A stretch of 64,000 nt of DNA from Solidesulfovibrio fructosivorans JJ] (GTDB lineage Bacteria; Desulfobacterota; Desulfovibrionia; Desulfovibrionales; Desulfovibrionaceae): NCBI RefSeq assembly GCF_000179555.1, contig NZ_AECZ01000005.1:62001-126000 (forward strand). Direction: 5' to 3'. Numbering within the stretch: the first letter of the stretch is position 1; each line of letters opens with the position of its first letter. The translations under genes were made by a program, and so were the position numbers. Below, piece by piece: positions 1-64,000 of the stretch. The notes below the pieces were generated by a model. That model was not told the DNA's origin, made no database searches, and saw nothing but the letters and a program-made list of their open reading frames with translations.

Positions 1-1
1 G

Positions 2-1897
2 CTGGTCGGCGACCCGTTGCGCCTGGGCCAGGTGCTGCTCAACCTCGTCGGCAACGCCGTCAAGTTCACCGACTCCGGCGAAGTCCTCGTGGAGGTGCGC
101 CTGGAGAAGGCGGTGGCCGATGCGGCGCGCTTGCGTTTTGCCGTGCGCGACACGGGCATCGGCATGACGCCGGAGCAGAAACATAACCTGTTTCGCCCGT
201 TTGCCCAGGCGGACGGTTCGATTTCGCGCCGGTACGGCGGCACGGGGCTGGGACTCAGCATCTGCCACCGGCTGGTCGAACTCATGGGCGGCAACCTGGC
301 CGTGGAGAGCGTTTCCGGCCAGGGCAGCGAGTTTTATTTCAGCCTCACCTTGCCGGTGTCCCAGGAAGGAAAAACGGGGTGCACGGACAACGACGAGGCC
401 CTGGCCGGAATGCACGTGCTCGTTGTGGACGACAACGCCAGTTCGCGCCAGATCTTCAGCGATATCCTGCTTTCGCTGCGTTTCAGCGTGACCACGGCGG
501 GAAGCGGCGAGGAAGCGTTGCGCGCGCTTGCGCGCGAAGACCAGAACATCCGGGTGGTCCTGCTCGACTGGAAGATGCCTGGCATGGACGGCACCGCCTG
601 CGCCAGGCACATCCGGGCCATGTCGCTGCCGCGCCGGCCGGCCATCGTCATGGTGACAGCCTTCGGGCGCGAGGAGGTGCGGCGCGAGGCCGAGAACGTC
701 GGCGTCGACGCCTTTTTGCTCAAGCCCGTGGGCCGTTCCGTGCTGTTCAACACCCTGGCCGCCGTGGTCGGGGTCGCCGCCCGTGACGGCCCCTGTCGCG
801 TACGGCCGTTCGACGCCTCGGCGGACGGGGCCGAACGGCTGGCGGCCGCGCGTGGGGCGCGGATTCTTTTGGTGGAGGACAACGAGATCAACCAGCAGGT
901 GGCGCGGGAGCTGCTCGAAGGGGGCGGCCTGGAGGTCGCGGTGGCCGAGGACGGGGAGCGGGCCGTGGCCATGGTGGAGGCCGGCGCTTACGCGGCCGTG
1001 CTCATGGACGTGCAGATGCCGGTGATGGACGGGTTGGAAGCCACCCGCCGTATCCGCGCCAACCCCGCCCATGCGACCCTGCCGATCATCGCCATGACCG
1101 CCCACGCCATGGACCAGGATCGCCGCAAGACCCTGGACGCGGGCATGAACGACCATATCGGCAAGCCCATCGATCCGGCGGAACTCTATGCCACCCTGGC
1201 CCGCTGGCTGCTCCCGGCGGGCGATGCCGCCGGGGCGGAGCCGGCGCGGCCGGCTCCGGAAGCGCCGTTGCCGGCGAACGCGGACGAACGGCCCCGCCTC
1301 GACGCGCGCCTGGGGCTTTCGCGCGTGCGGTCCAACGAACGCCTGTACCGCAAGCTCCTTGGGGAATTTCCGGAGAAATGCAGCGGCATCGCCGCCGCGA
1401 TCAGCGAGCGCCTGCAGGCGGGGGATACGGCCGTGGCGCGCCGGGAGGCCCATACCCTCAAGGGCGTTGCCGGCAATATCGGGGCCATGGCGCTTTATGC
1501 CGTCGCCGCGGACGTCGAGGCCTGCGTGCGGGACAGGCCCGAGCAATGCGCCGACCTGATCGAGGGGCTCGACAGGGAACTCGCCGCGACGGTGGGAGAA
1601 ATCGCCGAGTACCTCGACACGAAGCCGCCGCAGGACGTTTTGGAGGCGAACGACGAACCGTTGTCCCGGGACGCCTTGCGTGATCTGGTCGGGGAGTTGC
1701 GCGACGCCCTGGCCCATAGCGACACCAAGGCCCTGGATGTGTTTGCCGCCTTGGCGCCCGAAGCCCGCCGCATCGACCCCGACACGGCCGCCGCCTTGTC
1801 CGAGGATTTGCGCAAGCTCGATTTCAAGGCCGCCCGGACCGACGCCGACAGGCTGCGGGACCGGCTGGAGGCAAAGGAACGGGGCGACGCGTCCTAG
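2..1897 (+). CDS. Hybrid sensor histidine kinase, C-terminal part (5' end outside window)
   Basis: The reading frame is open from base 2, so the N-terminal sensor and HisKA regions lie upstream of the window; 631 residues are visible. In order they are: an HATPase domain (N-box around residues 14-23, [15 protein letters not shown]), a receiver domain with acceptor Asp189 in [11 protein letters not shown] and Lys in LLKPVG, a second receiver with Asp336 in [11 protein letters not shown], and an HPt domain with His484 in HTLKGVAGN. This is a complete output half of a phosphorelay kinase that can carry phosphate from receiver to HPt. It is strongly similar, motif by motif, to the next gene, so the pair looks like a tandem duplication. 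The second receiver and HPt keep their key residues, so both copies look functional. The signal sensed cannot be inferred here because the sensor is missing. Confidence 0.93.
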   Translation: MVGDPLRLGQVLLNLVGNAVKFTDSGEVLVEVRLEKAVADAARLRFAVRDTGIGMTPEQKHNLFRPFAQADGSISRRYGGTGLGLSICHRLVELMGGNLAVESVSGQGSEFYFSLTLPVSQEGKTGCTDNDEALAGMHVLVVDDNASSRQIFSDILLSLRFSVTTAGSGEEALRALAREDQNIRVVLLDWKMPGMDGTACARHIRAMSLPRRPAIVMVTAFGREEVRREAENVGVDAFLLKPVGRSVLFNTLAAVVGVAARDGPCRVRPFDASADGAERLAAARGARILLVEDNEINQQVARELLEGGGLEVAVAEDGERAVAMVEAGAYAAVLMDVQMPVMDGLEATRRIRANPAHATLPIIAMTAHAMDQDRRKTLDAGMNDHIGKPIDPAELYATLARWLLPAGDAAGAEPARPAPEAPLPANADERPRLDARLGLSRVRSNERLYRKLLGEFPEKCSGIAAAISERLQAGDTAVARREAHTLKGVAGNIGAMALYAVAADVEACVRDRPEQCADLIEGLDRELAATVGEIAEYLDTKPPQDVLEANDEPLSRDALRDLVGELRDALAHSDTKALDVFAALAPEARRIDPDTAAALSEDLRKLDFKAARTDADRLRDRLEAKERGDAS

Positions 1898-1926
1898 CGT
1901 TGCGCAATTCGAAAACCGGTGTATGG

Positions 1927-1954
1927 TTGTGAGCAAAAAAATGAAGCATAGTAT
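1927..1954 (+). promoter_or_regulatory. Candidate sigma70-type promoter for the second hybrid kinase
   Basis: TTGTGA (1927-1932), a 16-base spacer and TAGTAT (1949-1954) lie in the 161-base gap before the kinase that starts at 2059. Each hexamer matches the consensus at four or five positions. The surrounding A-rich stretch stands out from the GC-rich genes. Weak evidence on its own. Confidence 0.3.
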
Positions 1955-2058
1955 CTGTTGGTCGTAGCCCGTCGGCGCGGGTGCGTCGTGGATATCCCGT
2001 GGCCCGTATCGGGGCGGAGGCGGGACGCGCGCCGTCGCGAGGACTTCCGGGAGGGGCC

Positions 2059-5037
2059 ATGCCCGCCATTACAGAAGACAAGCTCCACCGCATCAAATGG
2101 ATTTACGCCCTGGCCCTGGGATTTGTCGCCCTGACCCTCATCGCTTCCTCTTTGCTGTTGCAGCATGCCATCAGCCTGGAGCAAAGCGATTCCCGGATCA
2201 TCAACCTGTCCGGGCGGCAGCGCATGCTGAGCCAGCGCATCACGAAATGCGTCCTGGCCATGGGCCTGCCCGATGGGGACGGGACTAACGACCAGTACGT
2301 CGCCCAGTTGCGCCAAGCCGTGGAGGAATGGACGACGGCCCAGGCGGGCCTGCAGTACGGCGATGCGCGGCTGGGGCTTCCGGCCAGGGAGAATTCCGCC
2401 GTCATCCAAGCCTTGTTTCGGCAGATCACCCCGTACCACGAGCGCATGGTGGCCGCCGCCGAAGGGTTGCTGCGGGCCGCCGAGGCTCATGGGCTCACGC
2501 CGCAACGCGCGCGGGAGACGGCCGCCTCCATGTTGGCCGACGAGCCGTATTTCCTCTCGCTCATGGACACCATCACCTTCCGCTTCGACGCGGAAGCCTC
2601 CCAGCGCATCCGGTTCCTGCAACGCCTGGAGCTGGTGGTTCTGGGCTGCGGCCTGCTCGTGCTTTTTCTGGAATACCTGCTCGTTTTCCGTCCGACGGTC
2701 GGGCGCATGACAGGCATGCTGACCGCCCTGCGACGCCAGGGCGAGCAGTTGCGGGAGGCCAACGCCAAGCTGCGCGACTCCCTTGACGAGTCGATCCGCC
2801 TCGCCGAACTGGCCAAGGCCGCCGACAAGGCCAAAAGCGAGTTTCTGGCCCGCATGAGCCACGAGATACGCACGCCGCTCAATGCCGTCATCGGCATGAG
2901 CCATTTGCTGCTCAAAACCAGGCTTACGCCCAAGCAGGAGGATTATCTCGCCAAGATCCGTTCCTCCGCCGACACCTTGTTGCGGGTCATCAACGACATC
3001 CTGGATTTTTCCAAGATCGAGGCCGGCGGCCTGACCATAGAACGCATTCCCTTTGACCTCGAAACCGTGCTCGGCGACGTGGTCAACATCATGAGCCTCG
3101 GGGCGGCGGAAAAGCAGCTCGAATTCCTGCTGTCCGTGGAGGACGACGTCCCCTTCGGTCTGGTGGGCGATCCGTTGCGCCTGGGACAGGTGTTGCTCAA
3201 CCTCGTCGGCAACGCCGTCAAGTTCACCGAATCCGGGGAGGTGCTTCTGGAGGTGCGGCGGCAGCCCTCCACCTCCCAAAACGCGCGGCTGCGCTTTGCC
3301 GTGCGCGACACGGGGGTAGGGCTTACGGCGGAACAGCAGGAAGGCCTGTTCCGTCCGTTTTCCCAGGCCGACGAATCGATTTCGCGCCGCTACGGCGGCA
3401 CGGGCCTGGGGCTCAGCATCAGCCAGCGGCTGGTGGCGCTCATGGGCGGCGACCTCGAGGTGCGAAGCGTGCCCGGGGAGGGTAGCGAATTTTTCTTCAG
3501 CCTCGACCTGCCGCTCTCCGAGGTCCGGGCCAAACCGTTCCAGTCCGACGCCGCCGCCCTGGCCGGCATGGGGATCATGGTGGTGGACGACAACCCCACT
3601 TCGCTCCGCATTCTCGCCGACATGCTGCGGTCCATGCGTTTTTCCGTGACCACGGCGACGGGCGGCGAGGAAGCCCTGCGCCTGCTCGAGGGGGCGGAAT
3701 CGGATGTCCGCATCGTGCTGCTCGACTGGAAGATGCCCGGCATGGACGGCATGGAGTGCGCCCGGCGCATCCGGGCCCTGGCGCTGCCCAGGCCGCCGGC
3801 GGTCATTATCGTGACGGCCTACGGGCGGGAGGAGATCCGGCACAACGCGGAAAACGCCGGCGTGGACGGTTTTCTGCTCAAGCCCGTGGGGCGTTCCGTG
3901 CTTTTCGACACCATCGCCATGACCGTCGGCCCGGCGGATATGCTCAAGACCGGAGGGGCGGCGGGGGAGCGGGAGCCGCTACCCGAGGTCCTGCGCGGCC
4001 GGCGGGTGCTCGTGGTGGAGGACAATGCCATCAACCAGCAGGTGGCGCGCGAACTGCTCGAACAGGCCGGGCTCTCCGTCGACGTGGCCGGCGACGGGGA
4101 ACATGCCCTGCGTCTGCTTGCCCGCGAACGCTATGCGGCGGTGCTCATGGACGTGCAGATGCCGGTGATGGACGGTCTGGAAACCGCCCGCCGCATCCGG
4201 TCCGACCCGGCCTTCGCCGACCTGCCGGTCATCGCCATGACCGCCCACGCCCTGGCGCGGGATCGTGAGGCCTCCCTGGCGGCGGGCATGAACGACCATA
4301 TCGGCAAGCCGGTCGATCCCCGGGAGCTGTACGCAGTCCTGGCCCGCTGGATGGCCCCGGGCGGAGACACGGCCGGGAGCGGTCCGTCGTCCGCCGTGGC
4401 CGCGCCCCCGCCGGACGGGCCGGAGGATGCGGCTGTTCTGCTCGATACGCGTCTGGGCTTGTCGCGGGTGCGCGGCAACGAAGCGCTCTATCGCCGGCTG
4501 CTGCGGCAATTTACGAAGAAATTCAGCGAAATCTCGGGAGCTGTGCAAAAAGGGCCGGTCGACGGGCAACTCTCGGAAGCGCGCCGGGAGGCCCATAGCC
4601 TCAAAGGCGTGGCCGGCAACATCGGGGCCAAGGCCCTCTATGCCGCCGCCCAGGAGCTGGAGGACTGCCTGCGCAGCCCTCTGGCGGATTGCCGGGACGC
4701 CGGCGAGCGGTGCCAGCGCGCCTTGACGGCGGTCAACGCGCGCATCGAGCAAATACTGGCCGCCCCGGTCGGCGCGGAGCGCCCGACAGGGGAGGGGCCG
4801 GACCCGCGCCCCACGGATGTCGCGTCGGGACTGGACGCGCTTCTGGGGCTTCTGGCCCGCAACGACACCCAGGCCCTGGCCACCTACGAACGCTTGGCCG
4901 GCGTCCTGGGCGGGCTTGCCCCGGACGAGGCCGCCGCCTTGGGCGTGGCCCTGCGCCAGTTCGATTTCCGCGAAGCCAGACGCCTGGGCGAGGAATTGCG
5001 CGTGTCGCTGCGCGCTCCGGGTGTATCGCATGAGTGA
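2059..5037 (+). CDS. Membrane hybrid sensor histidine kinase (PilJ-type sensor, HisKA, HATPase, REC, REC, HPt)
   Basis: 992 residues. The ATG at 2059 is chosen because GGGAGGGG sits just upstream; a longer frame from GTG 1981 has no such site. Membrane segments at about 15-36 and 190-211 bracket a periplasmic region whose start ([13 protein letters not shown]) is the signature of the PilJ/NarX-like type IV pili methyl-accepting N-terminal domain. HisKA has His268 in [13 protein letters not shown]; HATPase follows with DTGVG and GGTGLGLSI; receivers carry Asp556 and Asp698; HPt has His846 in HSLKGVAGN. All phosphotransfer residues are present. It overlaps the next gene by 8 bases, so it is probably translated with the HD-GYP response regulator, which is a likely phosphate acceptor. 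It duplicates the preceding gene from at least the HATPase onward. Confidence 0.94.
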
Positions 5038-6130
5038 GAAAAAAAGTGTTCTCGTGGTCGACGACACCCCGGACAACATCTTCATCCTGCGGGAGATCCT
5101 CGCGCCGGAATTCACCGTGCTGGCGGCGCGGAACGGTCCCGAGGCCCTGGAGGTCGCCACGAACGTGCCTCGGCCGGACTGCATCCTGCTCGACGTCCTC
5201 ATGCCGGGCATGGACGGGTACGAGGTCTGCCGCCGGCTCAAGGCCATGGACATCACGCGGCGTATCCCTGTGCTGTTCGTGACCACCCTCGACGACGTCC
5301 GCGACGAGACCCGGGGCCTGGAACTCGGGGCCGTGGACTTCATCACCAAGCCGGTGCGCCCCCCCGTGGTGCTGGCCCGGGTGCGCACCCACCTGCGCCT
5401 CAAAGCGTATCAGGACGGCCTGGAGCGGGAAGTGCGGCGGCGGACCAGGGAGGTGGTGCGCACCCAGGACGTGGCCATCCTGAGTCTGGCCGCCCTGGCC
5501 GAATCGCGGGACAACGAACTGGCCGGCCACTTTCAGCGCACCCAGCGCGTGGCCCGGCTTTTGGCCAGGAAGATGGAACTGTTGCCCGCCTATGCCGATT
5601 TCTTCCGCGCCACGTCCATCGACGTCCTCTACAAGTCCATTCCGCTGCACGACGTGGGCAAGGTGGCCACTCCCGACAACATCCTGCTCAAGCCCGGCAA
5701 GCTCACGCCCGAGGAATTCGAAATTATGAAGCTGCATACGGTGCACGGCCGCGATATCCTGGCCCGGGCCGAAAAATTTCTGGGTCACGATTCGTTTCTG
5801 CGCCAGGCCCGCGACATCGCCTACACCCACCACGAACACTGGGACGGGACCGGTTATCCCGAGGGGCTGGCCGCCGAGGCCATCCCCATCCCCGGGCGCG
5901 TCATGGCTGTGGTGGACGTCTATGACGCGCTTATCAGCAAGCGTGTTTACAAGGACCCGATACCCCATGCGAAGGCGCTGGAAATCATCGCGGGGGGCGG
6001 GGGAACCCATTTCGACCCGGCCATTGTCGCTATTTTCCTCGACCAGGAAGATCGGATTCGTGAAATCGCCCGCGCCCATGCCGACTGCGACGCGGAACGC
6101 CAGGCCCTGGCCCCGGATGTTCCCCTGTAA
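5030..6130 (+). CDS. Response regulator with HD-GYP cyclic-di-GMP phosphodiesterase domain
   Basis: 366 residues from the ATG at 5030, which lies inside the end of the upstream kinase gene (8-base overlap, translational coupling). Receiver domain at 1-120 with Asp-Asp at 11-12, acceptor Asp55 in [11 protein letters not shown] and Lys in ITKP. The HD-GYP domain follows: His207-Asp208, then [11 protein letters not shown] at about 267-277, the full signature including GYP. This family hydrolyses cyclic-di-GMP, so phosphorylation by the adjoining hybrid kinases probably lowers c-di-GMP, which in bacteria generally favours motility over attachment. The order kinase, kinase, HD-GYP regulator, kinase suggests a single signalling unit. 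An in-frame upstream extension from 4817 is only a shadow of the kinase gene. Confidence 0.94.
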
Positions 6131-6141
6131 GGAGTTGTTTC

Positions 6142-7332
6142 ATGTCAGAGTCGCGTTTTCGGATTTTGGTGGTGGATGACGAGGAATACAACCTCATGAT
6201 GTTAAACGAGATCCTGCGCGAAGAATACGATGTGAGCATCTCGCTTGGCGGGCTCGACGCCTTGGAGCTGCTCGCCTCTTCCCTGGTCGTGGATCTCATC
6301 CTGCTCGATGTCATGATGCCCGACCTCGACGGCTACGAGGTCTGCCGACGCCTCAAGGAGGATACCCGGCGCGGGGATACGCCCGTGATCTTCGTGACGG
6401 CCTTGAGCGCCGGCGAGGACGAGGAGCGGGGGTTGCGCCTGGGGGCCGTGGACTACATCACCAAGCCGTTCAAGCCCTCGGTGGTCGCGGCCCGGGTCAG
6501 GACCCACCTGCGACTCCACCGACAGCAGCGGGTGCTCGAGGGCATGGTCGCGGCGCGCACGGCCGAATTGTTGCGGGCCAAGGAGGAGGCGGAAGCGGCC
6601 AACCGTGCCAAGACCGCGTTTTTGGCCAACATGAGCCATGAACTGCGCACGCCGCTTAACGGCATCCACGGCATGATCGAACTCCTGGCCGAAAGCGGGC
6701 TCGACGCCCAGCAGCGGGAATTCGCCGACTATCTCAGAGGGTCCGCCAACCGCCTTTTGGCGCTTCTGACCTCCCTTATGGAACTCTCCCGCCTGGATGC
6801 CGGCGGCATGGTCCTCGCGCCGGCGCCCTACGACCTGTCCGAAACCCTGGAGGCGCTGACGGCGGCGTTCTCCCGCAAGGCCGCGGCCAAGGGGCTTTCG
6901 TTCCGGGCGGACATGGCCACGGACATGCCCCGGCTCGTGGTCGGCGACCGGGCCGCGCTGGTCCAGGCGTTGGTCAATCTCTTGGAAAACGCGGTCAAAT
7001 TCACCCCCCGGGGCGGGGTGGTCCTGGCCGCGGGCCCCATGGACCCGCCGGCGGACGTCCGGGCATTCCCCGAGGAGCGCACGCCCTGGCGCAGATGGCT
7101 GCGTTTTTGCGTGCACGACACGGGGGTGGGGATCGCCCAGGACAAACTGGCCAATATTTTCCGCAGCTTCGTTATCGCCGAAGACTTTTTGAGCAAGGAG
7201 TTCGGCGGGGCCGGCCTGGGGTTGTGCATCGCAAAGGAACTTGCCGCGCTCCATGGCGGCCGCGTCACGGTGGAAAGCGCGCCCGGCGTCGGCAGCCGCT
7301 TTTGCCTGGAACTGCCTTTCGAGGCGAGTTGA
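6142..7332 (+). CDS. Response regulator-histidine kinase fusion (REC-HisKA-HATPase)
   Basis: 396 residues, cytosolic, with no membrane segment. AAGGAG ends 7 bases before the ATG and the gene starts 11 bases after the HD-GYP gene, so it is in the same operon. Receiver with Asp56 in [11 protein letters not shown] and Lys in YITKPFKP; a short coiled linker rich in Glu and Ala; HisKA with His166 in [14 protein letters not shown]; HATPase with [16 protein letters not shown] and [14 protein letters not shown] kinase whose input is its own receiver is typical of an intermediate that integrates another phosphorelay. No output domain other than the kinase is visible, so the downstream partner is probably the HD-GYP regulator or an unlinked regulator. 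Confidence 0.93.
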
Positions 7333-7699
7333 GTTTTTCCGGCCGGATATTTCCGTAGCGACTCCCGGCCGCGAAATGACCGCCCTTTCAGGAGGCGTCG
7401 GCGACGGGATACTGGCCGCGATCCGGTCGTGACGCGTTTCCTTCCCTTTCCTTTCATTTTTTCTGCCGCCGCCCACGGCGAACCTTACCAATCGGCAATT
7501 TTTGCAGCCCGACCGTTTTGCTGTAGTTACAACTATATAATTTTATTTAACAATATATGGATTGATGTTTGCATTGTAACCTTCGAAGGGAAGAATTTTC
7601 CTGCGTGTCGGCTTTGGGCATCCAAGGCCATGGCGGCAACAAGGCAAGTCGGGCGGCGCATCGCCGTCGGGAAATACGAAAGGCAAGGAGAAATCCAAC
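7333..7699. other. 367-base intergenic region upstream of the giant repeat gene
   Basis: No credible gene. The middle (about 7530-7570) is strikingly AT-rich, which is unusual here, and contains a perfect TATAAT. The rest is GC-rich. It probably holds the promoter and a leader of about 150 bases for the repeat protein. A forward frame from 7429 that runs into the repeat gene is an out-of-frame shadow. Confidence 0.6.
7536..7541 (+). promoter_or_regulatory. Perfect -10 hexamer in AT-rich leader of the repeat gene
   Basis: TATAAT lies inside a roughly 40-base AT-rich stretch, 160 bases upstream of the GTG start at 7700. No convincing -35 hexamer lies 16-18 bases upstream, so the promoter may depend on an activator or on another sigma factor. 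Confidence 0.35.
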
Positions 7700-10600
7700 G
7701 TGACTGTATCACTGATCTCTTCGTACAGCGCAGAGGAAATCTCGCATCTGTCCAGGACCGCGCTTCGCAGCCTGTCCGCCACCGGTTTTTCCTCGCTGCT
7801 GGCGACCCAGGTCGCGGCCCTGACCACGACGGAAATGTCCTGGCTGACAGCGGCCCAGGCCGCCGCCTTGACCGTGGACCAGATCATGTTCATGAGCGCC
7901 GAGCAGTTTTCCGGCCTGGGCCGGGCCCAGGTGTCGACCTTCACCACCACGGAAATCGCCTCCCTGACCTCCACGCAGCTTGCCGGGCTGACCGAAACCG
8001 ACATCACCGAACTGACGCGGGCCCAGGTCGCGGCGTTCACGCCCACGCAGATCGCCTCCTTGAGCTCCACGCAGCTTTCCGCCCTGCGCGCGACCCAGAT
8101 CGCCTCCCTCGCCACGACGCAGGTCGCCGCCCTGGATGCGACGCAGCTTGGCGCGCTGACCCCGAAGCAGATCGCCTACCTTTCCACCACGTGCGTCGCG
8201 TCGCTCTCCACCACCCAGGTCGCCGCGCTTTCCACGACGCAGATCGCCTCCCTGACCGGCTACCAGTTCAAGTGCCTCACCACCGAGCAGATCGCGAGTC
8301 TGTCCGTCAGCCAGGCGGCCGCCTTGACCATGACCGAGCTCGCCTCCCTGACGACGACCCAGCTGGCGTTTCTGTCGGCGGAAAATATCGCCGCCCTGGA
8401 CCTTACGTCCCTGAAGTGGCTCACGCGGGAAATCGTCACCAGTCTGGCCGATACCCAGATCGCCGCCTTGTCCCAGGCCCAGATCGGGACGTTGACCAAC
8501 GCGCAGATCAAGTATCTGACCACGGAACAGGTGGCGTCCCTGACCACGACCCAGCTGGCCGGCCTCTCCGCGACCCAGCTGGCATACCTGCAAACGACCC
8601 AGGCCGCCGTCTTGACGGAAACCCAGTTGGCGTCGCTGACTGAGACCCAGATCCAGGGCCTCAACAGCAAGTGCGTCAGCGTGCTGACCATGACGCAGTT
8701 CGAGGCCTTGAGCGAAACCCAGCTCGCGGCGCTGACGCAAAAGCAGATCAGCGGGTTGACGAGAACCGATATCGCCGAGTTGTCCCCGGAGGACCTGGCC
8801 GTGTTATCGTCGACGCAGCTCGCGTCCCTGAACGCGGAGGCCATCAAGGGCTTGAGCGAGGAGCAGATCGCGTCGTTGACCGAAACCCAGATCGCCGGGT
8901 TGACGAAGGCGGAACTTGCCTCCCTCGCCGAAACGCAGATCGCGGCCCTGTCCACCACCCAGATCGCCGCCATCAGCCCCACGGCCTTCGTCGGGCTGAC
9001 GGCCACGGGTATTTCGTATCTGTCCACGGCCCAGATACAGGCCCTGACCACCGGGCAGCTGTCGGTTATCCAAGGCGCGCAGTTGCGCGGCCTGACCGAG
9101 GATCAGATCCGGTATCTGTCCACGACCCAGACCGGCGTGCTGACCCCGACCCAGCTGGCTTCCCTGACGACCACGGCCGCCACGGCCCTGACCGAAACCC
9201 AACTCGCCTCGCTCACCACCACCCAGCTGCGGGGGCTCACCGGCGCATCCATCAGCAGCCTGAGCGGCGAGCAGTTCACGGTCCTGTCCATCGCCCAGGT
9301 GGCCGCCCTGACCACCCTCCAGATCAGGGCGCTGACCAGCACCGACATCAGCGAACTGAGTCTGGCCCAGCTGGCGGCGCTGACCGCGACCCAGATCAAG
9401 TACATCACCGCCGCCGCCCTGGCCGGGCTGAGCGAAGAGCAGGTGGCCCTGCTTTCGGCCACCCAGATGGCCGGGCTTACCAGCGCACAGATCGGGGCGC
9501 TGGCCGACACGCAGCTCGCCGCCCTGACCACCACCCAGATCGCCGGGCTGACCACGACCCAGATTCGGGGCCTCAGCAGCACGGACATCGGCAATCTGTC
9601 CACCGAGCAATTCGCCGCCCTGAGCTCCACCCAGCTCGGCGCCATGAGCACGGTCCAACTGAAGGGCCTGACCGCCGCCGAAATCGAGGTCATGAGCACC
9701 ACCCAGATCGACGGCCTGAGCACGGTGCAGATCGCGTCGCTTTCGCGGACCGTCATCGAATCCCTGGACGAAACCCAACTGGCGTCGCTGAGCCTCAACC
9801 AGCTCAAGGCACTGACCGGCGCGGCCATAAGCCAGCTCGATACGACGCAGCTCGAGGCGCTGACCGCAACCCAGCTGGCCAGCCTGACCACCACCCAGCT
9901 GCGAGCCCTCACCAGCACCGACATCAGTGAATTGAGCCTGACCGTGCTGGCCGCGCTCTCGGCGACGCAGCTTTCCGCCCTGACCGCCTCGGCCGTGTCC
10001 GGGTTCACGGACGAGCAGCTCGCGGCCCTGACCACCACCCAGCTCGCGGGGCTTTCCGCCGCCGGCATCAAGGGGCTTGGCGAGGACCAGATCGCGCAGT
10101 TGACGACCACGCAGATCGCGGCGCTGTCCACCACGGAGATCGAGGCCCTGACGGCCACGCAGGCGGCCGCCCTGACCGACGCCCAGTTGGCGGCGATGAG
10201 CTCCACCCAGCTGCGAAGCCTTACCACAACGGCCATCCGGGCCCTTGGCGAGGATCAGCTCGAGGCGCTTTCCGCCGAGCAGATGGGATCGCTTCGCACG
10301 ACCCAGATCGCGGCCCTGACCGCCGACCAGATCCATTCGCTCTCTGAATCGCAACTGGCCATGCTGGCCACCACGCAGATTTCGGCCCTCAAGACCACGC
10401 AAATCGCGGCCCTGGACGGCACCCAGCTTTCGAGCCTTTCCGTGACCCAGTTTTCCCGGTTGACCGCCACCCAGCTCGCGGCGATCAGCTCCACGGCGGT
10501 GGGCGACCTGACCGCCGAACAGCTTGCCTCCCTGACCGTGACGCAGATCAGGGGACTGAGCAGCACGGGCGTAAGCGAACTGACCGCCACCCAGCTCGCC

Positions 10601-13600
10601 ACCCTGACGTCCACCCAGATCGCGGCCCTTTCCGCCACCCAGATAAGCGGACTTTCGGCCACGGACATGAAGGAACTGACCCTCACGGTGCTTTCCGCCC
10701 TCACGTCCACCCAGATCGGCGCCCTGAGCGCGGAGGCCATTGAGGCGCTTTCGAGCGAGCAGCTGGCCGCGCTGACCACGACCCAGCTGCGGGGCCTGGG
10801 CAAGACCCAGAGCGAGGCGCTTTCCGCCACGCAGCTCGCCTCGCTCACCACCACTCAGCTCACGGCCCTTTCGACCACCGCCGCAAGCGGCCTGACCGCG
10901 ACCCAGATGCGGGCGCTGGCCGACACCCAACTGGCGGCGTTGACCACGACCCAACTTGCCTCCCTGACCACCACGGCGCTTCACGGTCTGGCCTCGGAGC
11001 AGATCGCGGCTCTTTCCACGACCCAGCTGCGCGCCCTGACCACGACCCAGGTGGCCGGCCTTACGACCACGGTGGCCGCCGCGCTGTCCACGGAGCAGCT
11101 CGCGGCCCTGACCCTGGCCCAGACCAAGGCCTTAAGCGGCACGAATCTGAGCGTGTTGACGTCGACGCAGATGGCGGCCCTGTCCGAAACCCAGCTCTCG
11201 GCCCTGACCCCCACCCAGATCAGCGGGCTGACCAGCACGGACGTGGCCGAACTGACCCTGACCGAGCTTGCGTCGCTTTCCTCCACCCAGCTGTCCGCGC
11301 TTTCCACCGACGCCCTGCAGGGGCTGACCACGGAAGAGATCGCGGCGCTGACCGCCAGGCAGGCCAAGGGCCTGACCGCGACCCAGCTCAATTCCCTGGA
11401 GACGTCGCAACTGGCCGCGCTTTCCACCACCCAGGTGGCGTCGCTTGCGACCAGCGCGATAAGCGGGCTTAGCCGCGACGCGCTTGCCGCGCTGACCACG
11501 GAGCAGTTGGCCGGGTTGACGGCCGGGCAGATGTCCGCGCTTTCCACAACCGCCCTGGCCGGCCTTTCCGAGACCCAGATCGCCTCCCTCGCCACCACCC
11601 AGCTACACGGCCTGAGCCAGACCCAGATGGGCGCGCTGACCGAAACGGAAGTCCGGGCCCTGACTGGCGAGCAGCTTTCCGCCCTGACCAGCACCCAGCT
11701 GCGGGGACTGACCGCAACGGCGGTCAGCGCCCTGACGTCCACCCAGATCGCCTCCTTGAGCGAGCGGCAGTTGGCCGGGCTTTCCCTGGCCCAGGTAAAC
11801 GGGCTCACCAGCACGGACGTGTCCGAGCTGAGCCTGACCGAACTGGCGGCCCTGACGTCCACCCAGCTCGCGGCCCTGTCCGAAGAGGCCGTGAAAGGGT
11901 TGACCGCGACCCAGCTTGCGGCCCTGACGTCCACCCAGCTTTCGGGGCTGACCGCCACGGAGATCGCGGCCCTTTCCACGACCCAGCTTTCGGCGCTTTC
12001 CTCCACCCAGCTTTCGGCGCTTTCCACCGAAGCCATCGGCGGCCTCAGCAAGACCGAGCTCGCCGCGCTGACCACGACCCAGCTTGACGGGCTTTCCTCC
12101 AGCCAGATCGCGGCCCTGACCACGAGCGCCCTGACCGGACTCGACGCGACCCAGATCGCCTCGCTTGAAACCTCCCAGCTTCGCGGGCTGGCCGCGACCC
12201 AGCTCAACGCGCTGACAACGACCACGCTTGCCTCGCTGACGGACACGCAGCTGGCCTCCCTGACCACCACCCAGATCGCGTCGCTTTCCAGCACCGGCGT
12301 CAGTTCCCTCACCCGGACCCAGGTCGCGGCCCTGACCTCATCCCAGTTGGCCGCGCTGACCGCCACCCAGATCGCCGGCTTCACCAGCACGGATGTATCC
12401 GAACTGACCCTGACCGAGCTTGCGGCCCTGACCCCGACCCAGTTCGCGGCGCTCTCCGAAACCGCTCTGGAAGGGCTGGCCGTCACGCAGATGGCCGCCC
12501 TGACCACCACCCAGCTCGGGGGGCTCACCGGCGAGGAAATCGCGGCCCTGGAAAGCACCCAGCTTGCGGCCCTTTCCTCCACCCAACTGGCCGCGCTTTC
12601 CGCCGACGCCGTAAGCGGCCTTGAAGCGACGGACATGGCCGCTTTTTCCGCCACCCAGCTTTCGGGGTTTTCCTCCACCCAGATCGGGGCGCTGACCACG
12701 AAGGCCTTTGCCGGCCTTTCCGAGACCCAGATCGCCTCGCTGGCGACCAGCCAGCTTCGGGGCCTGACCGCCACCCAGCTGGCAGCCTTCACCACCACCG
12801 AAGCGGCGGCCTTGACCACCACCCAGCTGGCTTCGCTTTCCACCACCCAGCTCGCGGCCTTGAGCGGCGACGGCGTCTCCGGCCTCGACGCGACCCAGAT
12901 CGCCAGGCTGACCACGACCCAGATCGCCTCGCTTTCCACGACCCAGGTCGCCTCGCTTTCCAGCACCGATCTCGGCGAATTCACCACGAAGCAGATCGCG
13001 GCCCTGACCGAGGCGCAGATCAGCGCGTTTGTCGCCTCGGCGCTTACCGGCCTCGACGCGACGCAGCTTTCGGCCCTGACCAGGACCCAGTTGGCCTCTT
13101 TGTCCTCCACGCAGCTGGCCGCCCTGGGCACGGACCAGATCGCCTCGCTCGCCACAACGCAACTGGCCGCCCTGAGCGCGACCGCCATGGCCGGCCTGAC
13201 GGCCGACGAATTCGCCGCCTTGTCCCCGCAGCAGCTGGCGGCGCTTTCCTCCACGCAGATCGCGGGATTGTCCACGACCACGCTGAGGGCCCTGTCCGCC
13301 ACGCAGATGGCCTCCCTGTCCGGCACCCAGCTTTCCGCGCTGACGTCCACCCAGTTTTCGGCCCTGACCACCAGCCAGATCGCGTCCCTGACCACGACCG
13401 AGCTGGCCGCGCTTTCGACCACCACCCTGGCCGGCCTGGCCGCGACCCAGCTCGGGGCCATGACCGCCGACCAGCTGGCTTCGCTTTCCACCGAGCAGGT
13501 GGCGGCGCTTTCCGCCGCGGCCATACACGGCCTGACCACCACCCAGGTGGCCTCGCTTTCCACGGAACAGGTGGCGGCGCTTTCCTCCACCGAGATCGCG

Positions 13601-16600
13601 GCGTTAAGCGACAGCCAGATCGCCTCGCTGACGCAAACCCAGATCGAAGCCCTGACCACGAGCCAGATCCGGGCGCTTTCCATGACCCAGATCGGCGACC
13701 TGACCACCCGCCAGATCGCGGCCCTGACCACGACGCAGATCGACGCCTTCACCACGACCGCCATGGCCAGCCTCACCTCGAGCCAGGTGCGCGCGTTGCG
13801 GGAAACCCAGCTGGAACGGCTGACCGGCAGCCAGGTGGCGGCGCTTTCCACCACGGCCATAAGCGGCCTGACGGAAACGGAGATCGCGGCGCTTTCGCCC
13901 AGGCAGCTGGCGGCCTTGACTGCCGCGCAGCTGGCGGCGCTCTCCACCACGCAGCTTGATTCCCTGGCCGCGACCCAGTGGGGGAGCCTGACCGCCACGG
14001 CCATGGCCGGGTTGACGGCCTCCCAGGCGGCGTCCCTGACTTCGACCCAGTTGGCCGGGCTTTCCACGGAACAGGTGGCGGCCCTTTCCGAAACGGCCAT
14101 CGGCGCCCTGACCACCACCGCCCTGGCCGGGCTTGCGGCGACCCAGATGGCCGCCCTGACCGGCACCGAGATTTCCGCCCTGACCGGAAGCCAGCTGGCT
14201 TCCCTGTCCACGACGCAGCTGGCCGCCCTGTCCGCCACGCAGATGGCGGCGCTCTCCGAGACGGCCATAAGCGGCCTGACGACGACCGAACTGGCGGCGT
14301 TGAGCCCGGAACAGCTTTCGGCCCTGACCTCGACCCAGATCGCGGGGCTCACCGAATCCCAGATGCAGGCGCTGTCCGCGACCCAGATCTCCCAGTTGAG
14401 CCTGACCCAGATCGGCGGCCTCTCCGCCACCCAGATCACGGCCCTGACCGCCGACCAGCTGGCCGCCCTGTCGGAAAGCCAGTTGACCGCGCTCTCCGTG
14501 GCCGCCGTGCGGGGGCTTTCGGCCGAGGACATCGCCTCGCTTTCCACCACGCTTCTGGCCTCGCTGACCGCGACCCAGATCGGCGGTCTGACCGCCACCC
14601 AGGCCGCGGCCCTGACCACGACCCAGCTGGACGTCCTGGACGTGGCGCAGCTGGCGGCGCTGACCACGACCGCCATCGCGGCCATGACCGCGACCCAGAT
14701 CGCCTCGCTTTCCGCCACCCAGACGGCGGCCTTGACCACCACCCAGGTCGGGGCGCTGACCAGCGACGCGGTGCGGGCGCTCGGCGCCGAGCAGCTCGCC
14801 GCCCTGTCCACCAGGCAGGTGGCGGCGCTTTCCACCACGGCCGTGGCCGGGCTCACGCCGACCGAGCTGGACTCCCTGACCACCCGGCAGTTGGCGGCGC
14901 TGACCACGACCCAGATCGGCGCGTTGACCACGACCCAGCTTTCGTCCCTGACCACCACCCGGTTGGGACAGCTGACGGCCACCGAGATGGGCGGGCTCAC
15001 CTCCACCCAGCTGGCCGCGCTGACCACGACCCAGCTTGCCGCGCTTTCCACCACCCAGGTGGCGTCCCTTGCCGCCTCGGCCATGGCCGGGCTGACCGCG
15101 ACCCAGCTGGCCGGGTTGTCCGAAAGCCAGTTCGCGGCGCTCACCACGACCGAGCTGGCCGGGCTGACCACGACCCAGGTCGCGGCCCTTGGCGCCGCGC
15201 GGATAAGCGGGCTGACCGCGACCCAGCTGGCCGGGCTGACCACGACCCAGATCGGCGCGCTGACCGAAACCCAGTTGGCGGCGCTTTCGACCACGCAGAC
15301 GGCGGCTCTGACCACCACCCAGGTTTCGGGCCTGACCGCGACCCAGCTGGCGACGATGACCGCGACGCAGCTTTCGGCGCTGACCACGACCCAGGTCGCG
15401 CACCTCTCCACCACGGCCGTTTCGGGCCTGACCGCGACCGAGCTTGAGGCGCTCGACTCCAAGCAGTTCGCGGCCCTGACCGCGGCCCAGATCGGCGCGC
15501 TGACCCCGACCCAGGTCGGCTCCCTGTCCGCGACCCGCCTGGCGGCGCTCTCCACGACCCAGGTCGCGAGCCTGACGTCCTCCGAGATCGCGGCCCTGTC
15601 CACGACCCAGCTTTCGGCGCTGACCCCGACCCAGATCGCGGACCTGTCGAGCACGGGCGTTTCCGGCCTGACCGCCGACCAGATCGCGTCCCTGTCCCCG
15701 CAGCAGCTGGCGGCGCTTTCGACCACGCAAATGGCGGCGCTTTCGACCACGGCGCTTTCGGGACTCACGGCCACGGGCATCGCGGCCCTGTCCACCACCC
15801 AGTTAAGCGGCCTTTCGGCCACCGGTATGGGGGCGCTGTCGACCACGGCCATCGCCAGCCTGACGGCCAAGCAGCTTGCGGTCCTGACCACCACGGAACT
15901 CTCGGGGCTCACGTCCTCGCAGGTCGCGGCTCTGTCCACGACCCAGATCGACGAACTGACCACCAGGCAGCTGGCGGCGCTTTCGACCACGGGCATCTCC
16001 GGCCTGACCGCGACCCAGCTGTCCAGCCTGTCCACCAGCCAGCTGGCGGCGCTCTCCACCGAGCAGATCGGGGCCATTGCCGCCACGGCCATCGCCGGCT
16101 TCAGCACGACGCAGCTGTCCAGCCTGACCGCGACCCAGTTCAAGAGCCTCTCCGAAACCGGCGTCTCCGGCCTCTCCGCCACCCAGCTGGCCAGCCTGAC
16201 CACCGAGCAGGTGAAGATGCTGACCACGACCGAGATGGGCGGCCTGACCGCGACCCAGGTGGGGGCGCTGACCGATACCCAGTTCGCGGCCCTGTCCGTC
16301 AGCCAGATCGCGGCCCTGTCGATCTACGGCATCAAGGGACTGACCGAAACGCAGATCGCGGACATGTCCACCACCCAGTTCGCGGCGCTGACCTCCACCC
16401 AGATCGGGGCGCTGACCACCACCGAGATCGACAGTCTGTCGACCACGCGGATGGCGGCCCTGACCACGACCCAGATCGACGGCTTCAACCGCGTGCAGCT
16501 GCGGTCGCTGAGCACCGAGCAGTTGCAAGCGCTCAGCACGACCCAGGTCGCATCCATGGACGAAACCCAGATCTCCAGCCTGACCGCCACCGAAATGCGG

Positions 16601-16888
16601 AACCTCACGGCGGCCCAGCTGGCCATCCTCAGCTCCACCCAGATCGGGGCCATGGGCGCCGAACAGTTCGGTTCCCTGACCGCGACCCAGATCGGCTCCC
16701 TGTCCGGGGTGCAGCTCGGCGGCCTGACCACGACCACCATCTCCAGGCTCTCGACCACGACCATCGCGGCCCTGACCACGGAGGAGATCGACGCGCTCAA
16801 CGCAACCCAGCTCAATGCCTTTACGACGACGCAATTGGCTTCTATGACGGAAGCACAGCTTGAAGCGGTGGAAAACGCCAAGGCTTAA
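7700..16888 (+). CDS. Giant octapeptide-repeat protein, Ser/Thr/Ala/Leu/Gln-rich, 3,062 residues
   Basis: Starts at GTG 7700 with AAGGAG nine bases upstream. After nine residues the whole protein is a tandem array of 8-residue repeats, consensus [ST]-x-[TSA]-[QE]-[ILV]-[AS]-[ASG]-L. The 24-base register of the first Ser/Thr codon was the same at every place checked from 7727 to 16871, giving 381 octads with only five residues beyond the last. No signal peptide, membrane segment, enzyme domain or sorting motif is visible at either end. Ser/Thr at position 1 with Gln/Glu at position 4 is a helix N-capping box, so a solenoid of very short helices is possible; a beta-solenoid, as in ice-nucleation octapeptides, is the alternative. 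Synonymous codons vary, so the array is not a recent DNA expansion. The next gene is a GT41 glycosyltransferase, which suggests the protein is O-glycosylated. Function unknown; a surface, adhesive or structural role is a guess. Confidence 0.9.
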   Translation: MTVSLISSYSAEEISHLSRTALRSLSATGFSSLLATQVAALTTTEMSWLTAAQAAALTVDQIMFMSAEQFSGLGRAQVSTFTTTEIASLTSTQLAGLTETDITELTRAQVAAFTPTQIASLSSTQLSALRATQIASLATTQVAALDATQLGALTPKQIAYLSTTCVASLSTTQVAALSTTQIASLTGYQFKCLTTEQIASLSVSQAAALTMTELASLTTTQLAFLSAENIAALDLTSLKWLTREIVTSLADTQIAALSQAQIGTLTNAQIKYLTTEQVASLTTTQLAGLSATQLAYLQTTQAAVLTETQLASLTETQIQGLNSKCVSVLTMTQFEALSETQLAALTQKQISGLTRTDIAELSPEDLAVLSSTQLASLNAEAIKGLSEEQIASLTETQIAGLTKAELASLAETQIAALSTTQIAAISPTAFVGLTATGISYLSTAQIQALTTGQLSVIQGAQLRGLTEDQIRYLSTTQTGVLTPTQLASLTTTAATALTETQLASLTTTQLRGLTGASISSLSGEQFTVLSIAQVAALTTLQIRALTSTDISELSLAQLAALTATQIKYITAAALAGLSEEQVALLSATQMAGLTSAQIGALADTQLAALTTTQIAGLTTTQIRGLSSTDIGNLSTEQFAALSSTQLGAMSTVQLKGLTAAEIEVMSTTQIDGLSTVQIASLSRTVIESLDETQLASLSLNQLKALTGAAISQLDTTQLEALTATQLASLTTTQLRALTSTDISELSLTVLAALSATQLSALTASAVSGFTDEQLAALTTTQLAGLSAAGIKGLGEDQIAQLTTTQIAALSTTEIEALTATQAAALTDAQLAAMSSTQLRSLTTTAIRALGEDQLEALSAEQMGSLRTTQIAALTADQIHSLSESQLAMLATTQISALKTTQIAALDGTQLSSLSVTQFSRLTATQLAAISSTAVGDLTAEQLASLTVTQIRGLSSTGVSELTATQLATLTSTQIAALSATQISGLSATDMKELTLTVLSALTSTQIGALSAEAIEALSSEQLAALTTTQLRGLGKTQSEALSATQLASLTTTQLTALSTTAASGLTATQMRALADTQLAALTTTQLASLTTTALHGLASEQIAALSTTQLRALTTTQVAGLTTTVAAALSTEQLAALTLAQTKALSGTNLSVLTSTQMAALSETQLSALTPTQISGLTSTDVAELTLTELASLSSTQLSALSTDALQGLTTEEIAALTARQAKGLTATQLNSLETSQLAALSTTQVASLATSAISGLSRDALAALTTEQLAGLTAGQMSALSTTALAGLSETQIASLATTQLHGLSQTQMGALTETEVRALTGEQLSALTSTQLRGLTATAVSALTSTQIASLSERQLAGLSLAQVNGLTSTDVSELSLTELAALTSTQLAALSEEAVKGLTATQLAALTSTQLSGLTATEIAALSTTQLSALSSTQLSALSTEAIGGLSKTELAALTTTQLDGLSSSQIAALTTSALTGLDATQIASLETSQLRGLAATQLNALTTTTLASLTDTQLASLTTTQIASLSSTGVSSLTRTQVAALTSSQLAALTATQIAGFTSTDVSELTLTELAALTPTQFAALSETALEGLAVTQMAALTTTQLGGLTGEEIAALESTQLAALSSTQLAALSADAVSGLEATDMAAFSATQLSGFSSTQIGALTTKAFAGLSETQIASLATSQLRGLTATQLAAFTTTEAAALTTTQLASLSTTQLAALSGDGVSGLDATQIARLTTTQIASLSTTQVASLSSTDLGEFTTKQIAALTEAQISAFVASALTGLDATQLSALTRTQLASLSSTQLAALGTDQIASLATTQLAALSATAMAGLTADEFAALSPQQLAALSSTQIAGLSTTTLRALSATQMASLSGTQLSALTSTQFSALTTSQIASLTTTELAALSTTTLAGLAATQLGAMTADQLASLSTEQVAALSAAAIHGLTTTQVASLSTEQVAALSSTEIAALSDSQIASLTQTQIEALTTSQIRALSMTQIGDLTTRQIAALTTTQIDAFTTTAMASLTSSQVRALRETQLERLTGSQVAALSTTAISGLTETEIAALSPRQLAALTAAQLAALSTTQLDSLAATQWGSLTATAMAGLTASQAASLTSTQLAGLSTEQVAALSETAIGALTTTALAGLAATQMAALTGTEISALTGSQLASLSTTQLAALSATQMAALSETAISGLTTTELAALSPEQLSALTSTQIAGLTESQMQALSATQISQLSLTQIGGLSATQITALTADQLAALSESQLTALSVAAVRGLSAEDIASLSTTLLASLTATQIGGLTATQAAALTTTQLDVLDVAQLAALTTTAIAAMTATQIASLSATQTAALTTTQVGALTSDAVRALGAEQLAALSTRQVAALSTTAVAGLTPTELDSLTTRQLAALTTTQIGALTTTQLSSLTTTRLGQLTATEMGGLTSTQLAALTTTQLAALSTTQVASLAASAMAGLTATQLAGLSESQFAALTTTELAGLTTTQVAALGAARISGLTATQLAGLTTTQIGALTETQLAALSTTQTAALTTTQVSGLTATQLATMTATQLSALTTTQVAHLSTTAVSGLTATELEALDSKQFAALTAAQIGALTPTQVGSLSATRLAALSTTQVASLTSSEIAALSTTQLSALTPTQIADLSSTGVSGLTADQIASLSPQQLAALSTTQMAALSTTALSGLTATGIAALSTTQLSGLSATGMGALSTTAIASLTAKQLAVLTTTELSGLTSSQVAALSTTQIDELTTRQLAALSTTGISGLTATQLSSLSTSQLAALSTEQIGAIAATAIAGFSTTQLSSLTATQFKSLSETGVSGLSATQLASLTTEQVKMLTTTEMGGLTATQVGALTDTQFAALSVSQIAALSIYGIKGLTETQIADMSTTQFAALTSTQIGALTTTEIDSLSTTRMAALTTTQIDGFNRVQLRSLSTEQLQALSTTQVASMDETQISSLTATEMRNLTAAQLAILSSTQIGAMGAEQFGSLTATQIGSLSGVQLGGLTTTTISRLSTTTIAALTTEEIDALNATQLNAFTTTQLASMTEAQLEAVENAKA
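8759..13534 (+). repeat. Higher-order repeat: 24-octad (576-base) units inside the giant gene
   Basis: A four-octad signature (xxTD[IV]xEL, then xLT[EV]LAAL, xxTQ[LI]xxL, xxxA[ILV]xGL) begins at 8759, 9335, 9911, 10655, 11231, 11807, 12383 and 12959. Successive spacings are 576, 576, 744, 576, 576, 576 and 576 bases, that is 24 octads in six cases and 31 in one. A related marker at 7991 is 32 octads before the first. Beyond 13535 this marker is lost and the second half has no fixed larger period that I could find. This points to growth by duplication of 192-residue blocks. Confidence 0.75.
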
Positions 16889-16907
16889 ACAACGGTCCCG
16901 GCATGAC

Positions 16908-16935
16908 GCGACGCCGTTACTTCGGACGGCGTCGC
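16908..16935 (+). other. Hairpin between the repeat gene and the glycosyltransferase gene
   Basis: GCGACGCCGT (16908-16917) and ACGGCGTCGC (16926-16935) form a perfect 10-base-pair stem with an 8-base loop containing TTCG. No T-tract follows, so it may be an RNA-stabilising or attenuating hairpin rather than a full terminator. It sits in the 104-base gap between two codirectional genes. Confidence 0.5.
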
Positions 16936-16992
16936 CCGCATCGGGGCTGACGGCATCACCCTACACCTCGCAAGCATGCAGGCGGCATCATC

Positions 16993-19023
16993 ATGACCAA
17001 CGATATTCTTTCTCCGGCGCTCCTGACCTCCATGGCGGCCTCGTTTAGCGTCACCGACCTCATCAAGACGGCGGAAACCCTCAAGCACAGCGGACAGACG
17101 GCCTCGATCGAGACGGTCTACGCCGCCTGGCTGGGGCATCATCCCGACGATCCGCTGCGTTACGCGGTGCTCTTCAACTATTCCGTCGCGCTCCAGGACG
17201 TCGGCAAACTGGACGCGGCCCAGGAGAGCCTCGAACAGGCCATCGCCCTGCACCCGGAGTTCATGCCGGCCTATATCAATCTCGGGCGCATCTACGAGCG
17301 GCAGGGCAAGATCGGCCTGGCCGTCATCCAATGGTCGGCCGGTTTGGCCAAGATGGGGGCCGTGACCGGCACGGCGGTCATGCACAAGACCACGGCCCTC
17401 AACCAGAGCGCCCGGGCGCTCGAAGCGCTCAACCAGGACGAGAGCGCGGAAAACATGCTGCGCGAAAGCCTGCAGCTCGACCGCCAACAGCGGGAGGTCG
17501 TCCAGCATCTGATCGCGCTTAGGCAGCGGCAATGCGAATGGCCGGTGCTTTTGCCCTCGGAACGGGTGGACCCCACGCTGCTCCTCGAAGGCATGTCGCC
17601 CCTTTCCGCCGGGGCCTTTGCCGACGACCCCATCCTGCAACTGGCCGTCGCCGCCAGGTACAACCTGCTCGACGTCGGCCTGCCCGAAGGGGCGCATTTT
17701 TCCTGGCCCAAGGCCATGGAGAAGACCGGGAAGTTGCGCATCGGCTACCTTTCCTCGGACATGCGCGAACACGCCATGGGCTACCTCATGACCGAAATCT
17801 TCGGGCTCCACGACAGGAGCAAGGTGGAGGTCCACGCCTACTACTGCGGCATCGAGACGAACGACGGCCTGCACGGGAAATACAAGAGCGACGCCGACCA
17901 TTGGACCTCTATCAGCCAGATGGACGACGCCGCGGCGGCCCGGAAGATCGTGGACGACGGCATCCAGGTTCTTGTCGATTGCAACGGCTATACCCGGGAC
18001 GCGCGCCTGAAGCTCGTGGCCCTGCGCCCCGCGCCGGTCATCATCAACTGGCTCGGCTATCCCGGCACCATGGCCAGCCCGTACCATCACTACATCATCG
18101 CCGACGACTGGATCATCCCGGAAAATCACGAACTCTACTATACGGAGAAGGTCCTGCGCCTGCCGTGCTACCAGCCGAGCAACCGGACAAGGACCGTCGC
18201 CCCGGAGCGTCCCACCCGGGCGGAAGCGGGGCTGCCCGAAGAGGGCATGGTCTATTGCTGCTTCAACGGCCTGCACAAGGTGCACCGGTTCACCTTCGAC
18301 CGCTGGCTTTCAATCCTGGCCGGAGTGCCGGGAAGCGTGCTGTGGCTGCTCGGCAGTTCCGAGACGGTGGAGAAACGGCTGCGCGACTACGCCGCCGGGC
18401 GCGGCATCGCCGGGGAGCGGATCGTTTTCGCGCCCAAGGTCAAAAATCCGAACCACCTGGCCCGCTATCCCCTGGCGGACCTCTTTTTGGACACCACGCC
18501 CTACGGCGCGCATACCACCGCCTCGGACGCGCTCTGGATGGGCGTGCCGGTCCTGACCTTAAGCGGCCGGTCGTTCGCCTCCCGGGTCTGCGGCAGCCTG
18601 GTGCGCGCGGCCGGATTGCCGGAGATGGTGTGCGAAACGCCCGAAGCCTTCGTCGAGCGGGCCGTGGCCTTCGGCAAGGACCCGCAATCCCTGCGGGCCG
18701 TGCGGGAAAAGCTGGGCGACGTCCATGACTCCTGCGTGCTCTTCGACATGCCGCTGCTTGTAAGCAAGCTCGAAGAGCTCTACGCCCAGGCCTTCGAGGC
18801 GTTTACAGCCGACCGGCTGCCGCGACCGGACCTGACCAATCTCGACGCCTACCTGGAAGTCGCCACCCGCATGGACCACGAAGCCCAGGATGTGCAATCC
18901 CTCGGGGACTACCACGGCTGGTGGTCGGAACAGCTCGCCAAACGCCACCGGCTGCGCCCCCTTGCCCGCGACCGTAGACTCGTTACCGATGTTGAGAAAT
19001 TCCCGGGAATTGAAGAGCATTAG
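16993..19023 (+). CDS. TPR-containing family 41 glycosyltransferase (O-linked GlcNAc transferase type)
   Basis: 676 residues. The N-terminal 180 or so form tetratricopeptide-like helices (the clearest repeat is YAVLFNYSVALQDVGKLDAA through AYINLGRIYERQGK). The catalytic half carries the SPINDLY/OGT signatures: RIGYLSSDMREHAMGY near 248, NWLGYPGTMASPYHHYIIAD, then PLADLFLDTTPYGAHTTASDALWMGVPVLTL with SGRSFASRV following. Family members move N-acetylglucosamine or a related sugar from UDP-sugar to Ser/Thr of proteins in the cytoplasm; bacterial examples modify flagellins, adhesins or EF-P. Start ATG 16993 has only a weak AGGCGG site. Its position 104 bases behind a giant Ser/Thr-rich repeat protein, on the same strand, makes that protein the obvious candidate substrate; this is inference. 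The TAG stop is the first triplet of a palindromic intergenic module. Confidence 0.92.
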   Translation: MTNDILSPALLTSMAASFSVTDLIKTAETLKHSGQTASIETVYAAWLGHHPDDPLRYAVLFNYSVALQDVGKLDAAQESLEQAIALHPEFMPAYINLGRIYERQGKIGLAVIQWSAGLAKMGAVTGTAVMHKTTALNQSARALEALNQDESAENMLRESLQLDRQQREVVQHLIALRQRQCEWPVLLPSERVDPTLLLEGMSPLSAGAFADDPILQLAVAARYNLLDVGLPEGAHFSWPKAMEKTGKLRIGYLSSDMREHAMGYLMTEIFGLHDRSKVEVHAYYCGIETNDGLHGKYKSDADHWTSISQMDDAAAARKIVDDGIQVLVDCNGYTRDARLKLVALRPAPVIINWLGYPGTMASPYHHYIIADDWIIPENHELYYTEKVLRLPCYQPSNRTRTVAPERPTRAEAGLPEEGMVYCCFNGLHKVHRFTFDRWLSILAGVPGSVLWLLGSSETVEKRLRDYAAGRGIAGERIVFAPKVKNPNHLARYPLADLFLDTTPYGAHTTASDALWMGVPVLTLSGRSFASRVCGSLVRAAGLPEMVCETPEAFVERAVAFGKDPQSLRAVREKLGDVHDSCVLFDMPLLVSKLEELYAQAFEAFTADRLPRPDLTNLDAYLEVATRMDHEAQDVQSLGDYHGWWSEQLAKRHRLRPLARDRRLVTDVEKFPGIEEH

Positions 19024-19095
19024 GTAGGGAAGAGGGTGCGAGAGGGGAAACCCTTTAAAAAGGGTTCTCCCCTCTCGCGCTCTCCCCTTCCTAAA
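19021..19095. repeat. Palindromic module, part A, copy 1
   Basis: GCGAGAGGGGAAACCCTT (19038-19055) pairs with the sequence ending at 19078 in a stem of about 18 base pairs with one bulged base. The flanks (TAGGTAGGGA and CTCTCCCCTTCCTAAA) extend the symmetry. The 41-base core is identical to 53912-53952. The first triplet, TAG, is the stop codon of the glycosyltransferase gene. Located at a convergent gene junction, it probably terminates both transcripts. Confidence 0.8.
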
Positions 19096-19155
19096 TTTCT
19101 TAACGGGGATGTATTTCACCGTAAAAACTGAATTCTATTGAAAGTCTTTGGAAGG

Positions 19156-19210
19156 GGGACCTGGGGGGAGAACCTTTCTTCAGAAAGGTTTCCCCCCAGG
19201 TCCCTTTTTT
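19156..19210. terminator. Palindromic module, part B, copy 1; strong terminator
   Basis: GGGACCTGGGGGGAGAACCTTTCT (19156-19179) pairs with 19182-19204 with one bulge and is followed by six T. It is a textbook intrinsic terminator for the + strand. The stop codon of the converging radical-SAM gene (19180-19182) lies in the loop, so that protein's last residues are encoded by the palindrome. A degenerate relative occupies 54030-54075, again downstream of a part A copy. Confidence 0.8.
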
Positions 19211-20406
19211 CCTCCCCCCCATTCCTCTCCCATAGCCCCGCGCATGTCGGCGTCGGGGCTGGTCTTGACCAGAAAGGCGGGGCGGTAGCCCAGGCGTTTT
19301 TTGAGCAGCGGCCCGGCGGTTGTTTCGGGGATGGGCGCGAGTTCCGAGGCGCCGTGGCGGGCCAGGTACACCGGGTCCACGCCGTCGCAGGCGTTTCGGG
19401 CCGGGCAGTCGGCGCACTGGGCCGGGAAGAGCTTGAAGCGGTCGCCGCGCATGCCGCAAAGCGCGGTGCCGTCGGGGAGTTTTTCGGCGAGCGGGGAGAA
19501 GGCATGGACCGGGCGCACGCCTTCTTCCGGAATTGGCAAGGGCTCGGCGCAGTAGGCCGGCGGCCGGTCGTGGTTGAGGCAGCGGTTGCGCCATTCGTAG
19601 GGGTCGTAGGGCACGCCGAGGACCCCGACCACATGCGCCGCCAGGGACGGAAAGGCGCACAGCGGCACGTAGCGGATGTTGGCCGCGACCCGGCCTTCGG
19701 TCAGGATCGCCACGGCTTCTTCCAGATAGGGGCTGATTTTCGTGTACGATGCGGCCAGGGCGGCGGCTTGCTCCATGCCGCGCCAGGCATGGTAGGCGTT
19801 GAACGCGATGAAGTTGACGGCGTAGACGCCCCGGGAGACGGCCAGCCGGGCGATGGCCGGGAGGGTGCGGCGGTTTCGCTCCAGCATGACCGTGTTGCAG
19901 GCGTACTGGAAGCCGCGCGCGTCCAGGGCGTCCATGGCCGCAAGCAGGGTGGGCAGGGACCCGCCGCAGGTGGCGGCAAAGGCGTCCGCGTCGGCGGCAT
20001 GGAGCGAAAAGAGCAGGTCGGTCAGGCCCGCTTCGAGAAGCCGGTCGAGGAGCCTGCGCCCGTCGCGCTTGCGCAAAAGGAACTGCCCGAGGGTGATGCA
20101 GCGCACGGCCAGCCCGGCGGCAACGGCTTCGGACACGATCTCCACGAGTCCCTTGTGTACGGTCGGCTCGCCGCCGGTGATGTCGAGATGGGTCAGCCCA
20201 TTGGCGGCAATGGCCCGGACGATGGCGATGCACGAGGCGGTATCGCGCATCCTGGCCCGGCGCAGGGCGGCAAATTGTTCCGGCCCGCCGTCGAGAAAAC
20301 TGTAATAGCAGAAGGCGCAGGAGTGGGGGCAGGCAAGCCCCAGGTCAAGCACCGCGCCTCGGCCGAGGCGCCCTGGCGTATGGAAGGCGACGCCGGGAAA
20401 GGTCAT
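19180..20406 (-). CDS. Radical SAM protein with C-terminal Cys-rich (SPASM-like) region
   Basis: 408 residues. The cluster motif CPHSCAFC (Cys26, Cys30, Cys33) binds the 4Fe-4S cluster that cleaves S-adenosylmethionine; LDITGGEPT is the SAM-binding GGE motif. The C-terminal third has paired cysteines (CADCPARNACDG) like those holding auxiliary clusters in SPASM and MoaA-type enzymes. ATGA overlap with the upstream glycosyltransferase (20403-20406) shows coupling. It is a paralogue of the + strand gene at 26063: both share NFIAFN, AN[IV]RY[VF]PLC and the CDG-containing tail. The substrate is unknown; the glycan-type setting suggests sugar or peptide modification. The last residues (GGKKGPGGKPF) come from the palindromic repeat and are probably not conserved. 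Confidence 0.88.
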   Translation of the reverse strand: MTFPGVAFHTPGRLGRGAVLDLGLACPHSCAFCYYSFLDGGPEQFAALRRARMRDTASCIAIVRAIAANGLTHLDITGGEPTVHKGLVEIVSEAVAAGLAVRCITLGQFLLRKRDGRRLLDRLLEAGLTDLLFSLHAADADAFAATCGGSLPTLLAAMDALDARGFQYACNTVMLERNRRTLPAIARLAVSRGVYAVNFIAFNAYHAWRGMEQAAALAASYTKISPYLEEAVAILTEGRVAANIRYVPLCAFPSLAAHVVGVLGVPYDPYEWRNRCLNHDRPPAYCAEPLPIPEEGVRPVHAFSPLAEKLPDGTALCGMRGDRFKLFPAQCADCPARNACDGVDPVYLARHGASELAPIPETTAGPLLKKRLGYRPAFLVKTSPDADMRGAMGEEWGGGKKGPGGKPF

Positions 20407-21233
20407 GGCGCGACATCCCCCTTGTCCACGGCCGCCCGGGCTTGGCGCACGAGTTCCTTGGACTCTTCCAGAAGCCTGGCCCAGTTGTCCGGGGCGTGGA
20501 TATCCACCCGCCGGCTTTGGGGATGGTCCCGCACGGCCATGAGCGCTTGCGGCACGTGGACGAAGCGCGCCCCGGCCAGGGCGAAGCGCTGGAACATGTC
20601 GTGGTCGTGGGCGAGGAGGGCCGGGTCGTAGAGGCCGCAGCGGTCATGCAGGGCGCGCGCGTAGAGCTTGCACACGCCAAGCAGGTACCAGTTTCCGAAG
20701 CAGGCCGTAAAGCCGTAGTCCGGCAGGGCGAAGCGGCGCAGCACCCGCATGGCGTCGTCCACGATGTGCATGTCGCCGTAGGCGAAGTCCGCGCCGCTTT
20801 CCGTAAGCGCCGCGACGAGGCTCGCCAGCATGTGGGGATAGGCCAGGTCGTCGCAGGGCACGTAGGTGCAGTACTCGCCCGTGCAGGCGGCGATGCCGGT
20901 ATTGAGCGTCTGGCCGAGGCCCTGGTTGCGCTCGTGGCGCACGAGGCGCAAGGCGCGGCCTGCTGCGGGGTAGACCGGGTGCCGGGTCCGCTCGATGACG
21001 TCGCGGTCCGCGTCGTAACGGCTGGCGAACGAGGTCCGGAGATTTCCCAGGTCGTCCTGGAAGTGCGCCAGTTCCTCCGGGGTGTCGTCCGTGGAACCGT
21101 CGTCCACGACCACGATTTCAAGGGCCGGATAGTCCTGGAACCACAGGGAATCCAGGCAGGGGCGCAGGTAGCGGGCCTGGTTGTAGGCCGGCACGACCAC
21201 GGACACCGTGGGAAAGGGGGCGTGTTGCGGCAT
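20403..21233 (-). CDS. Family 2 glycosyltransferase (GT-A fold)
   Basis: 276 residues. VSVVVPAYNQARYLRPCLDS followed by EIVVVDDGSTDDT is the nucleotide-binding start of GT2 enzymes; the metal-binding pair lies in the YVPCDDLAYP segment, where Asp-Asp stands for the DxD motif. Start ATG 21233 has GAGGTGG seven bases upstream, better than the in-frame TTG 18 bases earlier. It uses a nucleotide sugar to extend a glycan; acceptor unknown. It is cotranscribed with the radical-SAM gene (4-base overlap) and diverges from the next glycosyltransferase across about 240 bases, so the cluster is organised as two divergent units. Confidence 0.9.
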   Translation of the reverse strand: MPQHAPFPTVSVVVPAYNQARYLRPCLDSLWFQDYPALEIVVVDDGSTDDTPEELAHFQDDLGNLRTSFASRYDADRDVIERTRHPVYPAAGRALRLVRHERNQGLGQTLNTGIAACTGEYCTYVPCDDLAYPHMLASLVAALTESGADFAYGDMHIVDDAMRVLRRFALPDYGFTACFGNWYLLGVCKLYARALHDRCGLYDPALLAHDHDMFQRFALAGARFVHVPQALMAVRDHPQSRRVDIHAPDNWARLLEESKELVRQARAAVDKGDVAP

Positions 21234-21475
21234 GGGGCGGCCACCTCGCAAGGCCGGTGAAAGTTTGGCATGATCGACGCATGCGGTTTGGATTACGGCC
21301 GTTTTTTCCCGGTAGCGGGCCGGACGCCTCCCCGGATGTACGGGATAAAGCGGGGTGTGGTCCAGGGGAGGGCCGCCGGCGCTTTACGCCCTGAAGCCGG
21401 CTGGCGTATGTTTGGGCAAGGAAATTTTCGCGCCGGGCAAGGCGCGGGGTATTTGTCGGAGAGCCGGAAGAAAAC

Positions 21476-22630
21476 ATGTTCGCATGCGATCCCAGATTGG
21501 AAGCCGTCGGCGTCGTCCGGCCGCTCGTTTCCATCATCGTCACCAGCCACAACTACGCCCGGTTCATCGTCGCCTGCCTGGAGTCCGTGCGCGGCCAGAC
21601 CTACACGGCCTGGGAGTGCATCATCGTGGACGACGCCTCCACGGACGACACGCATGCGGTCCTGACCGCCTATCTGGCCGGGCCGGGGAGCGGGGCGCCC
21701 TTTCGCTACGTTCGGCGGGACGGCAACGGCGGGCAGATGGAGGCCTTCCGCGACGGCTTGGCCCTGGCCAAGGGGCCCTTCGTCATGATGTGCGACGCCG
21801 ACGACGCGTTGCTGCCCGATTTCCTGGAAACCCACATGGCCGTGCACCTCGGGACCAAGGCCGTGGCCTTTACCAGCAGCAACCAGTACCAGATCGACGC
21901 CTCCGGCGCGGTCATCGCCGGAGACCACCCCGACCATCTGGCCAAGGGGTTCTACCGCTACGTGCCCCAGCAGGATTTCCAGAAAACCTGGTGGATCTGG
22001 GCCACGGCCAGCTCCATGGTCTTTCGGCGGGCCACCCTCGAACTGATCATGCCCGAGCCCGGCGTATCCTTTCCCATCTGCGCCGATTACTACATCGCCC
22101 ACTTCTGCCAGCAGGTCGGCAATTCCATCCTTATCCCCACCATTCACGGTTGCTACCGCCGCCACGGGGAGAACAATTTCAGCGCCAACCCCCTGGTCGG
22201 GGCCGTAAACGCCCTGGGCGACGTGTCGAAGCATCCGCCCCACGACGCCTTTCGCCAGGCCATCATCGCCCATGTGCTGGCCCATTACGACAGGTTCAAA
22301 CCCATTTTCGGGCCCCAGGGCCTGCTGGTCATGCTCTACCGGCTGGCCCGCTACGACGAGATGCGCCGCATCCTGGCGGAGCACGGGGACAAGTTCGCGC
22401 CCTGCGGCCGGGGGCTTTTGCGCCGCTACGTCCGGTTTCGCCTGACGCGCTTCGCCTATGACCGCAGCCCCTTTGACGCGCGGCTCATGGTCATCGATCC
22501 GCCCCAGACCGCCTTTGTGCCGCCGCCGCCCGTTCCGGGCCGCATCTGGCTCGGCCGGCTGCGCCATTGGCTGGGGACGCTTTTCGCGGGAGCGCAACCG
22601 ACACCGGAGGCTTGTCGCCATGGAAGTTGA
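21476..22630 (+). CDS. Family 2 glycosyltransferase, copy 1 of a duplicated pair
   Basis: 384 residues. It starts with VSIIVTSHNYARFIVACLES and CIIVDDASTDDTH, the GT2 nucleotide-binding elements; DADDALLPDF supplies the DxD-type metal site. The segment from NGGQMEAF through GCYRRHGENNF is nearly the same in the glycosyltransferase at 24031, so the two are paralogues flanking two cytidylyltransferase-like genes. A C-terminal tail of about 100 residues rich in Arg, Leu and Pro is unlike the other copy. Probably transfers a sugar in the cytoplasm to a lipid-linked or protein-linked glycan. It overlaps the next gene by 11 bases. First gene of a tightly packed + strand operon. Confidence 0.9.
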   Translation: MFACDPRLEAVGVVRPLVSIIVTSHNYARFIVACLESVRGQTYTAWECIIVDDASTDDTHAVLTAYLAGPGSGAPFRYVRRDGNGGQMEAFRDGLALAKGPFVMMCDADDALLPDFLETHMAVHLGTKAVAFTSSNQYQIDASGAVIAGDHPDHLAKGFYRYVPQQDFQKTWWIWATASSMVFRRATLELIMPEPGVSFPICADYYIAHFCQQVGNSILIPTIHGCYRRHGENNFSANPLVGAVNALGDVSKHPPHDAFRQAIIAHVLAHYDRFKPIFGPQGLLVMLYRLARYDEMRRILAEHGDKFAPCGRGLLRRYVRFRLTRFAYDRSPFDARLMVIDPPQTAFVPPPPVPGRIWLGRLRHWLGTLFAGAQPTPEACRHGS

Positions 22631-23327
22631 TCCGTTGGTGGTGGGGCTTATCATGGCCCGGGGCGGCGGCTCCACCCTCTACCGGAAAAACGCTTTCCGG
22701 CTCCACGGGAAGCCGGTCCTGGCCTGGGCCATCGACATCCTGCGGCGGGCGGGCTTTGTCGACACGGTCTTCGTCTGGACCGAGGATGCGGAACTGGCGG
22801 CCATCGCCCGGGAGGCCGGGGCCGTGGCCCTGCCGCGCCCCAAGGACATGGTGCATTATTTCGGCGGCAGCTGGACCGCCGGCGAGTGGAGCCGCACCCA
22901 GGACCGGCAGATCGCGGATCATCTGGGCCGGCCGTACGACATTGTGGTGCCGCTCAATTGCAATTGCGTGTGCCTGCGGCCGGAGAGCCTGCGGACCATG
23001 TACGATCTTTTGCGCCGGAGCCGGGGCCGTGTGTTTCGCGTCCAGGCCGTCAGCCGTGTGGCCGGAGGGCTGTGCCTGGAGCATCCCGCCAACGGCCGGC
23101 TTTTTCCGGTCTGGAACGACACGGACCGGACGCCGGACGCCAACCCGCCGCTTTTCCGCATGGTCGGCGCGGCCGTGGTCGACCGGGCCATGCCCAATGC
23201 CGGCGACATCGCCACCCGCTACCACGAGGTGTCGCCCCGGGAGGGGTTCGACTTCCAGCACGCGGACGACATCCCCTTTGCCCTGCATTACCTGGCCGAC
23301 CGGGCGCGGGAAGAGGGGGCGTCATGA
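22620..23327 (+). CDS. Cytidylyltransferase family protein (NeuA/KdsB-like sugar activation)
   Basis: 235 residues from ATG 22620, with GGAGG upstream. The N-terminus LIMARGGGSTLYRKNAFRL resembles the IPARGGSKxIPxKN nucleotide-binding loop of CMP-acylneuraminate and related synthetases, followed by the usual GKPVLAWAID helix. The family joins CMP to acidic sugars (sialic, legionaminic or pseudaminic acids, Kdo), which suggests such a sugar is used here. No sugar-biosynthesis enzymes (NeuB/NeuC or Pse/Leg sets) are in the window, so the substrate is open. The start lies inside the preceding glycosyltransferase gene (11-base overlap) and the stop overlaps the next start (ATGA). Confidence 0.82.
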   Translation: MEVDPLVVGLIMARGGGSTLYRKNAFRLHGKPVLAWAIDILRRAGFVDTVFVWTEDAELAAIAREAGAVALPRPKDMVHYFGGSWTAGEWSRTQDRQIADHLGRPYDIVVPLNCNCVCLRPESLRTMYDLLRRSRGRVFRVQAVSRVAGGLCLEHPANGRLFPVWNDTDRTPDANPPLFRMVGAAVVDRAMPNAGDIATRYHEVSPREGFDFQHADDIPFALHYLADRAREEGAS

Positions 23328-24034
23328 ATACGTCCGCCGTCATTTTGGCCCTGTCCTGGCTCGAGCCGGGCCTTGCCGCGCTCTGGGACCGGCAACTCGC
23401 CGGGGAGGGAATCCTTTCCCGGGCGGCGCGGCATTGCCGGGAAAGCGGGGTCGTGGACGCGCTGTGCGTGCTCACCGACGTGCCGGCGATCGCGGCGGCG
23501 GGGGAGGCGATCGGGGCCAGGACCATGGCCTGCCCGGAGTTTTTCCGGGGGCATCCCTTCAATTTTCTCAATATCGAGGGCCAGAACCTGGCCCGGGAAT
23601 TCGACCTGACCCTGGAAATCGGGACCCAGGCCGACCTGACCTTTTTTTTGCCCTGGAACATGCCCTTTTTAGGCGGACGGATGCTGGAAAAGATGTACCA
23701 TATTTTGCTCGAGGACCCGCTGACGGCGCGGCTTTTGCCTATGCGGCCCGTCGATCCGCAGCTCATGGCCCACGTTGCCGGCGGCGGGGAGTTTTTCCCG
23801 ATCTGGTTGCACAAGACCGTGGACCGCCAGCTGATCCCGCAACTGCACCGGCCGGCCCCGGCCTGCCTGACCCACTGGAGCCGGGCTTTTGCCGGCATCC
23901 CCAAGGTGGCGGGGCTTCCCGGCGACAAGATCTTCTGTTTCCGGGTGCGGGAGGAGGCGGACGTTTCCCTGGCCGCGTTTCTGGAAGACTACCGATTGGG
24001 CCAAGGGGGCCGGGATGGGGAGTCGGCGCGATGA
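23324..24034 (+). CDS. Cytidylyltransferase-like protein with degenerate nucleotide loop
   Basis: 236 residues. The overall layout follows the preceding gene: beta strand VILALSW, helix, CVLTD strand, and a late FFPIWLHKT matching FPVWNDT. However, the ARGGSxxxxxKN loop is replaced by a segment without the Gly-Gly and Lys-Asn pair. It is therefore probably a diverged paralogue that has lost or changed catalysis: a regulatory subunit, or a transferase of different specificity. ATGA overlaps at both ends (23324-23327 and 24031-24034) place it firmly inside the operon, so it is unlikely to be a dying gene. Function not known; a partner to the intact enzyme is an inference from adjacency. Confidence 0.7.
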   Translation: MNTSAVILALSWLEPGLAALWDRQLAGEGILSRAARHCRESGVVDALCVLTDVPAIAAAGEAIGARTMACPEFFRGHPFNFLNIEGQNLAREFDLTLEIGTQADLTFFLPWNMPFLGGRMLEKMYHILLEDPLTARLLPMRPVDPQLMAHVAGGGEFFPIWLHKTVDRQLIPQLHRPAPACLTHWSRAFAGIPKVAGLPGDKIFCFRVREEADVSLAAFLEDYRLGQGGRDGESAR

Positions 24035-25176
24035 ACATCCACGACAGGATCGCGGCCGCGCGCGATGCCGATGAGGCCGGGTCGCCCGTTGTCCAACCTG
24101 GGGCGTTGGAGGATCCGCGTCTTTTTGCCGTCCCGGTGACGCGCCCCCGGGTGAGCTTCGTTCTCACCAGCTACAATTACGGCCGCTATATCACCGACTG
24201 CCTGGCTTCCGTGGCCGGCCAGGACTACGACAACTGGGAATGCATCGTGGTCGACGACGCCTCCACGGACGATTCCGTGGCCCGGGTGCGGGCGTTTCTG
24301 GCCAGCGCCGCCGCGCCCGAACGCTTCAGGTTCATCGAGCGCCCGGCCAACGGCGGCCAGATGGAGGCCTTCCGCCACGGCCTGGCCCGGGCCACGGGCA
24401 GTTTCGTGGTCATGCTCGACGCCGACGACGTGCTGTTGCCCGATTTCCTGACCGCCCACATGCGGGCGCACCTCGCCGTGGCCACGGTGGCCATGACCAG
24501 CACCAACCAGTACCAGATAAACGGCGCGGGCGAGGTGATCGCCGGGCAGCACATGGACCACCAGTCCAAGGGTTATTTCCGCCACGTGCGCCAGACGAGC
24601 TTCCAGAAGGGCTTCTGGGTCTGGGCCACGTCCAGCTCCATGGTATTCCGGCGCAGCACCGTGGAGCGCGTCATGCCCCGGGACGGGACCACATTCCGCA
24701 TCTGCGCGGACTATTACATCGCCCATTTCTGCCATCTGCTCGGCGATTCGCTCCTCGTGCCCACCATCCACGGCTGCTACCGCCGGCACGGAAAAAACAA
24801 TTTCGGCTCCAACCCGGTGCTCGGCAACATCAACAGCGTGGGCGATCTGGACAAGCATCCGCCCCACGACCTTTTCCGGCAGACCATCATCCGCCACGTG
24901 TGCGACAACAGAGACCTGTTCTATCCCATCTTCATGGGCAAGGGACTGGTCCGGTTCCTTTTGCGTCTGGCAAGGCCCGCCGAGCTGCCGGAGCTGGTGG
25001 CCCGGTATCCCGAGATTTTTCCCCGCGCGACAGCCCATTACCTGTGGCAGGCGACGCGGGCCGCCTGGGCGCGCTCACGCACGCCGGTCAGCGAGAAATT
25101 CAAGATTCTGCCGGTCGCGGCGGCGCGGGGCGACAGGCCCGGCACAGCCCAACCGGATGGGAGGCAGGCGACATGA
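24031..25176 (+). CDS. Family 2 glycosyltransferase, copy 2 of a duplicated pair
   Basis: 381 residues. After an N-terminal extension of about 45 residues, VSFVLTSYNYGRYITDCLAS and CIVVDDASTDDS start the GT2 fold; LDADDVLLPDF is the metal-binding element. The central 200 residues closely match the glycosyltransferase at 21476, including NGGQMEAFRHGLA, TNQYQI, ICADYYIAHFC and GCYRRHGKNNF, so the pair arose by duplication and now flanks the two cytidylyltransferase-like genes. ATGA overlaps with both neighbours indicate coupled translation. The very high conservation of the core suggests similar donor sugars, with the differing ends perhaps setting the acceptor. Confidence 0.9.
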   Translation: MNIHDRIAAARDADEAGSPVVQPGALEDPRLFAVPVTRPRVSFVLTSYNYGRYITDCLASVAGQDYDNWECIVVDDASTDDSVARVRAFLASAAAPERFRFIERPANGGQMEAFRHGLARATGSFVVMLDADDVLLPDFLTAHMRAHLAVATVAMTSTNQYQINGAGEVIAGQHMDHQSKGYFRHVRQTSFQKGFWVWATSSSMVFRRSTVERVMPRDGTTFRICADYYIAHFCHLLGDSLLVPTIHGCYRRHGKNNFGSNPVLGNINSVGDLDKHPPHDLFRQTIIRHVCDNRDLFYPIFMGKGLVRFLLRLARPAELPELVARYPEIFPRATAHYLWQATRAAWARSRTPVSEKFKILPVAAARGDRPGTAQPDGRQAT

Positions 25177-26066
25177 TTCCCCTTTCGCGGATGCAGATCA
25201 TCCAGATCGACGTGACCAATGCCTGTCACAACCGCTGCTCCAATTGCACGCGGCTGGTCGGGCATCATCGCGAGCCGTTTTTCATGGACATGGACACGTT
25301 TCGGCGCGCCGTTGATTCGCTGGCCGATTTTCCCGGCGTCGTCGGCATGATCGGCGGCGAACCGCTTATGCACCCGGACTTCGCCGCCATGGCCGAATAT
25401 CTGGCTTCGGTCGTCCCGGACCGCAAACGCCGGGGCTTGTGGTCCACCGTGCCGAAGGCCTTGGGCCAAAAATACGGAACGCTGATCCGCGAGGTGTTCG
25501 GCTACCAGTCGTTTAACGACCACAGCCTGGACAAGATCCTGCACCAGCCCGTGCTGGTGGCGGCGCGGGAAGTCGTCGCCGATCCCAAGAAAATGTGGCG
25601 GCTCATCGACGACTGCTGGGTGCAGCGCTACTGGTCGGCTTCCATCACGCCCAAGGGCGCCTTTTTTTGCGAAGTGGCCGCAAGCCTGGACATGCTTTTC
25701 GGCGGCCCGGGCGGCTGGCCCGTCGAGCCCGGCTGGTGGAAGCGCGTTCCCGGGGATTACGACGAGCAGATGCGGCAGGCCTGCCCGCATTGCGGCTGCG
25801 CCATCGCGCTGCCGCGCCGGCCGAGCGCGCAGGGCATCGACGACGTGAGCCCGGGGAACCTGCGCCGGCTCACGGCCCTTGGTTCGCCCAAGGTGGCGGC
25901 CGGCAAGGTGGAGGTCTTCCACGGCGGCCTGGAAGCCGACTGGCACCCGGGGCCCAACTGGTACATGTCCGACATCGAGCGCGGCGAGGAACTGGCCTGC
26001 CGGGCGCGCATCGCCCGGCGTCTCGAGGCTGGGGAGGCGGCCGGGGCGACGGAGGACCGGACATGA
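25173..26066 (+). CDS. Radical SAM protein in glycan cluster
   Basis: 297 residues. CHNRCSNC (Cys18, Cys22, Cys25) is the canonical CX3CX2C cluster motif, and MIGGEPLMHP is the SAM-binding GGE element. The second half has CPHCGCAI and other cysteines that could bind a second metal centre, and an unusually Trp-rich stretch (GGWPVEPGWW). Family members of this shape often act in modification of small molecules or peptides. It starts four bases inside the upstream glycosyltransferase and ends four bases inside the next radical-SAM gene, so the two radical-SAM proteins are made together. It differs from the paralogous pair at 19180 and 26063. Substrate unknown. Confidence 0.85.
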   Translation: MIPLSRMQIIQIDVTNACHNRCSNCTRLVGHHREPFFMDMDTFRRAVDSLADFPGVVGMIGGEPLMHPDFAAMAEYLASVVPDRKRRGLWSTVPKALGQKYGTLIREVFGYQSFNDHSLDKILHQPVLVAAREVVADPKKMWRLIDDCWVQRYWSASITPKGAFFCEVAASLDMLFGGPGGWPVEPGWWKRVPGDYDEQMRQACPHCGCAIALPRRPSAQGIDDVSPGNLRRLTALGSPKVAAGKVEVFHGGLEADWHPGPNWYMSDIERGEELACRARIARRLEAGEAAGATEDRT

Positions 26067-27235
26067 ACGCGCCGGCACGCCTCCCCACGACGAAACAGCG
26101 CTCCCTGACCAGGCGCGGCGTGGTCTGGCTGGGCCAGACCTGCAACCTGCGCTGCCGGTTCTGCTATTTCCAGACGCGCATCGAAGCCAAGGACCATCCC
26201 GAACATCCTTTCATGAGCCTGGAAAAAGCGATCGCCATCGCCGACACGCTGCGCGGGCATTACGACAATCGGGCCATCGACATCCAGGGCGGCGAACCCA
26301 CCATTTTCCCGGGCATCGAGCGCCTCTGCGAGCACTGCGCGGGCATCGGGCTGACGCCGACGCTCATCACCAACGGTCTGGCCCTGGCCAATAGGCAGTC
26401 CTGCCGGCGTCTGGTCGAGGCCGGCGTGCGCGATCTGCTCGTCAGCGTCCACGGCCTGGGGGACAGTTACGACGACGTGGTCGGCGTGCCCGGGGCGCAC
26501 AAGAAGCAGATGGAGGCCTTGTCCAATTGCCTGGATGTGGGGCTGCCGGTGCGGTTTAATTGCGTGCTGACGCGTTCCGCCCTGCCGCAGCTTGTCGCCG
26601 TGGCCGCCCTTGCCGCCGAGGTCGGGGCGCGGGTGGTCAATTTCATCGCCTTCAATCCCTTCGAGGACCAGCAAACCGGCGAGCGTTCCCGCAAGGACGT
26701 GCCGGCCTACGGCGAGGTCACGCCGCCCCTGGTCAAGGCCCTGGACAGCCTGGAGCGCGCCGGCATCGAGGCCAACGTGCGCTATTTCCCCCTGTGCCAG
26801 GTGCCGGACGCCTATCGGAAAAACATCTACGATTTCCAGCAGCTCCCCTACGACTCCCACGAGTGGGACTACGCCTCCTGGTCCTGGACGGACATGAAGC
26901 CCCAGCGCATGCGCGACGGCGGGCTGTCGCCGCTTATAACCCTGCGTGAGGCCAACCTGCGTTCGCCCCTGTACCGGGCCATCCCGGCCGAAGTGTCCGA
27001 GCGTTTCACGACCGAGGAGCTCTACCGGGAAAACGCCCGCATCCGGGCCGTGGAGCACTGCGGCTACAGGTACGCCCCGGCCTGCGAGGCCTGCGGCGCG
27101 CGGGGCATCTGCGACGGCTTCCACGGCGATTACGCCTCGTTTTTCGGCTTTGGCGAGGCCGCGCCCATCGAAACGCCCGCGCCCATCACCGATCCGAAGC
27201 ACTATATCGACGCCCAGGACAAGATCGTCGATTGA
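26063..27235 (+). CDS. Radical SAM protein, paralogue of the one at 19180
   Basis: 390 residues. TCNLRCRFCYF (Cys27, Cys31, Cys34) is the radical-SAM cluster motif with the aromatic residue after the last Cys; IDIQGGEPT is the GGE motif. The late CEACGARGICDGFHGDY region matches the Cys-rich tail of the gene at 19180, and NFIAFNPF and ANVRYFPLC are shared as well. The pair thus flanks the cluster on opposite strands. ATGA overlap with the preceding gene. Possible jobs are carbon-skeleton changes on a sugar or modification of a peptide side chain; the sequence does not decide. A short gap (28 bases) separates it from the methyltransferase. Confidence 0.88.
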   Translation: MNAPARLPTTKQRSLTRRGVVWLGQTCNLRCRFCYFQTRIEAKDHPEHPFMSLEKAIAIADTLRGHYDNRAIDIQGGEPTIFPGIERLCEHCAGIGLTPTLITNGLALANRQSCRRLVEAGVRDLLVSVHGLGDSYDDVVGVPGAHKKQMEALSNCLDVGLPVRFNCVLTRSALPQLVAVAALAAEVGARVVNFIAFNPFEDQQTGERSRKDVPAYGEVTPPLVKALDSLERAGIEANVRYFPLCQVPDAYRKNIYDFQQLPYDSHEWDYASWSWTDMKPQRMRDGGLSPLITLREANLRSPLYRAIPAEVSERFTTEELYRENARIRAVEHCGYRYAPACEACGARGICDGFHGDYASFFGFGEAAPIETPAPITDPKHYIDAQDKIVD

Positions 27236-27263
27236 GGACGCGGCGGCAAAGGACAGGCAGGTC

Positions 27264-28028
27264 ATGACCGGCGTCACCCACAACGCGTGCCCCATCTGCG
27301 GCGGCGCCTTCGATATCGTGGCCGTCAGTTCCCACATGCGGCGCATTGCCCGCTGCCGGGACTGCCGCCACGCCTTCGTGCAGAATCCGCCGTCCCGGGA
27401 GGCGCTTTTCGCCTGGTTCCAGGGCGAGTCCTACTTTGCCGACAACTACAACCGGCAGGGGATTTTCTCCCTGGAAGACGATGCCCAGTGGGAAGGCTGG
27501 CTGGCCGGGCGTTTCGACGAGCTGGAGTGGTACATTCCCGAGGCGGGGCTCGCCTCCGGGCCGCCGCGCCGGGTGTTCGAGGTGGGCTGCCTGGAGGGGC
27601 GGCTTGTCGACGCGCTGGCCCGCCGGGGGCATGCGGTCGCCGCCTGCGACATCAACGAGACCATGACCCGGCGGGGGAGGAGGGCTTTCGGCCGGGACAT
27701 CCGCACCGGCACGGTGGGCCGCTGCGCGCCGCCGCTTGGGGCTTTCGACGTGGTGCTGGTCTATTTCGTGCTCCAATACGAACCGTGCCCGCAGACAGCG
27801 TTCGCCTCGTGGATGCGCCTGCTCGCCCCGGGCGGCCGGATCTTCTGCATCTTCCCCGTGGGCGAGAGCTCCCGCGTCGACCCCGTCGGGCTGCATTTTT
27901 TCTCCCGCGCCTCGCTGACGCGGCTGGCCCGGACCCACCTGTACGATTACCGTCTGACCGTCGTTGCCGAGGACCGGCCCGGCCGCAAGGAGCACAAGGC
28001 CGTGCTGGTCGGTTCCAATCCCGCTTGA
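27264..28028 (+). CDS. Class I SAM-dependent methyltransferase with N-terminal zinc-ribbon
   Basis: 254 residues from ATG 27264. The N-terminus has CPICGG and CRDCRH, a four-Cys zinc ribbon as found in sugar-modifying C-methyltransferases and related enzymes. A Rossmann fold follows: VFEVGCLEGRLVDALARRGH is motif I (E-x-G-x-x-x-G), with ACDIN at the acidic end of strand 2 and FDVVLVYFVLQY in motif II; LLAPGGRIFCIFP is motif III. The last gene of the + strand glycan-type operon. It probably methylates a sugar or its precursor. It converges on the ABC exporter operon 39 bases downstream. Confidence 0.86.
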   Translation: MTGVTHNACPICGGAFDIVAVSSHMRRIARCRDCRHAFVQNPPSREALFAWFQGESYFADNYNRQGIFSLEDDAQWEGWLAGRFDELEWYIPEAGLASGPPRRVFEVGCLEGRLVDALARRGHAVAACDINETMTRRGRRAFGRDIRTGTVGRCAPPLGAFDVVLVYFVLQYEPCPQTAFASWMRLLAPGGRIFCIFPVGESSRVDPVGLHFFSRASLTRLARTHLYDYRLTVVAEDRPGRKEHKAVLVGSNPA

Positions 28029-28067
28029 GCCTTTTCCCGGTCCCTGACGTTTTTTTGGGGTGTGGCG

Positions 28068-29198
28068 CTACCGCGCCTTGGCCAGGCTTCGTCGGAAAAG
28101 GGCCAGGGCAAGCAGGAAAAAGCCCGCGCCGATGGCGGCCATGGCGACGAAGTTGGGCCAGACCAGCGAAAATCCCGCCCCGCGATAGAGGATCGCCTGG
28201 GCCAGGCTCACGAAATGCGTGGTCGGGGCCAGCTGCATGATGTCCTGGACGAGCTCCGGCATGCTCTCCCGGGGGCTGATGCTGCCGGAGAGGATTTCCA
28301 GCGGCAGGATGACCAGGATCATGGACAGCCCGAGCTGGGGCATGTTGCGGGAAATGGTGCCCAGAAAGACGCCGATGCAGGACGTGGCGTAAAACTGGAG
28401 CAGCGCGCCGCTAAGGAAAAGCGGCACCGATCCGGCCAGCGGCACGCCGAGCGCCCCGCGTACCACGAAGGCCAGCGACAAGGCCACGGCGGTCACCACC
28501 ACGAAGCCCATGGACCATATCTTGGCCACCAGGATCTCCACGGCCGCAATCGGCATGACCAGCAGATGCTCCAGGGTGCCGCGCTCGCGTTCGCGCACCA
28601 GCGCCGCGCCGGCCAGGAGAATGGAGAGCAGGGTGATGTTGTTGATGATCTCCATCACGCTGCCGAACCAGGAACTGGTCAGGTTGGGGTTGAACTTGAC
28701 CCGCACGGCAAGCTCCACGGGCGTTGCCGCCGCGCCGCGCCGGCGCTGGACGAATTCGCGCACCGCGCCGGCGATGATGTTCTGGATGTAGCTTGCGCCG
28801 ATGTAGGCTTGCGACATCATGGTGGCGTCGATGTTGACCTGGATGTCCGGTTGCCGGCCGGCCAGGACGTCGTGTTCGAAGTCCGGCGGGATATCGAGCA
28901 CGAAGATGAAGCGCCCGGCGTTAAGCGCCGGGTCCATCTCGTAGGACGCGATGCGGCGCGGCGTCTTGAAATACGGCCCGTAAAACGACTGGGTGATGCG
29001 CACGGACAGCGACGAGTCGTCCTCGTCGACAATGGCGATGGGCGCGTTGTGCAGCTCCTGCGAGGTGGCCCGGGCCACCACGTAGATGCCGCCGGTAAAG
29101 ACCCAGACGATGACCACCAGCAGCACCTTGTCGTGCCACAATCCCCACAGCTCCTTGATCCCGAGGCGGTATACGTTGCGCAGGCGACGCATGGTCAT
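28068..29198 (-). CDS. ABC-2 type transporter permease (YhhJ-like)
   Basis: 376 residues. One N-terminal membrane helix ([19 protein letters not shown]), a large external domain of about 150 residues, then five or so C-terminal helices containing the ABC-2 signature region ([29 protein letters not shown]). The start ATG 29198 overlaps the stop of the upstream ATPase-permease gene (ATGA). In E. coli the gene order yhiI-rbbA-yhhJ encodes a periplasmic adaptor, a fused ATPase-permease and this second permease; the order here is the same. It would pair with the permease half of the preceding protein to form an exporter across the inner membrane. The substrate is unknown. Confidence 0.9.
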
Positions 29199-31939
29199 TT
29201 CTCCTGCTTGGGCAGCAGCCAGACGCTGACGCCGGTCAGCGCCGGCACATAGGCGCAAAGGACCAGGAAATCCGGCATAAGATCGCGCAGCGACAGGGCC
29301 TTGGTGAAAATGCCCCGGCTGATGTTGAGGAAGTAGGTGGCCGGATACACGGTGCCGATAAAGGCCCCCGGTCCTTGCAGCGCCGCGACCGGGGTGGTCA
29401 GTCCGGAAAAGGTGATGGTGGCCAGAAGCGTCGTGATGGCGGCCACGGCCAGGGCGGCGATCTGGGTCCGGGTGAAGGCGGAGACCAGCAGCCCGATGCC
29501 CGTGGTCACCATGACGAAGGCCAGGCCGGTGAGCGTCAGGGCGGCGAAGCTGCCCTTGACGGGCACGTGGAAGGCGAAAACGGCCAGAGCGCACATGCCG
29601 AAAAAGCTGACCATGCTCACGGCCGCGTAGGGCAGTTGCTTGCCGAGCAAAAATTCCACCCGGGTCACCGGCGTGACGTAGAGGTTGACGATGGAGCCCA
29701 GCTCCTTTTCCCGCACCACGCCGAGGGCTGTCATGATGGCCGGGATGAAGACCAGAAGGAGCGGGATGACGGCAGGGACCATGGCGTAGAGACTCTTGAA
29801 ATCCTGGTTGTAGCGGTAGCGCACCTGGACGCCGGACGCGGCCTGTGCGGATGCCGCGCCGCTTTGGCGGGCCAGGTTTGCCAGATACAGGCCGTGCACG
29901 CCCTCCACGTAGCCGCGTATGGTCTCGCCGCGAAAGGGCATGGCCCCGTCCACCCAGACGCCGATGGTCGCCTTGCGCCCGCGCCGCACGTCCCGGCCGA
30001 AATCCGGGGGAATCTCCAGGGCCACGCTCAGATCGCCCGTGGCCATGCGCCGGTCCATGTCCCGCGTGTCGGCCAGGGGGGGGAGTTCCTTGAAATACCG
30101 CGAGCCGCTGAAATTGCGGATGTAGTCCCGGCTCTCGGGCGACTGGTCCCGGTCGAGGACCGCGAAATGCAGGTTCTCCACATCGAAGGTGATGCCGTAG
30201 CCGAGGATGGCGAGCAGGATCACCGAACCCATAAGCGAGATGAGCAGCCGCACCGGGTCGCGCAGGATTTCCCGAAACTCCCGGCCGGCGTATGCGGAAA
30301 GGCGCATGAGGCTTAGTCCCGGGATGCGGGCCGGTCCGGCTTTCTCCGGCTCCGGTTGGGGCAGGGGAGCGGCGTCAGCCTTGTCCGGGGAGCCGGGGCC
30401 GGTCATCCCCGAGGCTTCCTCGAGGTAGTCGATGAAGGCCTCTTCCAGGGTGGCCTTGCCGCGAAGTCTGGCCAGGGTCGCCGGCGCGTCGCTGGCCAGG
30501 ACCTTGCCCGCGTGCATGAGCGAGATGCGGTCGCAGCGCTCGCCTTCGTTCATGAAGTGGGTGGACACGAAGATGGTCACGCCCTGGTTGCGCGACAAAT
30601 CGACGAGCAGTTCCCAGAAGCCGTCCCGGGCCACGGGGTCCACACCCGAGGTGGGCTCGTCGAGAATCAGCATCTCCGGGCCGTGGATCACGGCCACGGC
30701 CAGGGACAGGCGTTGGCGGATGCCGAGCGGCAGGCGCTCGGGCCGCTCGTCGGCGTAGGCGGTGAGGTTGAACCGCGTGAGCATCTCGCCCACGCGGGCC
30801 GGAATCTCGGCCCGGGGCATCTGGAAGAGCTGGGCGTGCAGGGTGAGGTTGTGGCGCACGGTCAGTTCTTCGTAGAGGGAAAAGGACTGGGTCATGTAGC
30901 CCACGCGCTTGCGCGTCGCCATGTCCCGGGTATCGACCGCCTTGCCGAAAAGGAGCGCCCGGCCCTCGGTCGGCGGCAACAGCCCGGTCAGCATCTTCAT
31001 GGTGGTGGTCTTGCCGCAGCCGTTGGAGCCGAGAAAGCCGAAGATTTCGCCCCGGCGGATCTCGAAATTCACGTGGTCCACGGCGGTAAACGATCCGAAA
31101 CGCATGGTCAGCCCCTCGGCCACGATGGCCGGCGGCTCGTCTTCCCGGGAGGCGAGGGGCGGCACCACCAGCCTCTTGTGCCCTTGCCGCCTGGATTCGG
31201 GCAGCAGACGGATAAAGGCCGTGTCCAGGTCCGGCGCGCCGGTACGGGAAAGCATCTCGGCCGGCGTCCCCGTGGCCAGGATGCGGCCGGCATCCATGGC
31301 CGCCAGCCAGTCGAAGCCCTGGGCCTCCTCCATGTAGGCCGTGGCCACCAGCACGCTCATGCCCGGACGGCCGGCGCGGATGCCGTCGATAAGCCGCCAG
31401 AACTGGCGGCGGGAAAGCGGGTCCACCCCGGTGGTCGGTTCGTCGAGCAGAAGCAGGTCCGGGTCGTGGATCAGGGCGCAACACAGCCCGAGCTTTTGCT
31501 TCATGCCCCCGGAGAGCTTGCCGGCGGCCCGGTCGCCGAAGGGGGCAAGGCCGGTGCTTAAAAGCAACCGGTCGATGCGTTGGCGGCGTTCGCGCGGGCC
31601 CAGGCCGAAAAGCCGGGCGAAAAAGTCCACGTTTTCGCGCACGGAAAGGGTCATGTACAGGTTTTTGCCAAGCCCCTGGGGCATGTAGGCGATGCGCGGG
31701 CAGACCGCGTCCCGGTGCTTGGCGTCGGCCATGTCGCCGCCAAGGACCTCCACCGTCCCCCGCTGGATGCGCCTCGCCCCGGACGCCAGGGCGAGCAGGC
31801 TCGATTTCCCCACCCCGTCCGGGCCGATGAGCCCGATCATGCGCCCGGCCGGGATGTCGAGGTCCACGGCGTCCAGGGCCACGACCTTGCCGTAGCGCAG
31901 TCCCACGCCGGTGAGCCGGACCGCGCCCGTCGGGGTCAT
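29195..31939 (-). CDS. rbbA: Fused ABC transporter: ATPase-ATPase-permease (RbbA family)
   Basis: 914 residues, close to the 911 of E. coli RbbA. The first ATPase domain has Walker [10 protein letters not shown], signature LSGGMKQK and Walker [14 protein letters not shown]. The second has GSNGCGKTT, a degenerate signature (LPLGIRQR) and [12 protein letters not shown]. The last 370 residues are an ABC-2 permease with an external loop and membrane helices. The start ATG 31939 overlaps the adaptor gene's stop (ATGA). RbbA was described as ribosome-associated, but this operon form is best read as an efflux or export ABC system; the function in this organism is not established. Cotranscribed with the HlyD-type adaptor and the second permease. 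Confidence 0.9.
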
Positions 31940-33024
31940 GGCGCGGGCTCCCTCACTTTTACCACGGGCGGCACCTCGCGCGGCCAGGGGGCGGCGGGAT
32001 CGAGACGCACGTAGGCCACGCCGGGCAGGCCCGTCTTCACCAGCTTGGCGTAGCGCCGCAGCAGCTCGGGCAGGATGTTGATCTTGATGCGAAACATCAG
32101 CTTTTCGCGCTCGGTGCGTGTCTCCACGGCCTTGGGCGTGAACTGGGCCTGGGGCGAGACGAAGGTCACCCGCCCGGGGATGGACAGATCCGGCCGGGCG
32201 TCGAGCACGATGCGCGCCTCGGCGTCGAGGGCCGTGCGTCCCACCTGGGAGGTGGGCAGAAAAAGGGTCATGTAGACGTCGGCAAGGTCGAGCAGGGTGA
32301 CGACATGGCCGCCCACGCCGAGGACCTCCCCGGGCTCGGCCAGCCGGTAGAGCACCCGGCCGTCGATGGGCGCGGTCAGGGTGCAGTCCGCGATGTCGGC
32401 CCGGATCGTTTCGGCCTTGGCCCTGGCCGCCTCGATGGCCGCCTGGGCCTCCTCGACGCCGGCTGCGGCGGCTTCCAGGGCGGATTTGGCGGCGAAAAGC
32501 TGGGCCTTGGCCGCCTCGAGCAGGGCGTTGCTGGTCTCCCGGGCGGTCTGGTCCACGTCGAGCTTTTCGCGGGCCACGATGCCGCCGGTATGCAGCACCT
32601 TGGTGCGGCGCAGTTCGATTTCGGCCAGTTGGAGCTGGCTGGCCCGCTGGGCCACCAGGGCCTCGGCGGCGGCGATTTCGTTTTGGCGCTGGGCCACGGA
32701 GGCCGCGGCGCTGGCCTTTTTGTGCGCGGCCTGGAGGATGGCCGCCTGGGCCTCGCGCAGGTCGGCGTCGAGGACCTTGGTGTCGATTCTGGCCAGCACC
32801 TGTCCCACCGTGACGTCGTCGCCTTCCCGCACGGTCACGGCGGTCAGGCGTCCGGCCAGCTTGGTGGCGATATCCACTTCCGTGGCCTCGATACGACCGT
32901 TGCCCACGGCGAAAGCGCCGGCGAGGTCGCGGGGCTTGAGCTTGTACCAGGTGAAGACGCCCCCGGCGGCGAGGAGCGGGAGCAGGAGAAAGACGAGCCA
33001 GCGTTGGGACTTTTTTTGCGACAT
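31936..33024 (-). CDS. HlyD-family periplasmic adaptor protein (YhiI-like)
   Basis: 362 residues. N-terminal membrane anchor [19 protein letters not shown]; then a lipoyl/barrel half ([25 protein letters not shown]), a long Ala-rich coiled-coil hairpin (about 80-210), the second lipoyl half ([20 protein letters not shown]) and a beta-barrel. These are the hallmarks of membrane fusion proteins linking an inner-membrane pump to the outer membrane. Start ATG 33024 is supported by a GGAG; a longer frame from 33102 would put 26 non-hydrophobic residues before the anchor. First gene of the three-gene exporter operon, with a good promoter about 95 bases upstream. Confidence 0.92.
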
Positions 33025-33117
33025 GGTTGTACTCCGTCGGCATCGTCCCGGAAAGGCTGCCAGTCGTTCCAAGGACAATGCCCTGGGACAGCCATGCAGC
33101 ATTGTTTAAAAGTTACT

Positions 33118-33145
33118 ATAATACGTATCTCGAAGCAATGTTCAA
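33118..33145 (-). promoter_or_regulatory. Sigma70-type promoter of the ABC exporter operon
   Basis: On the minus strand TTGAAC (33145-33140), 16 bases, then TATTAT (33123-33118). Five of six positions match the consensus in each. It lies in an AT-rich patch directly upstream of the adaptor gene and predicts a leader of about 87 bases. Confidence 0.6.
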
Positions 33146-33748
33146 GAATCCCGGGAAAAATGGATCGGAGGAGTCCTTTGCCCGCTCATGGGAGTCCGGC
33201 CTGCCGCGCCCCCGCGTCCTTCGCGGAGCGGACCGTGTTTTCGTTGCCGTGCCTGCGGTGGTAGGCCCAGGGTGCGGCGCGGGATGACGGAGTCGAGGCC
33301 GCCGGCCTGCGCTTTTGGAGGCCGGGTGCAGGATTTTATACCCGCCGCAAAGGGGCGGATGGAAGAATTTCGCGACATTTGGCGAATCTCGCGGGCGGCC
33401 GCGGGAGGGGGCTAGCCCCGCGAAGGGCGCGGAAACGCTCGATCCGCGGCGATGGGGACAAACGTAAAATGAAAAAGGCTTTCTGGGAGCCACCCAAAAA
33501 GCCTTTTTCAAAAATGGTTTGTTCAGAGGAAGGATATTTCCTCTAAAGCAGGGAGCGTGCCAAAAGGCGACGATCGGTTTTGGGGGCCGTCTTCGTATGA
33601 TTTCTCGGTGTGTTAGGGATGCTTGTCGGTCGCTGGCCTGCGGGGACCGGCCCTGCGTGGCGTACAGAATCCTTTACCCTGCCGGGAATGGCCACGAAAA
33701 GGGGACAAGGATTTATACCCGGCGCAGCCGGGAGCCAGGGGCAAGCGC
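33146..33748. other. Gene-poor region between the exporter promoter and a small membrane protein gene
   Basis: About 600 bases. Reading frames here have poor composition and no ribosome-binding sites. The only clear structure is the hairpin at 33471-33509. Two short similar stretches (around 33331 and 33711, both containing GGATTTATACCCG-like sequence) suggest an old dispersed repeat. Nothing else recognised. Confidence 0.5.
33471..33509 (-). terminator. Perfect 12-base-pair hairpin with T-run on both strands
   Basis: GAAAAAGGCTTT (33471-33482) and AAAGCCTTTTTC (33498-33509) form a perfect stem with a 15-base loop; each arm supplies a five-T run, so it can act in both directions. On the minus strand it lies about 240 bases beyond the small gene ending at 33749 and is its likely terminator. 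Confidence 0.65.
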
Positions 33749-33922
33749 TCATCGCCATTTCGTCTTGTCGAAGAGCCCTCGCTGGGAGAGTTCGTTTCGC
33801 TTGTATCGGTCGAAGTCGAAATGACCGGGGACGGTCGCACCGTCATAGCGATTGGCCGCTATGGCGAACATGGCTACCAGGGCGATAAGGCCCACGGCGA
33901 GGCTGATAAAGATCCATTCCAT
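33749..33922 (-). CDS. Small single-pass membrane protein, 57 residues
   Basis: Below the usual length cutoff. Read from ATG 33922 the frame gives an N-terminal hydrophobic segment (WIFISLAVGLIALVAMFAI), a positively charged junction, and a soluble tail ending in LFDKTKWR. Codon use is GC-rich at third positions like nearby genes, and a strong terminator lies downstream. No clear ribosome-binding site precedes the ATG, which lowers confidence. Not recognised as a known family. Tentative. Confidence 0.4.
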   Translation of the reverse strand: MEWIFISLAVGLIALVAMFAIAANRYDGATVPGHFDFDRYKRNELSQRGLFDKTKWR

Positions 33923-34015
33923 GCTCTTTACTAGCAGAGGAGATGGCGCGTGTCATCCACGGATGCGAAGGGGCCAGGAAGGTCGCCTGCGAAAAAAGAC
34001 TTTTTTAACAAACTG

Positions 34016-34273
34016 TTAGACTTTATGGGTGGCGTCCTGGATGATTTTCATTGTCTCGGCCTTGCGCGACTCCAGGATGAGCAGGAACACCTCCGCGCCT
34101 TTTTGCCGCCGCTCCCACCATTCAGGATCGGCAAGGGCCAGGATCGCGTCGGCAACAGCGTCCCGCTTTTCCCGTGGCACGGACCGCAGCCGGGCCAGGC
34201 ACAGCTCTTTCGCGTCGGCCTTCATGTCAGCCAGGGTGGCCCGCTTCGGGCTTTCCTTTTTCATGCGGCACAT
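34016..34273 (-). CDS. Small helical protein of unknown function, 85 residues
   Basis: The start ATG at 34273 shares its A with the TAA stop of the upstream secreted-protein gene (TAATG), which suggests translational coupling since no separate ribosome-binding site is visible. A second ATG four codons in is an alternative. The sequence is highly charged and helix-prone (MKADAKELCLARLRSVPREK, then WWERRQKG) with no signal peptide or membrane segment. No family recognised. Its coupling to a secreted protein and its position divergent to a sigma-factor operon are the only clues. Confidence 0.55.
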   Translation of the reverse strand: MCRMKKESPKRATLADMKADAKELCLARLRSVPREKRDAVADAILALADPEWWERRQKGAEVFLLILESRKAETMKIIQDATHKV

Positions 34274-34560
34274 TAAAAGCTGTACGTTCCGGCAGTTGGC
34301 ATAAGCGCACCACCTGCGGAACCGTTTTGATTGTTCCCAAGAGCTTGATTTAACATTGGTTTGATCCCTTCAAGATTCAGGTCCTCTTTGCTCGGTTTGT
34401 TGCTATGGTAGCTTAAGCGGGGGGAAGACTTGTATTCTGATGCCTTGGCGGTTGTTTTCGCGGCGGTATCGTTGCGTTGCGTATCATGAGATGGATTTTC
34501 GGCAAACGAAGCGGCTGCCGAAAGAATAATGAATGCAAACAAGAAGATAAAAGTCTTCAT
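34273..34560 (-). CDS. Small secreted protein, 95 residues
   Basis: AGGAAAGG precedes ATG 34560. The N-terminus MKTFIFLFAFIILSAAASFA is a classical signal peptide with an Ala-x-Ala site before ENPSH. The mature part (about 75 residues) is polar, rich in Asn, Ser, Lys and Gly, and ends in Phe, as many outer-surface or outer-membrane proteins do. No domain recognised. It is divergent from the ECF sigma-factor operon, whose other end carries a second small signal-peptide protein (37244), so all may belong to one envelope response. Confidence 0.65.
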   Translation of the reverse strand: MKTFIFLFAFIILSAAASFAENPSHDTQRNDTAAKTTAKASEYKSSPRLSYHSNKPSKEDLNLEGIKPMLNQALGNNQNGSAGGALMPTAGTYSF

Positions 34561-34952
34561 ATGCCTTTCCTGCTTGTGAAGTCGCTTTGGATCGTGCCGC
34601 GCCCGGTACGTCTTGACCCTCTGCGCGTTAATGTTCTTGAAATAGCAGAGAGGCGACCGTTCCGCCAGGGTTTGAAGGGCGATGTCCTGGACGTTGCCTT
34701 TCTCCTGGGGACTCCGGAAGCGAGGGCGTCGGGGATCTCCCGGACTTCGGCAATGCCCCGGCGGCCTCCCCACGATCAAAGGCGATGGCGGGTCGCGAAT
34801 TTTCTCAGGATACCCCTGCGGCCAGTTGGGGGCAATGTCCCCTTTCCGGGGAAGCGGGGCGGGGCAGAGCATTCTGGGCAAATTATTTGCGTGATCCTTG
34901 TGACAAAAATCCTCTGGCAAACGTATAGGGATAAAAGAGCTCCAGGCAATTT
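34561..34952. other. 392-base divergent intergenic region
   Basis: Separates the small secreted protein (minus) from the sigma-factor operon (plus). It contains GC-rich imperfect repeats around 34700-34800 and an AT-richer 60 bases before the sigma gene. GTGACA (34900-34905), 18 bases and TATAGG (34924-34929) form a candidate promoter for the sigma operon. I found no credible gene in it. Confidence 0.45.
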
Positions 34953-35519
34953 ATGAACCACGATGACGAGACACAGCTTATCGAAGACATCCTTGATGGG
35001 GAGGCCGCCGCATACGCCGTGCTGGTCCGTCGTTACCAGTCGCCGATTCATGGACTCATGTCGCGCATGTGCCGCAATCCCGCAGATGCCAGCGACCTGA
35101 CCCAGGAAGCCTTTGTCGTGGCGTACGAAAAACTCGAAAAATTCAAGGTTGGGGCGCGGTTTTTCCCCTGGCTTTACACGCTCAGTCTCAATATCGCGCG
35201 CGACCATCTCCGCAAGCAGGGGCGCGTGGAAATACCGGCGTCGGCGTTACATGATGGTTTCATGGAGAACATACAGGATGAAACAGCGGATGATGCTCTG
35301 ATCGAAAAGATTGATAGTGAAAAGCTTTTCGCCGCAATGGAGGCTCTTGGCCTGGAGACCAGGGAAGTGTTGATCCTGCGTTACCAAGAGGGATTGTCCA
35401 TTCAAGATATCGCGGATGCCCTGAAAATATCGGTGAGCGCTGTCAAAATGCGCATTTCCCGGGGGCTTGAACGATTGCGCGCAATGTTTGTGGTTCCCAG
35501 AGGCGGGCAAGAAGCATGA
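34953..35519 (+). CDS. ECF-type RNA polymerase sigma factor (sigma-70 family)
   Basis: 188 residues, the typical ECF length. Region 2 is at about 25-85, with DLTQEAFVVAYEKLEKF the characteristic 2.1-2.2 segment and FFPWLYTLSLNIARDHLRK the 2.3-2.4 DNA-melting and -10 recognition part. Region 4 is at 130-178 (LETREVLILRYQEGLSIQDI, then SVSAVKMRISRGLERL), the -35-binding helix-turn-helix. The stop overlaps the next start (ATGA), where an anti-sigma-like membrane protein is encoded. It probably directs transcription of envelope or polysaccharide genes when released. The codon use is less GC-biased than the dcw genes. Confidence 0.93.
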   Translation: MNHDDETQLIEDILDGEAAAYAVLVRRYQSPIHGLMSRMCRNPADASDLTQEAFVVAYEKLEKFKVGARFFPWLYTLSLNIARDHLRKQGRVEIPASALHDGFMENIQDETADDALIEKIDSEKLFAAMEALGLETREVLILRYQEGLSIQDIADALKISVSAVKMRISRGLERLRAMFVVPRGGQEA

Positions 35520-36181
35520 ACAAGAAGCATGAGGAACAAGCGGCGCGGGACTTACAACGCTTGGCCGGCGCCATTGCCGGCCTGCCGCGCCCGGAAGTCC
35601 CGGAACGGCTTCTGCCGCAGATCATGGCCCGCATCGGGCCCAAGAAACCGTCTCTTTCGCGCCGAATCTGGAGATGGGTGCAGCGGTTGTCGCGTCGCGC
35701 CGCCATCCGGGGCGTCGCCATTGGCGGCCTGGCCGCTTTTGCCGTGGCCATGCTGCTCTGGTCGGCAGGCCCGTTCATGCGTCATGCGTCTCAACCCCCT
35801 TCGTCGTCTGTGAAGGGCTTGGCGTCGGAATCGACCGGATGGCGACTTGCCGGCGGCGGCGCCGGACAAGCAAAGGACGTCACTTTTGTGGCGCGTATCC
35901 CCGGCGCGCGGCAAGTGGCCGTGATCGGCTCCTTCAATGACTGGATGCCTGGGCGGCACGTCATGCACAAGGCCCCGGGAAGCGATGTCTTTACACTGAC
36001 AGTCCACTTGCCGGCCGGGCGGTATGTGTACGCTTTCCTTGTGGACGGCACGATCCTGAAGCCGGATTCCAGCGCCTTGCTTCAGGAAGACGACGGGTTT
36101 GGCCATACCAATTCCGTCCTTATCATTGAGGATGACAACGGCCGGCAACAGGCAGGGGGACGTCATGCTCGTCCGCTTTAA
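35516..36181 (+). CDS. Anti-sigma-like membrane protein with C-terminal glycogen-binding (CBM48/AMPK-type) domain
   Basis: 221 residues, coupled to the sigma factor by an ATGA overlap. The cytosolic N-terminus (1-60) is helical with a basic end; one membrane segment lies at about 65-85 (AIRGVAIGGLAAFAVAMLLW). Beyond it, residues about 120-205 form a beta domain with FVARIPGARQVAVIGSFNDW and GRYVYAFLVDG, the pattern of early-set glycogen-binding domains of AMPK and branching enzymes. Topology would put the carbohydrate-binding domain in the periplasm and the sigma-binding part inside. A sensor that releases the sigma factor on polysaccharide binding is a reasonable inference. No zinc-binding HxxxCxxC anti-sigma motif is visible. 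Confidence 0.8.
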   Translation: MNKKHEEQAARDLQRLAGAIAGLPRPEVPERLLPQIMARIGPKKPSLSRRIWRWVQRLSRRAAIRGVAIGGLAAFAVAMLLWSAGPFMRHASQPPSSSVKGLASESTGWRLAGGGAGQAKDVTFVARIPGARQVAVIGSFNDWMPGRHVMHKAPGSDVFTLTVHLPAGRYVYAFLVDGTILKPDSSALLQEDDGFGHTNSVLIIEDDNGRQQAGGRHARPL

Positions 36182-37139
36182 TTTTTTGATCGCGGGATTT
36201 GTCCTTGCCATGACCTGTCTATGGCCCTCCACGGGCTTGTCGGAAAACCGCGTGGGACTTGTCGCAGCGATGGAGGCCGCGAGGACCGCCGGCCTCTCGC
36301 AAGGCGCTATCGATCGTGTCTTGGGGTTTGGCTACCGCTTTGGGTTAAGCGAATCCGATACGGCGGCGTTTCTGGAGATCGGGGGCAAGGCTTCGTCCTC
36401 GGGCGGCAATACGGCTTTCGTGATAGACAAGATTGAAGAGGGGTTGGCTAAGCATGTCCCGATTTCCCGCATTGAGGAGGCCGTACGAAAGCAGCTCGGG
36501 GATTTCGCTTTCGCACAGCGCCAACTGGCAAACCGTCCTGGCGTAACAGCCGCTTTGAACGAGCGTCTGGCGCAGACATTACGCATGGGGCTCTCGCGGG
36601 GCGATATTGAGATCTGTCTCTCGCACCCTGATCATACGGCGCGGCAGGTCGTTTTGACCGCGGAATTCATGGCAGCGGTGCGTCAAGCCGGACTCCCTCC
36701 CGCCCTTGCGAACAGTCTGGTCGCACAAGTGCTTGGAGCCAAGGATTTTCCCTTCGCGCTTTTGGAGATAGCGAGGTTCGTTCGCGATGCGAAACAGGGC
36801 GGCAATCCCGATGCCGTGGTGGCGGAAGATGCGGCCAAGGTGATCACGGGAGACATGAGCCTTTCGCAGGCGCGTCACGCGTTGGGCCTGGCTTCCCCCG
36901 AGGCGGCGTCAAGCACGGGGAGCGCCCAAGGCAGGTCCGCTGGCGCCAGTGCCGGTTCGGGCAAAGGGTCGGGCCAGAGGAGCGGTTCAGGCGGAAGCAG
37001 CGGCGGTGGATCTGGCGGAAGTGGTTCTGGCGGCGGAGGAGGTTCCGGTGGCGGCGGAGGCGGCGGTGGTGGTTCCGGTGGTGGCGGCAGTGGTGGTGGT
37101 TCCGGTGGTGGCGGCGGCCACGGTGGCGGCCGCAATTAA
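36165..37139 (+). CDS. Secreted protein with helical domain and long Gly/Ser-rich tail
   Basis: 324 residues. Starts at ATG 36165 inside the preceding gene, with GGGGGA upstream. Signal peptide about 1-26 (FNFLIAGFVLAMTCLWPSTG). Residues 30-240 are helical with repeated AL/AV segments and no known motif. The last 80 or so are almost only Gly and Ser with a few His, Arg and Gln, ending GGHGGGRN. Such tails occur in surface or matrix proteins and are flexible. Third gene of the sigma operon, so probably part of its output or its signal. No anchor motif is visible. Confidence 0.75.
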   Translation: MLVRFNFLIAGFVLAMTCLWPSTGLSENRVGLVAAMEAARTAGLSQGAIDRVLGFGYRFGLSESDTAAFLEIGGKASSSGGNTAFVIDKIEEGLAKHVPISRIEEAVRKQLGDFAFAQRQLANRPGVTAALNERLAQTLRMGLSRGDIEICLSHPDHTARQVVLTAEFMAAVRQAGLPPALANSLVAQVLGAKDFPFALLEIARFVRDAKQGGNPDAVVAEDAAKVITGDMSLSQARHALGLASPEAASSTGSAQGRSAGASAGSGKGSGQRSGSGGSSGGGSGGSGSGGGGGSGGGGGGGGGSGGGGSGGGSGGGGGHGGGRN

Positions 37140-37243
37140 CCGTTGCTCTTCCAAAAAATATTGAGGCAAAAAAAAGTGAAATCAAAGTGACCAATTCACG
37201 TCTCCCTCCGTATATCTCTATAAGTAGAGAAAAGGAGAAACCC

Positions 37244-37510
37244 ATGTTGAAGAAAATGATGGTCGTCGTCGCGATGTGTTGTTTCGGATTTCTGTCCACA
37301 ACCGCCTTTGCACAGAATGGTTTTGGCTTCAATGCAGGCAATCCCCAGGGGCAATTCGCCGGTAGTGCAGGGGGAGGCGGGAACGGTATCTGTCAGTTGG
37401 ACGATGGCACGGGCCTTGGGCTCGGCCTTGGCCTCATGCTCGGCTTTGGGGATGGAACGGAGCCGATGCCTCAGGACGGAACGGGTTTTGGCGCGCCGAT
37501 AAATCGATAG
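37244..37510 (+). CDS. Small secreted Gly-rich protein, 88 residues
   Basis: AAGGAG lies six bases before ATG 37244. The N-terminus (MLKKMMVVVAMCCFGFLSTT then AFA) is a signal peptide. The mature part is rich in Gly, Asn and Gln and contains a GLGLGLGLMLGFGDG stretch. No domain recognised. It follows the sigma operon by 104 bases and is closed by a strong terminator, so it is the probable last gene of that transcript or a sigma-dependent target. Confidence 0.7.
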   Translation: MLKKMMVVVAMCCFGFLSTTAFAQNGFGFNAGNPQGQFAGSAGGGGNGICQLDDGTGLGLGLGLMLGFGDGTEPMPQDGTGFGAPINR

Positions 37511-37526
37511 CATCCCCATCCGCAAT

Positions 37527-37567
37527 AAATCCCTCCGCGTCCTTGCCGGCTGCGGGGGGATTTTTCG
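37527..37567 (+). terminator. Intrinsic terminator after the sigma-factor cluster
   Basis: AAATCCCTCCGC (37527-37538) pairs with GCGGGGGGATTT (37552-37563) with one mismatch and is followed by TTTTTC. Ends the + strand transcript of the small secreted protein. Confidence 0.75.
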
Positions 37568-37660
37568 TTATGCCGCAGAGGTGCACCCTGGCCTGATGTT
37601 TTCAACTATCCGTCATTATTTCAAATGGTTAAGCCGTTGGATTGTACCCGAAAACTTGCA

Positions 37661-37695
37661 CAAAAAACGGCCTGCGATTTTCACCGCAAGCCGTT
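37661..37695 (-). terminator. Terminator beyond the tRNA-Pro fragment
   Basis: On the minus strand AACGGCTTGCG and CGCAGGCCGTT form an 11-base-pair stem with one mismatch, followed by a T-run. It lies 8 bases beyond the fragment's CCA end, as would be expected of the original terminator of a tRNA gene displaced from its 3' end. Confidence 0.65.
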
Positions 37696-37703
37696 GAAAT
37701 CTA

Positions 37704-37750
37704 TGGTCGGGGCGAGGTGGGTTGAACACCCGGCATCCTGCTCCCAAAGG
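37704..37750 (-). repeat. 3' half of a tRNA-Pro gene: probable attachment-site copy
   Basis: About 47 bases from the CCA end up to the anticodon match the intact tRNA-Pro at 45760-45836 in the same orientation, differing only at two adjacent T-loop bases; beyond the anticodon the match stops. It cannot fold as a tRNA. With the intact gene it forms a direct repeat about 8 kb apart, the geometry left by site-specific integration into a tRNA 3' end. AT-rich sequence (37757-37800) begins just inside the interval. Confidence 0.7.
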
Positions 37751-37856
37751 AGCAAAGACGAAGTTTTTATATTGAAATAATTACATATTTACTAGGGGGA
37801 GATGACATTTCCCGGTTAAAATGACGCAGCCCCGGCCTCAGGCGGTTCTCCGGAGG

Positions 37857-39002
37857 TTAGCCGCCCGGGAGCCCGTCACGGTCTTCCGCCGGATCCGGCA
37901 GACCTGTTTCCCCGCGCCAGGCGCGTTTAAACTCCTCGCGGACCATGTCGCGGAGGGCGGCCGCCCTCTGGTCAGCGCCCTGGATGGCGTCCCAGTCCGG
38001 TTCCCGGCCGACCTTCTGCAGGAGCAGGCCGTCCGCGCCGAACCAGTACGGCAGCAAACCGGCCAGAAAATACCCCCTGGCCCGCAGCAACTCCACGGCG
38101 GGGGGGGCAGCCGCGTCGCCAAGGTTGAGGAATATCTGGACCATGCCTCGAGGCCCGGCCTTGGCTTCGGCCGTGGAAACGGCCTCGTCGAAATCCCTGC
38201 CGGCCCGGGTTACGGTCAGGCGCAGCAAGCCGGTCTCCTGGAGAAAGAAATGGCTGGCCAGTGTCTCGCCCGTCAGCGCCGCCGCGGAAGAACACACGCG
38301 GGGGAGGGCCAGTTCCGCGTACAGCGTCTCGCAAAACGCCCGGTATGGCTCGGGCAAGGACACCGCGCAGGAGGGCTTTTCGAACGCCTTGAACATCAGG
38401 AAAAGGGAGGTGTTGCGGGACGCGTCGTTCTCCTTGGCGCGGCTTCCGGACGGCAGGCATTCCACCTCGAGTCCGGTGAATGTCAGGCCCCAGGGCAGAG
38501 CGATAAGCTGGGAAACCGTATGGTTGCTTACGGCCTCGAGAAAAACCACGGGGATCCCCAGCCGCCTGGGCAGGCTTTCGAGGGCCACCTTGCTGAATTC
38601 CGTGCTGAGGTGCCTTTTCCGATAACTCCCAAGGACCATGAGCTGGCCGGCTTCGTAGACGTCGGGGTTGGGGGCGTGGCGAAACAGTCCGAACAGCCCG
38701 ACAACCTCGCCGCGCGGCGTCCGGGCGACCACGGTATATTGATCGTTCGTGGCGTTGCGGCGGACGATCTCCTCGGGATCGTAGACATGCTCCAGCGGAA
38801 AGGTGTCGCCGTAGGTCTCATAATAGGCCATGGCGACGCCCGGGGCGTCCTCGGGACGGAAAAGTTCTATCGCGACATCCTGGCCGGGCTCGATCACCCG
38901 GTGCGACTCCCGGAGTTTTCCGATCAATTCCTCGCGTCCCATGCGCATCTCCTCAGGCTCCCGGGGCCCCGTTTCCTCGGCGGGAGCGGAAGCGAAGGTC
39001 AT
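37857..39002 (-). CDS. GNAT-type acetyltransferase, two-domain
   Basis: 381 residues. Residues 40-165 look like a GNAT fold: IELFRPEDAPGVAMAYYETY at the start, VVARTPRGEVVGLFGLF as strands, then AGQLMVLGSYRKRHLSTEF in the place of the acetyl-CoA loop. The C-terminal half (YRAFCETLYAELALPRV, then GYFLAGLLPYWFGADGLLL) matches the C-terminal part of the + strand protein at 43156, so the two are homologous over both domains. It starts in an ATGA overlap with the E1-like gene. It probably acylates a product of that operon. Substrate unknown. Confidence 0.72.
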   Translation of the reverse strand: MTFASAPAEETGPREPEEMRMGREELIGKLRESHRVIEPGQDVAIELFRPEDAPGVAMAYYETYGDTFPLEHVYDPEEIVRRNATNDQYTVVARTPRGEVVGLFGLFRHAPNPDVYEAGQLMVLGSYRKRHLSTEFSKVALESLPRRLGIPVVFLEAVSNHTVSQLIALPWGLTFTGLEVECLPSGSRAKENDASRNTSLFLMFKAFEKPSCAVSLPEPYRAFCETLYAELALPRVCSSAAALTGETLASHFFLQETGLLRLTVTRAGRDFDEAVSTAEAKAGPRGMVQIFLNLGDAAAPPAVELLRARGYFLAGLLPYWFGADGLLLQKVGREPDWDAIQGADQRAAALRDMVREEFKRAWRGETGLPDPAEDRDGLPGG

Positions 39003-39802
39003 GCCCCAAGGCTCGCATCGCCCACCGCCAGTTTCTGGTTGAGGAAATCCACCACGGTGAATCGCGGGGCAAAGACCGGTTCGCGGTCCACCAGGCCGGT
39101 TCCCCGCAGCAGGCAGGTCAGGACTTCGCAGGCGAGCAGCGTGTTCGCCGCCAGAGCGCCGATGGCCGTGGTGGGCAGGATGCCGGACGCGCAGCCCCCG
39201 GCAATGCGGTCCATGACCGGACGGTTGAAGAAGTCCCCGAAAAGTGACGGCAGCAAACCCTGGTTGCCGTCGGACCGCTCCCGCACCAGCCGCCAGAATG
39301 CCTCCGGCATCATACCGCCCGGCTCGTGGGCCACCAGCAGGGCGCCGAAGCCGATGGCCCCGCAGGTGAACATGGGGAGATCGTATTTTTCAAGCAGGGC
39401 AGGTGTCATGGCCTTGATATCGTGGCCTTTCTCCACATCGATAACGCCGACGTACACGTCGGCCCCGGCCAGAAACCCTTCGAGATTGCCGCCGGTGACA
39501 CCTTCCGGGAAGCACTCGAGCTCCAAGGCCGGATTGATGGACCGGGCCAGCTCCACATACACGTCGAGCTTCGGGCGCCCCATGGTCTGGCCCAAGGCCC
39601 CGGCCTGCCGGTTCATGTCCGGCGGGTCGAAAACGCCGTTTTCCGCCAGCCGGAAACGCGTCACCCCGCAGCGGACAAGGGCCAGAAACGCGCCGCCGCC
39701 CACGCCGCCAAGCCCGGCCAGGGCGACAACCTTGCCCCGCAGGACCGCCAGACCTTCCTCGGTAAAGATGGGCACCGCCCGGTTCAGGAATGTCTCGGCC
39801 AT
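38999..39802 (-). CDS. ThiF/MoeB/HesA-family (E1-like) adenylyltransferase
   Basis: 267 residues. AGLGGVGGGAFLALVRCGV (GxGGxG at 30-35) begins the nucleotide-binding fold; PDMNRQ with Asn64-Arg65-Gln66 is the conserved ATP-contacting motif of E1-like enzymes, and GRPKLD matches the GxxK segment. The family adenylates a carboxyl terminus (ThiS, MoaD, ubiquitin-like proteins, microcin peptides) or small molecules. No ubiquitin-like partner with a Gly-Gly end is in the window. No CxxC zinc pair of the MoeB type was seen. ATG 39802 has GGGGGTGAG upstream. Coupled to the GNAT gene downstream and starting 3 bases after the PP-loop enzyme gene ends. Confidence 0.85.
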   Translation of the reverse strand: MAETFLNRAVPIFTEEGLAVLRGKVVALAGLGGVGGGAFLALVRCGVTRFRLAENGVFDPPDMNRQAGALGQTMGRPKLDVYVELARSINPALELECFPEGVTGGNLEGFLAGADVYVGVIDVEKGHDIKAMTPALLEKYDLPMFTCGAIGFGALLVAHEPGGMMPEAFWRLVRERSDGNQGLLPSLFGDFFNRPVMDRIAGGCASGILPTTAIGALAANTLLACEVLTCLLRGTGLVDREPVFAPRFTVVDFLNQKLAVGDASLGA

Positions 39803-39804
39803 GC

Positions 39805-41277
39805 TCACCCCCGGCATCCCGACGCGCCGTCGCACAGGGAGTAGACGGTTTCGCCGTGGCTGTGGCGATCGGCGTCGCTGAGGCGCAGATCGCCGAGCAA
39901 CTCGGCCATGACTTCCGGTTCGTGGTGGTAGCCGAGTTCCGCGACCTCCCGCACTGCCTCTTCGCGGGAGAGCAGCCCGAAGGAAACCCCGGCGCTCACT
40001 TCCACGATGGATTGGGGGAAGGCGGTGGTTCGCATGTTGCGAAAGCGCATGTACTGGCAGTAGTCCTTGACTTTTTCGATGCGGCAACTGGTATGCAGCA
40101 ACCCCTTCTGGCCCGGGGGCATCTTCCAGTCCATTTCCTTTTGCATCAACGTCGCGACCTCCTTCCAGGAGCCGTAGAGCGCATTCGTCTTCAGGCGGAG
40201 GAATTGCGGCACGAAAACGGATTCGTCCTCCCTGGCCCGCGCAAGGAGGCGGTCGAGAGGTCCGTAGATCTGGTCCAGGCTGCTTCGGATGGACCGCTGG
40301 TAGCGGATGTAGTCCGCCATGAGGGAAAAGGGATCGGGCGGTTCGGGCGCGCTGGCCGCCATCCCCAGGAATTGGAGGGTCTGCTCGCGGATGGACAGGG
40401 GCTCGGGCCGGGCCGGTCCCTTGCCGGATTGCAGGCTGCGCATGACATGGCTCATGACCGCGAGCTGGACTTCCTCGACCCCCTGCATGACCACCGGGAT
40501 CCGTTCCGAGGCGGCGAGCGGAAAGAAAAGGACATGGGCCACGGTCGGGCAGAGACACGGCGCTCCCACTTGGCCGAACTGGGCGCGCATGGCGTCCCGG
40601 ACGGCGTTTATCGGCAGGGTCCGTTCCATCAGTTCGACATCCGGCAGCAGTTCGAGGGCCCGGCGGATGTTCTCGCGGCAGGTGTCGTTGGTATAGGGCA
40701 TGTTCCAGGACGCGGCCAGGACGCGCAGCCCGAGTTGTTTCGCCAGATACCACAGCAGAAAGGTGGAATCCTTGCCGCCGGTGCAAAGGACCATGACGTC
40801 GAAGCGGGAGTCCTTGTTGCCCTTGGCGATCGACAGCAAGGCGGCCTCGTCCACGACATTGCGCGGCCCGGCGGAACCTCCCGTTTGTTCGGCCCGCTCG
40901 TAGCACTGGCAGAAGGCGCACACCCCCCGGGCATCGAACTCCAGCCCCGGCAGCAGGTGGTCGTCGGCCACGCATCGGGTGCAGGTCCGCTTGTGATCGG
41001 CCGTGGACGGCCGCCGCCGGTCCTGCTTGTCCACCACGATCCCCTGCGCGACCAGTCGGCCGAAGGTCTCGCTTTCGCGTACGGCCGCCGGCAGGCTGTC
41101 CAGGGGCGTCGCGCCGTCAAGCCCGGCCAAGGCCTCGGCCAGGGCAGCCGGCACGGGCAGGACCGTTTCCTGGTGGCGGGGCGGATTGCGCAGGCCGTAA
41201 TAGACCAGGACCTTCCCGTCCCGACTGTCACGCACCGCCCAGCGGTATTGAAGTGCGGGATGCGATGGCAAACGCAT
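39805..41277 (-). CDS. PP-loop ATPase of the N-acetyl sugar amidotransferase type with extra N-terminal domain
   Basis: 490 residues from ATG 41277 (GAGG site six bases upstream). Residues 98-124 contain CTRCVADDHLLPGLEFDARG and CAFC, matching the CTRCVxPDTxPGIxFDxxGVCNAC zinc motif of WbpG/PseA-type enzymes. CTGGKDST (165-172) is the PP-loop that binds ATP. These enzymes use glutamine-derived ammonia to form an amidine on a sugar; a thio transfer is also possible for the fold. The first 85 residues are not part of that family and resemble a small winged-helix or PqqD-like domain, the sort that binds leader peptides. First gene of a three-gene operon with an E1-like and a GNAT enzyme. Confidence 0.82.
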   Translation of the reverse strand: MRLPSHPALQYRWAVRDSRDGKVLVYYGLRNPPRHQETVLPVPAALAEALAGLDGATPLDSLPAAVRESETFGRLVAQGIVVDKQDRRRPSTADHKRTCTRCVADDHLLPGLEFDARGVCAFCQCYERAEQTGGSAGPRNVVDEAALLSIAKGNKDSRFDVMVLCTGGKDSTFLLWYLAKQLGLRVLAASWNMPYTNDTCRENIRRALELLPDVELMERTLPINAVRDAMRAQFGQVGAPCLCPTVAHVLFFPLAASERIPVVMQGVEEVQLAVMSHVMRSLQSGKGPARPEPLSIREQTLQFLGMAASAPEPPDPFSLMADYIRYQRSIRSSLDQIYGPLDRLLARAREDESVFVPQFLRLKTNALYGSWKEVATLMQKEMDWKMPPGQKGLLHTSCRIEKVKDYCQYMRFRNMRTTAFPQSIVEVSAGVSFGLLSREEAVREVAELGYHHEPEVMAELLGDLRLSDADRHSHGETVYSLCDGASGCRG

Positions 41278-41783
41278 GGCGACCTCGCTTCGCATTATGC
41301 AAGACCGGTCGAACGGCCTGCGCCCGGTTTGTGCCGCTCCCCCGTTGGCCGGCCTCGGCCGGTTTGGGGGCGACGTGTCGCTTCGGTTCCATATGACGCC
41401 TGGACGTGCATGCTTTCGTAAGCCATGGATGGGATGACGTCGAGAGCGGAATGTTCCGTGTGCACGTCCAGGGCGGCCTTTGCGCAAACCACGCCCGGGC
41501 GGCATTCTTGGTTTGCCACGATAAAGGAAATGCTATTGCATTGAAGGCTCATGAGGCTGCCGGCGGTCCATAACGCCTTTCACGGAAGCGCCTCATGCCC
41601 GGGGACATGCGCCTTTCGCTGGAGAGGGGAGGGGAGCAAAAAAAAGCATGATGGCAGCGCCATGATCATCTTGTCTGGATGTTCATGGCTGTGCTACCGA
41701 CAGATCATAGCGGCGAATTTGTTCCGGGCTCCAAGCCGGATGCCGCGACATCCCGCTTGCTTTTTCGTCATGGAGGTTACTGC
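41278..41783. other. 506-base divergent intergenic region within the island
   Basis: Separates the PP-loop operon (minus) from the transglutaminase-like gene (plus), so it should carry both promoters. I see no convincing -35/-10 pair, hairpin or gene. Short frames here are shadows without ribosome-binding sites. The composition is less GC-rich near 41520-41560 and 41640-41720. Confidence 0.45.
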
Positions 41784-43016
41784 ATGCTCCAGTCATCGCG
41801 CCTTCGGGACGCACTTCTCCCATGGTTGCGTTTTGCCGCCTATGCCGTTGGTTTGCCGAGTATACTCGTGCTGGCTGCCGCCTTGACCGTGCCGGTGCTC
41901 GCTGCTCCTCCAATCAACGAAGTGGCCCAGCAGTCCAAATCGACCACATGGGCGTTCGACAAGGTCGGTCTCAAGGGCGTGTTGTATCCATCACTGATGC
42001 TAAACATTGCAAAGATGAAGATGGACATGCAGCATAACGATGATGAACTGGGGGATCGCAACGGCCTTTTCGGCGTCAAAGTGATCGCTCCGCGCGCCGG
42101 GGCAAAAGCTGCTGTGGAGATAAGCGCCTCATCGACCTTGATCAATCCAGGCAGGGCGGAAGTGGCTCTTTCCCGCAAGGGTAATGCCTATCACATCTAT
42201 CCGTTTCTCACCTTCTCTGATCCGATCACCTTGGTGCAACAGCCGATTGGAATCACCATGACGGCCCGGTTGTGGCTGGATGGCGTTCCTCAAGGCGAGC
42301 AAACTGTCCCTGTTACCATCGCTTCAGCCAACGATTGCGTGCACAGCTTCGAGGATGACGATGAGGATTACGACACGGACTGGCTTTATGCCGCCTATGT
42401 CAATGAGAACCATCCCGTGGTGCGGCAGATTTTGCGGGAGGCCCTGGCCACGGGGGAAGTCTCGTCGTTTCCGGGATATCAAACGGATGCCGAGGGTGTG
42501 CGCAAACAGGTAAAAGCGATCTGGCAGGCTTTGCGCCGGCGCGGCATCCACTATTCGAGCATCAAAACCCCGTCGGTCAAACCAAAGGATGTCGGCGTGC
42601 AGCACGTACGCTTCATCAGCGAGGCGCTGGCCAGCCGGAAGGCCAATTGCGTGGAGGGCAGTTGCCTGCTGGCTTCGGTCTTTTACAAGATAGGTCTGGA
42701 TACGGCGCTGGTTGCATTGCCCGAACACATGCTTGTCAGCGTTTCGCTTGATCCCGGCGGGAAGCGGCAACTGTATCTGGAAACCACCATGCTCGACGAT
42801 TCCTCCTTCGAGGAAGCTTTGGAGTCTGGCGAGGAGCAGGTCGCCGAGGCGTACGAAAAGGCACGCAAGGCAGCGGCGCGAAAAAAAGCCGACAAGGATG
42901 ATGAGGATGAGGACGAAGAGCCGCACTTCATCTCCATCCGCGAGATGCGCAAGGCTGGAGTCGTGCCGATACCGGATCGCGACGCGTCCCGCCAGCAGTT
43001 CTTTCAGATCAAATAG
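41784..43016 (+). CDS. Secreted transglutaminase-like (papain-fold) protein
   Basis: 410 residues from ATG 41784, with GGAGG seven bases upstream. A long signal peptide (charged start, then AAYAVGLPSILVLAAALTVP, cleavage after VLA) directs it out of the cytoplasm. Around 285-320 the sequence SRKANCVEGSCLLASVFYKI followed by PEHMLVSV has the Cys and His spacing of transglutaminase-like proteases, which usually also need an Asp that I cannot place. Acidic runs (DDDEDYDTDW; DKDDEDEDEE) flank a Lys/Ala-rich helix. The family cleaves or cross-links peptides, often in envelope or peptide-maturation settings. Codon use is less GC-biased than the neighbours. Confidence 0.62.
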   Translation: MLQSSRLRDALLPWLRFAAYAVGLPSILVLAAALTVPVLAAPPINEVAQQSKSTTWAFDKVGLKGVLYPSLMLNIAKMKMDMQHNDDELGDRNGLFGVKVIAPRAGAKAAVEISASSTLINPGRAEVALSRKGNAYHIYPFLTFSDPITLVQQPIGITMTARLWLDGVPQGEQTVPVTIASANDCVHSFEDDDEDYDTDWLYAAYVNENHPVVRQILREALATGEVSSFPGYQTDAEGVRKQVKAIWQALRRRGIHYSSIKTPSVKPKDVGVQHVRFISEALASRKANCVEGSCLLASVFYKIGLDTALVALPEHMLVSVSLDPGGKRQLYLETTMLDDSSFEEALESGEEQVAEAYEKARKAAARKKADKDDEDEDEEPHFISIREMRKAGVVPIPDRDASRQQFFQIK

Positions 43017-43155
43017 ACGCGGACGGTATCCTAGAGGAGGACGCCGCTTCCTTGGCCCAGAGGCATTGTCGGTTTGCCGCTCGGAGGGGAATCCGATATT
43101 GTCTGTGGCCGGTAAGCGACCAAAGGTCCATCAAGCCTGTTGCCGGGAGTTCCTT

Positions 43156-44472
43156 ATGTCCGAGGACGTCCGCGTGTCGCTGGAGATTCCGGCGGAAACC
43201 GTTTTTGCCTGTCCCGTTGCCGGGCTGGCCAACGTTCTGGCGGAACGCGCGGGCTTCGGCCGCAGGGAACGCTACCGCTTCCAGTTGACCGTCGAGGAAT
43301 TCTGCCTGTGCCTCGCCGGCCTCGCCGAGGGCAGCCGGCCCCTCGCCCTTGGCCTCACCGGCAAACGGCACCAGTTGTGCGCCTCGTTTGCCTTCCAGGC
43401 GGGCAACCTTTCCCTGGGCGCGCTGAACGTCACATCCCGCGCCTCGTTTTGCACGACCGACGACGCGTTAGCCGGGGATATCGGCCTGTTCCTGGCCGGC
43501 AAGGCCGCGGATCGTTTCCATCTCAAGCATCAGGGCGCGGACCGGTTCCTCCTCGAAGCCACTGTGGACAGATCGTATCCGCCGGTCGCACCGGTCCGCC
43601 TTCCCGAGGGCTTGCGCGCGCCCTTCGCCATCCACCCGAATCCCAGCCCTGCCCAGCTCAGCCACGCCGCCACCCTGGCCATCTCCGCCTATCCTCCCTG
43701 GCAGTGCCCGAGCAGCTTCCGGACGCCCGGCAAGTTTCCCGACATGGTGGCCGAGGGCCAAGTGGCTTGCATCCTGGCCTGTGACGCCACGGGACAAATC
43801 GCCGGCCTGTTGCCCTGGAGCCCGTGCAGCGGGCAGGCCCTGTATTTTTCCGGTCCCTTTGTGTTTACCCCACCGGAAATGACGGCCGGCGTGGCCCGGC
43901 TTCTGGTCGACGGCTTCCTGTCGGCCGTGGCCCGAGGACCGCACAGCATCGTGCTCAGTTTTCGGGCCACCGCCGATCTCCCCCAGGCCTCTTTCGAGCC
44001 CCTGGGGGCTCTCCAGTCCATGACGGACGGTCGTTTGGAATCCCACCCGGTGGTGTTTCGCCATCTGCGCGAGGATAACGGCCTGGCGGTCTGGTGCGCG
44101 CCGCAGCTGGAGGAATTCCTGCGCCAGACGTATGATCGACTGGCCTTGCCCCGGGACATCCTGCCCGTGGAGGTGCCGACCGGCCGGCCCCGACGGGAAT
44201 CCCTGCTCGGCGCCACCTATGACCAGGTTCGCAATTTCGCCGAGCTGGAGCCGTTTCTCGACGGCGAGGATCTCACGGCGAATTTGGCGGCCCATGTGGC
44301 GGCCTTTCGCCGCAAAGGCATCGACGCCATCCTCTATTCCATGGACCTTGCCGTTCCCTGGGAAGCGGCCCTGGCCGGCGACCTGATCGAGGCCGGCTTC
44401 GCGCCGATGGCCGTCCTTCCCCAGGGCGGGCAGGCGGACAAGGTCATCTGGCAGTATGCGCGGCTTGCTTGA
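43156..44472 (+). CDS. HATPase-like/GNAT fusion protein
   Basis: 438 residues from ATG 43156, GGGAG six bases upstream. Residues 1-140 begin SLEIPAETVFACPVAGLANV and FQLTVEEFCLCLAGLAEG, like the N-terminal helices of RsbW-type ATP-binding proteins, but the acidic Asn of the N-box is replaced, so ATP binding is doubtful. Residues 150-290 read as a GNAT fold (GQIAGLLPWSPCSGQALYF, FTPPEMTAGVARLLVDGF). The rest (EEFLRQTYDRLALPRD through AGFAPMAVLPQGGQADKVI) aligns with the C-terminal half of the GNAT protein at 37857. The pair thus links the two divergent operons. It overlaps the HisC-like gene by 17 bases. Role unknown. Confidence 0.68.
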   Translation: MSEDVRVSLEIPAETVFACPVAGLANVLAERAGFGRRERYRFQLTVEEFCLCLAGLAEGSRPLALGLTGKRHQLCASFAFQAGNLSLGALNVTSRASFCTTDDALAGDIGLFLAGKAADRFHLKHQGADRFLLEATVDRSYPPVAPVRLPEGLRAPFAIHPNPSPAQLSHAATLAISAYPPWQCPSSFRTPGKFPDMVAEGQVACILACDATGQIAGLLPWSPCSGQALYFSGPFVFTPPEMTAGVARLLVDGFLSAVARGPHSIVLSFRATADLPQASFEPLGALQSMTDGRLESHPVVFRHLREDNGLAVWCAPQLEEFLRQTYDRLALPRDILPVEVPTGRPRRESLLGATYDQVRNFAELEPFLDGEDLTANLAAHVAAFRRKGIDAILYSMDLAVPWEAALAGDLIEAGFAPMAVLPQGGQADKVIWQYARLA

Positions 44473-45565
44473 TCTCGTGCCGGACTATGTCCGGTCTTTC
44501 GAGCGCTACGTTCCCAGCCGGCCCGATCCGGTGCTCATGCGCCAGTTCGGCGTGAAGCACCTTTTTCGGCTCAACAACAACGAAAACGCCCTGGGGCCGC
44601 CGCTCCTGGCCCAAGAGGCCGTTGCCGCCTTCCGGCCCGAGCTGGGCGCCATCTACCCGAGCGGCGACGCCTATGACCTGCGCCAGGCCCTGGCCGTCCG
44701 TTTCGGCAAATCCCCGGACCGGTTCCTGGTCGGCAACGGCTCCTGCGAGGTCATCAGCTCCGTCATCCGGGCCTTCTGCGGGCCTGGCGACGCCATTGTG
44801 ACCGCCGACAAGACCTTTGCCGTCTACGAGTGGGTGGCGCAATTTTCCGGAATCGAAACCCGGCTGGTTCCCCTTGCGGGTCGGGCCCTGTCATCCGCAG
44901 CCATGCTGGCGGCCGTCACGGAGCACACCAAGGTCCTCTTCGTGTGCAATCCCAACAATCCCACCGGGTCCTGGTGGAACCGGGCCACCCTGGAACGCTT
45001 TCTGACCGCCCTCGACGGCCGGGCCCTGGTGGTGCTCGACGAGGCCTACCGCGAGTTCCTGGACGATCCGGACTTCCCCGACGGCATGGAGGTCATGGAG
45101 CGCCACGCCAACGTCCTGGTCTTTCGCACCTTCTCCAAGATGTACGGCCTGGCCGGTTTTCGGATCGGCTACCTGTGCGGCTCCCTGGAGGCGGTGGATA
45201 TCGTGCGACGCACCCACATCGCCTATTCGGTGAACATCCTGGGCCAGATCGCGGCCGCGGCGGCCTTGGCCGACGACGCCGGGCACATTGCCGCCACCCG
45301 GCGCATGGTGGACGAAGCCAGGTGCTTTCTCCGCGACCTGTTTGACGCCATGGGGCTGGAATACGTGAGCCAGGCCGGCAACTTCATCATGGTCCGCACG
45401 CCGATCTCCGACACCATGCTCTACCGCAAGCTCATGCGCGAGGGCGTGATGGTGCGCACCATGACCGGCTTTCGCTGCCCCAACTGGATTCGCGTCACCC
45501 TGGGCCGGGAGCAGGCCATGGAAGCCTTCGCCAAGGCCCTGCCCAAGGTCCTGGAGCACGCATGA
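44456..45565 (+). CDS. hisC: Histidinol-phosphate aminotransferase-like enzyme (class I/II, PLP)
   Basis: 369 residues, the usual HisC length. LNNNENALGPP at the substrate end, CNPNNPTGSW (PLP ring), LDEAYREFL, and TFSKMYGLAGFRIGYL with the PLP-binding Lys after Ser are all present. Histidinol-phosphate aminotransferase converts imidazole-acetol phosphate to histidinol phosphate; relatives also act on phosphonates, aromatic acids or in specialised metabolite pathways. No other his gene is in the window and it overlaps a GNAT-type gene by 17 bases, so a specialised pathway role is as likely as histidine synthesis. It is the last gene before the tRNA end of the island. Confidence 0.85.
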   Translation: MRGLLDLVPDYVRSFERYVPSRPDPVLMRQFGVKHLFRLNNNENALGPPLLAQEAVAAFRPELGAIYPSGDAYDLRQALAVRFGKSPDRFLVGNGSCEVISSVIRAFCGPGDAIVTADKTFAVYEWVAQFSGIETRLVPLAGRALSSAAMLAAVTEHTKVLFVCNPNNPTGSWWNRATLERFLTALDGRALVVLDEAYREFLDDPDFPDGMEVMERHANVLVFRTFSKMYGLAGFRIGYLCGSLEAVDIVRRTHIAYSVNILGQIAAAAALADDAGHIAATRRMVDEARCFLRDLFDAMGLEYVSQAGNFIMVRTPISDTMLYRKLMREGVMVRTMTGFRCPNWIRVTLGREQAMEAFAKALPKVLEHA

Positions 45566-45720
45566 ACGCCCGGACGTGATCCCGTCCCACAGGGGACGCG
45601 GTGGAGCAACGACCATCCTGTGCGAAGCGGGCAGCGTCCCTGCCAAATGTTATCGTATTTTTTACGAGGAAAAGCGGGTGGTTGGCCAAAAGGTGATCCA
45701 GCCAGGTTATCCAAAAGCGA

Positions 45721-45751
45721 AAGGGGACAGAAAACGAAGTCCTGTCCCCTT
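45721..45751 (-). terminator. Terminator of the tRNA-Pro gene
   Basis: AAGGGGACAG (45721-45730) and CTGTCCCCTT (45742-45751) form a perfect 10-base-pair stem with an 11-base loop; on the minus strand a T-rich stretch follows. It starts 9 bases beyond the CCA end of the tRNA. Confidence 0.7.
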
Positions 45752-45759
45752 GAAATATC

Positions 45760-45836
45760 TGGTCGGGGCGAGGTGATTTGAACACCCGGCATCCTGCTCC
45801 CAAAGCAGGCGCGCTACCAGTCTGCGCCACGCCCCG
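45760..45836 (-). tRNA. tRNA-Pro (anticodon TGG), CCA encoded
   Basis: The minus strand folds as a full cloverleaf: acceptor stem CGGGGCG/CGCCCCG with discriminator A and encoded CCA; the D-loop contains GGTAG; anticodon stem CCTGC/GCAGG encloses loop TTTGGGA, giving anticodon TGG (proline); T-loop GTTCAAATC. It reads all four Pro codons in many bacteria. Its 3' half is repeated at 37704-37750 in the same orientation, marking it as the probable integration site of the 8-kb interval to its left. Lies 51 bases downstream of amrS on the same strand. Confidence 0.96.
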
Positions 45837-45887
45837 AACGGAGGCGAATGGTTACTGCAACTGCGGCCCCATGGCAAGCCGGCGCGT

Positions 45888-46904
45888 CTAGGGCAACCCG
45901 ACTCCGGCGATGGCCGCGCCGCAGGAGGCGCAGTGTCCCCGCGTGAGGCGCGCTTCCCGCAGTCCCATTCCCGATCGCGCCAGCACGACCGTCCCGCAGC
46001 TCGGGCAGATCGTGCCGCTATGCGCCTCGCTGAGCACATTGCCCACGTAGACGTAGCGCAAGCCGGCCTCACGGCCGATTTCCCAGGCCCGCTCCAGCCG
46101 TGAAAGCGGCGTTGTCGGCGCGTCGCGCATGTTGAAATCCGGGTGGAAGCGCGAAATGTGCCACGGCGTGTCCACCCCAAGCTCTTTGACTAGAAACGCG
46201 GCCAGCTCCTTAAGCTCCCCGTCGGCGTCGTTGCCCCCGGGAATAAGCAGCGTCGTCACCTCCAGCCACCAGCCAAGCTTGCGCATATGCGCGAGATTTT
46301 GCAGCACGGGGCGCAGTTTGGCGCCGCACACGCGCTCGTAGAAATCCGGATTCATGGCCTTGAGGTCGATGTTGGCCGCGTCGATCAGCCCGTCCAGGGC
46401 CTCGAGACATTTGGGGCTCTGAAATCCGTTGGATACCATGATGTTTTTGAGCCCCGCCTCATGGGCCAGAACCGCCGTGTCGCGCATGAGCTCGAAAAAG
46501 ACCGTGGGCTCGGAATAGGTGTAGGCGATGGAGGACGCGCCCGATGCCTTGGCCGCCTCCACAAGCGCCGCCGGGGTGGTCCGCTCGCCGGTCACCGGGC
46601 GTCCCTGGCGCGGCGGCTGGGACAGCGAATAGTTCTGACAGAAGGCGCACGACAGATTGCAGCCCATGGTGCCGATGGAAAAGGCGAGGCTGCCCGGCTG
46701 GAAGTGGTAGAGCGGTTTTTTCTCCACCGGATCGAGATGGGCCGCCGCCACGCGTTCGTACGCCAGGGTGTAAAGCGCGCCGCCCTTGTTGACCCGCACC
46801 CCGCACAGGCCCCTATCGCCGTCGGCGATGCGGCAAAAATGCGCGCACAGCCGGCACGACACGCGCCCGTCGGGCAAGGCTTTCCATAGTTGCGCCGGAT
46901 GCAT
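45888..46904 (-). CDS. amrS: AmmeMemoRadiSam system radical SAM enzyme
   Basis: 338 residues. N-terminal CRLCAHFCRI and CGVR match the conserved Cys-rich start of the family; CNLSCAFC (Cys82, Cys86, Cys89) is the radical-SAM motif followed by QNYSLSQ, a family hallmark. The C-terminus ends with two CxxC pairs (CPSCG and CASCG), a zinc-ribbon-like tail. The family is named for co-occurrence with AMMECR1 and MEMO genes; its reaction is not established. Neither partner is in the window. An upstream minus strand gene for a small Cys-poor secreted protein follows at 46989. Confidence 0.9.
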   Translation of the reverse strand: MHPAQLWKALPDGRVSCRLCAHFCRIADGDRGLCGVRVNKGGALYTLAYERVAAAHLDPVEKKPLYHFQPGSLAFSIGTMGCNLSCAFCQNYSLSQPPRQGRPVTGERTTPAALVEAAKASGASSIAYTYSEPTVFFELMRDTAVLAHEAGLKNIMVSNGFQSPKCLEALDGLIDAANIDLKAMNPDFYERVCGAKLRPVLQNLAHMRKLGWWLEVTTLLIPGGNDADGELKELAAFLVKELGVDTPWHISRFHPDFNMRDAPTTPLSRLERAWEIGREAGLRYVYVGNVLSEAHSGTICPSCGTVVLARSGMGLREARLTRGHCASCGAAIAGVGLP

Positions 46905-46988
46905 GGTTCCCTCCTTGGTCGGAAGGTTTTAACCCCCGCGTTTCGTCCGCCCCTTCTCGGATTGCCCGGAGGCGGGAAGGCACTGCGC

Positions 46989-47570
46989 TTACTGCGGCGT
47001 GGTCTGGCCGCCCTGGCCGGTGGCCGGCGTCATAGGCTGGGGCCACACCCTGCCGTTCGTCTGCCCGCTTTGAGGGAAAGGCGTCTGGCCGGGCTGTCCG
47101 CCTTGCCACATCATATTGCCGCCGTTACCGGGAGCGCCCATCCGCCCCATGCCGGGCTGGCCGCCCACACCCGGCTGTCCCCGCCAGGGACCCGGCGCGC
47201 CGATCTGCGGGTACACGTAAATGGGCCCCACCTGCGGTTGTTGCTCGATCTTTTTCGGGCGGGGCCGCACTTCCATAATGATGTTGCCCTCGTCGTCGCG
47301 TCCCATGCGCATGTGGTCCACGGTGCCCATATGGATGTCACGGCGAGGCGGATCGTCGTCCACATGGGAACCCGTCGGCAGTTCAGGCGGCGGGCCGTAC
47401 GTGGAAGGGGGCGCGGCGTACTCCGAGGAGCCGCCGTCGGCCAGGGCCTGGGGCAGGGGAGAGGCGGCGAGAGCCAGGGCGACAGCGGCCAACATGCACC
47501 GCCGGCAAAAGGCCCGGCCAGGCTTCCCTTGAATTCGAGGCGCAAAGATACTATGGAATAGCGTTTTCAT
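46989..47570 (-). CDS. Secreted Pro/Gly-rich protein of unknown function
   Basis: 193 residues from ATG 47570, with GGAGG seven bases upstream. Signal peptide about 1-45 (RRCMLAAVALALAASPLPQALA). The mature part has a short charged segment (HMGTVDHMRMGRDDEGNIIM) and a long tail of Gly, Pro, Gln and Met with MWQGGQPGQTPFPQ. No domain recognised. Its start lies only 24 bases from the purM start on the opposite strand, so the two ribosome-binding sites are packed back to back and each promoter must lie in the other gene. Function unknown; a surface or envelope protein is a guess. Confidence 0.72.
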   Translation of the reverse strand: MKTLFHSIFAPRIQGKPGRAFCRRCMLAAVALALAASPLPQALADGGSSEYAAPPSTYGPPPELPTGSHVDDDPPRRDIHMGTVDHMRMGRDDEGNIIMEVRPRPKKIEQQPQVGPIYVYPQIGAPGPWRGQPGVGGQPGMGRMGAPGNGGNMMWQGGQPGQTPFPQSGQTNGRVWPQPMTPATGQGGQTTPQ

Positions 47571-47594
47571 TCGCAGTCCTCCAAGGAGCAACCC

Positions 47595-48656
47595 ATGGCC
47601 GACAGATCGGCTCCCTACAAGGCCGCCGGCGTTGACATCGAAGCCGGCAATACGCTGGTTTCGCGCATCAAATCCATTGTGGCCGGCACCTACGGCAAGG
47701 GCGTCGTGTCCGATATCGGCGGCTTCGGCGGGCTGTTCAAGCTCGACCCCGAAGCCTACGCCGAGCCCGTCCTGGTATCCTCCACCGACGGCGTGGGCAC
47801 CAAGCTCAAGCTCGCCCATGACTTTGACCGCCATGATACCGTGGGTATCGACCTTGTGGCCATGTGTGTCAACGATATTCTCGTTCAGGGTGCCAAGCCG
47901 CTTTTCTTCCTGGATTATTTCGCCACGGGCCGGCTTTCGGTCGATCTGGCCGAACGGGTCGTGACCGGCATCGCCGAAGGCTGCAAGCAAGCCTGTTGCG
48001 CGCTTCTGGGCGGCGAAACGGCGGAGATGCCCGGCTTCTACCCCGACGGCGTCTACGACCTGGCCGGCTTTTGTGTCGGCATCGTGGACAACGCCGCCAT
48101 CATCGACGGTTCGAGCATCGGCGTCGGCGACGTGGTCATCGGCATCGAATCCTCCGGGCCGCACTCCAACGGCTATTCGCTGATCCGAAAGCTGCTCGAC
48201 GCCTCGGGGCTTAAAGGCGACGACCCCATGCCCGAGTCCGGCAAGACCGTGGCCGAGGCGCTGTGCGCCCCCACTCGCATCTACGTGAAGACCGTGCTCA
48301 ACCTGCTGCGCGATTTCGAAATCAAGGGCATGGTCCACATCACCGGCGGCGGCTTCTACGACAATGTCAACCGCATCCTGCCGCGCGGCGTCGCCGCCCA
48401 TTTCCGCTTCGGCTCCTGGGACGTGCCGCCGGTTTTCGACTGGCTGCGGGAACAGGGGAAGATGAGCTGGCCGGAGATGCTCCAGATTTTCAACTGCGGC
48501 GTCGGCTTCATGCTGGTGGTGGCCCCGGAGGTCGCTCCGGACGTCATGCAGCGCCTCAAAGCCCTACACGAATACGCTCAGATCATCGGCCGCATCGAAA
48601 TGCGCGGCGGCGACGAGGCCGAACAGGTGGTCGTCGAATTTCCCGACGCGCGCTAG
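47595..48656 (+). CDS. purM: Phosphoribosylformylglycinamidine cyclo-ligase (AIR synthetase)
   Basis: 353 residues, normal for the family. YKAAGVDIEAGNTLVSRIKS opens the protein as in PurM; VSSTDGVGTKLKLA is the metal and nucleotide motif, and VNDILVQGAKPLFFLDYFA, GGETAEMPGFYPDG and ESSGPHSNGYSLIRKL are the signature blocks. It closes the imidazole ring in purine synthesis (FGAM plus ATP to AIR). AAGGAG sits six bases before ATG 47595. It converges on the radical-SAM gene at 48999 across a palindrome-rich gap. No other pur gene is nearby. Confidence 0.97.
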   Translation: MADRSAPYKAAGVDIEAGNTLVSRIKSIVAGTYGKGVVSDIGGFGGLFKLDPEAYAEPVLVSSTDGVGTKLKLAHDFDRHDTVGIDLVAMCVNDILVQGAKPLFFLDYFATGRLSVDLAERVVTGIAEGCKQACCALLGGETAEMPGFYPDGVYDLAGFCVGIVDNAAIIDGSSIGVGDVVIGIESSGPHSNGYSLIRKLLDASGLKGDDPMPESGKTVAEALCAPTRIYVKTVLNLLRDFEIKGMVHITGGGFYDNVNRILPRGVAAHFRFGSWDVPPVFDWLREQGKMSWPEMLQIFNCGVGFMLVVAPEVAPDVMQRLKALHEYAQIIGRIEMRGGDEAEQVVVEFPDAR

Positions 48657-48998
48657 CCGAGGTATGTGTGCCTCCGGCGGCCAGGAGGGGCTTTGCCCCT
48701 CCTGGACCTCCCCACCGGGGGGCGGGCGCGCCCCCGGACCCCCCATCCGGTGTGCTTTGGCGGGACGGGAGGGCAGGGGGGAAGCGGTCAGGCTGTTGGG
48801 TGAAGATGGCGGCGGAATTCGCCGGGACGGTGCATGCCGCTTCGCGGCAAGCGCGTCCCGGACAAATTCCGCCGCCACCGCGCCGTCGCCCCTTCGGGGC
48901 GAAATAAGAAATTTCCTCTTGTTCTTGAAAGAACAACTCTTCCCCCTTTGCCTCCCTTGAAAGTTTTTCGGGAGGGTGGGGTTCCCTCCCCCGGTTCC
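48657..48998. other. 342-base convergent intergenic region with GC-rich palindromes
   Basis: Contains two clear inverted repeats. CCAGGAGGGG and CCCCTCCTGG (48681-48705, 5-base loop) form a perfect 10-base-pair hairpin beyond purM, followed by further G/C-run palindromes to about 48760. A nested structure at 48811-48873 pairs GGCGGAATTCGCCGGGAC with GTCCCGGACAAATTCCGCC and encloses TGCCGC-TTC-GCGGCA. It has the look of dispersed intergenic repeats acting as two-way terminators. No gene found. Confidence 0.6.
48681..48705 (+). terminator. Perfect GC-rich hairpin after purM
   Basis: CCAGGAGGGG, loop CTTTG, CCCCTCCTGG. Strong stem without a T-tract, so it may be one half of a repeat-type terminator. 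Confidence 0.5.
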
Positions 48999-50294
48999 CT
49001 ACTCTTCCTTCCCCCCCTCTTCCCGATACGGGTTGAAATAGCCGAACCCCAGCCAGGGGCAGGCCTTGCGCAGGCGTTTGCGGAAGTTTTTGAGTCCCAT
49101 GGAGGCGAGTCTGGCCGGATTGGTCAGCGCGCCGCTTTCCGCCGCCACCTTCATGTAGAGTTGCGGGTCCAGGTTGAGGTTTCGCAGCTGTACGAAATCC
49201 ACCTTGTATGCGGTGATCAGCTCCGTAAGCTGGGCCAGTTCCGCCTCGGTGTCCGAGACGCCCGGGAAGAAGAGGAAATTGAGCGAGACGAAGAGTCCGC
49301 CGGCTTTGGCCCGGGCGATGCTCTCGCGCACATCGGCGAAGTCGTAGCCTTTGGGGCGGTAGTAGGCCGCGTAGAGGGCCGGGTCGGCACTCGACAGGCT
49401 GACCCGTATCGAAGAACCGCCGGATGCGGCGAAGCGTTCCACGGCATCCGGCAGGCTGGCGTTGGTGTTGACGTTGACCGTGCCCCGCCCGCCGGCCGCG
49501 CGAAACCGCTTGACGGCCTCGCTTATGGCCTCGATTTCCGTCAGCGGTTCGCCTTCGCAGCCCTGGCCGAAGGAATAGATCGGCCGGCGCTCGTGGCGGC
49601 TGTGTTCGGTCATGATTTCCACGATCTCGGTCGGATCGGGGGCGAAGGCGATGCGGTTCTGGGTGGAGGGAAAACCCGAATCCGGCGGCTGGAGCGACAG
49701 GCAGCCGATGCAGCGGGCATTGCAGGCCCGGGCCGTGGGCAGGGGGGCTTCGAAGCGTCCCAGAGCCAGGTTGCGCGCCGCCGGACAGCAGAAGGTCAAG
49801 GCGCAGCCGCTTAAGTGCTCGATCAGCCTGTTCTTGGGGTATTTTTTCCGAAGCGCCTTGGCTCCCTTGACGATGCGTTCCTGGGGGATGCCGGAAAAGA
49901 CCTGCCGCCGGTCCTGATCCACCCGGGACGCGGCCACGAAGAACCGGTCCCCGGAAAATCCCACCGCGCCGTAGGCGAAAAGCGGCAGCACCGGCGCGTC
50001 GGGCCGGGCGGCATAGGCGGCCGTTGCCGAAAGGGTATGTCCCGGGCAGACGAAGGCGGCCACGGCCCGCTCTTCCAGGCGTTCGATCTCCCCGGAATCC
50101 GGATCGAAGCCCAGGGCGTCCCGGCCGGGCAGCAGGAACAGCTCGCTCTCCGGCGGCAGGGGGATCAGCTCGTCCGGGCGCGGCGGCTCCAGCCGGTCGC
50201 CCCGGCGCACCAGCATCTCCAGCTCGGGATGGTCGTAGATGTTGCCGGACTCGTCGGCAAAGACAAGCATGGGGCGGGGTTTGTATTCGGCCAC
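48999..50294 (-). CDS. Radical SAM protein with unusual Cys-containing N-terminal domain
   Basis: 431 residues from GTG 50294, which has GGAGG six bases upstream; the next ATG is eight codons further in and lacks such a site. The radical-SAM motif CNARCIGC (Cys191, Cys195, Cys198) lies unusually far into the protein. FGQGCEGEPL holds the SAM-binding element, and VNVNTNAS and VSLNFLFFPGVSDTE follow the family pattern. The first 180 residues are a separate beta-rich domain with CPGHT and CALTFCCPA, which could bind another metal centre. Substrate unknown. It stands alone between convergent purM and the small Cys-rich gene at 50450. Confidence 0.85.
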   Translation of the reverse strand: MAEYKPRPMLVFADESGNIYDHPELEMLVRRGDRLEPPRPDELIPLPPESELFLLPGRDALGFDPDSGEIERLEERAVAAFVCPGHTLSATAAYAARPDAPVLPLFAYGAVGFSGDRFFVAASRVDQDRRQVFSGIPQERIVKGAKALRKKYPKNRLIEHLSGCALTFCCPAARNLALGRFEAPLPTARACNARCIGCLSLQPPDSGFPSTQNRIAFAPDPTEIVEIMTEHSRHERRPIYSFGQGCEGEPLTEIEAISEAVKRFRAAGGRGTVNVNTNASLPDAVERFAASGGSSIRVSLSSADPALYAAYYRPKGYDFADVRESIARAKAGGLFVSLNFLFFPGVSDTEAELAQLTELITAYKVDFVQLRNLNLDPQLYMKVAAESGALTNPARLASMGLKNFRKRLRKACPWLGFGYFNPYREEGGKEE

Positions 50295-50449
50295 GCGGCA
50301 CCTCCGAAGGGAACGCGAACCCGGGTGGACGCCTGCGGGGCAGGGGCCCACCCGGGAGGATGTTGCAAAGCGGCGAGTATACGGGGTGTCTTTCCCCAAG
50401 GGAAGGGGCGGCCCCCCGGCTGGGTGAGGGCCGCAAGCCGCCGGTCTTT

Positions 50450-50881
50450 CTAATGCGACTGGCGTTGCTCCATGAGGAATTCGTGCAGCAGGCCGGCGGT
50501 ATCGGCGACGAGGCGCTTGCAGTCCGGATCGGCCTCATGACGGCCGAGGCTTTCCCGCAACGTCGCGCAGCAGCTCGAGCCGAATTGTTCGATGAAGCGC
50601 TGCCGGAAAGCGGAGGCCAGGGCGTGGGCCTGGGTGCAGGAGATATCGGACGCGTCGCGGCCGTAGGCGAGGCCTAGGGCCATGACCGCGCCGGACAACG
50701 CCCCGCAGATTTCGGCATGGGAACGTCCCACGCCGCCGCCGAAGCAGGTGGCGATGCGCGTGGATGCCCCGTCCCCGGGGATGCCGAGGTGGTCGGTTGC
50801 CAGGCGCAGGATGGTTTCGGCGCAGTTGTAGCCCGTGGACATGACTGAAACCGCGGTCTGTTCGACTTCCTGCCGTGTCAT
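50450..50881 (-). CDS. C_GCAxxG_C_C family protein
   Basis: 143 residues from ATG 50881 (AAGGAG seven bases upstream). GYNCAETILR, CFGGGVGRSHAEICGALSGA and SSCCATLRES with a last DPDCKRLV give the four-Cys pattern that names the family (TIGR01909/PF09719). Members are common in anaerobes and are thought to bind metal or take part in redox chemistry; the function is not established. An ATG further upstream (50944) has no ribosome-binding site and would add an unrelated segment. It is followed on the same strand by the lone radical-SAM gene 155 bases away. Confidence 0.9.
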   Translation of the reverse strand: MTRQEVEQTAVSVMSTGYNCAETILRLATDHLGIPGDGASTRIATCFGGGVGRSHAEICGALSGAVMALGLAYGRDASDISCTQAHALASAFRQRFIEQFGSSCCATLRESLGRHEADPDCKRLVADTAGLLHEFLMEQRQSH

Positions 50882-51007
50882 GCGTCGCTCCTTGCCCGAG
50901 GGGCAGATCGTATCTGACACTCCGATTCGCGCCCCCCCTGCCAAGACGGCAAGAATGTTCGGGCCGGAAAGGGGAGCGCCTGTGTAACAGGGGATTGCGG
51001 CAACGAC

Positions 51008-51038
51008 AAAAGGCGGAACCGCTTGCGCGATTCCGCCT
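51008..51038 (-). terminator. Intrinsic terminator of the rplM-rpsI operon
   Basis: On the minus strand AGGCGGAA and TTCCGCCT enclose a 12-base loop and are followed by TTTT. It lies 27 bases beyond the rpsI stop. Confidence 0.75.
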
Positions 51039-51064
51039 CGGATCGTCTCGTAATCGCCGCGCGA

Positions 51065-51457
51065 TTAACGCTTCGAGTACTGGAACCGGGCGCGGGCGCC
51101 GCGCTGGCCGTACTTTTTACGTTCCTTCTCGCGGGAATCGCGGGTGAGCAGGCCGGCTTTTTTCAGCACGCCGCGCAGTTCGGGATCAAGCGTGCACAGC
51201 GCCCGGGAGATGCCGTGGCGCACGGCTTCGGCTTGGCCGGTCATGCCGCCGCCGGCCACATTGACCTTCACGTCGACACGGCCGTCGAGCTTGGTCAAAA
51301 GCAGTGCCTGGCGCACGATGGCCGCCAGGGTGGGGCGGGGAAAATATTCCTCGAAAGGACGGTCGTTGACCAGGATGCGTCCGTTGCCCTTGTACAGGCG
51401 GGTACGGGCCACGGCGGACTTGCGGCGGCCGGTGCCGTAGAAGAATTCGTCGCTCAT
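51065..51457 (-). CDS. rpsI: 30S ribosomal protein S9
   Basis: 130 residues, normal length. [20 protein letters not shown] at the start and the end [17 protein letters not shown] are the conserved ends of S9; the basic C-terminal tail reaches the P-site tRNA. GGAG precedes ATG 51457. It follows rplM by 20 bases, the universal L13-S9 pair, so both are made from one promoter upstream of rplM. Confidence 0.98.
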
Positions 51458-51477
51458 GCTTGATCTCCGCAGGCGGT

Positions 51478-51906
51478 TTACACGTCGAGGGTTTCGGGCT
51501 TCTGGGCCTCGTGGGGATGGGCCTCGCCGGCGTAAACCTTGAGTTTTTTCAGCATCGCCCGACCAAGGCGATTTTTGGGCAGCATGCCCCGCACGGCCTT
51601 GCGGATGACCTCTTCGGGCTTCTTGTCCAGCATGTCGCGCAGGGAGGTTTCCTTGAGGCCGCCAATCCAGCCGGAATGGCGATAGTACATTTTTTGGTCC
51701 AGCTTGCGGCCGGTGGTCTTGACCTTGGCGGCGTTGACCACGACGATGAAATCGCCGGTGTCCATATGGGGGGCGAATTCCGCCTTGTGCTTGCCGCGCA
51801 GGCGCACGGCCACGGCGGACGCCAGGCGGCCGAGAATCTTGTCCGAGGCATCGACCACGAACCAGTTCCGGTTGATATCTTTGGGCGTCGGGCTAAACGT
51901 TTTCAT
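51478..51906 (-). CDS. rplM: 50S ribosomal protein L13
   Basis: 142 residues. [45 protein letters not shown] and [20 protein letters not shown] are the conserved L13 segments; an early large-subunit assembly protein. GAGGAG precedes ATG 51906. First gene of the L13-S9 operon, with a good promoter close upstream. Confidence 0.98.
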
Positions 51907-51938
51907 GACGGCTCCTCTGAGTTGCTCGAAAGACGGAT

Positions 51939-51967
51939 TGTGTAAGCGGACAAAATGTATTTGTCAA
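51939..51967 (-). promoter_or_regulatory. Strong sigma70-type promoter of rplM-rpsI
   Basis: On the minus strand a perfect TTGACA (51967-51962), a 17-base spacer and TACACA (51944-51939). It is 33 bases before the rplM ATG, leaving a very short leader, and sits in the divergent gap with the HD-domain gene. Confidence 0.65.
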
Positions 51968-52063
51968 CACCCTTTTTCGTCTGCGCCCATGACGGCGCCG
52001 GCTTGCCCTGGGCGCGACCCCGGGCTAGGCTGTTCGCGACGATCGCAATCCCAAGGAGTCTTC

Positions 52064-53323
52064 ATGGTCAGCGTCCGCAAGAGTCTGCTTCAACTGCTTT
52101 TCGCCGGTTCGTTCATGAAGCGCTGGAACGACAAGCATCGCGGCATGGAGCTGGTGGAGGTCGACAAGCAGGCCCACAAGATGATGGTGGCCTGGATGCT
52201 CTACGAACTCAACGGCACCCACCTTGCCGAACCCGAACGGTTGGCCCTGGGCCTCGAGATCGTCGAAGGCGGGCTGTTCGAGTACCTGTACCGGCTTATC
52301 ATCACCGATATCAAGCCCCCCGTCTTCTATAAGATCAAGGCGAAGCCCGAGCATTACCAAAAGCTTACGGCCTGGGTGCTGGAGCAGCTCGAACCGCGCG
52401 TGCGCGAGTTGGGCGAGGATTTCTGGTCGCGGCTGACGGCCTATGTCGCCGTACCCGAGTCGGACGCGCCGGCCCGGCGCATCCTGGACGCGGCCCACCT
52501 GTATGCCAGCGGTTGGGAATATTCCCTTATAAAGCGCGACAATCCCTGGGACGACGAGCTGCTCGAGATCGAATCGTCGTTTACCGACGGTCTGGCCCGG
52601 TTTTCCGATCTGCACGGGGTCAAGGAGCTTGCCGCGGGACTTTTCGAGGGCCAAAAAACGCCGCTTGGGCATTTCGGCCGGTTGCTCGGCCAACTGCGTT
52701 TCCAGACGCGCTGGTCCCAGACCCCGCGCATCCCGGAAACGTCCGTGCTCGGCCATATGTTCCTGGTCGCGGCCTATGCCTATTTCTTCAGCCTGGCCGT
52801 CGACGCCTGCCCGGCCCGGCGGCTCAACAACTTTTTCGCCGGCCTGGTCCACGACATGCCGGAACTGCTCACCCGCGACATCATCTCCCCGGTCAAGCAG
52901 TCGGTGGTGCAGCTTGGCGGCATGATCAAGGAGTACGAGCGGGAGGAGCTGGAGCGCCGGGTGTTTTCCGTGCTCAAACGGGGCGGTTATGCCGGGTTGG
53001 CCGACCGGCTGGCCTATCTGCTCGGCATCGAGGTGGGCTCGGAATTCTACGAGTCCGTGCGGGACGAGGCGGGGAGGGCGCGGCGCGTTTCGCCCGTGGA
53101 GCTTGGCGGCGCGTGCAACCTGGACAGCTTCGACCCCAAGGACGGGGAGCTGCTCAAGGTCTGCGATTCGTTGGCCGCTTTCATCGAGGCCTATACGGCG
53201 CTGCGAAACGGCATCACCTCCGACCAGCTCCAGCAGGCGGTCTGGCGGCTGCGCAACAAGTACTCCGGCACGACGCTGTTTAACCGGGTGCACATCGGGG
53301 CGCTTCTGGCCGATTTCGACTGA
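52064..53323 (+). CDS. HD-domain hydrolase (YfbR/nucleotidase-like)
   Basis: 419 residues from ATG 52064, AAGGAG 6 bases upstream. An HD domain lies at about 205-290: His in VLGHMFLVAAYAYFF, His-Asp in NFFAGLVHDMPELLTRD, and a later Asp in the CDSLAAFIEAY segment, as in YfbR-type phosphohydrolases. The first 190 residues (helical, EVDKQAHKMMVAWMLYE) also contain possible metal-binding His and Asp, so the protein may hold a tandem of such domains. It probably hydrolyses a nucleotide or related phosphate. It diverges from rplM and is followed by a CBS-domain gene on the same strand. Confidence 0.8.
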   Translation: MVSVRKSLLQLLFAGSFMKRWNDKHRGMELVEVDKQAHKMMVAWMLYELNGTHLAEPERLALGLEIVEGGLFEYLYRLIITDIKPPVFYKIKAKPEHYQKLTAWVLEQLEPRVRELGEDFWSRLTAYVAVPESDAPARRILDAAHLYASGWEYSLIKRDNPWDDELLEIESSFTDGLARFSDLHGVKELAAGLFEGQKTPLGHFGRLLGQLRFQTRWSQTPRIPETSVLGHMFLVAAYAYFFSLAVDACPARRLNNFFAGLVHDMPELLTRDIISPVKQSVVQLGGMIKEYEREELERRVFSVLKRGGYAGLADRLAYLLGIEVGSEFYESVRDEAGRARRVSPVELGGACNLDSFDPKDGELLKVCDSLAAFIEAYTALRNGITSDQLQQAVWRLRNKYSGTTLFNRVHIGALLADFD

Positions 53324-53419
53324 ACTGCCGGGCACGCCCGGGGGCCCTGCGTTCCCGGGTTTGCCAACCCCGCGCAAACGTGGTTAACTTCCAGGCACTT
53401 CACGCCATTGGAGAGCACC

Positions 53420-53896
53420 ATGATACGCAAACGCGCCTTTGACGCCTTGCGCGCGGATGTCCTTGTCGTCGACGCCGGGGAGTCCCTGGACGCCGTGGCC
53501 GACAAACTGCAGGCGCATCTGGAAACGTGCCCCGACCTCGATGCCGTCGTGGTCCTGCGCCAGGGCCGTTTTCTCGGCATCGTCAGCCTGCGCACCCTGC
53601 TTGCGGACCTAAACGACTGCGCCCTGGAAGCCAGCCTGCGCACGAGCCTCGGCGACGACGATTTCGAGCAGACCTACCGCGACGCCTGCCGCCACTGCAT
53701 GGCCCGCAAGGCCGCCGAGGCCGCCCGGCGCGATATCCCCGTCGTGGCCCCGGCCGATCCGCTGCATCTGGTGCTCGACGCCATGATCAAGGCCGACAGC
53801 CGCTTCGCTGTGGTCATCGAGGGCGAACGCCTGCTCGGACTCGTGCCCCTGGGCGAAATATTTCGGGAAATGCGCCGCGAATGCGCTCCGCTTTAG
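53420..53896 (+). CDS. CBS-domain protein
   Basis: 158 residues from ATG 53420 (GGAG seven bases upstream). Two CBS motifs: ETCPDLDAVVVLRQGRFLGI with VSLRTLL near 40-65, and IKADSRFAVVIEGERLLGLV with PLGEIFREM near the end. Paired CBS motifs bind adenine nucleotides and act as energy sensors. No catalytic domain is attached, so it probably regulates a partner. Its TAG stop is the first triplet of the palindromic module found also at 19021. Confidence 0.88.
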   Translation: MIRKRAFDALRADVLVVDAGESLDAVADKLQAHLETCPDLDAVVVLRQGRFLGIVSLRTLLADLNDCALEASLRTSLGDDDFEQTYRDACRHCMARKAAEAARRDIPVVAPADPLHLVLDAMIKADSRFAVVIEGERLLGLVPLGEIFREMRRECAPL

Positions 53897-53969
53897 GTAG
53901 GGAAAAGAAGTGCGAGAGGGGAAACCCTTTAAAAAGGGTTCTCCCCTCTCGCGCTCTCCCCTTCCTAAA
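53894..53969. repeat. Palindromic module, part A, copy 2
   Basis: The 41-base core (53912-53952) is identical to 19038-19078 and the flanks TAGGTAGGGA and CTCTCCCCTTCCTAAA match as well. Again the first TAG is the stop codon of a + strand gene, and again a minus strand gene converges from the other side. Confidence 0.85.
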
Positions 53970-54029
53970 GTTTATGGCTGGAGACGTGTGGCGAACCTAA
54001 TTCACTGTTATTATTGAAAATCTTTAGAA

Positions 54030-54075
54030 GGGGCCTGGGGGGCTTTTCGTAAGACAAAGTTTCTCCCCGGTCTCT
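54030..54075. repeat. Palindromic module, part B, degenerate copy 2
   Basis: GGGGCCTGGGGGGCTTTTC and the following AAAGTTTCTCCCCGGTCTC correspond to 19155-19204 but pair less well. The lead-in (ATTGAAA-TCTTT-AGAAGG) also matches copy 1, so the two halves moved as one unit of about 180 bases. Lies just beyond the stop of the HD-GYP gene. Confidence 0.7.
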
Positions 54076-55089
54076 TTAAATCCCCGCAGCCAAAAGACCG
54101 AGCAGGCGCTTGACGACCTCGGTCGGGTAGCGCCGTCCGTCGTCGAGGAGTTTTTTGGCCGCGGCCAGCGGTTCCATGGCCGGGGCGTAGACCCGCTTGG
54201 TGCGCATGGCGCAGTACGAATCCACCACGCCCGCCAGAAGCCCGGTGTCGGAAATGGCCCCCGTGCCGAGCTTTTGCGGGTAGCCCGATCCGTCGAGCCG
54301 TTCGTGGTGCTCGGAGACGCACCGCTCCATCTCGGGGAATTTGATGTCGAGGCGCGCCAGCATCTCGTAGCCGGCCATGGTGTGCCCCCGGATCTTCTGC
54401 ATTTCGTCGGGGAGAAGCGGCTTGTTCTTGTCGCGGATGAGCGCCGGCACCCGGCTCATGCCCAGGTCGTGCAGGAAAAGGCCGAGGATGGTCCGATCCA
54501 GGGTCGCGCGGGCGTTCTTGGCTTCCTTGAAGGATTCCGACTTCCCGGAAAGAAAGAGGAAAAGTCCCGTCAGCCCGCAGTTGACCGCGTGGTTGGCCAG
54601 GGTGTGCACGCCGTGCATGCGCTTGGCCAGGGCCCTGGCCCGGTGGAAATCCTCCCATACGTATTCGGTCAGGACCAGCACGTCCTCGCGCACCTTATCG
54701 TACACCAGCCGCACCGGCTGGTCGAAAAACGATTCCATCCGCCGCGTCAGGGCGATTTGAAAGATGTCCGCGATCTCGGATTCCGTCAGATGCTTGTCGA
54801 GCAGCACCAGATCGAGCTGGTAACTGATGTGCTTGACGTAAATGGCATGGTCGTCGCGGGAAACGAAGATGACGCCCGCGGCCACAAGCTCGGCCAGTTC
54901 CTCGGTCTGCTCTTTGGAAAGGCGCTCCCCGACCTTGTAATAGGACGCGATGCGGCCGACGTCTTCCATGAAGCGGTAGATGGACAGCGGCGGGCGGAAC
55001 TTGTTGAAGCTTTGGAGAATGTCGGGGTTTATCTGGTAGTACTCTTCCTCCAGCCCCGCTGGCACGTCGATATTCGGACTGCTGCCCAT
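54076..55089 (-). CDS. HD-GYP domain protein (probable cyclic-di-GMP phosphodiesterase)
   Basis: 337 residues if started at ATG 55089, where GGAAGG lies five bases upstream; a GTG at 55155 would add 22 residues but has no such site. The C-terminal half carries the HD-GYP pattern: FLHDLGMSRVPALI with the His-Asp pair, then SEHHERLDGSGYPQKL, the complete HHExxDGxGYP signature. The N-terminal half (about 20-160) has a possible small sensing domain with FVSRDDHAIYVKH but no known motif. This is the second HD-GYP protein in the window, unlinked to a receiver domain. It converges on the CBS gene at the palindromic module. Confidence 0.88.
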   Translation of the reverse strand: MGSSPNIDVPAGLEEEYYQINPDILQSFNKFRPPLSIYRFMEDVGRIASYYKVGERLSKEQTEELAELVAAGVIFVSRDDHAIYVKHISYQLDLVLLDKHLTESEIADIFQIALTRRMESFFDQPVRLVYDKVREDVLVLTEYVWEDFHRARALAKRMHGVHTLANHAVNCGLTGLFLFLSGKSESFKEAKNARATLDRTILGLFLHDLGMSRVPALIRDKNKPLLPDEMQKIRGHTMAGYEMLARLDIKFPEMERCVSEHHERLDGSGYPQKLGTGAISDTGLLAGVVDSYCAMRTKRVYAPAMEPLAAAKKLLDDGRRYPTEVVKRLLGLLAAGI

Positions 55090-55405
55090 GCTGCCCTTCC
55101 AGAGATAGCTCGTGCCGTCGCCGGCCGTTTTGTTCGAATCCGCCACAACAGCCACGTGGTGATTTCGTCAAGACTATTGTTCCCTTACGGCGTGCCCGGC
55201 ATTCTGGCAAGAGTTGGCTGCGCCGCGGCCGGTTTCCGGGCCGTCTTTTCGTGGGAATGGCCTCCCCGTCCGCTTTTTCGTCTAATCCCCTGAAATCCCG
55301 TTCTCTTCGCCTCAAAAGTGATTTTCTTCCCACCTGTTTCCCACTTTGCCCCTGAAATGATGCCGCTCAGGGAGCGCGGCTTTTTGCGGGACGGGTGGTT
55401 TCTTC

Positions 55406-55436
55406 TTGACACCCCGGGATGATTGAGCCAGAAAAT
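55406..55436 (+). promoter_or_regulatory. Candidate promoter of the dcw cluster (Pmra)
   Basis: A perfect TTGACA (55406-55411) with GAAAAT (55431-55436) 19 bases downstream. The spacer is long and the -10 imperfect, but it lies immediately upstream of the MraZ-box repeats, as expected for the mra promoter. Confidence 0.45.
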
Positions 55437-55466
55437 GTGGGAAAAGGTGGTAAGAAGTGGTGAACC
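55437..55466 (+). promoter_or_regulatory. MraZ-binding repeats (MraZ box)
   Basis: Three consecutive 10-base units GTGGGAAAAG, GTGGTAAGAA and GTGGTGAACC. E. coli MraZ represses its own operon through three TGGGN-type direct repeats with similar helical spacing, so these are the likely operator. They overlap the expected transcription start and precede the GTG start at 55483. Two further GTGGGAA copies occur in reverse orientation near 55328-55342. Confidence 0.6.
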
Positions 55467-55482
55467 GCCACTGCGAGGCAGC

Positions 55483-55941
55483 GTGTTCAGAGGGCATTCC
55501 TATCGCAGCCTGGACCCCAAGGGCCGGCTGATGCTGCCTCCCGAGTATCGGGAGGAGGTCTTGCGCCTCGTGCCCGAGGGTCGGATCATGCTCACCAACA
55601 ACTTCGACGGCGCCGTCACCGGGTACCCCATGCCCGCCTGGGAGGAGGTGGAGGCGAGTTTTCAGGCCGGCAACAAGCTGGACCCGAGAATCAGGGATTT
55701 GGAGCGTTTTTATATTTCCGGGGCCATGGAAGTGAGCCTGGACAAGCAGGGACGCATCCTCATTCCGCCGTATTTGCGCACTTTCGCCCAGCTGGACAAG
55801 GAATTGGTGCTGGCCGGAGTGGGGGAGAAGTTCGAAATCTGGAACCAGGCCGCCTTCGAGGAACGCCGCCGGCAAGTGGGGCTGCGTTTCGACGCCGACC
55901 TGGCCGATTTGGCCGCTTCCGGCGTGTCGCTCAAGCTCTAG
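55483..55941 (+). CDS. mraZ: Transcriptional regulator MraZ
   Basis: 152 residues, the family's usual length, if started at GTG 55483 with a GAGG site; the start then gives the family N-terminus (V)FRGHSYRSLDPKGRLMLP. Frames opening at 55423 or 55435 would place the operator repeats inside the gene. Two AbrB-like SpoVT folds: SLDPKGRLMLPPEYREE in the first and SLDKQGRILIPPYLR in the second. MraZ is a nucleoid-associated DNA-binding repressor of the dcw cluster. First gene of that cluster here. Confidence 0.93.
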   Translation: MFRGHSYRSLDPKGRLMLPPEYREEVLRLVPEGRIMLTNNFDGAVTGYPMPAWEEVEASFQAGNKLDPRIRDLERFYISGAMEVSLDKQGRILIPPYLRTFAQLDKELVLAGVGEKFEIWNQAAFEERRRQVGLRFDADLADLAASGVSLKL

Positions 55942-55950
55942 GGAGGTCTT

Positions 55951-56931
55951 GTGCAACACGTCCCGACCCACATCCCGGTGCTTCTTAAGGAAGTGGTCGA
56001 ATACCTCGGCATCAGGCCGGGGATGAAAATTTTGGACGCCACGGCAGGGCTTGGCGGGCATATCAAGGGGATGCTCGAAGCGGCCGGGGGACAGGCGGAA
56101 GTGCTTGGACTCGACAGGGACAGGGAGGCCCTGGAAGAGGCCGGGCGCAGACTAGCCGCCTACGGCGACCGGGTGCGGCTCGTGCGTACCCGTTACAGCC
56201 GGTTCCCGGCGGCCCTGGCCGAGGCGGGGTGGGAGAAGGTCGACGCGGCATTGGTGGACGCCGGAATGTCCTCCTTGCAGCTCGACGACCCGGAGCGCGG
56301 CTTCGGGTTCTTGACGGATGGCCCCCTGGACATGCGCATGGGGGCCGAGGACGGCGGGGAGAGCGCCGAGGGGCTGGTGAATCTGGCCTCGTTTGCACGA
56401 CTACGGGAGATCATCCGCAACTACGGCGAGGACCCCCAGGCCGGGCGTATAGCCCGGGCCATCGTGGCCGCGCGGGAAAAAGCGGCCATCACCACCACCG
56501 GCCGGCTGGCCGAGGTGGTGGCGGCGGCCTACCCGGCCAAGTGGCGCGCCATGGCCCGGCAGCATCCGGCCACCCGCACCTTTCAGGCCTTGCGCATGGC
56601 GGTCAATGACGAGCTGAAGGAGTTGGAGGCGTTTCTGGCGGCCGTCCCCGAGTATCTCGCCACGGGAGGGCGGGTGGCCGTGATTTCCTTCCACTCCCTC
56701 GAGGACAGGCTGGTCAAGCGGGCGTTTCGCCTGGAGGCGACGGATTGCCTGTGCCCGCGCGAACAGGTCGTTTGCGTGTGCGGGCACAAGGCGCGCCTGG
56801 CCATCCTGACCAAAAAGCCCGTCATGGCCGGCGAGGAAGAGGTCGCGGCCAACCCGCGGGCCAGGAGCGCCAAGCTCCGGGTGGCGCGGCGGCTGCCCGA
56901 TGCGGCGGAGGCGACCGACGCGGAGAGATAA
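55951..56931 (+). CDS. rsmH: 16S rRNA (cytosine-N4)-methyltransferase RsmH
   Basis: 326 residues from GTG 55951 with GGGAGG seven bases upstream. HIPVLLKEVVEYLGI at the start, then LDATAGLGGHIKGMLEAAGG (SAM motif I) and GLDRDREAL; VDAALVDAGMSSLQLDDPER and GFGFLTDGPLDMRM are family signatures; the RVAVISFHSLEDRLVKRAF block near the end is diagnostic. It methylates C1402 of 16S rRNA at the P site. Second gene of the dcw cluster, 9 bases after mraZ. Confidence 0.97.
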   Translation: MQHVPTHIPVLLKEVVEYLGIRPGMKILDATAGLGGHIKGMLEAAGGQAEVLGLDRDREALEEAGRRLAAYGDRVRLVRTRYSRFPAALAEAGWEKVDAALVDAGMSSLQLDDPERGFGFLTDGPLDMRMGAEDGGESAEGLVNLASFARLREIIRNYGEDPQAGRIARAIVAAREKAAITTTGRLAEVVAAAYPAKWRAMARQHPATRTFQALRMAVNDELKELEAFLAAVPEYLATGGRVAVISFHSLEDRLVKRAFRLEATDCLCPREQVVCVCGHKARLAILTKKPVMAGEEEVAANPRARSAKLRVARRLPDAAEATDAER

Positions 56932-56940
56932 GGAGGGGAG

Positions 56941-57357
56941 ATGGGAGCGTTGTCGAAAGAATGGGCGATATCCATGGCGTTTAGCATCGTCCTGCTCCTG
57001 GTCTTCGGGCTGGGGCTGGTCTGGCTCAACATCGAACGCGTGGACCTGGCCTACGAACTCAACAGGATGCAGCGCCAGATCGACGAGGTCGAGACCCTAA
57101 CGGCCAAGCTCGAAGTGGAGCGCAACACGCTCATCACGCCGTCCCGCCTGCGCGAAGTCTCCCGGCAATATGGCCTCGGTCCGGCCCGACCCGGCCAGAT
57201 CAGGCGCGTGTCCCCGTCCGGGAGCGTCGAGACGTCGCCGCTTTTGGCCACGGCCGAGGACCAGAACGGCCGCAGCACGGCCAAGGCGCCGGCCAAGTCC
57301 GGCGGCGAGGCCGCCCCGTCCAGGGCCAAGAACCGGAAGTCCGGACGCAAGCCGTAG
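56941..57357 (+). CDS. ftsL: Cell division protein FtsL
   Basis: 138 residues, small, with GGAGGGGAG before ATG 56941. One membrane helix (SIVLLLVFGLGLVWLNI) follows a short cytosolic start; then a coiled coil with leucine-zipper spacing (YELNRMQRQIDEVETLTAKL) and the PSRLREVSRQYGLG element typical of FtsL. The end is Ala/Ser/Lys-rich and disordered. Assigned mainly by topology and by position between rsmH and the PBP gene, as FtsL is poorly conserved. It forms the FtsB-FtsL-FtsQ complex that activates septal synthesis. Confidence 0.85.
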   Translation: MGALSKEWAISMAFSIVLLLVFGLGLVWLNIERVDLAYELNRMQRQIDEVETLTAKLEVERNTLITPSRLREVSRQYGLGPARPGQIRRVSPSGSVETSPLLATAEDQNGRSTAKAPAKSGGEAAPSRAKNRKSGRKP

Positions 57358-57451
57358 TATGGCGTCCTTTAAAAGAATTTATTTGATGGGTTGCCTTCAT
57401 AATCCGTCTATGTCCGTGTCGGGGACACGGCAGTAAGGATCGGGGCCGGGC

Positions 57452-59488
57452 ATGCGCAGCAAGCCGAAAGTCGATCGCCAACAGAAGACCGTCCGCGACT
57501 GGAGCCGGGTCAAGCTCACGTGCGTGGGCGTCTTCTTCCTGTTGGCCTGGCTCGGTTTGTGGACGCGGGCCGGCTACCTCCAGATCGTGGCCGGGCCGGA
57601 ATTGGCCGAAAAGGCCGTGCGCCAGCATCTGGCTTCGGAGGTGGACAAGGGGGCCCGGGGCGAGATTTACGACCGGGGCGGCCGGCTTCTGGCCAAAAGC
57701 GTGGAGTTCGAGGCCGTGTTCGTGCGGCCGAGGGAAGTGACCGAGCCCGAAAAGACCGCCGATTTTCTGGCCAAGGTGCTCCACATGAAGGAACAGCGCA
57801 TCCTCAAGAAACTGCGCAGTTCCTCCAACATGGTCTATCTCTCCTGGCGGGTGGGAGACCGCGCCGCCGCCCGCATCCGTGAGGCTAAGCTCGCGGGCGT
57901 CTATTTCAACAAGGAATACGGCAGGTTTTACCCCAACGGGCATCTGGCCAGCCAGGTGATGGGCTTCGTGGGCGTCGGCGACGTGGGCCTCGAGGGCGTG
58001 GAAAAAGCCTTCGACAGCCGCCTGACCGGCCGGCAGGCCAAGTACGTGGTCCAACGCGACGCCTCCGGTCGCCGCTTCTTTTTCGATGCCCAGGGCCAGG
58101 AGCTGGCCAACATCAACGGCCACGACGTGCGCCTGACCATCGATTCGCAAATCCAGTTCTTCGCCGAAGAGGAGCTGGAAAAGGCCGTCACCGACAACCA
58201 CGCCAAGGGCGGCAGCTGTCTGGTGGTCCACGTGCCCACGGGCGAAATCCTGGCCATGGCCAACTATCCCTTTTTCAATCCCAACGTGGCGCGCGGCATC
58301 AGCCCCCGTATCGCCCGCGACCACGCCGCCCTGGACGTCTATGAGCCCGGCTCCACCATGAAGCCCCTGCTCGTGGCCGCCGCCCTCCAGGAACACGTGA
58401 TCAAACCCACCTCCACCTTCAACTGCGAAAACGGCCGCTATTCCTTCGCCAGCCGCACCATCCGCGACACCCACTCCTACGGCGTGCTGCCGGTCAACAT
58501 GATCGTGCGCGTTTCGAGCAACATCGGCGCGGCCAAAATCGGCTTGCAACTCGGCGCGACGCGGCTGCACCACTATTTCGAGCTGCTCGGTTTCGGCCGT
58601 CCGACGGGGCTTCGCATCACCGGCGAGGCCAGGGGGCTCGTGCGGCCGCTCAAGGCCTGGACGCCCATCGACGTGGCCACGGCCTCCTTCGGCCAGGGCG
58701 TAGCCGTTTCCCCGGTCCAGCTGGCCCAGGCCTACCTTATTTTGGCCAACGACGGCGTCTACAAGCCGCTCAAGCTCGTGGCCGACCCGCCCGACGACAG
58801 GCCCGAGCGCGCTCCCTACCGCGTCTTCGACGCCGATGTGGCCCGCACCGTCCAGTCCATGATGCGCGAGGTGGTCCAGGAAGAGCACGGCACCGGCAAA
58901 ACGGCCCGCATTCCGGGCCTCGAGACCGGCGGCAAGACCGGCACGGCCCAAAAGGCCGGACCCCACGGCGGCTACGGCAACAAGTACCTGGGATCCTACG
59001 TTTCCTTCGTGCCGGCTATTCATCCGGAATACATCCTCATCGTCATGGTTGACGAACCCGAGCCCAGCCACTACGGCGGGGTCGTCGCCGCGCCGGCCGT
59101 GCGCAACGTGACCCTGCGCATGCTGTCCTATCTCGGCCGCATGCCCGAGACCGTGCAGTTGGCCCAGGCTCCGGCTCCGGCCCAGCCCGCCTCCAGGAAG
59201 GAGGCGCAGGCCCCGCCGGCCGCGAAGGAGCCGAACCAGGCGGACAAGGAAATTTTGGCCATCGCCGGAGCGGCCGGCGGCAATGGCAAACAGGTTTCGA
59301 TCCAGTCCGTGCCGGATTTCGCCGGCATGCCGCTACGGCAGGCGGTGGAGATCCTTGTCGGCAAAGGCATCGTGCCGAGGCTTGAAGGGCAGGGGCTCGT
59401 GGTCTCCAAGCAGAGTCCGGCTCCGGGCGCGCCCTGGCCCACGGACAAGAAAAACCAAGTGGTGTTGTGGCTTTCCAGGCCCTCCTGA
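57452..59488 (+). CDS. ftsI: Septal penicillin-binding protein (FtsI-type transpeptidase) with PASTA domain
   Basis: 678 residues. A membrane anchor at about 26-46, then the class B dimerisation domain (GARGEIYDRGGRLLAKS). The transpeptidase carries Ser301-Thr-Met-Lys in EPGSTMKP (acylated serine), Ser355-Ser-Asn in RVSSNIGA, and Lys495-Thr-Gly in GGKTGTAQK; all three catalytic motifs are intact. The last 70 residues (PDFAGMPLRQAVEILVGKGI, then SPAPGAPWP) are a PASTA domain, more usual in Gram-positive and some deltaproteobacterial PBPs than in E. coli FtsI. It cross-links septal peptidoglycan in the periplasm. Confidence 0.93.
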   Translation: MRSKPKVDRQQKTVRDWSRVKLTCVGVFFLLAWLGLWTRAGYLQIVAGPELAEKAVRQHLASEVDKGARGEIYDRGGRLLAKSVEFEAVFVRPREVTEPEKTADFLAKVLHMKEQRILKKLRSSSNMVYLSWRVGDRAAARIREAKLAGVYFNKEYGRFYPNGHLASQVMGFVGVGDVGLEGVEKAFDSRLTGRQAKYVVQRDASGRRFFFDAQGQELANINGHDVRLTIDSQIQFFAEEELEKAVTDNHAKGGSCLVVHVPTGEILAMANYPFFNPNVARGISPRIARDHAALDVYEPGSTMKPLLVAAALQEHVIKPTSTFNCENGRYSFASRTIRDTHSYGVLPVNMIVRVSSNIGAAKIGLQLGATRLHHYFELLGFGRPTGLRITGEARGLVRPLKAWTPIDVATASFGQGVAVSPVQLAQAYLILANDGVYKPLKLVADPPDDRPERAPYRVFDADVARTVQSMMREVVQEEHGTGKTARIPGLETGGKTGTAQKAGPHGGYGNKYLGSYVSFVPAIHPEYILIVMVDEPEPSHYGGVVAAPAVRNVTLRMLSYLGRMPETVQLAQAPAPAQPASRKEAQAPPAAKEPNQADKEILAIAGAAGGNGKQVSIQSVPDFAGMPLRQAVEILVGKGIVPRLEGQGLVVSKQSPAPGAPWPTDKKNQVVLWLSRPS

Positions 59489-59501
59489 TGGCGAGGCGAG
59501 C

Positions 59502-60965
59502 ATGATGGCAGATACAGGCAATCCGACCCTGAACGCGCTGTTGGCGAACGTCCGCGAGGGCGCGCTTCCCGTGGCCGGGCATTCCGCCAAGGTCGTTTCC
59601 GGCGGCGTGTTCGTGGCCGCCTCGGGAACGGCCGAGGACGGGGCGCGCTTCATTCCCGACGCCCTGGCCCGGGGCGCGACGGTGATCGTGGCCGGTCCGG
59701 GGATCGCCCTGCCCGAAGGGGCCAAGGCCGCCCTCGTCACCGTGGACGAACCGCGAAAGGCCCTGGGGCTGCTCGCGGCGGCGCGCTGCGGCACCGACCG
59801 CATGGCCATGCCCGTGGTGGGCGTCACCGGCACCAACGGCAAGACCACGGTCAGCTACCTGATCGAGCGGCTGGCCACGGCCGCCGGCAAGAAGGTCGGC
59901 GTGCTCGGCACGGTGGCCTACCGCTGGCCGGGCGTGACCCGGGACGCTTCGCTGACCACCCCGGACTGCCTGACCATCCACGAAAGCCTGGCCGCCATGG
60001 CCGCCGCCGGTTGCGATCTGGCCGTCATGGAGGCCTCGTCCCACGCCCTGGACCAGGACCGGCTGGCCGGGCTTTCCTTCGCCGCCGGGGTGTTCACCAA
60101 CCTGACCCAGGATCACCTCGACTACCACAAGGACATGGAGACGTATTTCGCGGCCAAGGCCAAGCTTTTTCGCGAGTATCTGCCCGATCCGGCCACGGCG
60201 GTGCTCAATTACGACGATCCCTTCGGCCTGCGCCTGCTCAAGGAATTTCCGGCCGCCGTGGGCTATGGCCTCACCAAGGCCCCGGCCGGCTTCGCCCGGC
60301 TGCTCGTCGGCGGCATCCGGTCCCACGACCGCGACGGGCAGCATCTCGGCGCGGGCTTTGGCGACGAGGCCTTCGAAGTGGCCTCGCCCATGCCCGGCCG
60401 GCACAATGCCCTGAACATCCTGGCCGCCATGGGCGCGGCGCTGACCCTCGGCCTGCCCTACGAGACCTTCGACGCGCTGGCCGACTGCCACGGCGCGCCC
60501 GGGCGGTTGGAACGCATTCCCAACGCCTCGGGGCTGACCGTTTTCGTGGATTACGCCCACACCCCGGATGCCTTGGAAAACGTGCTCGGCGCGGCCAGGG
60601 AATTCACCGCTGGCCGGCTTTTCGCCGTTTTCGGCTGCGGCGGCGACCGCGACCGCACCAAGCGGCCGCGCATGGCCGAGGCCGTGTCCCGGCTGGCCGA
60701 CGTGGCCGTCCTCACCTCGGACAATCCCCGCCACGAGGCCCCGCTGGCCATTATCGAGGATGCCAAGCCCGGACTGGCCAAGGCGAGGAAGGTCATCATC
60801 GAACCCGACAGGCGCCGGGCCATCGCTCTGGCTTTGGACGCCATGCGGCCCGAGGACGTGCTGGTGATCGCCGGCAAGGGACACGAAAGCTATCAGCAGA
60901 TCGGCGACGTGAAGCACCCGTTTTCCGACGCCGCCGTGGTCAGGGAGCTTACCGGATGCGCATGA
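59502..60965 (+). CDS. murE: UDP-MurNAc-tripeptide synthetase, DAP-adding (MurE)
   Basis: 487 residues from ATG 59502 (an adjacent in-frame ATG at 59505 is possible). Mur ligase signatures: GVTGTNGKTTVSYLIERLAT (ATP loop), LTTPDCLTIHE, EASSHALDQDRLAG, FTNLTQDHLDYHKDME and VFGCGGDRDRTKRP. The DNPR motif (TSDNPRHE) marks specificity for meso-diaminopimelate. It adds DAP to UDP-MurNAc-L-Ala-D-Glu in the cytoplasm. Starts 13 bases after the PBP gene and overlaps murF by 10 bases. Confidence 0.97.
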   Translation: MMADTGNPTLNALLANVREGALPVAGHSAKVVSGGVFVAASGTAEDGARFIPDALARGATVIVAGPGIALPEGAKAALVTVDEPRKALGLLAAARCGTDRMAMPVVGVTGTNGKTTVSYLIERLATAAGKKVGVLGTVAYRWPGVTRDASLTTPDCLTIHESLAAMAAAGCDLAVMEASSHALDQDRLAGLSFAAGVFTNLTQDHLDYHKDMETYFAAKAKLFREYLPDPATAVLNYDDPFGLRLLKEFPAAVGYGLTKAPAGFARLLVGGIRSHDRDGQHLGAGFGDEAFEVASPMPGRHNALNILAAMGAALTLGLPYETFDALADCHGAPGRLERIPNASGLTVFVDYAHTPDALENVLGAAREFTAGRLFAVFGCGGDRDRTKRPRMAEAVSRLADVAVLTSDNPRHEAPLAIIEDAKPGLAKARKVIIEPDRRRAIALALDAMRPEDVLVIAGKGHESYQQIGDVKHPFSDAAVVRELTGCA

Positions 60966-62368
60966 CCTTATCCGATATCCTCACGGCCACCAAGGCCGTC
61001 GGCGACGTGGGCGAGCGCGGCAATCCCGTCATTGAGGCCGTGCGCATCGACAGTCGGGCGGTGACCCCGGGGTGCCTTTTCGTGTGCATTCCCGGCGAAC
61101 GCTTCGACGGCCACAATTTCGCCGCCGAGGCGGTGGGGAAGGGCGCGGCCGCCGTGTTGGCCGACAGGCCGCTCACCGGGCTTCCCGACGGCACGCCCGT
61201 GCTTTTGGTGCGCGACACCGTGGCCGCCTTGGGCTTTCTCGCCAAGGCCTGGCGCACGCAGGTCGGGGCCAGGCTCGTCGGCGTGACCGGCTCGGCCGGC
61301 AAGACCACGGTCAAGGAACTGACCGCCGCCATTTTGGGCAAGCTTGGTCCCACGGCGAAAAACTACAAGAATTTCAACAATCACATCGGGCTGCCGCTGT
61401 CCATGCTCGAAGCCTCCGACAAGGACGCCTACTGGGTCATGGAGCTCGGCATTTCCCGCCCCGGCGAGATGGAGCCCCTGGCCGCCATCGCCGAGCCCGA
61501 CGTGGCCGTGATCCACAACGTCGGCCCGGCCCATCTGGAAGCGCTTGGCGACGTGGCCGGCGTCGCGGCCGAGAAGACCAAGCTTTTCAACTTTCTGCGC
61601 CCCGGCGGCGTGGCCCTGGCCTCCATGGACTATCCCGAACTGTGGGAGGCGGCCCTGGCCGTTTTCCCGCGCGTGCGGGGACTTTCCACCAAGGGGCAGG
61701 GCAAGGGGCGATCCGCGCCCTACCGGGCCAAGTACCTGGGCGCGCTTCCCGAGGGCCGGGGACGGTTTTTCCTCAAGCTCGGCGAGCTGGAGATGGAAGT
61801 CGAAACGCCGCTGACCGGCGGCCATTTCGCCGAGAACATCCTGGCCGCCGCCACCTCGGCACATATCCTCGGGGCCGGGGAGAAGCAGATCGCCGCCGGG
61901 CTCGAAACGGCGGTCATGCCCGAGCAGCGGTTCTACTGCCGCCGTCAGGGCTGCTACACCATCATCGACGACACGTATAACGCCAATCCGCTGTCCATGC
62001 GCCGGGCTATCGCCGCCGCCGTGGAAACCGCCCAGGGCAAGCCGCTCGTGCTGGTGCTCGGCGAGATGCGCGAGATGGGGGCCCATGCCGAGGAGGAGCA
62101 TGCCAAGCTCGGCGAGGCCGCGGCGGCAAGCGGCGCCAGGGCCGTTTTCTACCGGGGCGCCCATGCCGAGGCCGTGGGCGAGGGACTCACCCGGGGCGGC
62201 TATGCCGGCCGGTTCGCCGTGGTCGACACCCCGGCCGCCTTTTGCGACATGCTGGCCGCCATGGACCTTCGCGGCGGCGTGTTTCTGTTCAAGGGGTCGC
62301 GTTCCATGCGTATGGAGGAGTATCTGGCCGCTTTCACCCAGAGCATCCAAAAGGACCCCAAGGCATGA
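60956..62368 (+). CDS. murF: UDP-MurNAc-tripeptide--D-Ala-D-Ala ligase (MurF)
   Basis: 470 residues from ATG 60956 (M-R-M-T start, GGGAG upstream). [20 protein letters not shown] is the ATP loop; [25 protein letters not shown] and [11 protein letters not shown] are family blocks, and [15 protein letters not shown] is the diagnostic MurF motif. It attaches the D-Ala-D-Ala dipeptide to the precursor. Overlaps murE by 10 bases and mraY by 4 (ATGA), so translation is coupled along the cluster. Confidence 0.97.
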
Positions 62369-63441
62369 TCTATTACCTGCTGGTGCCGCTGGCGGCGCAT
62401 TTGAGCGCCTTAAACGTCTTCCGCTACATCACGTTCCGGTCGATCGCGGCGCTTCTCACTGCCCTGGTCCTTTCCATCGTGTTCGGTCCGCGCTTCATCC
62501 GCGGGCTGACCCGCCTCAAGTACGGCCAGTACATCCACGAGGACGTGGCCGCCCACCAGCGCAAGGCCGGCACCCCGACCATGGGCGGGCTGCTCATCGC
62601 CTTTTGCATCCTGGTCAGCGTCCTGCTCTGGGGCGATCTGGCCAACACCTATGTCTGGATGACGATTTTCGTGTACCTGGGATTCGGCGTGCTGGGCTTT
62701 ATCGACGACCACGCCAAGGTGGTCAAAAAGCGCAACAAGGGGCTGACTCCCCGGGCCAAGCTTCTGGGGCAGCTCATCGTTTCCGGACTGGCCGCCGCCG
62801 TGCTTCTGTCCGATCCCGAATATTCCACCCGGCTGGCCGTGCCCTTTTTCAAGCACATCAACCCCGACCTCGGCCTCTTTTATTTTCCCTTCGCCATGCT
62901 GGTCATGGTGGCGGCGAGCAACGCCGTCAACCTGACCGACGGCCTGGACGGCCTGGCCATCGGCCCCATGATCGTCAACGCGGCCATGTTCGCCCTTTTC
63001 GTCTACGTGGCCGGCCATGCCCAGATGGCGCGCTACCTGCAGGTCATGCCCGTCTCCGGCGTCGGCGAGGTCACGGTTTTTTGCGGGGCCATGGTCGGGG
63101 CGGGGCTCGGTTTTTTGTGGTTCAACGCCTATCCGGCCCAGGTGTTCATGGGCGACGTGGGGTCGCTGTCGCTTGGCGGGGCGCTCGGGTTTCTCGCCGT
63201 CTTGTGCAAGCAGGAACTGCTGCTCATGGTGGTCGGCGGGTTGTACGTGGCCGAGACCGTCTCGGTCATTTTGCAGGTGGGCTATTTCAAGATGACGGGC
63301 GGCAAACGGATTTTCCGCATGGCGCCGCTGCATCATCATTTCGAGCTGATGGGCGTGCCGGAATCGAAGATCATCATCCGGTTCTGGATTCTTTCCATCC
63401 TGCTCGCCCTGGTGGGGCTATCCACCCTTAAACTGCGGTAG
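62365..63441 (+). CDS. mraY: Phospho-MurNAc-pentapeptide translocase (MraY)
   Basis: 358 residues, integral membrane with about ten helices. Motifs: [29 protein letters not shown] (DDxxK), [13 protein letters not shown] (catalytic Asp), [20 protein letters not shown] and [11 protein letters not shown]. It links the UDP-MurNAc-pentapeptide to undecaprenyl phosphate, giving lipid I at the cytoplasmic face. ATGA overlap with murF. Confidence 0.98.
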
Positions 63442-63451
63442 GCGATTTTCG

Positions 63452-64000
63452 ATGCGCGACATGCTCCATAACGATCAACTGCGCGGGCACACGGCCGTCG
63501 TCGTCGGCGCCGGTTCCTCGGGCCGCGCCGCGGCGAAACTGCTTGCCCGGCTGGGCGCGTCCGTGCGCTTTCTGGAGAAAAATCCCAAGTCCGTGGCGGA
63601 CGATTTCCGGGCCGAGGCCGTGGAAGCCGGCTACGACCTGCGCGTCGGGGCGCATGGGCCGGCCGATTTCGCCGGCGCGGACATGGTCGTGCTCTCGCCC
63701 GGCATCCGGGCGGCGGGCTTGGCCGACTGCCTGGCCGCCTGTCCGGGCGCCCAGGTGCTCTCCGAACTGGAACTGGCCTCCTGGTTCGTGACCGAGCCCA
63801 TCGTCGCCGTCACCGGCTCCAACGGCAAGACCACCACCGTCATGCTCGTAAGCCACCTGCTCGAGGCGGCCGGGCGCAAGGTCTTTACCGGCGGCAACAT
63901 CGGCACGCCGCTCTCCGAATACGTGCTTGCCGGCGACCCGGCCGACGTGGTGGTGCTCGAGGTTTCGAGCTTCCAGCTCCAGCTCGTCAAATCCTTCCGG
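63452..64000 (+). CDS. murD: UDP-MurNAc-L-alanine--D-glutamate ligase (MurD), 5' part
   Basis: 183 residues from ATG 63452, cut by the window end. The N-terminal Rossmann domain ([20 protein letters not shown]) binds the UDP part, LSPGI follows, and [20 protein letters not shown] is the Mur-ligase ATP loop; [11 protein letters not shown] and LEVSSFQLQ are typical of MurD. It adds D-Glu to UDP-MurNAc-L-Ala. Begins 10 bases after mraY, in the conserved dcw order. Confidence 0.96.

What the first reader, a model, noticed from the sequence alone, without database searches (positions are those of the whole stretch)
7700..16888. A 3,062-residue protein that is one uninterrupted octapeptide array (381 octads)
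Seen: the first Ser/Thr codon of each repeat stays at the same position modulo 24 at every point checked between 7727 and 16871 (including 7751, 7823, 7991, 8759, 9335, 10559, 12959, 13223, 14303, 15695, 16463, 16679 and 16847), leaving only nine residues before and five after the array. Insertions or deletions that break the octad seem excluded, although synonymous and amino-acid changes are many, which points to strong structural selection. The [ST]-x-x-[QE] capping box with Leu at position 8 suggests either a solenoid of two-turn helices or a beta-solenoid; no known domain accounts for it.
Basis: partly seen in the sequence, partly recalled or inferred. Interest (0 to 1): 0.85.

Follow-up and report, generated by a model that had tools for sequence, protein, structure and literature searches.

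The report
Giant octad-screw protein with sugar-adding enzyme
A sulfate-reducing bacterium carries a 3,062-residue protein made of one eight-residue motif repeated 381 times; the motif belongs to a catalogued repeat family of unexplained function, it probably coils into a helical screw, and in several bacterial groups its gene sits next to a gene for an enzyme expected to attach sugars to proteins.

Summary
In detail: window 7700-16888 (+) encodes 9 residues, 381 octads without a register break, and 5 residues. Eleven of 13 congeners carry matching arrays, so it is no sequencing artefact. 'No known domain' is wrong: it is Pfam PF20080 ALTTAQ repeat, and a solved chain, 9zem 'HeliScrew4', has the same octad. 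AlphaFold2 predicts one short helix per octad.

New here: (1) a second period of 3.43 octads (24/7), above shuffles in 69 of 73 arrays and 10 of 14 further runs, read as the superhelical turn; lengths of related arrays tend to differ by whole turns. (2) A TPR-GT41 (OGT-like) gene follows within 4 kb in 56 of 73 informative loci; 14 of the other 17 have a GT41 elsewhere. In the genus its close orthologue is present with the array (12 species) and absent without it (2). (3) Type I secretion genes flank some relatives, not this one.

Most likely: an O-glycosylated, secreted alpha-solenoid surface fibre. Glycosylation, export and function are inferred, not shown.

The parts
7685..7690 (+). AAGGAG, Shine-Dalgarno-like, 9 nt before the GTG start
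   Evidence: read from sequence
7700..16888 (+). 3,062-aa ALTTAQ-repeat protein (stop included); 308 kDa and pI 4.2 computed; 947 Ser/Thr in the 3,048 array residues
   Evidence: PF20080
7700..7726 (+). N-terminal head of 9 residues ending ISSY; most relatives with a complete start have a similar ...ISS[LY] or variant before the first octad
7727..16870 (+). 381 octads, consensus [ST]-x-T-Q-[LIV]-A-[AGS]-L, no register break; superimposed period of 3.43 octads and a 24-octad (192-aa) higher-order similarity
16775..16885 (+). last four octads and tail; strongly conserved in the genus and resembling the ends of many relatives (ATQ[IL]-x-AF-TTTQL-x-x-M and variants)
16871..16885 (+). C-terminal tail ENAKA
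16993..19023 (+). TPR + Glyco_transf_41 (OGT-like) glycosyltransferase, 676 aa, starting 104 nt after the array's stop codon; proposed cognate enzyme

Best explanation
The gene makes a giant alpha-solenoid in which each octad is one short helix ([ST] N-cap at position 1, Q at position 4 as capping box, hydrophobic 5 and 8 in the core) and about 3.43 octads make one superhelical turn, so 381 octads would be about 111 turns. The adjacent TPR-GT41 enzyme is its dedicated O-glycosyltransferase: its TPR domain binds the array in the cytoplasm and its catalytic domain adds sugar to Ser/Thr, most likely at octad positions 2-3. The product is then exported, by a type I secretion system in several relatives and by an unknown route here, and forms a glycosylated surface fibre of set length. 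Shown by computation: the array, its family, the conserved gene pair, the 3.43-octad period, the tendency of lengths to change by whole turns. Predicted: the helical solenoid. Inferred: that the period is the turn, glycosylation of the array, export, surface location, and any role in attachment or protection.
For: Fold. Period: 69 of 73 arrays exceed the best of 30 shuffles in the 3.37-3.49 band, mean 3.429, sd 0.011, and 10 of 14 further runs not used to choose the band. Lengths: of 84 related pairs of unequal length, 60 differ by a whole number of turns within about 0.1 turn, e.g. 7, 24, 31, 96, 120 octads; phase concentration reached by 1 of 20,000 random draws, and a period scan on lengths alone peaks at 3.43-3.44. 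Enzyme pairing: GT41 downstream on the same strand within 4 kb in 56 of 73 informative loci, 45 of 62 outside the genus; 4 of the other 17 have one elsewhere in the locus, and 10 of the remaining 13 have a 49-59% identical one elsewhere in the genome. In the genus 12 of 12 array-bearing genomes have the close orthologue (68-91%; 100% in the window's own), 2 of 2 array-less ones do not. The enzyme aligns with XcOGT over 538 residues at 290 bits, with the OGT 110-kDa subunit at 292 bits and with SPINDLY at 179 bits. Export: ABC plus HlyD genes within 8 kb of the array in 15 of 89 loci and in 4 of 6 plasmid records read (of 55 that matched), two of those with TolC; nucleotide-sugar genes beside three of the four. 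Precedent: FlmG of Caulobacter, a soluble TPR-glycosyltransferase whose TPR part binds flagellins (PMC7591256, passages).
Against: No type I secretion gene was seen beside the array in the window, and the ABC type found beside arrays elsewhere is present in both array-less congeners and absent (best 34%) from array-bearing G006. No signal peptide, RTX repeat, adhesive domain or anchor is visible by eye in the 14 non-array residues; no predictor was run. Ser/Thr at positions 2+3 does not differ between arrays with and without a nearby GT41 (70 versus 15 arrays, p = 0.48). L086, L108 and L118 and G113 and G214 lack a close GT41. The 3.43 period is not above shuffles in 4 of 73 arrays (L086, L089, L104, L119) and 4 of 14 further runs (L125, L129, L132, one in L135), and it was not checked on coordinates. 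In 24 of 84 pairs the length difference is off phase (11 involve L099, 12 the 311-octad arrays), and 260 against 261 octads in one group also is. Since similarity within an array peaks at whole turns, recombination between similar repeats could by itself give whole-turn length changes. Foldseek gave no good PDB match (TM at most about 0.4 among the 50 of 397 hits shown).
Confidence: 0.55

Rival explanations
1. The array is a cytoplasmic O-glycosylated scaffold or filament, not exported in this organism; type I secretion genes beside it in some lineages reflect a separate use.
For: No secretion gene adjacent in the window, none visible as a signal in the 14 non-array residues; the secretion type does not co-occur with the array in the genus; FlmG, a comparable enzyme, acts in the cytoplasm.
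Against: ABC plus HlyD near the array in 15 of 89 loci and in 4 of 6 plasmid records read, two with TolC.
Confidence: 0.25
2. The protein is an unglycosylated structural repeat; the neighbouring GT41 modifies something else (for example another surface protein or polysaccharide) and the pair travels together by history.
For: Ser/Thr at positions 2+3 is not lower where no GT41 lies nearby; L108 and L086 keep Ser/Thr at position 3 (0.71, 0.66) without a close GT41 in the genome.
Against: The pair occurs with the same order and strand in named Alphaproteobacteria, Desulfovibrionales, a Myxococcales MAG and two Verrucomicrobia-type MAGs; presence and absence coincide in the genus. The four arrays with summed Ser/Thr fraction at positions 2 and 3 below 0.8 (L119, L128, L129, L137) have no GT41 nearby, though the genomes of L119 and L128 hold one elsewhere, and the threshold was chosen afterwards.
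Confidence: 0.15
3. Low-complexity repeat expansion with no specific function; the long frame reflects GC-rich codon periodicity.
For: High GC (0.655), long overlapping frames on both strands, tandem repeats at DNA level.
Against: dN/dS 0.28-0.38; 350 octads in six species, some pairs sharing only 55-73% of array residues position by position; 352 distinct octads in 381.
Confidence: 0.03

Closest known systems
Pfam PF20080 ALTTAQ repeat
   Same: Same octad; the window protein is a member by score.
   Different: The model is a 38-residue profile; the entry as shown says nothing on turn period, length rule or partner enzyme. No paper holding the words ALTTAQ or PF20080 in the library searched.
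PDB 9zem chain A, 'HeliScrew4' (120 aa)
   Same: Same octad in register over 110 residues, E 2.3e-17.
   Different: Has Pro, Glu or Asp at most positions 2-3 where the window is rich in Thr; only 15 octads. Its title, origin and coordinates were not seen; no paper with that word found.
FlmG-flagellin O-glycosylation of Caulobacter crescentus (PMC7591256, passages read)
   Same: Soluble TPR plus glycosyltransferase protein that recognises its substrate through the TPR part, in the cytoplasm before export.
   Different: Substrate there is flagellin and the sugar pseudaminic acid; here the presumed substrate is an octad solenoid and the donor is unknown.
[quoted passage not shown]
   Same: Stack of helices (predicted here).
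   Different: One short helix per 8 residues, where the listed classes use two or three helices per about 30-40 residues (recalled); the words ALTTAQ and octapeptide do not occur in that review's text.
Fibrillar adhesins (PMC8286594, passages read)
   Same: Long repetitive stalk, possibly at the surface.
   Different: No adhesive domain; the definition there needs at least one adhesive domain besides stalk domains.

Membership tests
PF20080 ALTTAQ repeat | score above the curated cut-off | tested here: met
   1129.3 bits against 26.4, 116 stretches; 79 separate matches in the genome, all in this frame
alpha-solenoid | repeating helices stacked into a superhelix | tested here: inconclusive
   helix in every octad, mean pLDDT about 93, pTM 0.82-0.84; coordinates not available, no convincing fold match
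HeliScrew (9zem) | sequence similarity to the solved chain | tested here: met
   E 2.3e-17 over 110 residues; structure itself not seen
GT41 / OGT-like enzyme (gene 16993-19023) | TPR repeats plus Glyco_transf_41 domain, with the Lys and His-Thr-Thr motif of the nucleotide site (roles recalled) | tested here: met
   Pfam 275 bits; CFNGLHK aligns with NFNQLYK of the OGT 110-kDa subunit, GAHTTASDALW with NAHTTASDALW of XcOGT
GT41 / OGT-like enzyme (gene 16993-19023) | transfers a sugar to Ser/Thr of a protein | not testable with these tools
   donor and acceptor need an experiment
type I secretion substrate | adjacent ABC-HlyD(-TolC) genes | tested here: inconclusive
   met in 15 of 89 loci and 4 of 6 plasmid records read; not seen in this window
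type I secretion substrate | RTX nonapeptides near the C-terminus | tested here: not met
   full translation shows only octads
fibrillar adhesin | stalk plus adhesive domain | tested here: not met
   no adhesive-domain Pfam hit; 14 residues outside the array

The most novel reading that the evidence does not exclude
ALTTAQ proteins are phase-locked molecular screws: an alpha-solenoid built from an unusually small unit, winding 24 octads per 7 turns, in which evolution mostly adds or removes whole turns, and in which a dedicated bacterial OGT-like enzyme decorates hundreds of regularly spaced Ser/Thr. This would be a widespread, undescribed class of O-glycosylated, secreted surface fibres of genetically set length, and the natural substrate of a group of bacterial OGT homologues.
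Probability: 0.4. Interest if true: 0.85.

Novelty: new variant of a known kind. Interest (0 to 1): 0.72.

Why it matters
Bacterial OGT homologues are common but few have a known substrate (recalled). Here a gene pair conserved across several bacterial groups names a candidate substrate, with 781 Ser/Thr in octad positions 1-3 of one protein. The sequence alone gives a helical period of 3.43 octads and a tendency of lengths to change in whole turns, both directly testable against the 9zem coordinates and by cryo-EM. If right, it gives a structural class of surface fibre, an enzyme that modifies it, and a regular scaffold for displaying sugars.

Tried and rejected
Beta-solenoid: rejected, no strand in either model. 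Sequencing frameshift: rejected. Other Pfam hits of the array (CAAP1 136 bits, LRR_EndoS 94, Sigma70_r4_2 41) exceed their curated cut-offs, but CAAP1 and Sigma70 have no single stretch that passes and all are far below PF20080; with the LRR-type PDB hits I take them as Leu-periodicity matches. Phage origin: no PHROG family. Mesothelin as fold relative: TM 0.21-0.41, not used. Idea that Ser/Thr at positions 2-3 marks arrays with a neighbouring GT41: overall test negative (p = 0.48); only the low tail fits, noticed afterwards. In the Cereibacter, Rhizobium, Shinella and Pseudomonas plasmid arrays Ser/Thr at position 3 is low (0.09-0.28) and sits mainly at position 2. Idea that type I secretion co-occurs with the array in the genus: not borne out; in G004 the match is in two frames. 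Strict collinearity of 381-octad arrays across genera: weak (0.43 identity against 0.42 at a 24-octad shift), so only the equal number is claimed; L060 and L124 are themselves 78% identical. A period-2 signal at the edge of the spectrum is the top peak in 20 of 73 arrays and is left unexplained. Papers: nine searches; those for ALTTAQ, PF20080 and HeliScrew returned none; the library holds open-licence papers only and no preprints, so this does not show that nothing is in print.

Full report
Observation. The frame 7700-16888 (+) is 9 residues, 381 octads and 5 residues. Lag-8 identity is 0.38 against 0.06-0.11 off the octad; none of 378 four-octad windows fits another register better. An unexpected second feature is a similarity at 24 octads (192 residues): neighbouring octads share on average 3.06 of 8 residues, octads 24 apart 4.01.

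Family and fold. Pfam PF20080 ALTTAQ_rpt scores 1129 bits, so the repeat is catalogued. By sequence, the solved chain 9zem 'HeliScrew4' is the closest PDB entry, E 2.3e-17; it is not among the 50 of 397 Foldseek hits shown, from a copy that ends in April 2026. AlphaFold2 from the single sequence of 30 octads at 14927-15646 gives mean pLDDT 93.1, pTM 0.84; 240 residues from 7703 with ten aligned relatives give 93.6 and 0.82; both show one 4-6-residue helix per octad and no strand. No scrambled control could be sent, so the confidence of a model of repeats should be read with care.

Organism. In the genus 11 of 13 other species have the repeat; of 21 family members from other genera 1 has a weak match, of 24 from the rest of the order none. 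Elsewhere it is patchy: 2 of 297 genomes drawn from the phylum, the window's own included, and 6 of 289 from the class of G065, that genome included.

Numbers of octads. In the genus nine complete arrays have 381 (window, L038), 350 (L036, L037, L039, L043, L044, L045) or 343 (L040) octads. Positional identity among the six 350-octad arrays is 0.55-0.95, against 0.40-0.42 when shifted by one octad. Two arrays outside the genus, L124 (from a genome of the same family) and L060 (a deltaproteobacterial MAG), also have 381. Among the other complete arrays six have 180 and two have 193. Length is thus often equal within groups, though over all loci with complete frames it ranges from 117 to about 553.

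The turn. A spectrum of residue use along the octad index has its top peak at 3.42-3.43 octads in all nine genus arrays, power 26-36 against at most 11.7 in 100 shuffles each. Of 73 arrays with a run of at least 60 octads, 69 exceed the best of 30 shuffles in the 3.37-3.49 band; the mean period of these is 3.429 (24/7 = 3.4286); it is the top peak in 53, while 20 have a stronger signal at period 2; L086, L089, L104 and L119 fail; 3 more arrays were too short. Of 14 further runs, from loci fetched later, 10 pass and 4 fail, and in 10 the top peak is another period; three loci had no run long enough. Folding four genus arrays on this period shows one face with Ala or Gly for Gln at position 4, Val at 5 and Gly at 7. 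I read this as the superhelical turn. Lengths give a second, partly independent sign: of 84 related pairs of unequal length 60 differ by whole turns within about 0.1 turn, for example 7, 24, 31, 96 or 120 octads, that is 2.04, 7.00, 9.04, 28.00 and 35.00 turns. Pairs are not independent, so the test was made on the 18 different lengths in four groups: phase concentration 0.80, reached by 1 of 20,000 random draws; a scan of periods on lengths alone peaks at 3.43-3.44, with a close rival at 3.86. L099, the 311-octad arrays and the 260/261 group are off phase. Because repeats a whole number of turns apart are the most alike, recombination might produce this without selection.

The partner enzyme. 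The next gene, 16993-19023, is TPR plus Glyco_transf_41. Among 80 loci (the window, 13 genus loci, 66 others; 5 duplicate fetches dropped), 56 have it downstream on the same strand within 4 kb, 17 do not, 6 end too early and 1 holds no usable array frame. Of the 17, four have a GT41 elsewhere in the locus. The genomes of the other 13 were searched: 10 hold one 49-59% identical to the window's enzyme; L086, L108 and L118 do not. In the genus the close orthologue (68-91%; 100% in the window's own genome) is present in all 12 genomes with an array and absent in both without, one of which has GT41 relatives at 31-35%. In the five other array-bearing genomes of the class sample (G113, G214, G248, G276, G344), 3 have it (47-53%), G113 and G214 do not. 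By PDB score the enzyme is nearer to OGT than to SPINDLY.

Export. In 15 of 89 loci, 14 of them named or identifiable as Alphaproteobacteria and one unnamed, an ABC transporter of the type I kind (L094: TIGR01846 591 bits, below its 725 cut-off) and a HlyD protein lie within 8 kb; 4 more have the ABC gene alone. Fifty-five plasmid records matched the array; I read six. Cereibacter sphaeroides and Pseudoroseomonas cervicalis have ABC and HlyD, two Pseudomonas plasmids have ABC, HlyD and TolC; a Rhizobium and a Shinella plasmid have none in the stretch. GT41 was confirmed by Pfam in five of the six, and genes of dTDP-rhamnose, UDP-glucuronate decarboxylase or GDP-mannose dehydratase stand in three. 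In the two Pseudomonas proteins a further stretch with LDLNGDG follows the array. In Solidesulfovibrio the transporter type does not track the array.

Mechanism. Position 1 Ser/Thr as helix N-cap and Gln 4 as capping box would be structural (inference); positions 2-3, rich in Thr though Thr is a poor helix former (recalled), would carry the sugar. The TPR part of the enzyme would hold the array as in FlmG. Position 2 has the highest dN in three of five pairs and position 3 in two; positions 4 and 8 have the lowest in all five. The expected drop of Ser/Thr where no enzyme is nearby was not seen overall, so the acceptor positions remain a guess. With 9-10 Angstrom per turn, a typical helix spacing (recalled), 111 turns would be of the order of 100 nm; the rise was not measured.

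Verdict. The array is real and belongs to a catalogued repeat family; the turn period, the whole-turn tendency of lengths and the OGT pairing are what I could not find described in the papers searched.

Noticed in passing
window 10981-16227 (-) and other frames inside 7700-16888: Very long open antisense frames (1,748 aa and others) overlap the array; they follow from its 24-base codon periodicity and high GC and are not taken as genes.
   Followed up: partly
window 37014-37126: Tandem GGC/GGT-rich repeats that in one frame would encode a Gly-Ser-rich stretch.
   Followed up: no
window 19183-25173: Downstream genes include a radical SAM protein, three family-2 glycosyltransferase matches and a PseF-like cytidylyltransferase match far below its cut-off; they could supply or extend glycans.
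   Followed up: partly
window 29195-33043 (-): 1,282-aa protein with two ABC ATPase stretches and an ABC-2 membrane domain in one frame.
   Followed up: no
L132 and L102 (both genome G065): One genome carries two arrays: one followed by GT41 and one with an ABC transporter gene upstream.
   Followed up: partly
L135 and L138: Arrays on two plasmids fall into several shorter reading frames, so the array appears broken or mis-sequenced there.
   Followed up: no
L117: Runs of 23 scored octads recur nine times in a row, i.e. a 24-octad unit with one odd octad.
   Followed up: no
L037 and L046 (G003, G002): The GT41 match there contains one stop codon by the search's count; whether it is real or near the natural end was not examined.
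   Followed up: no
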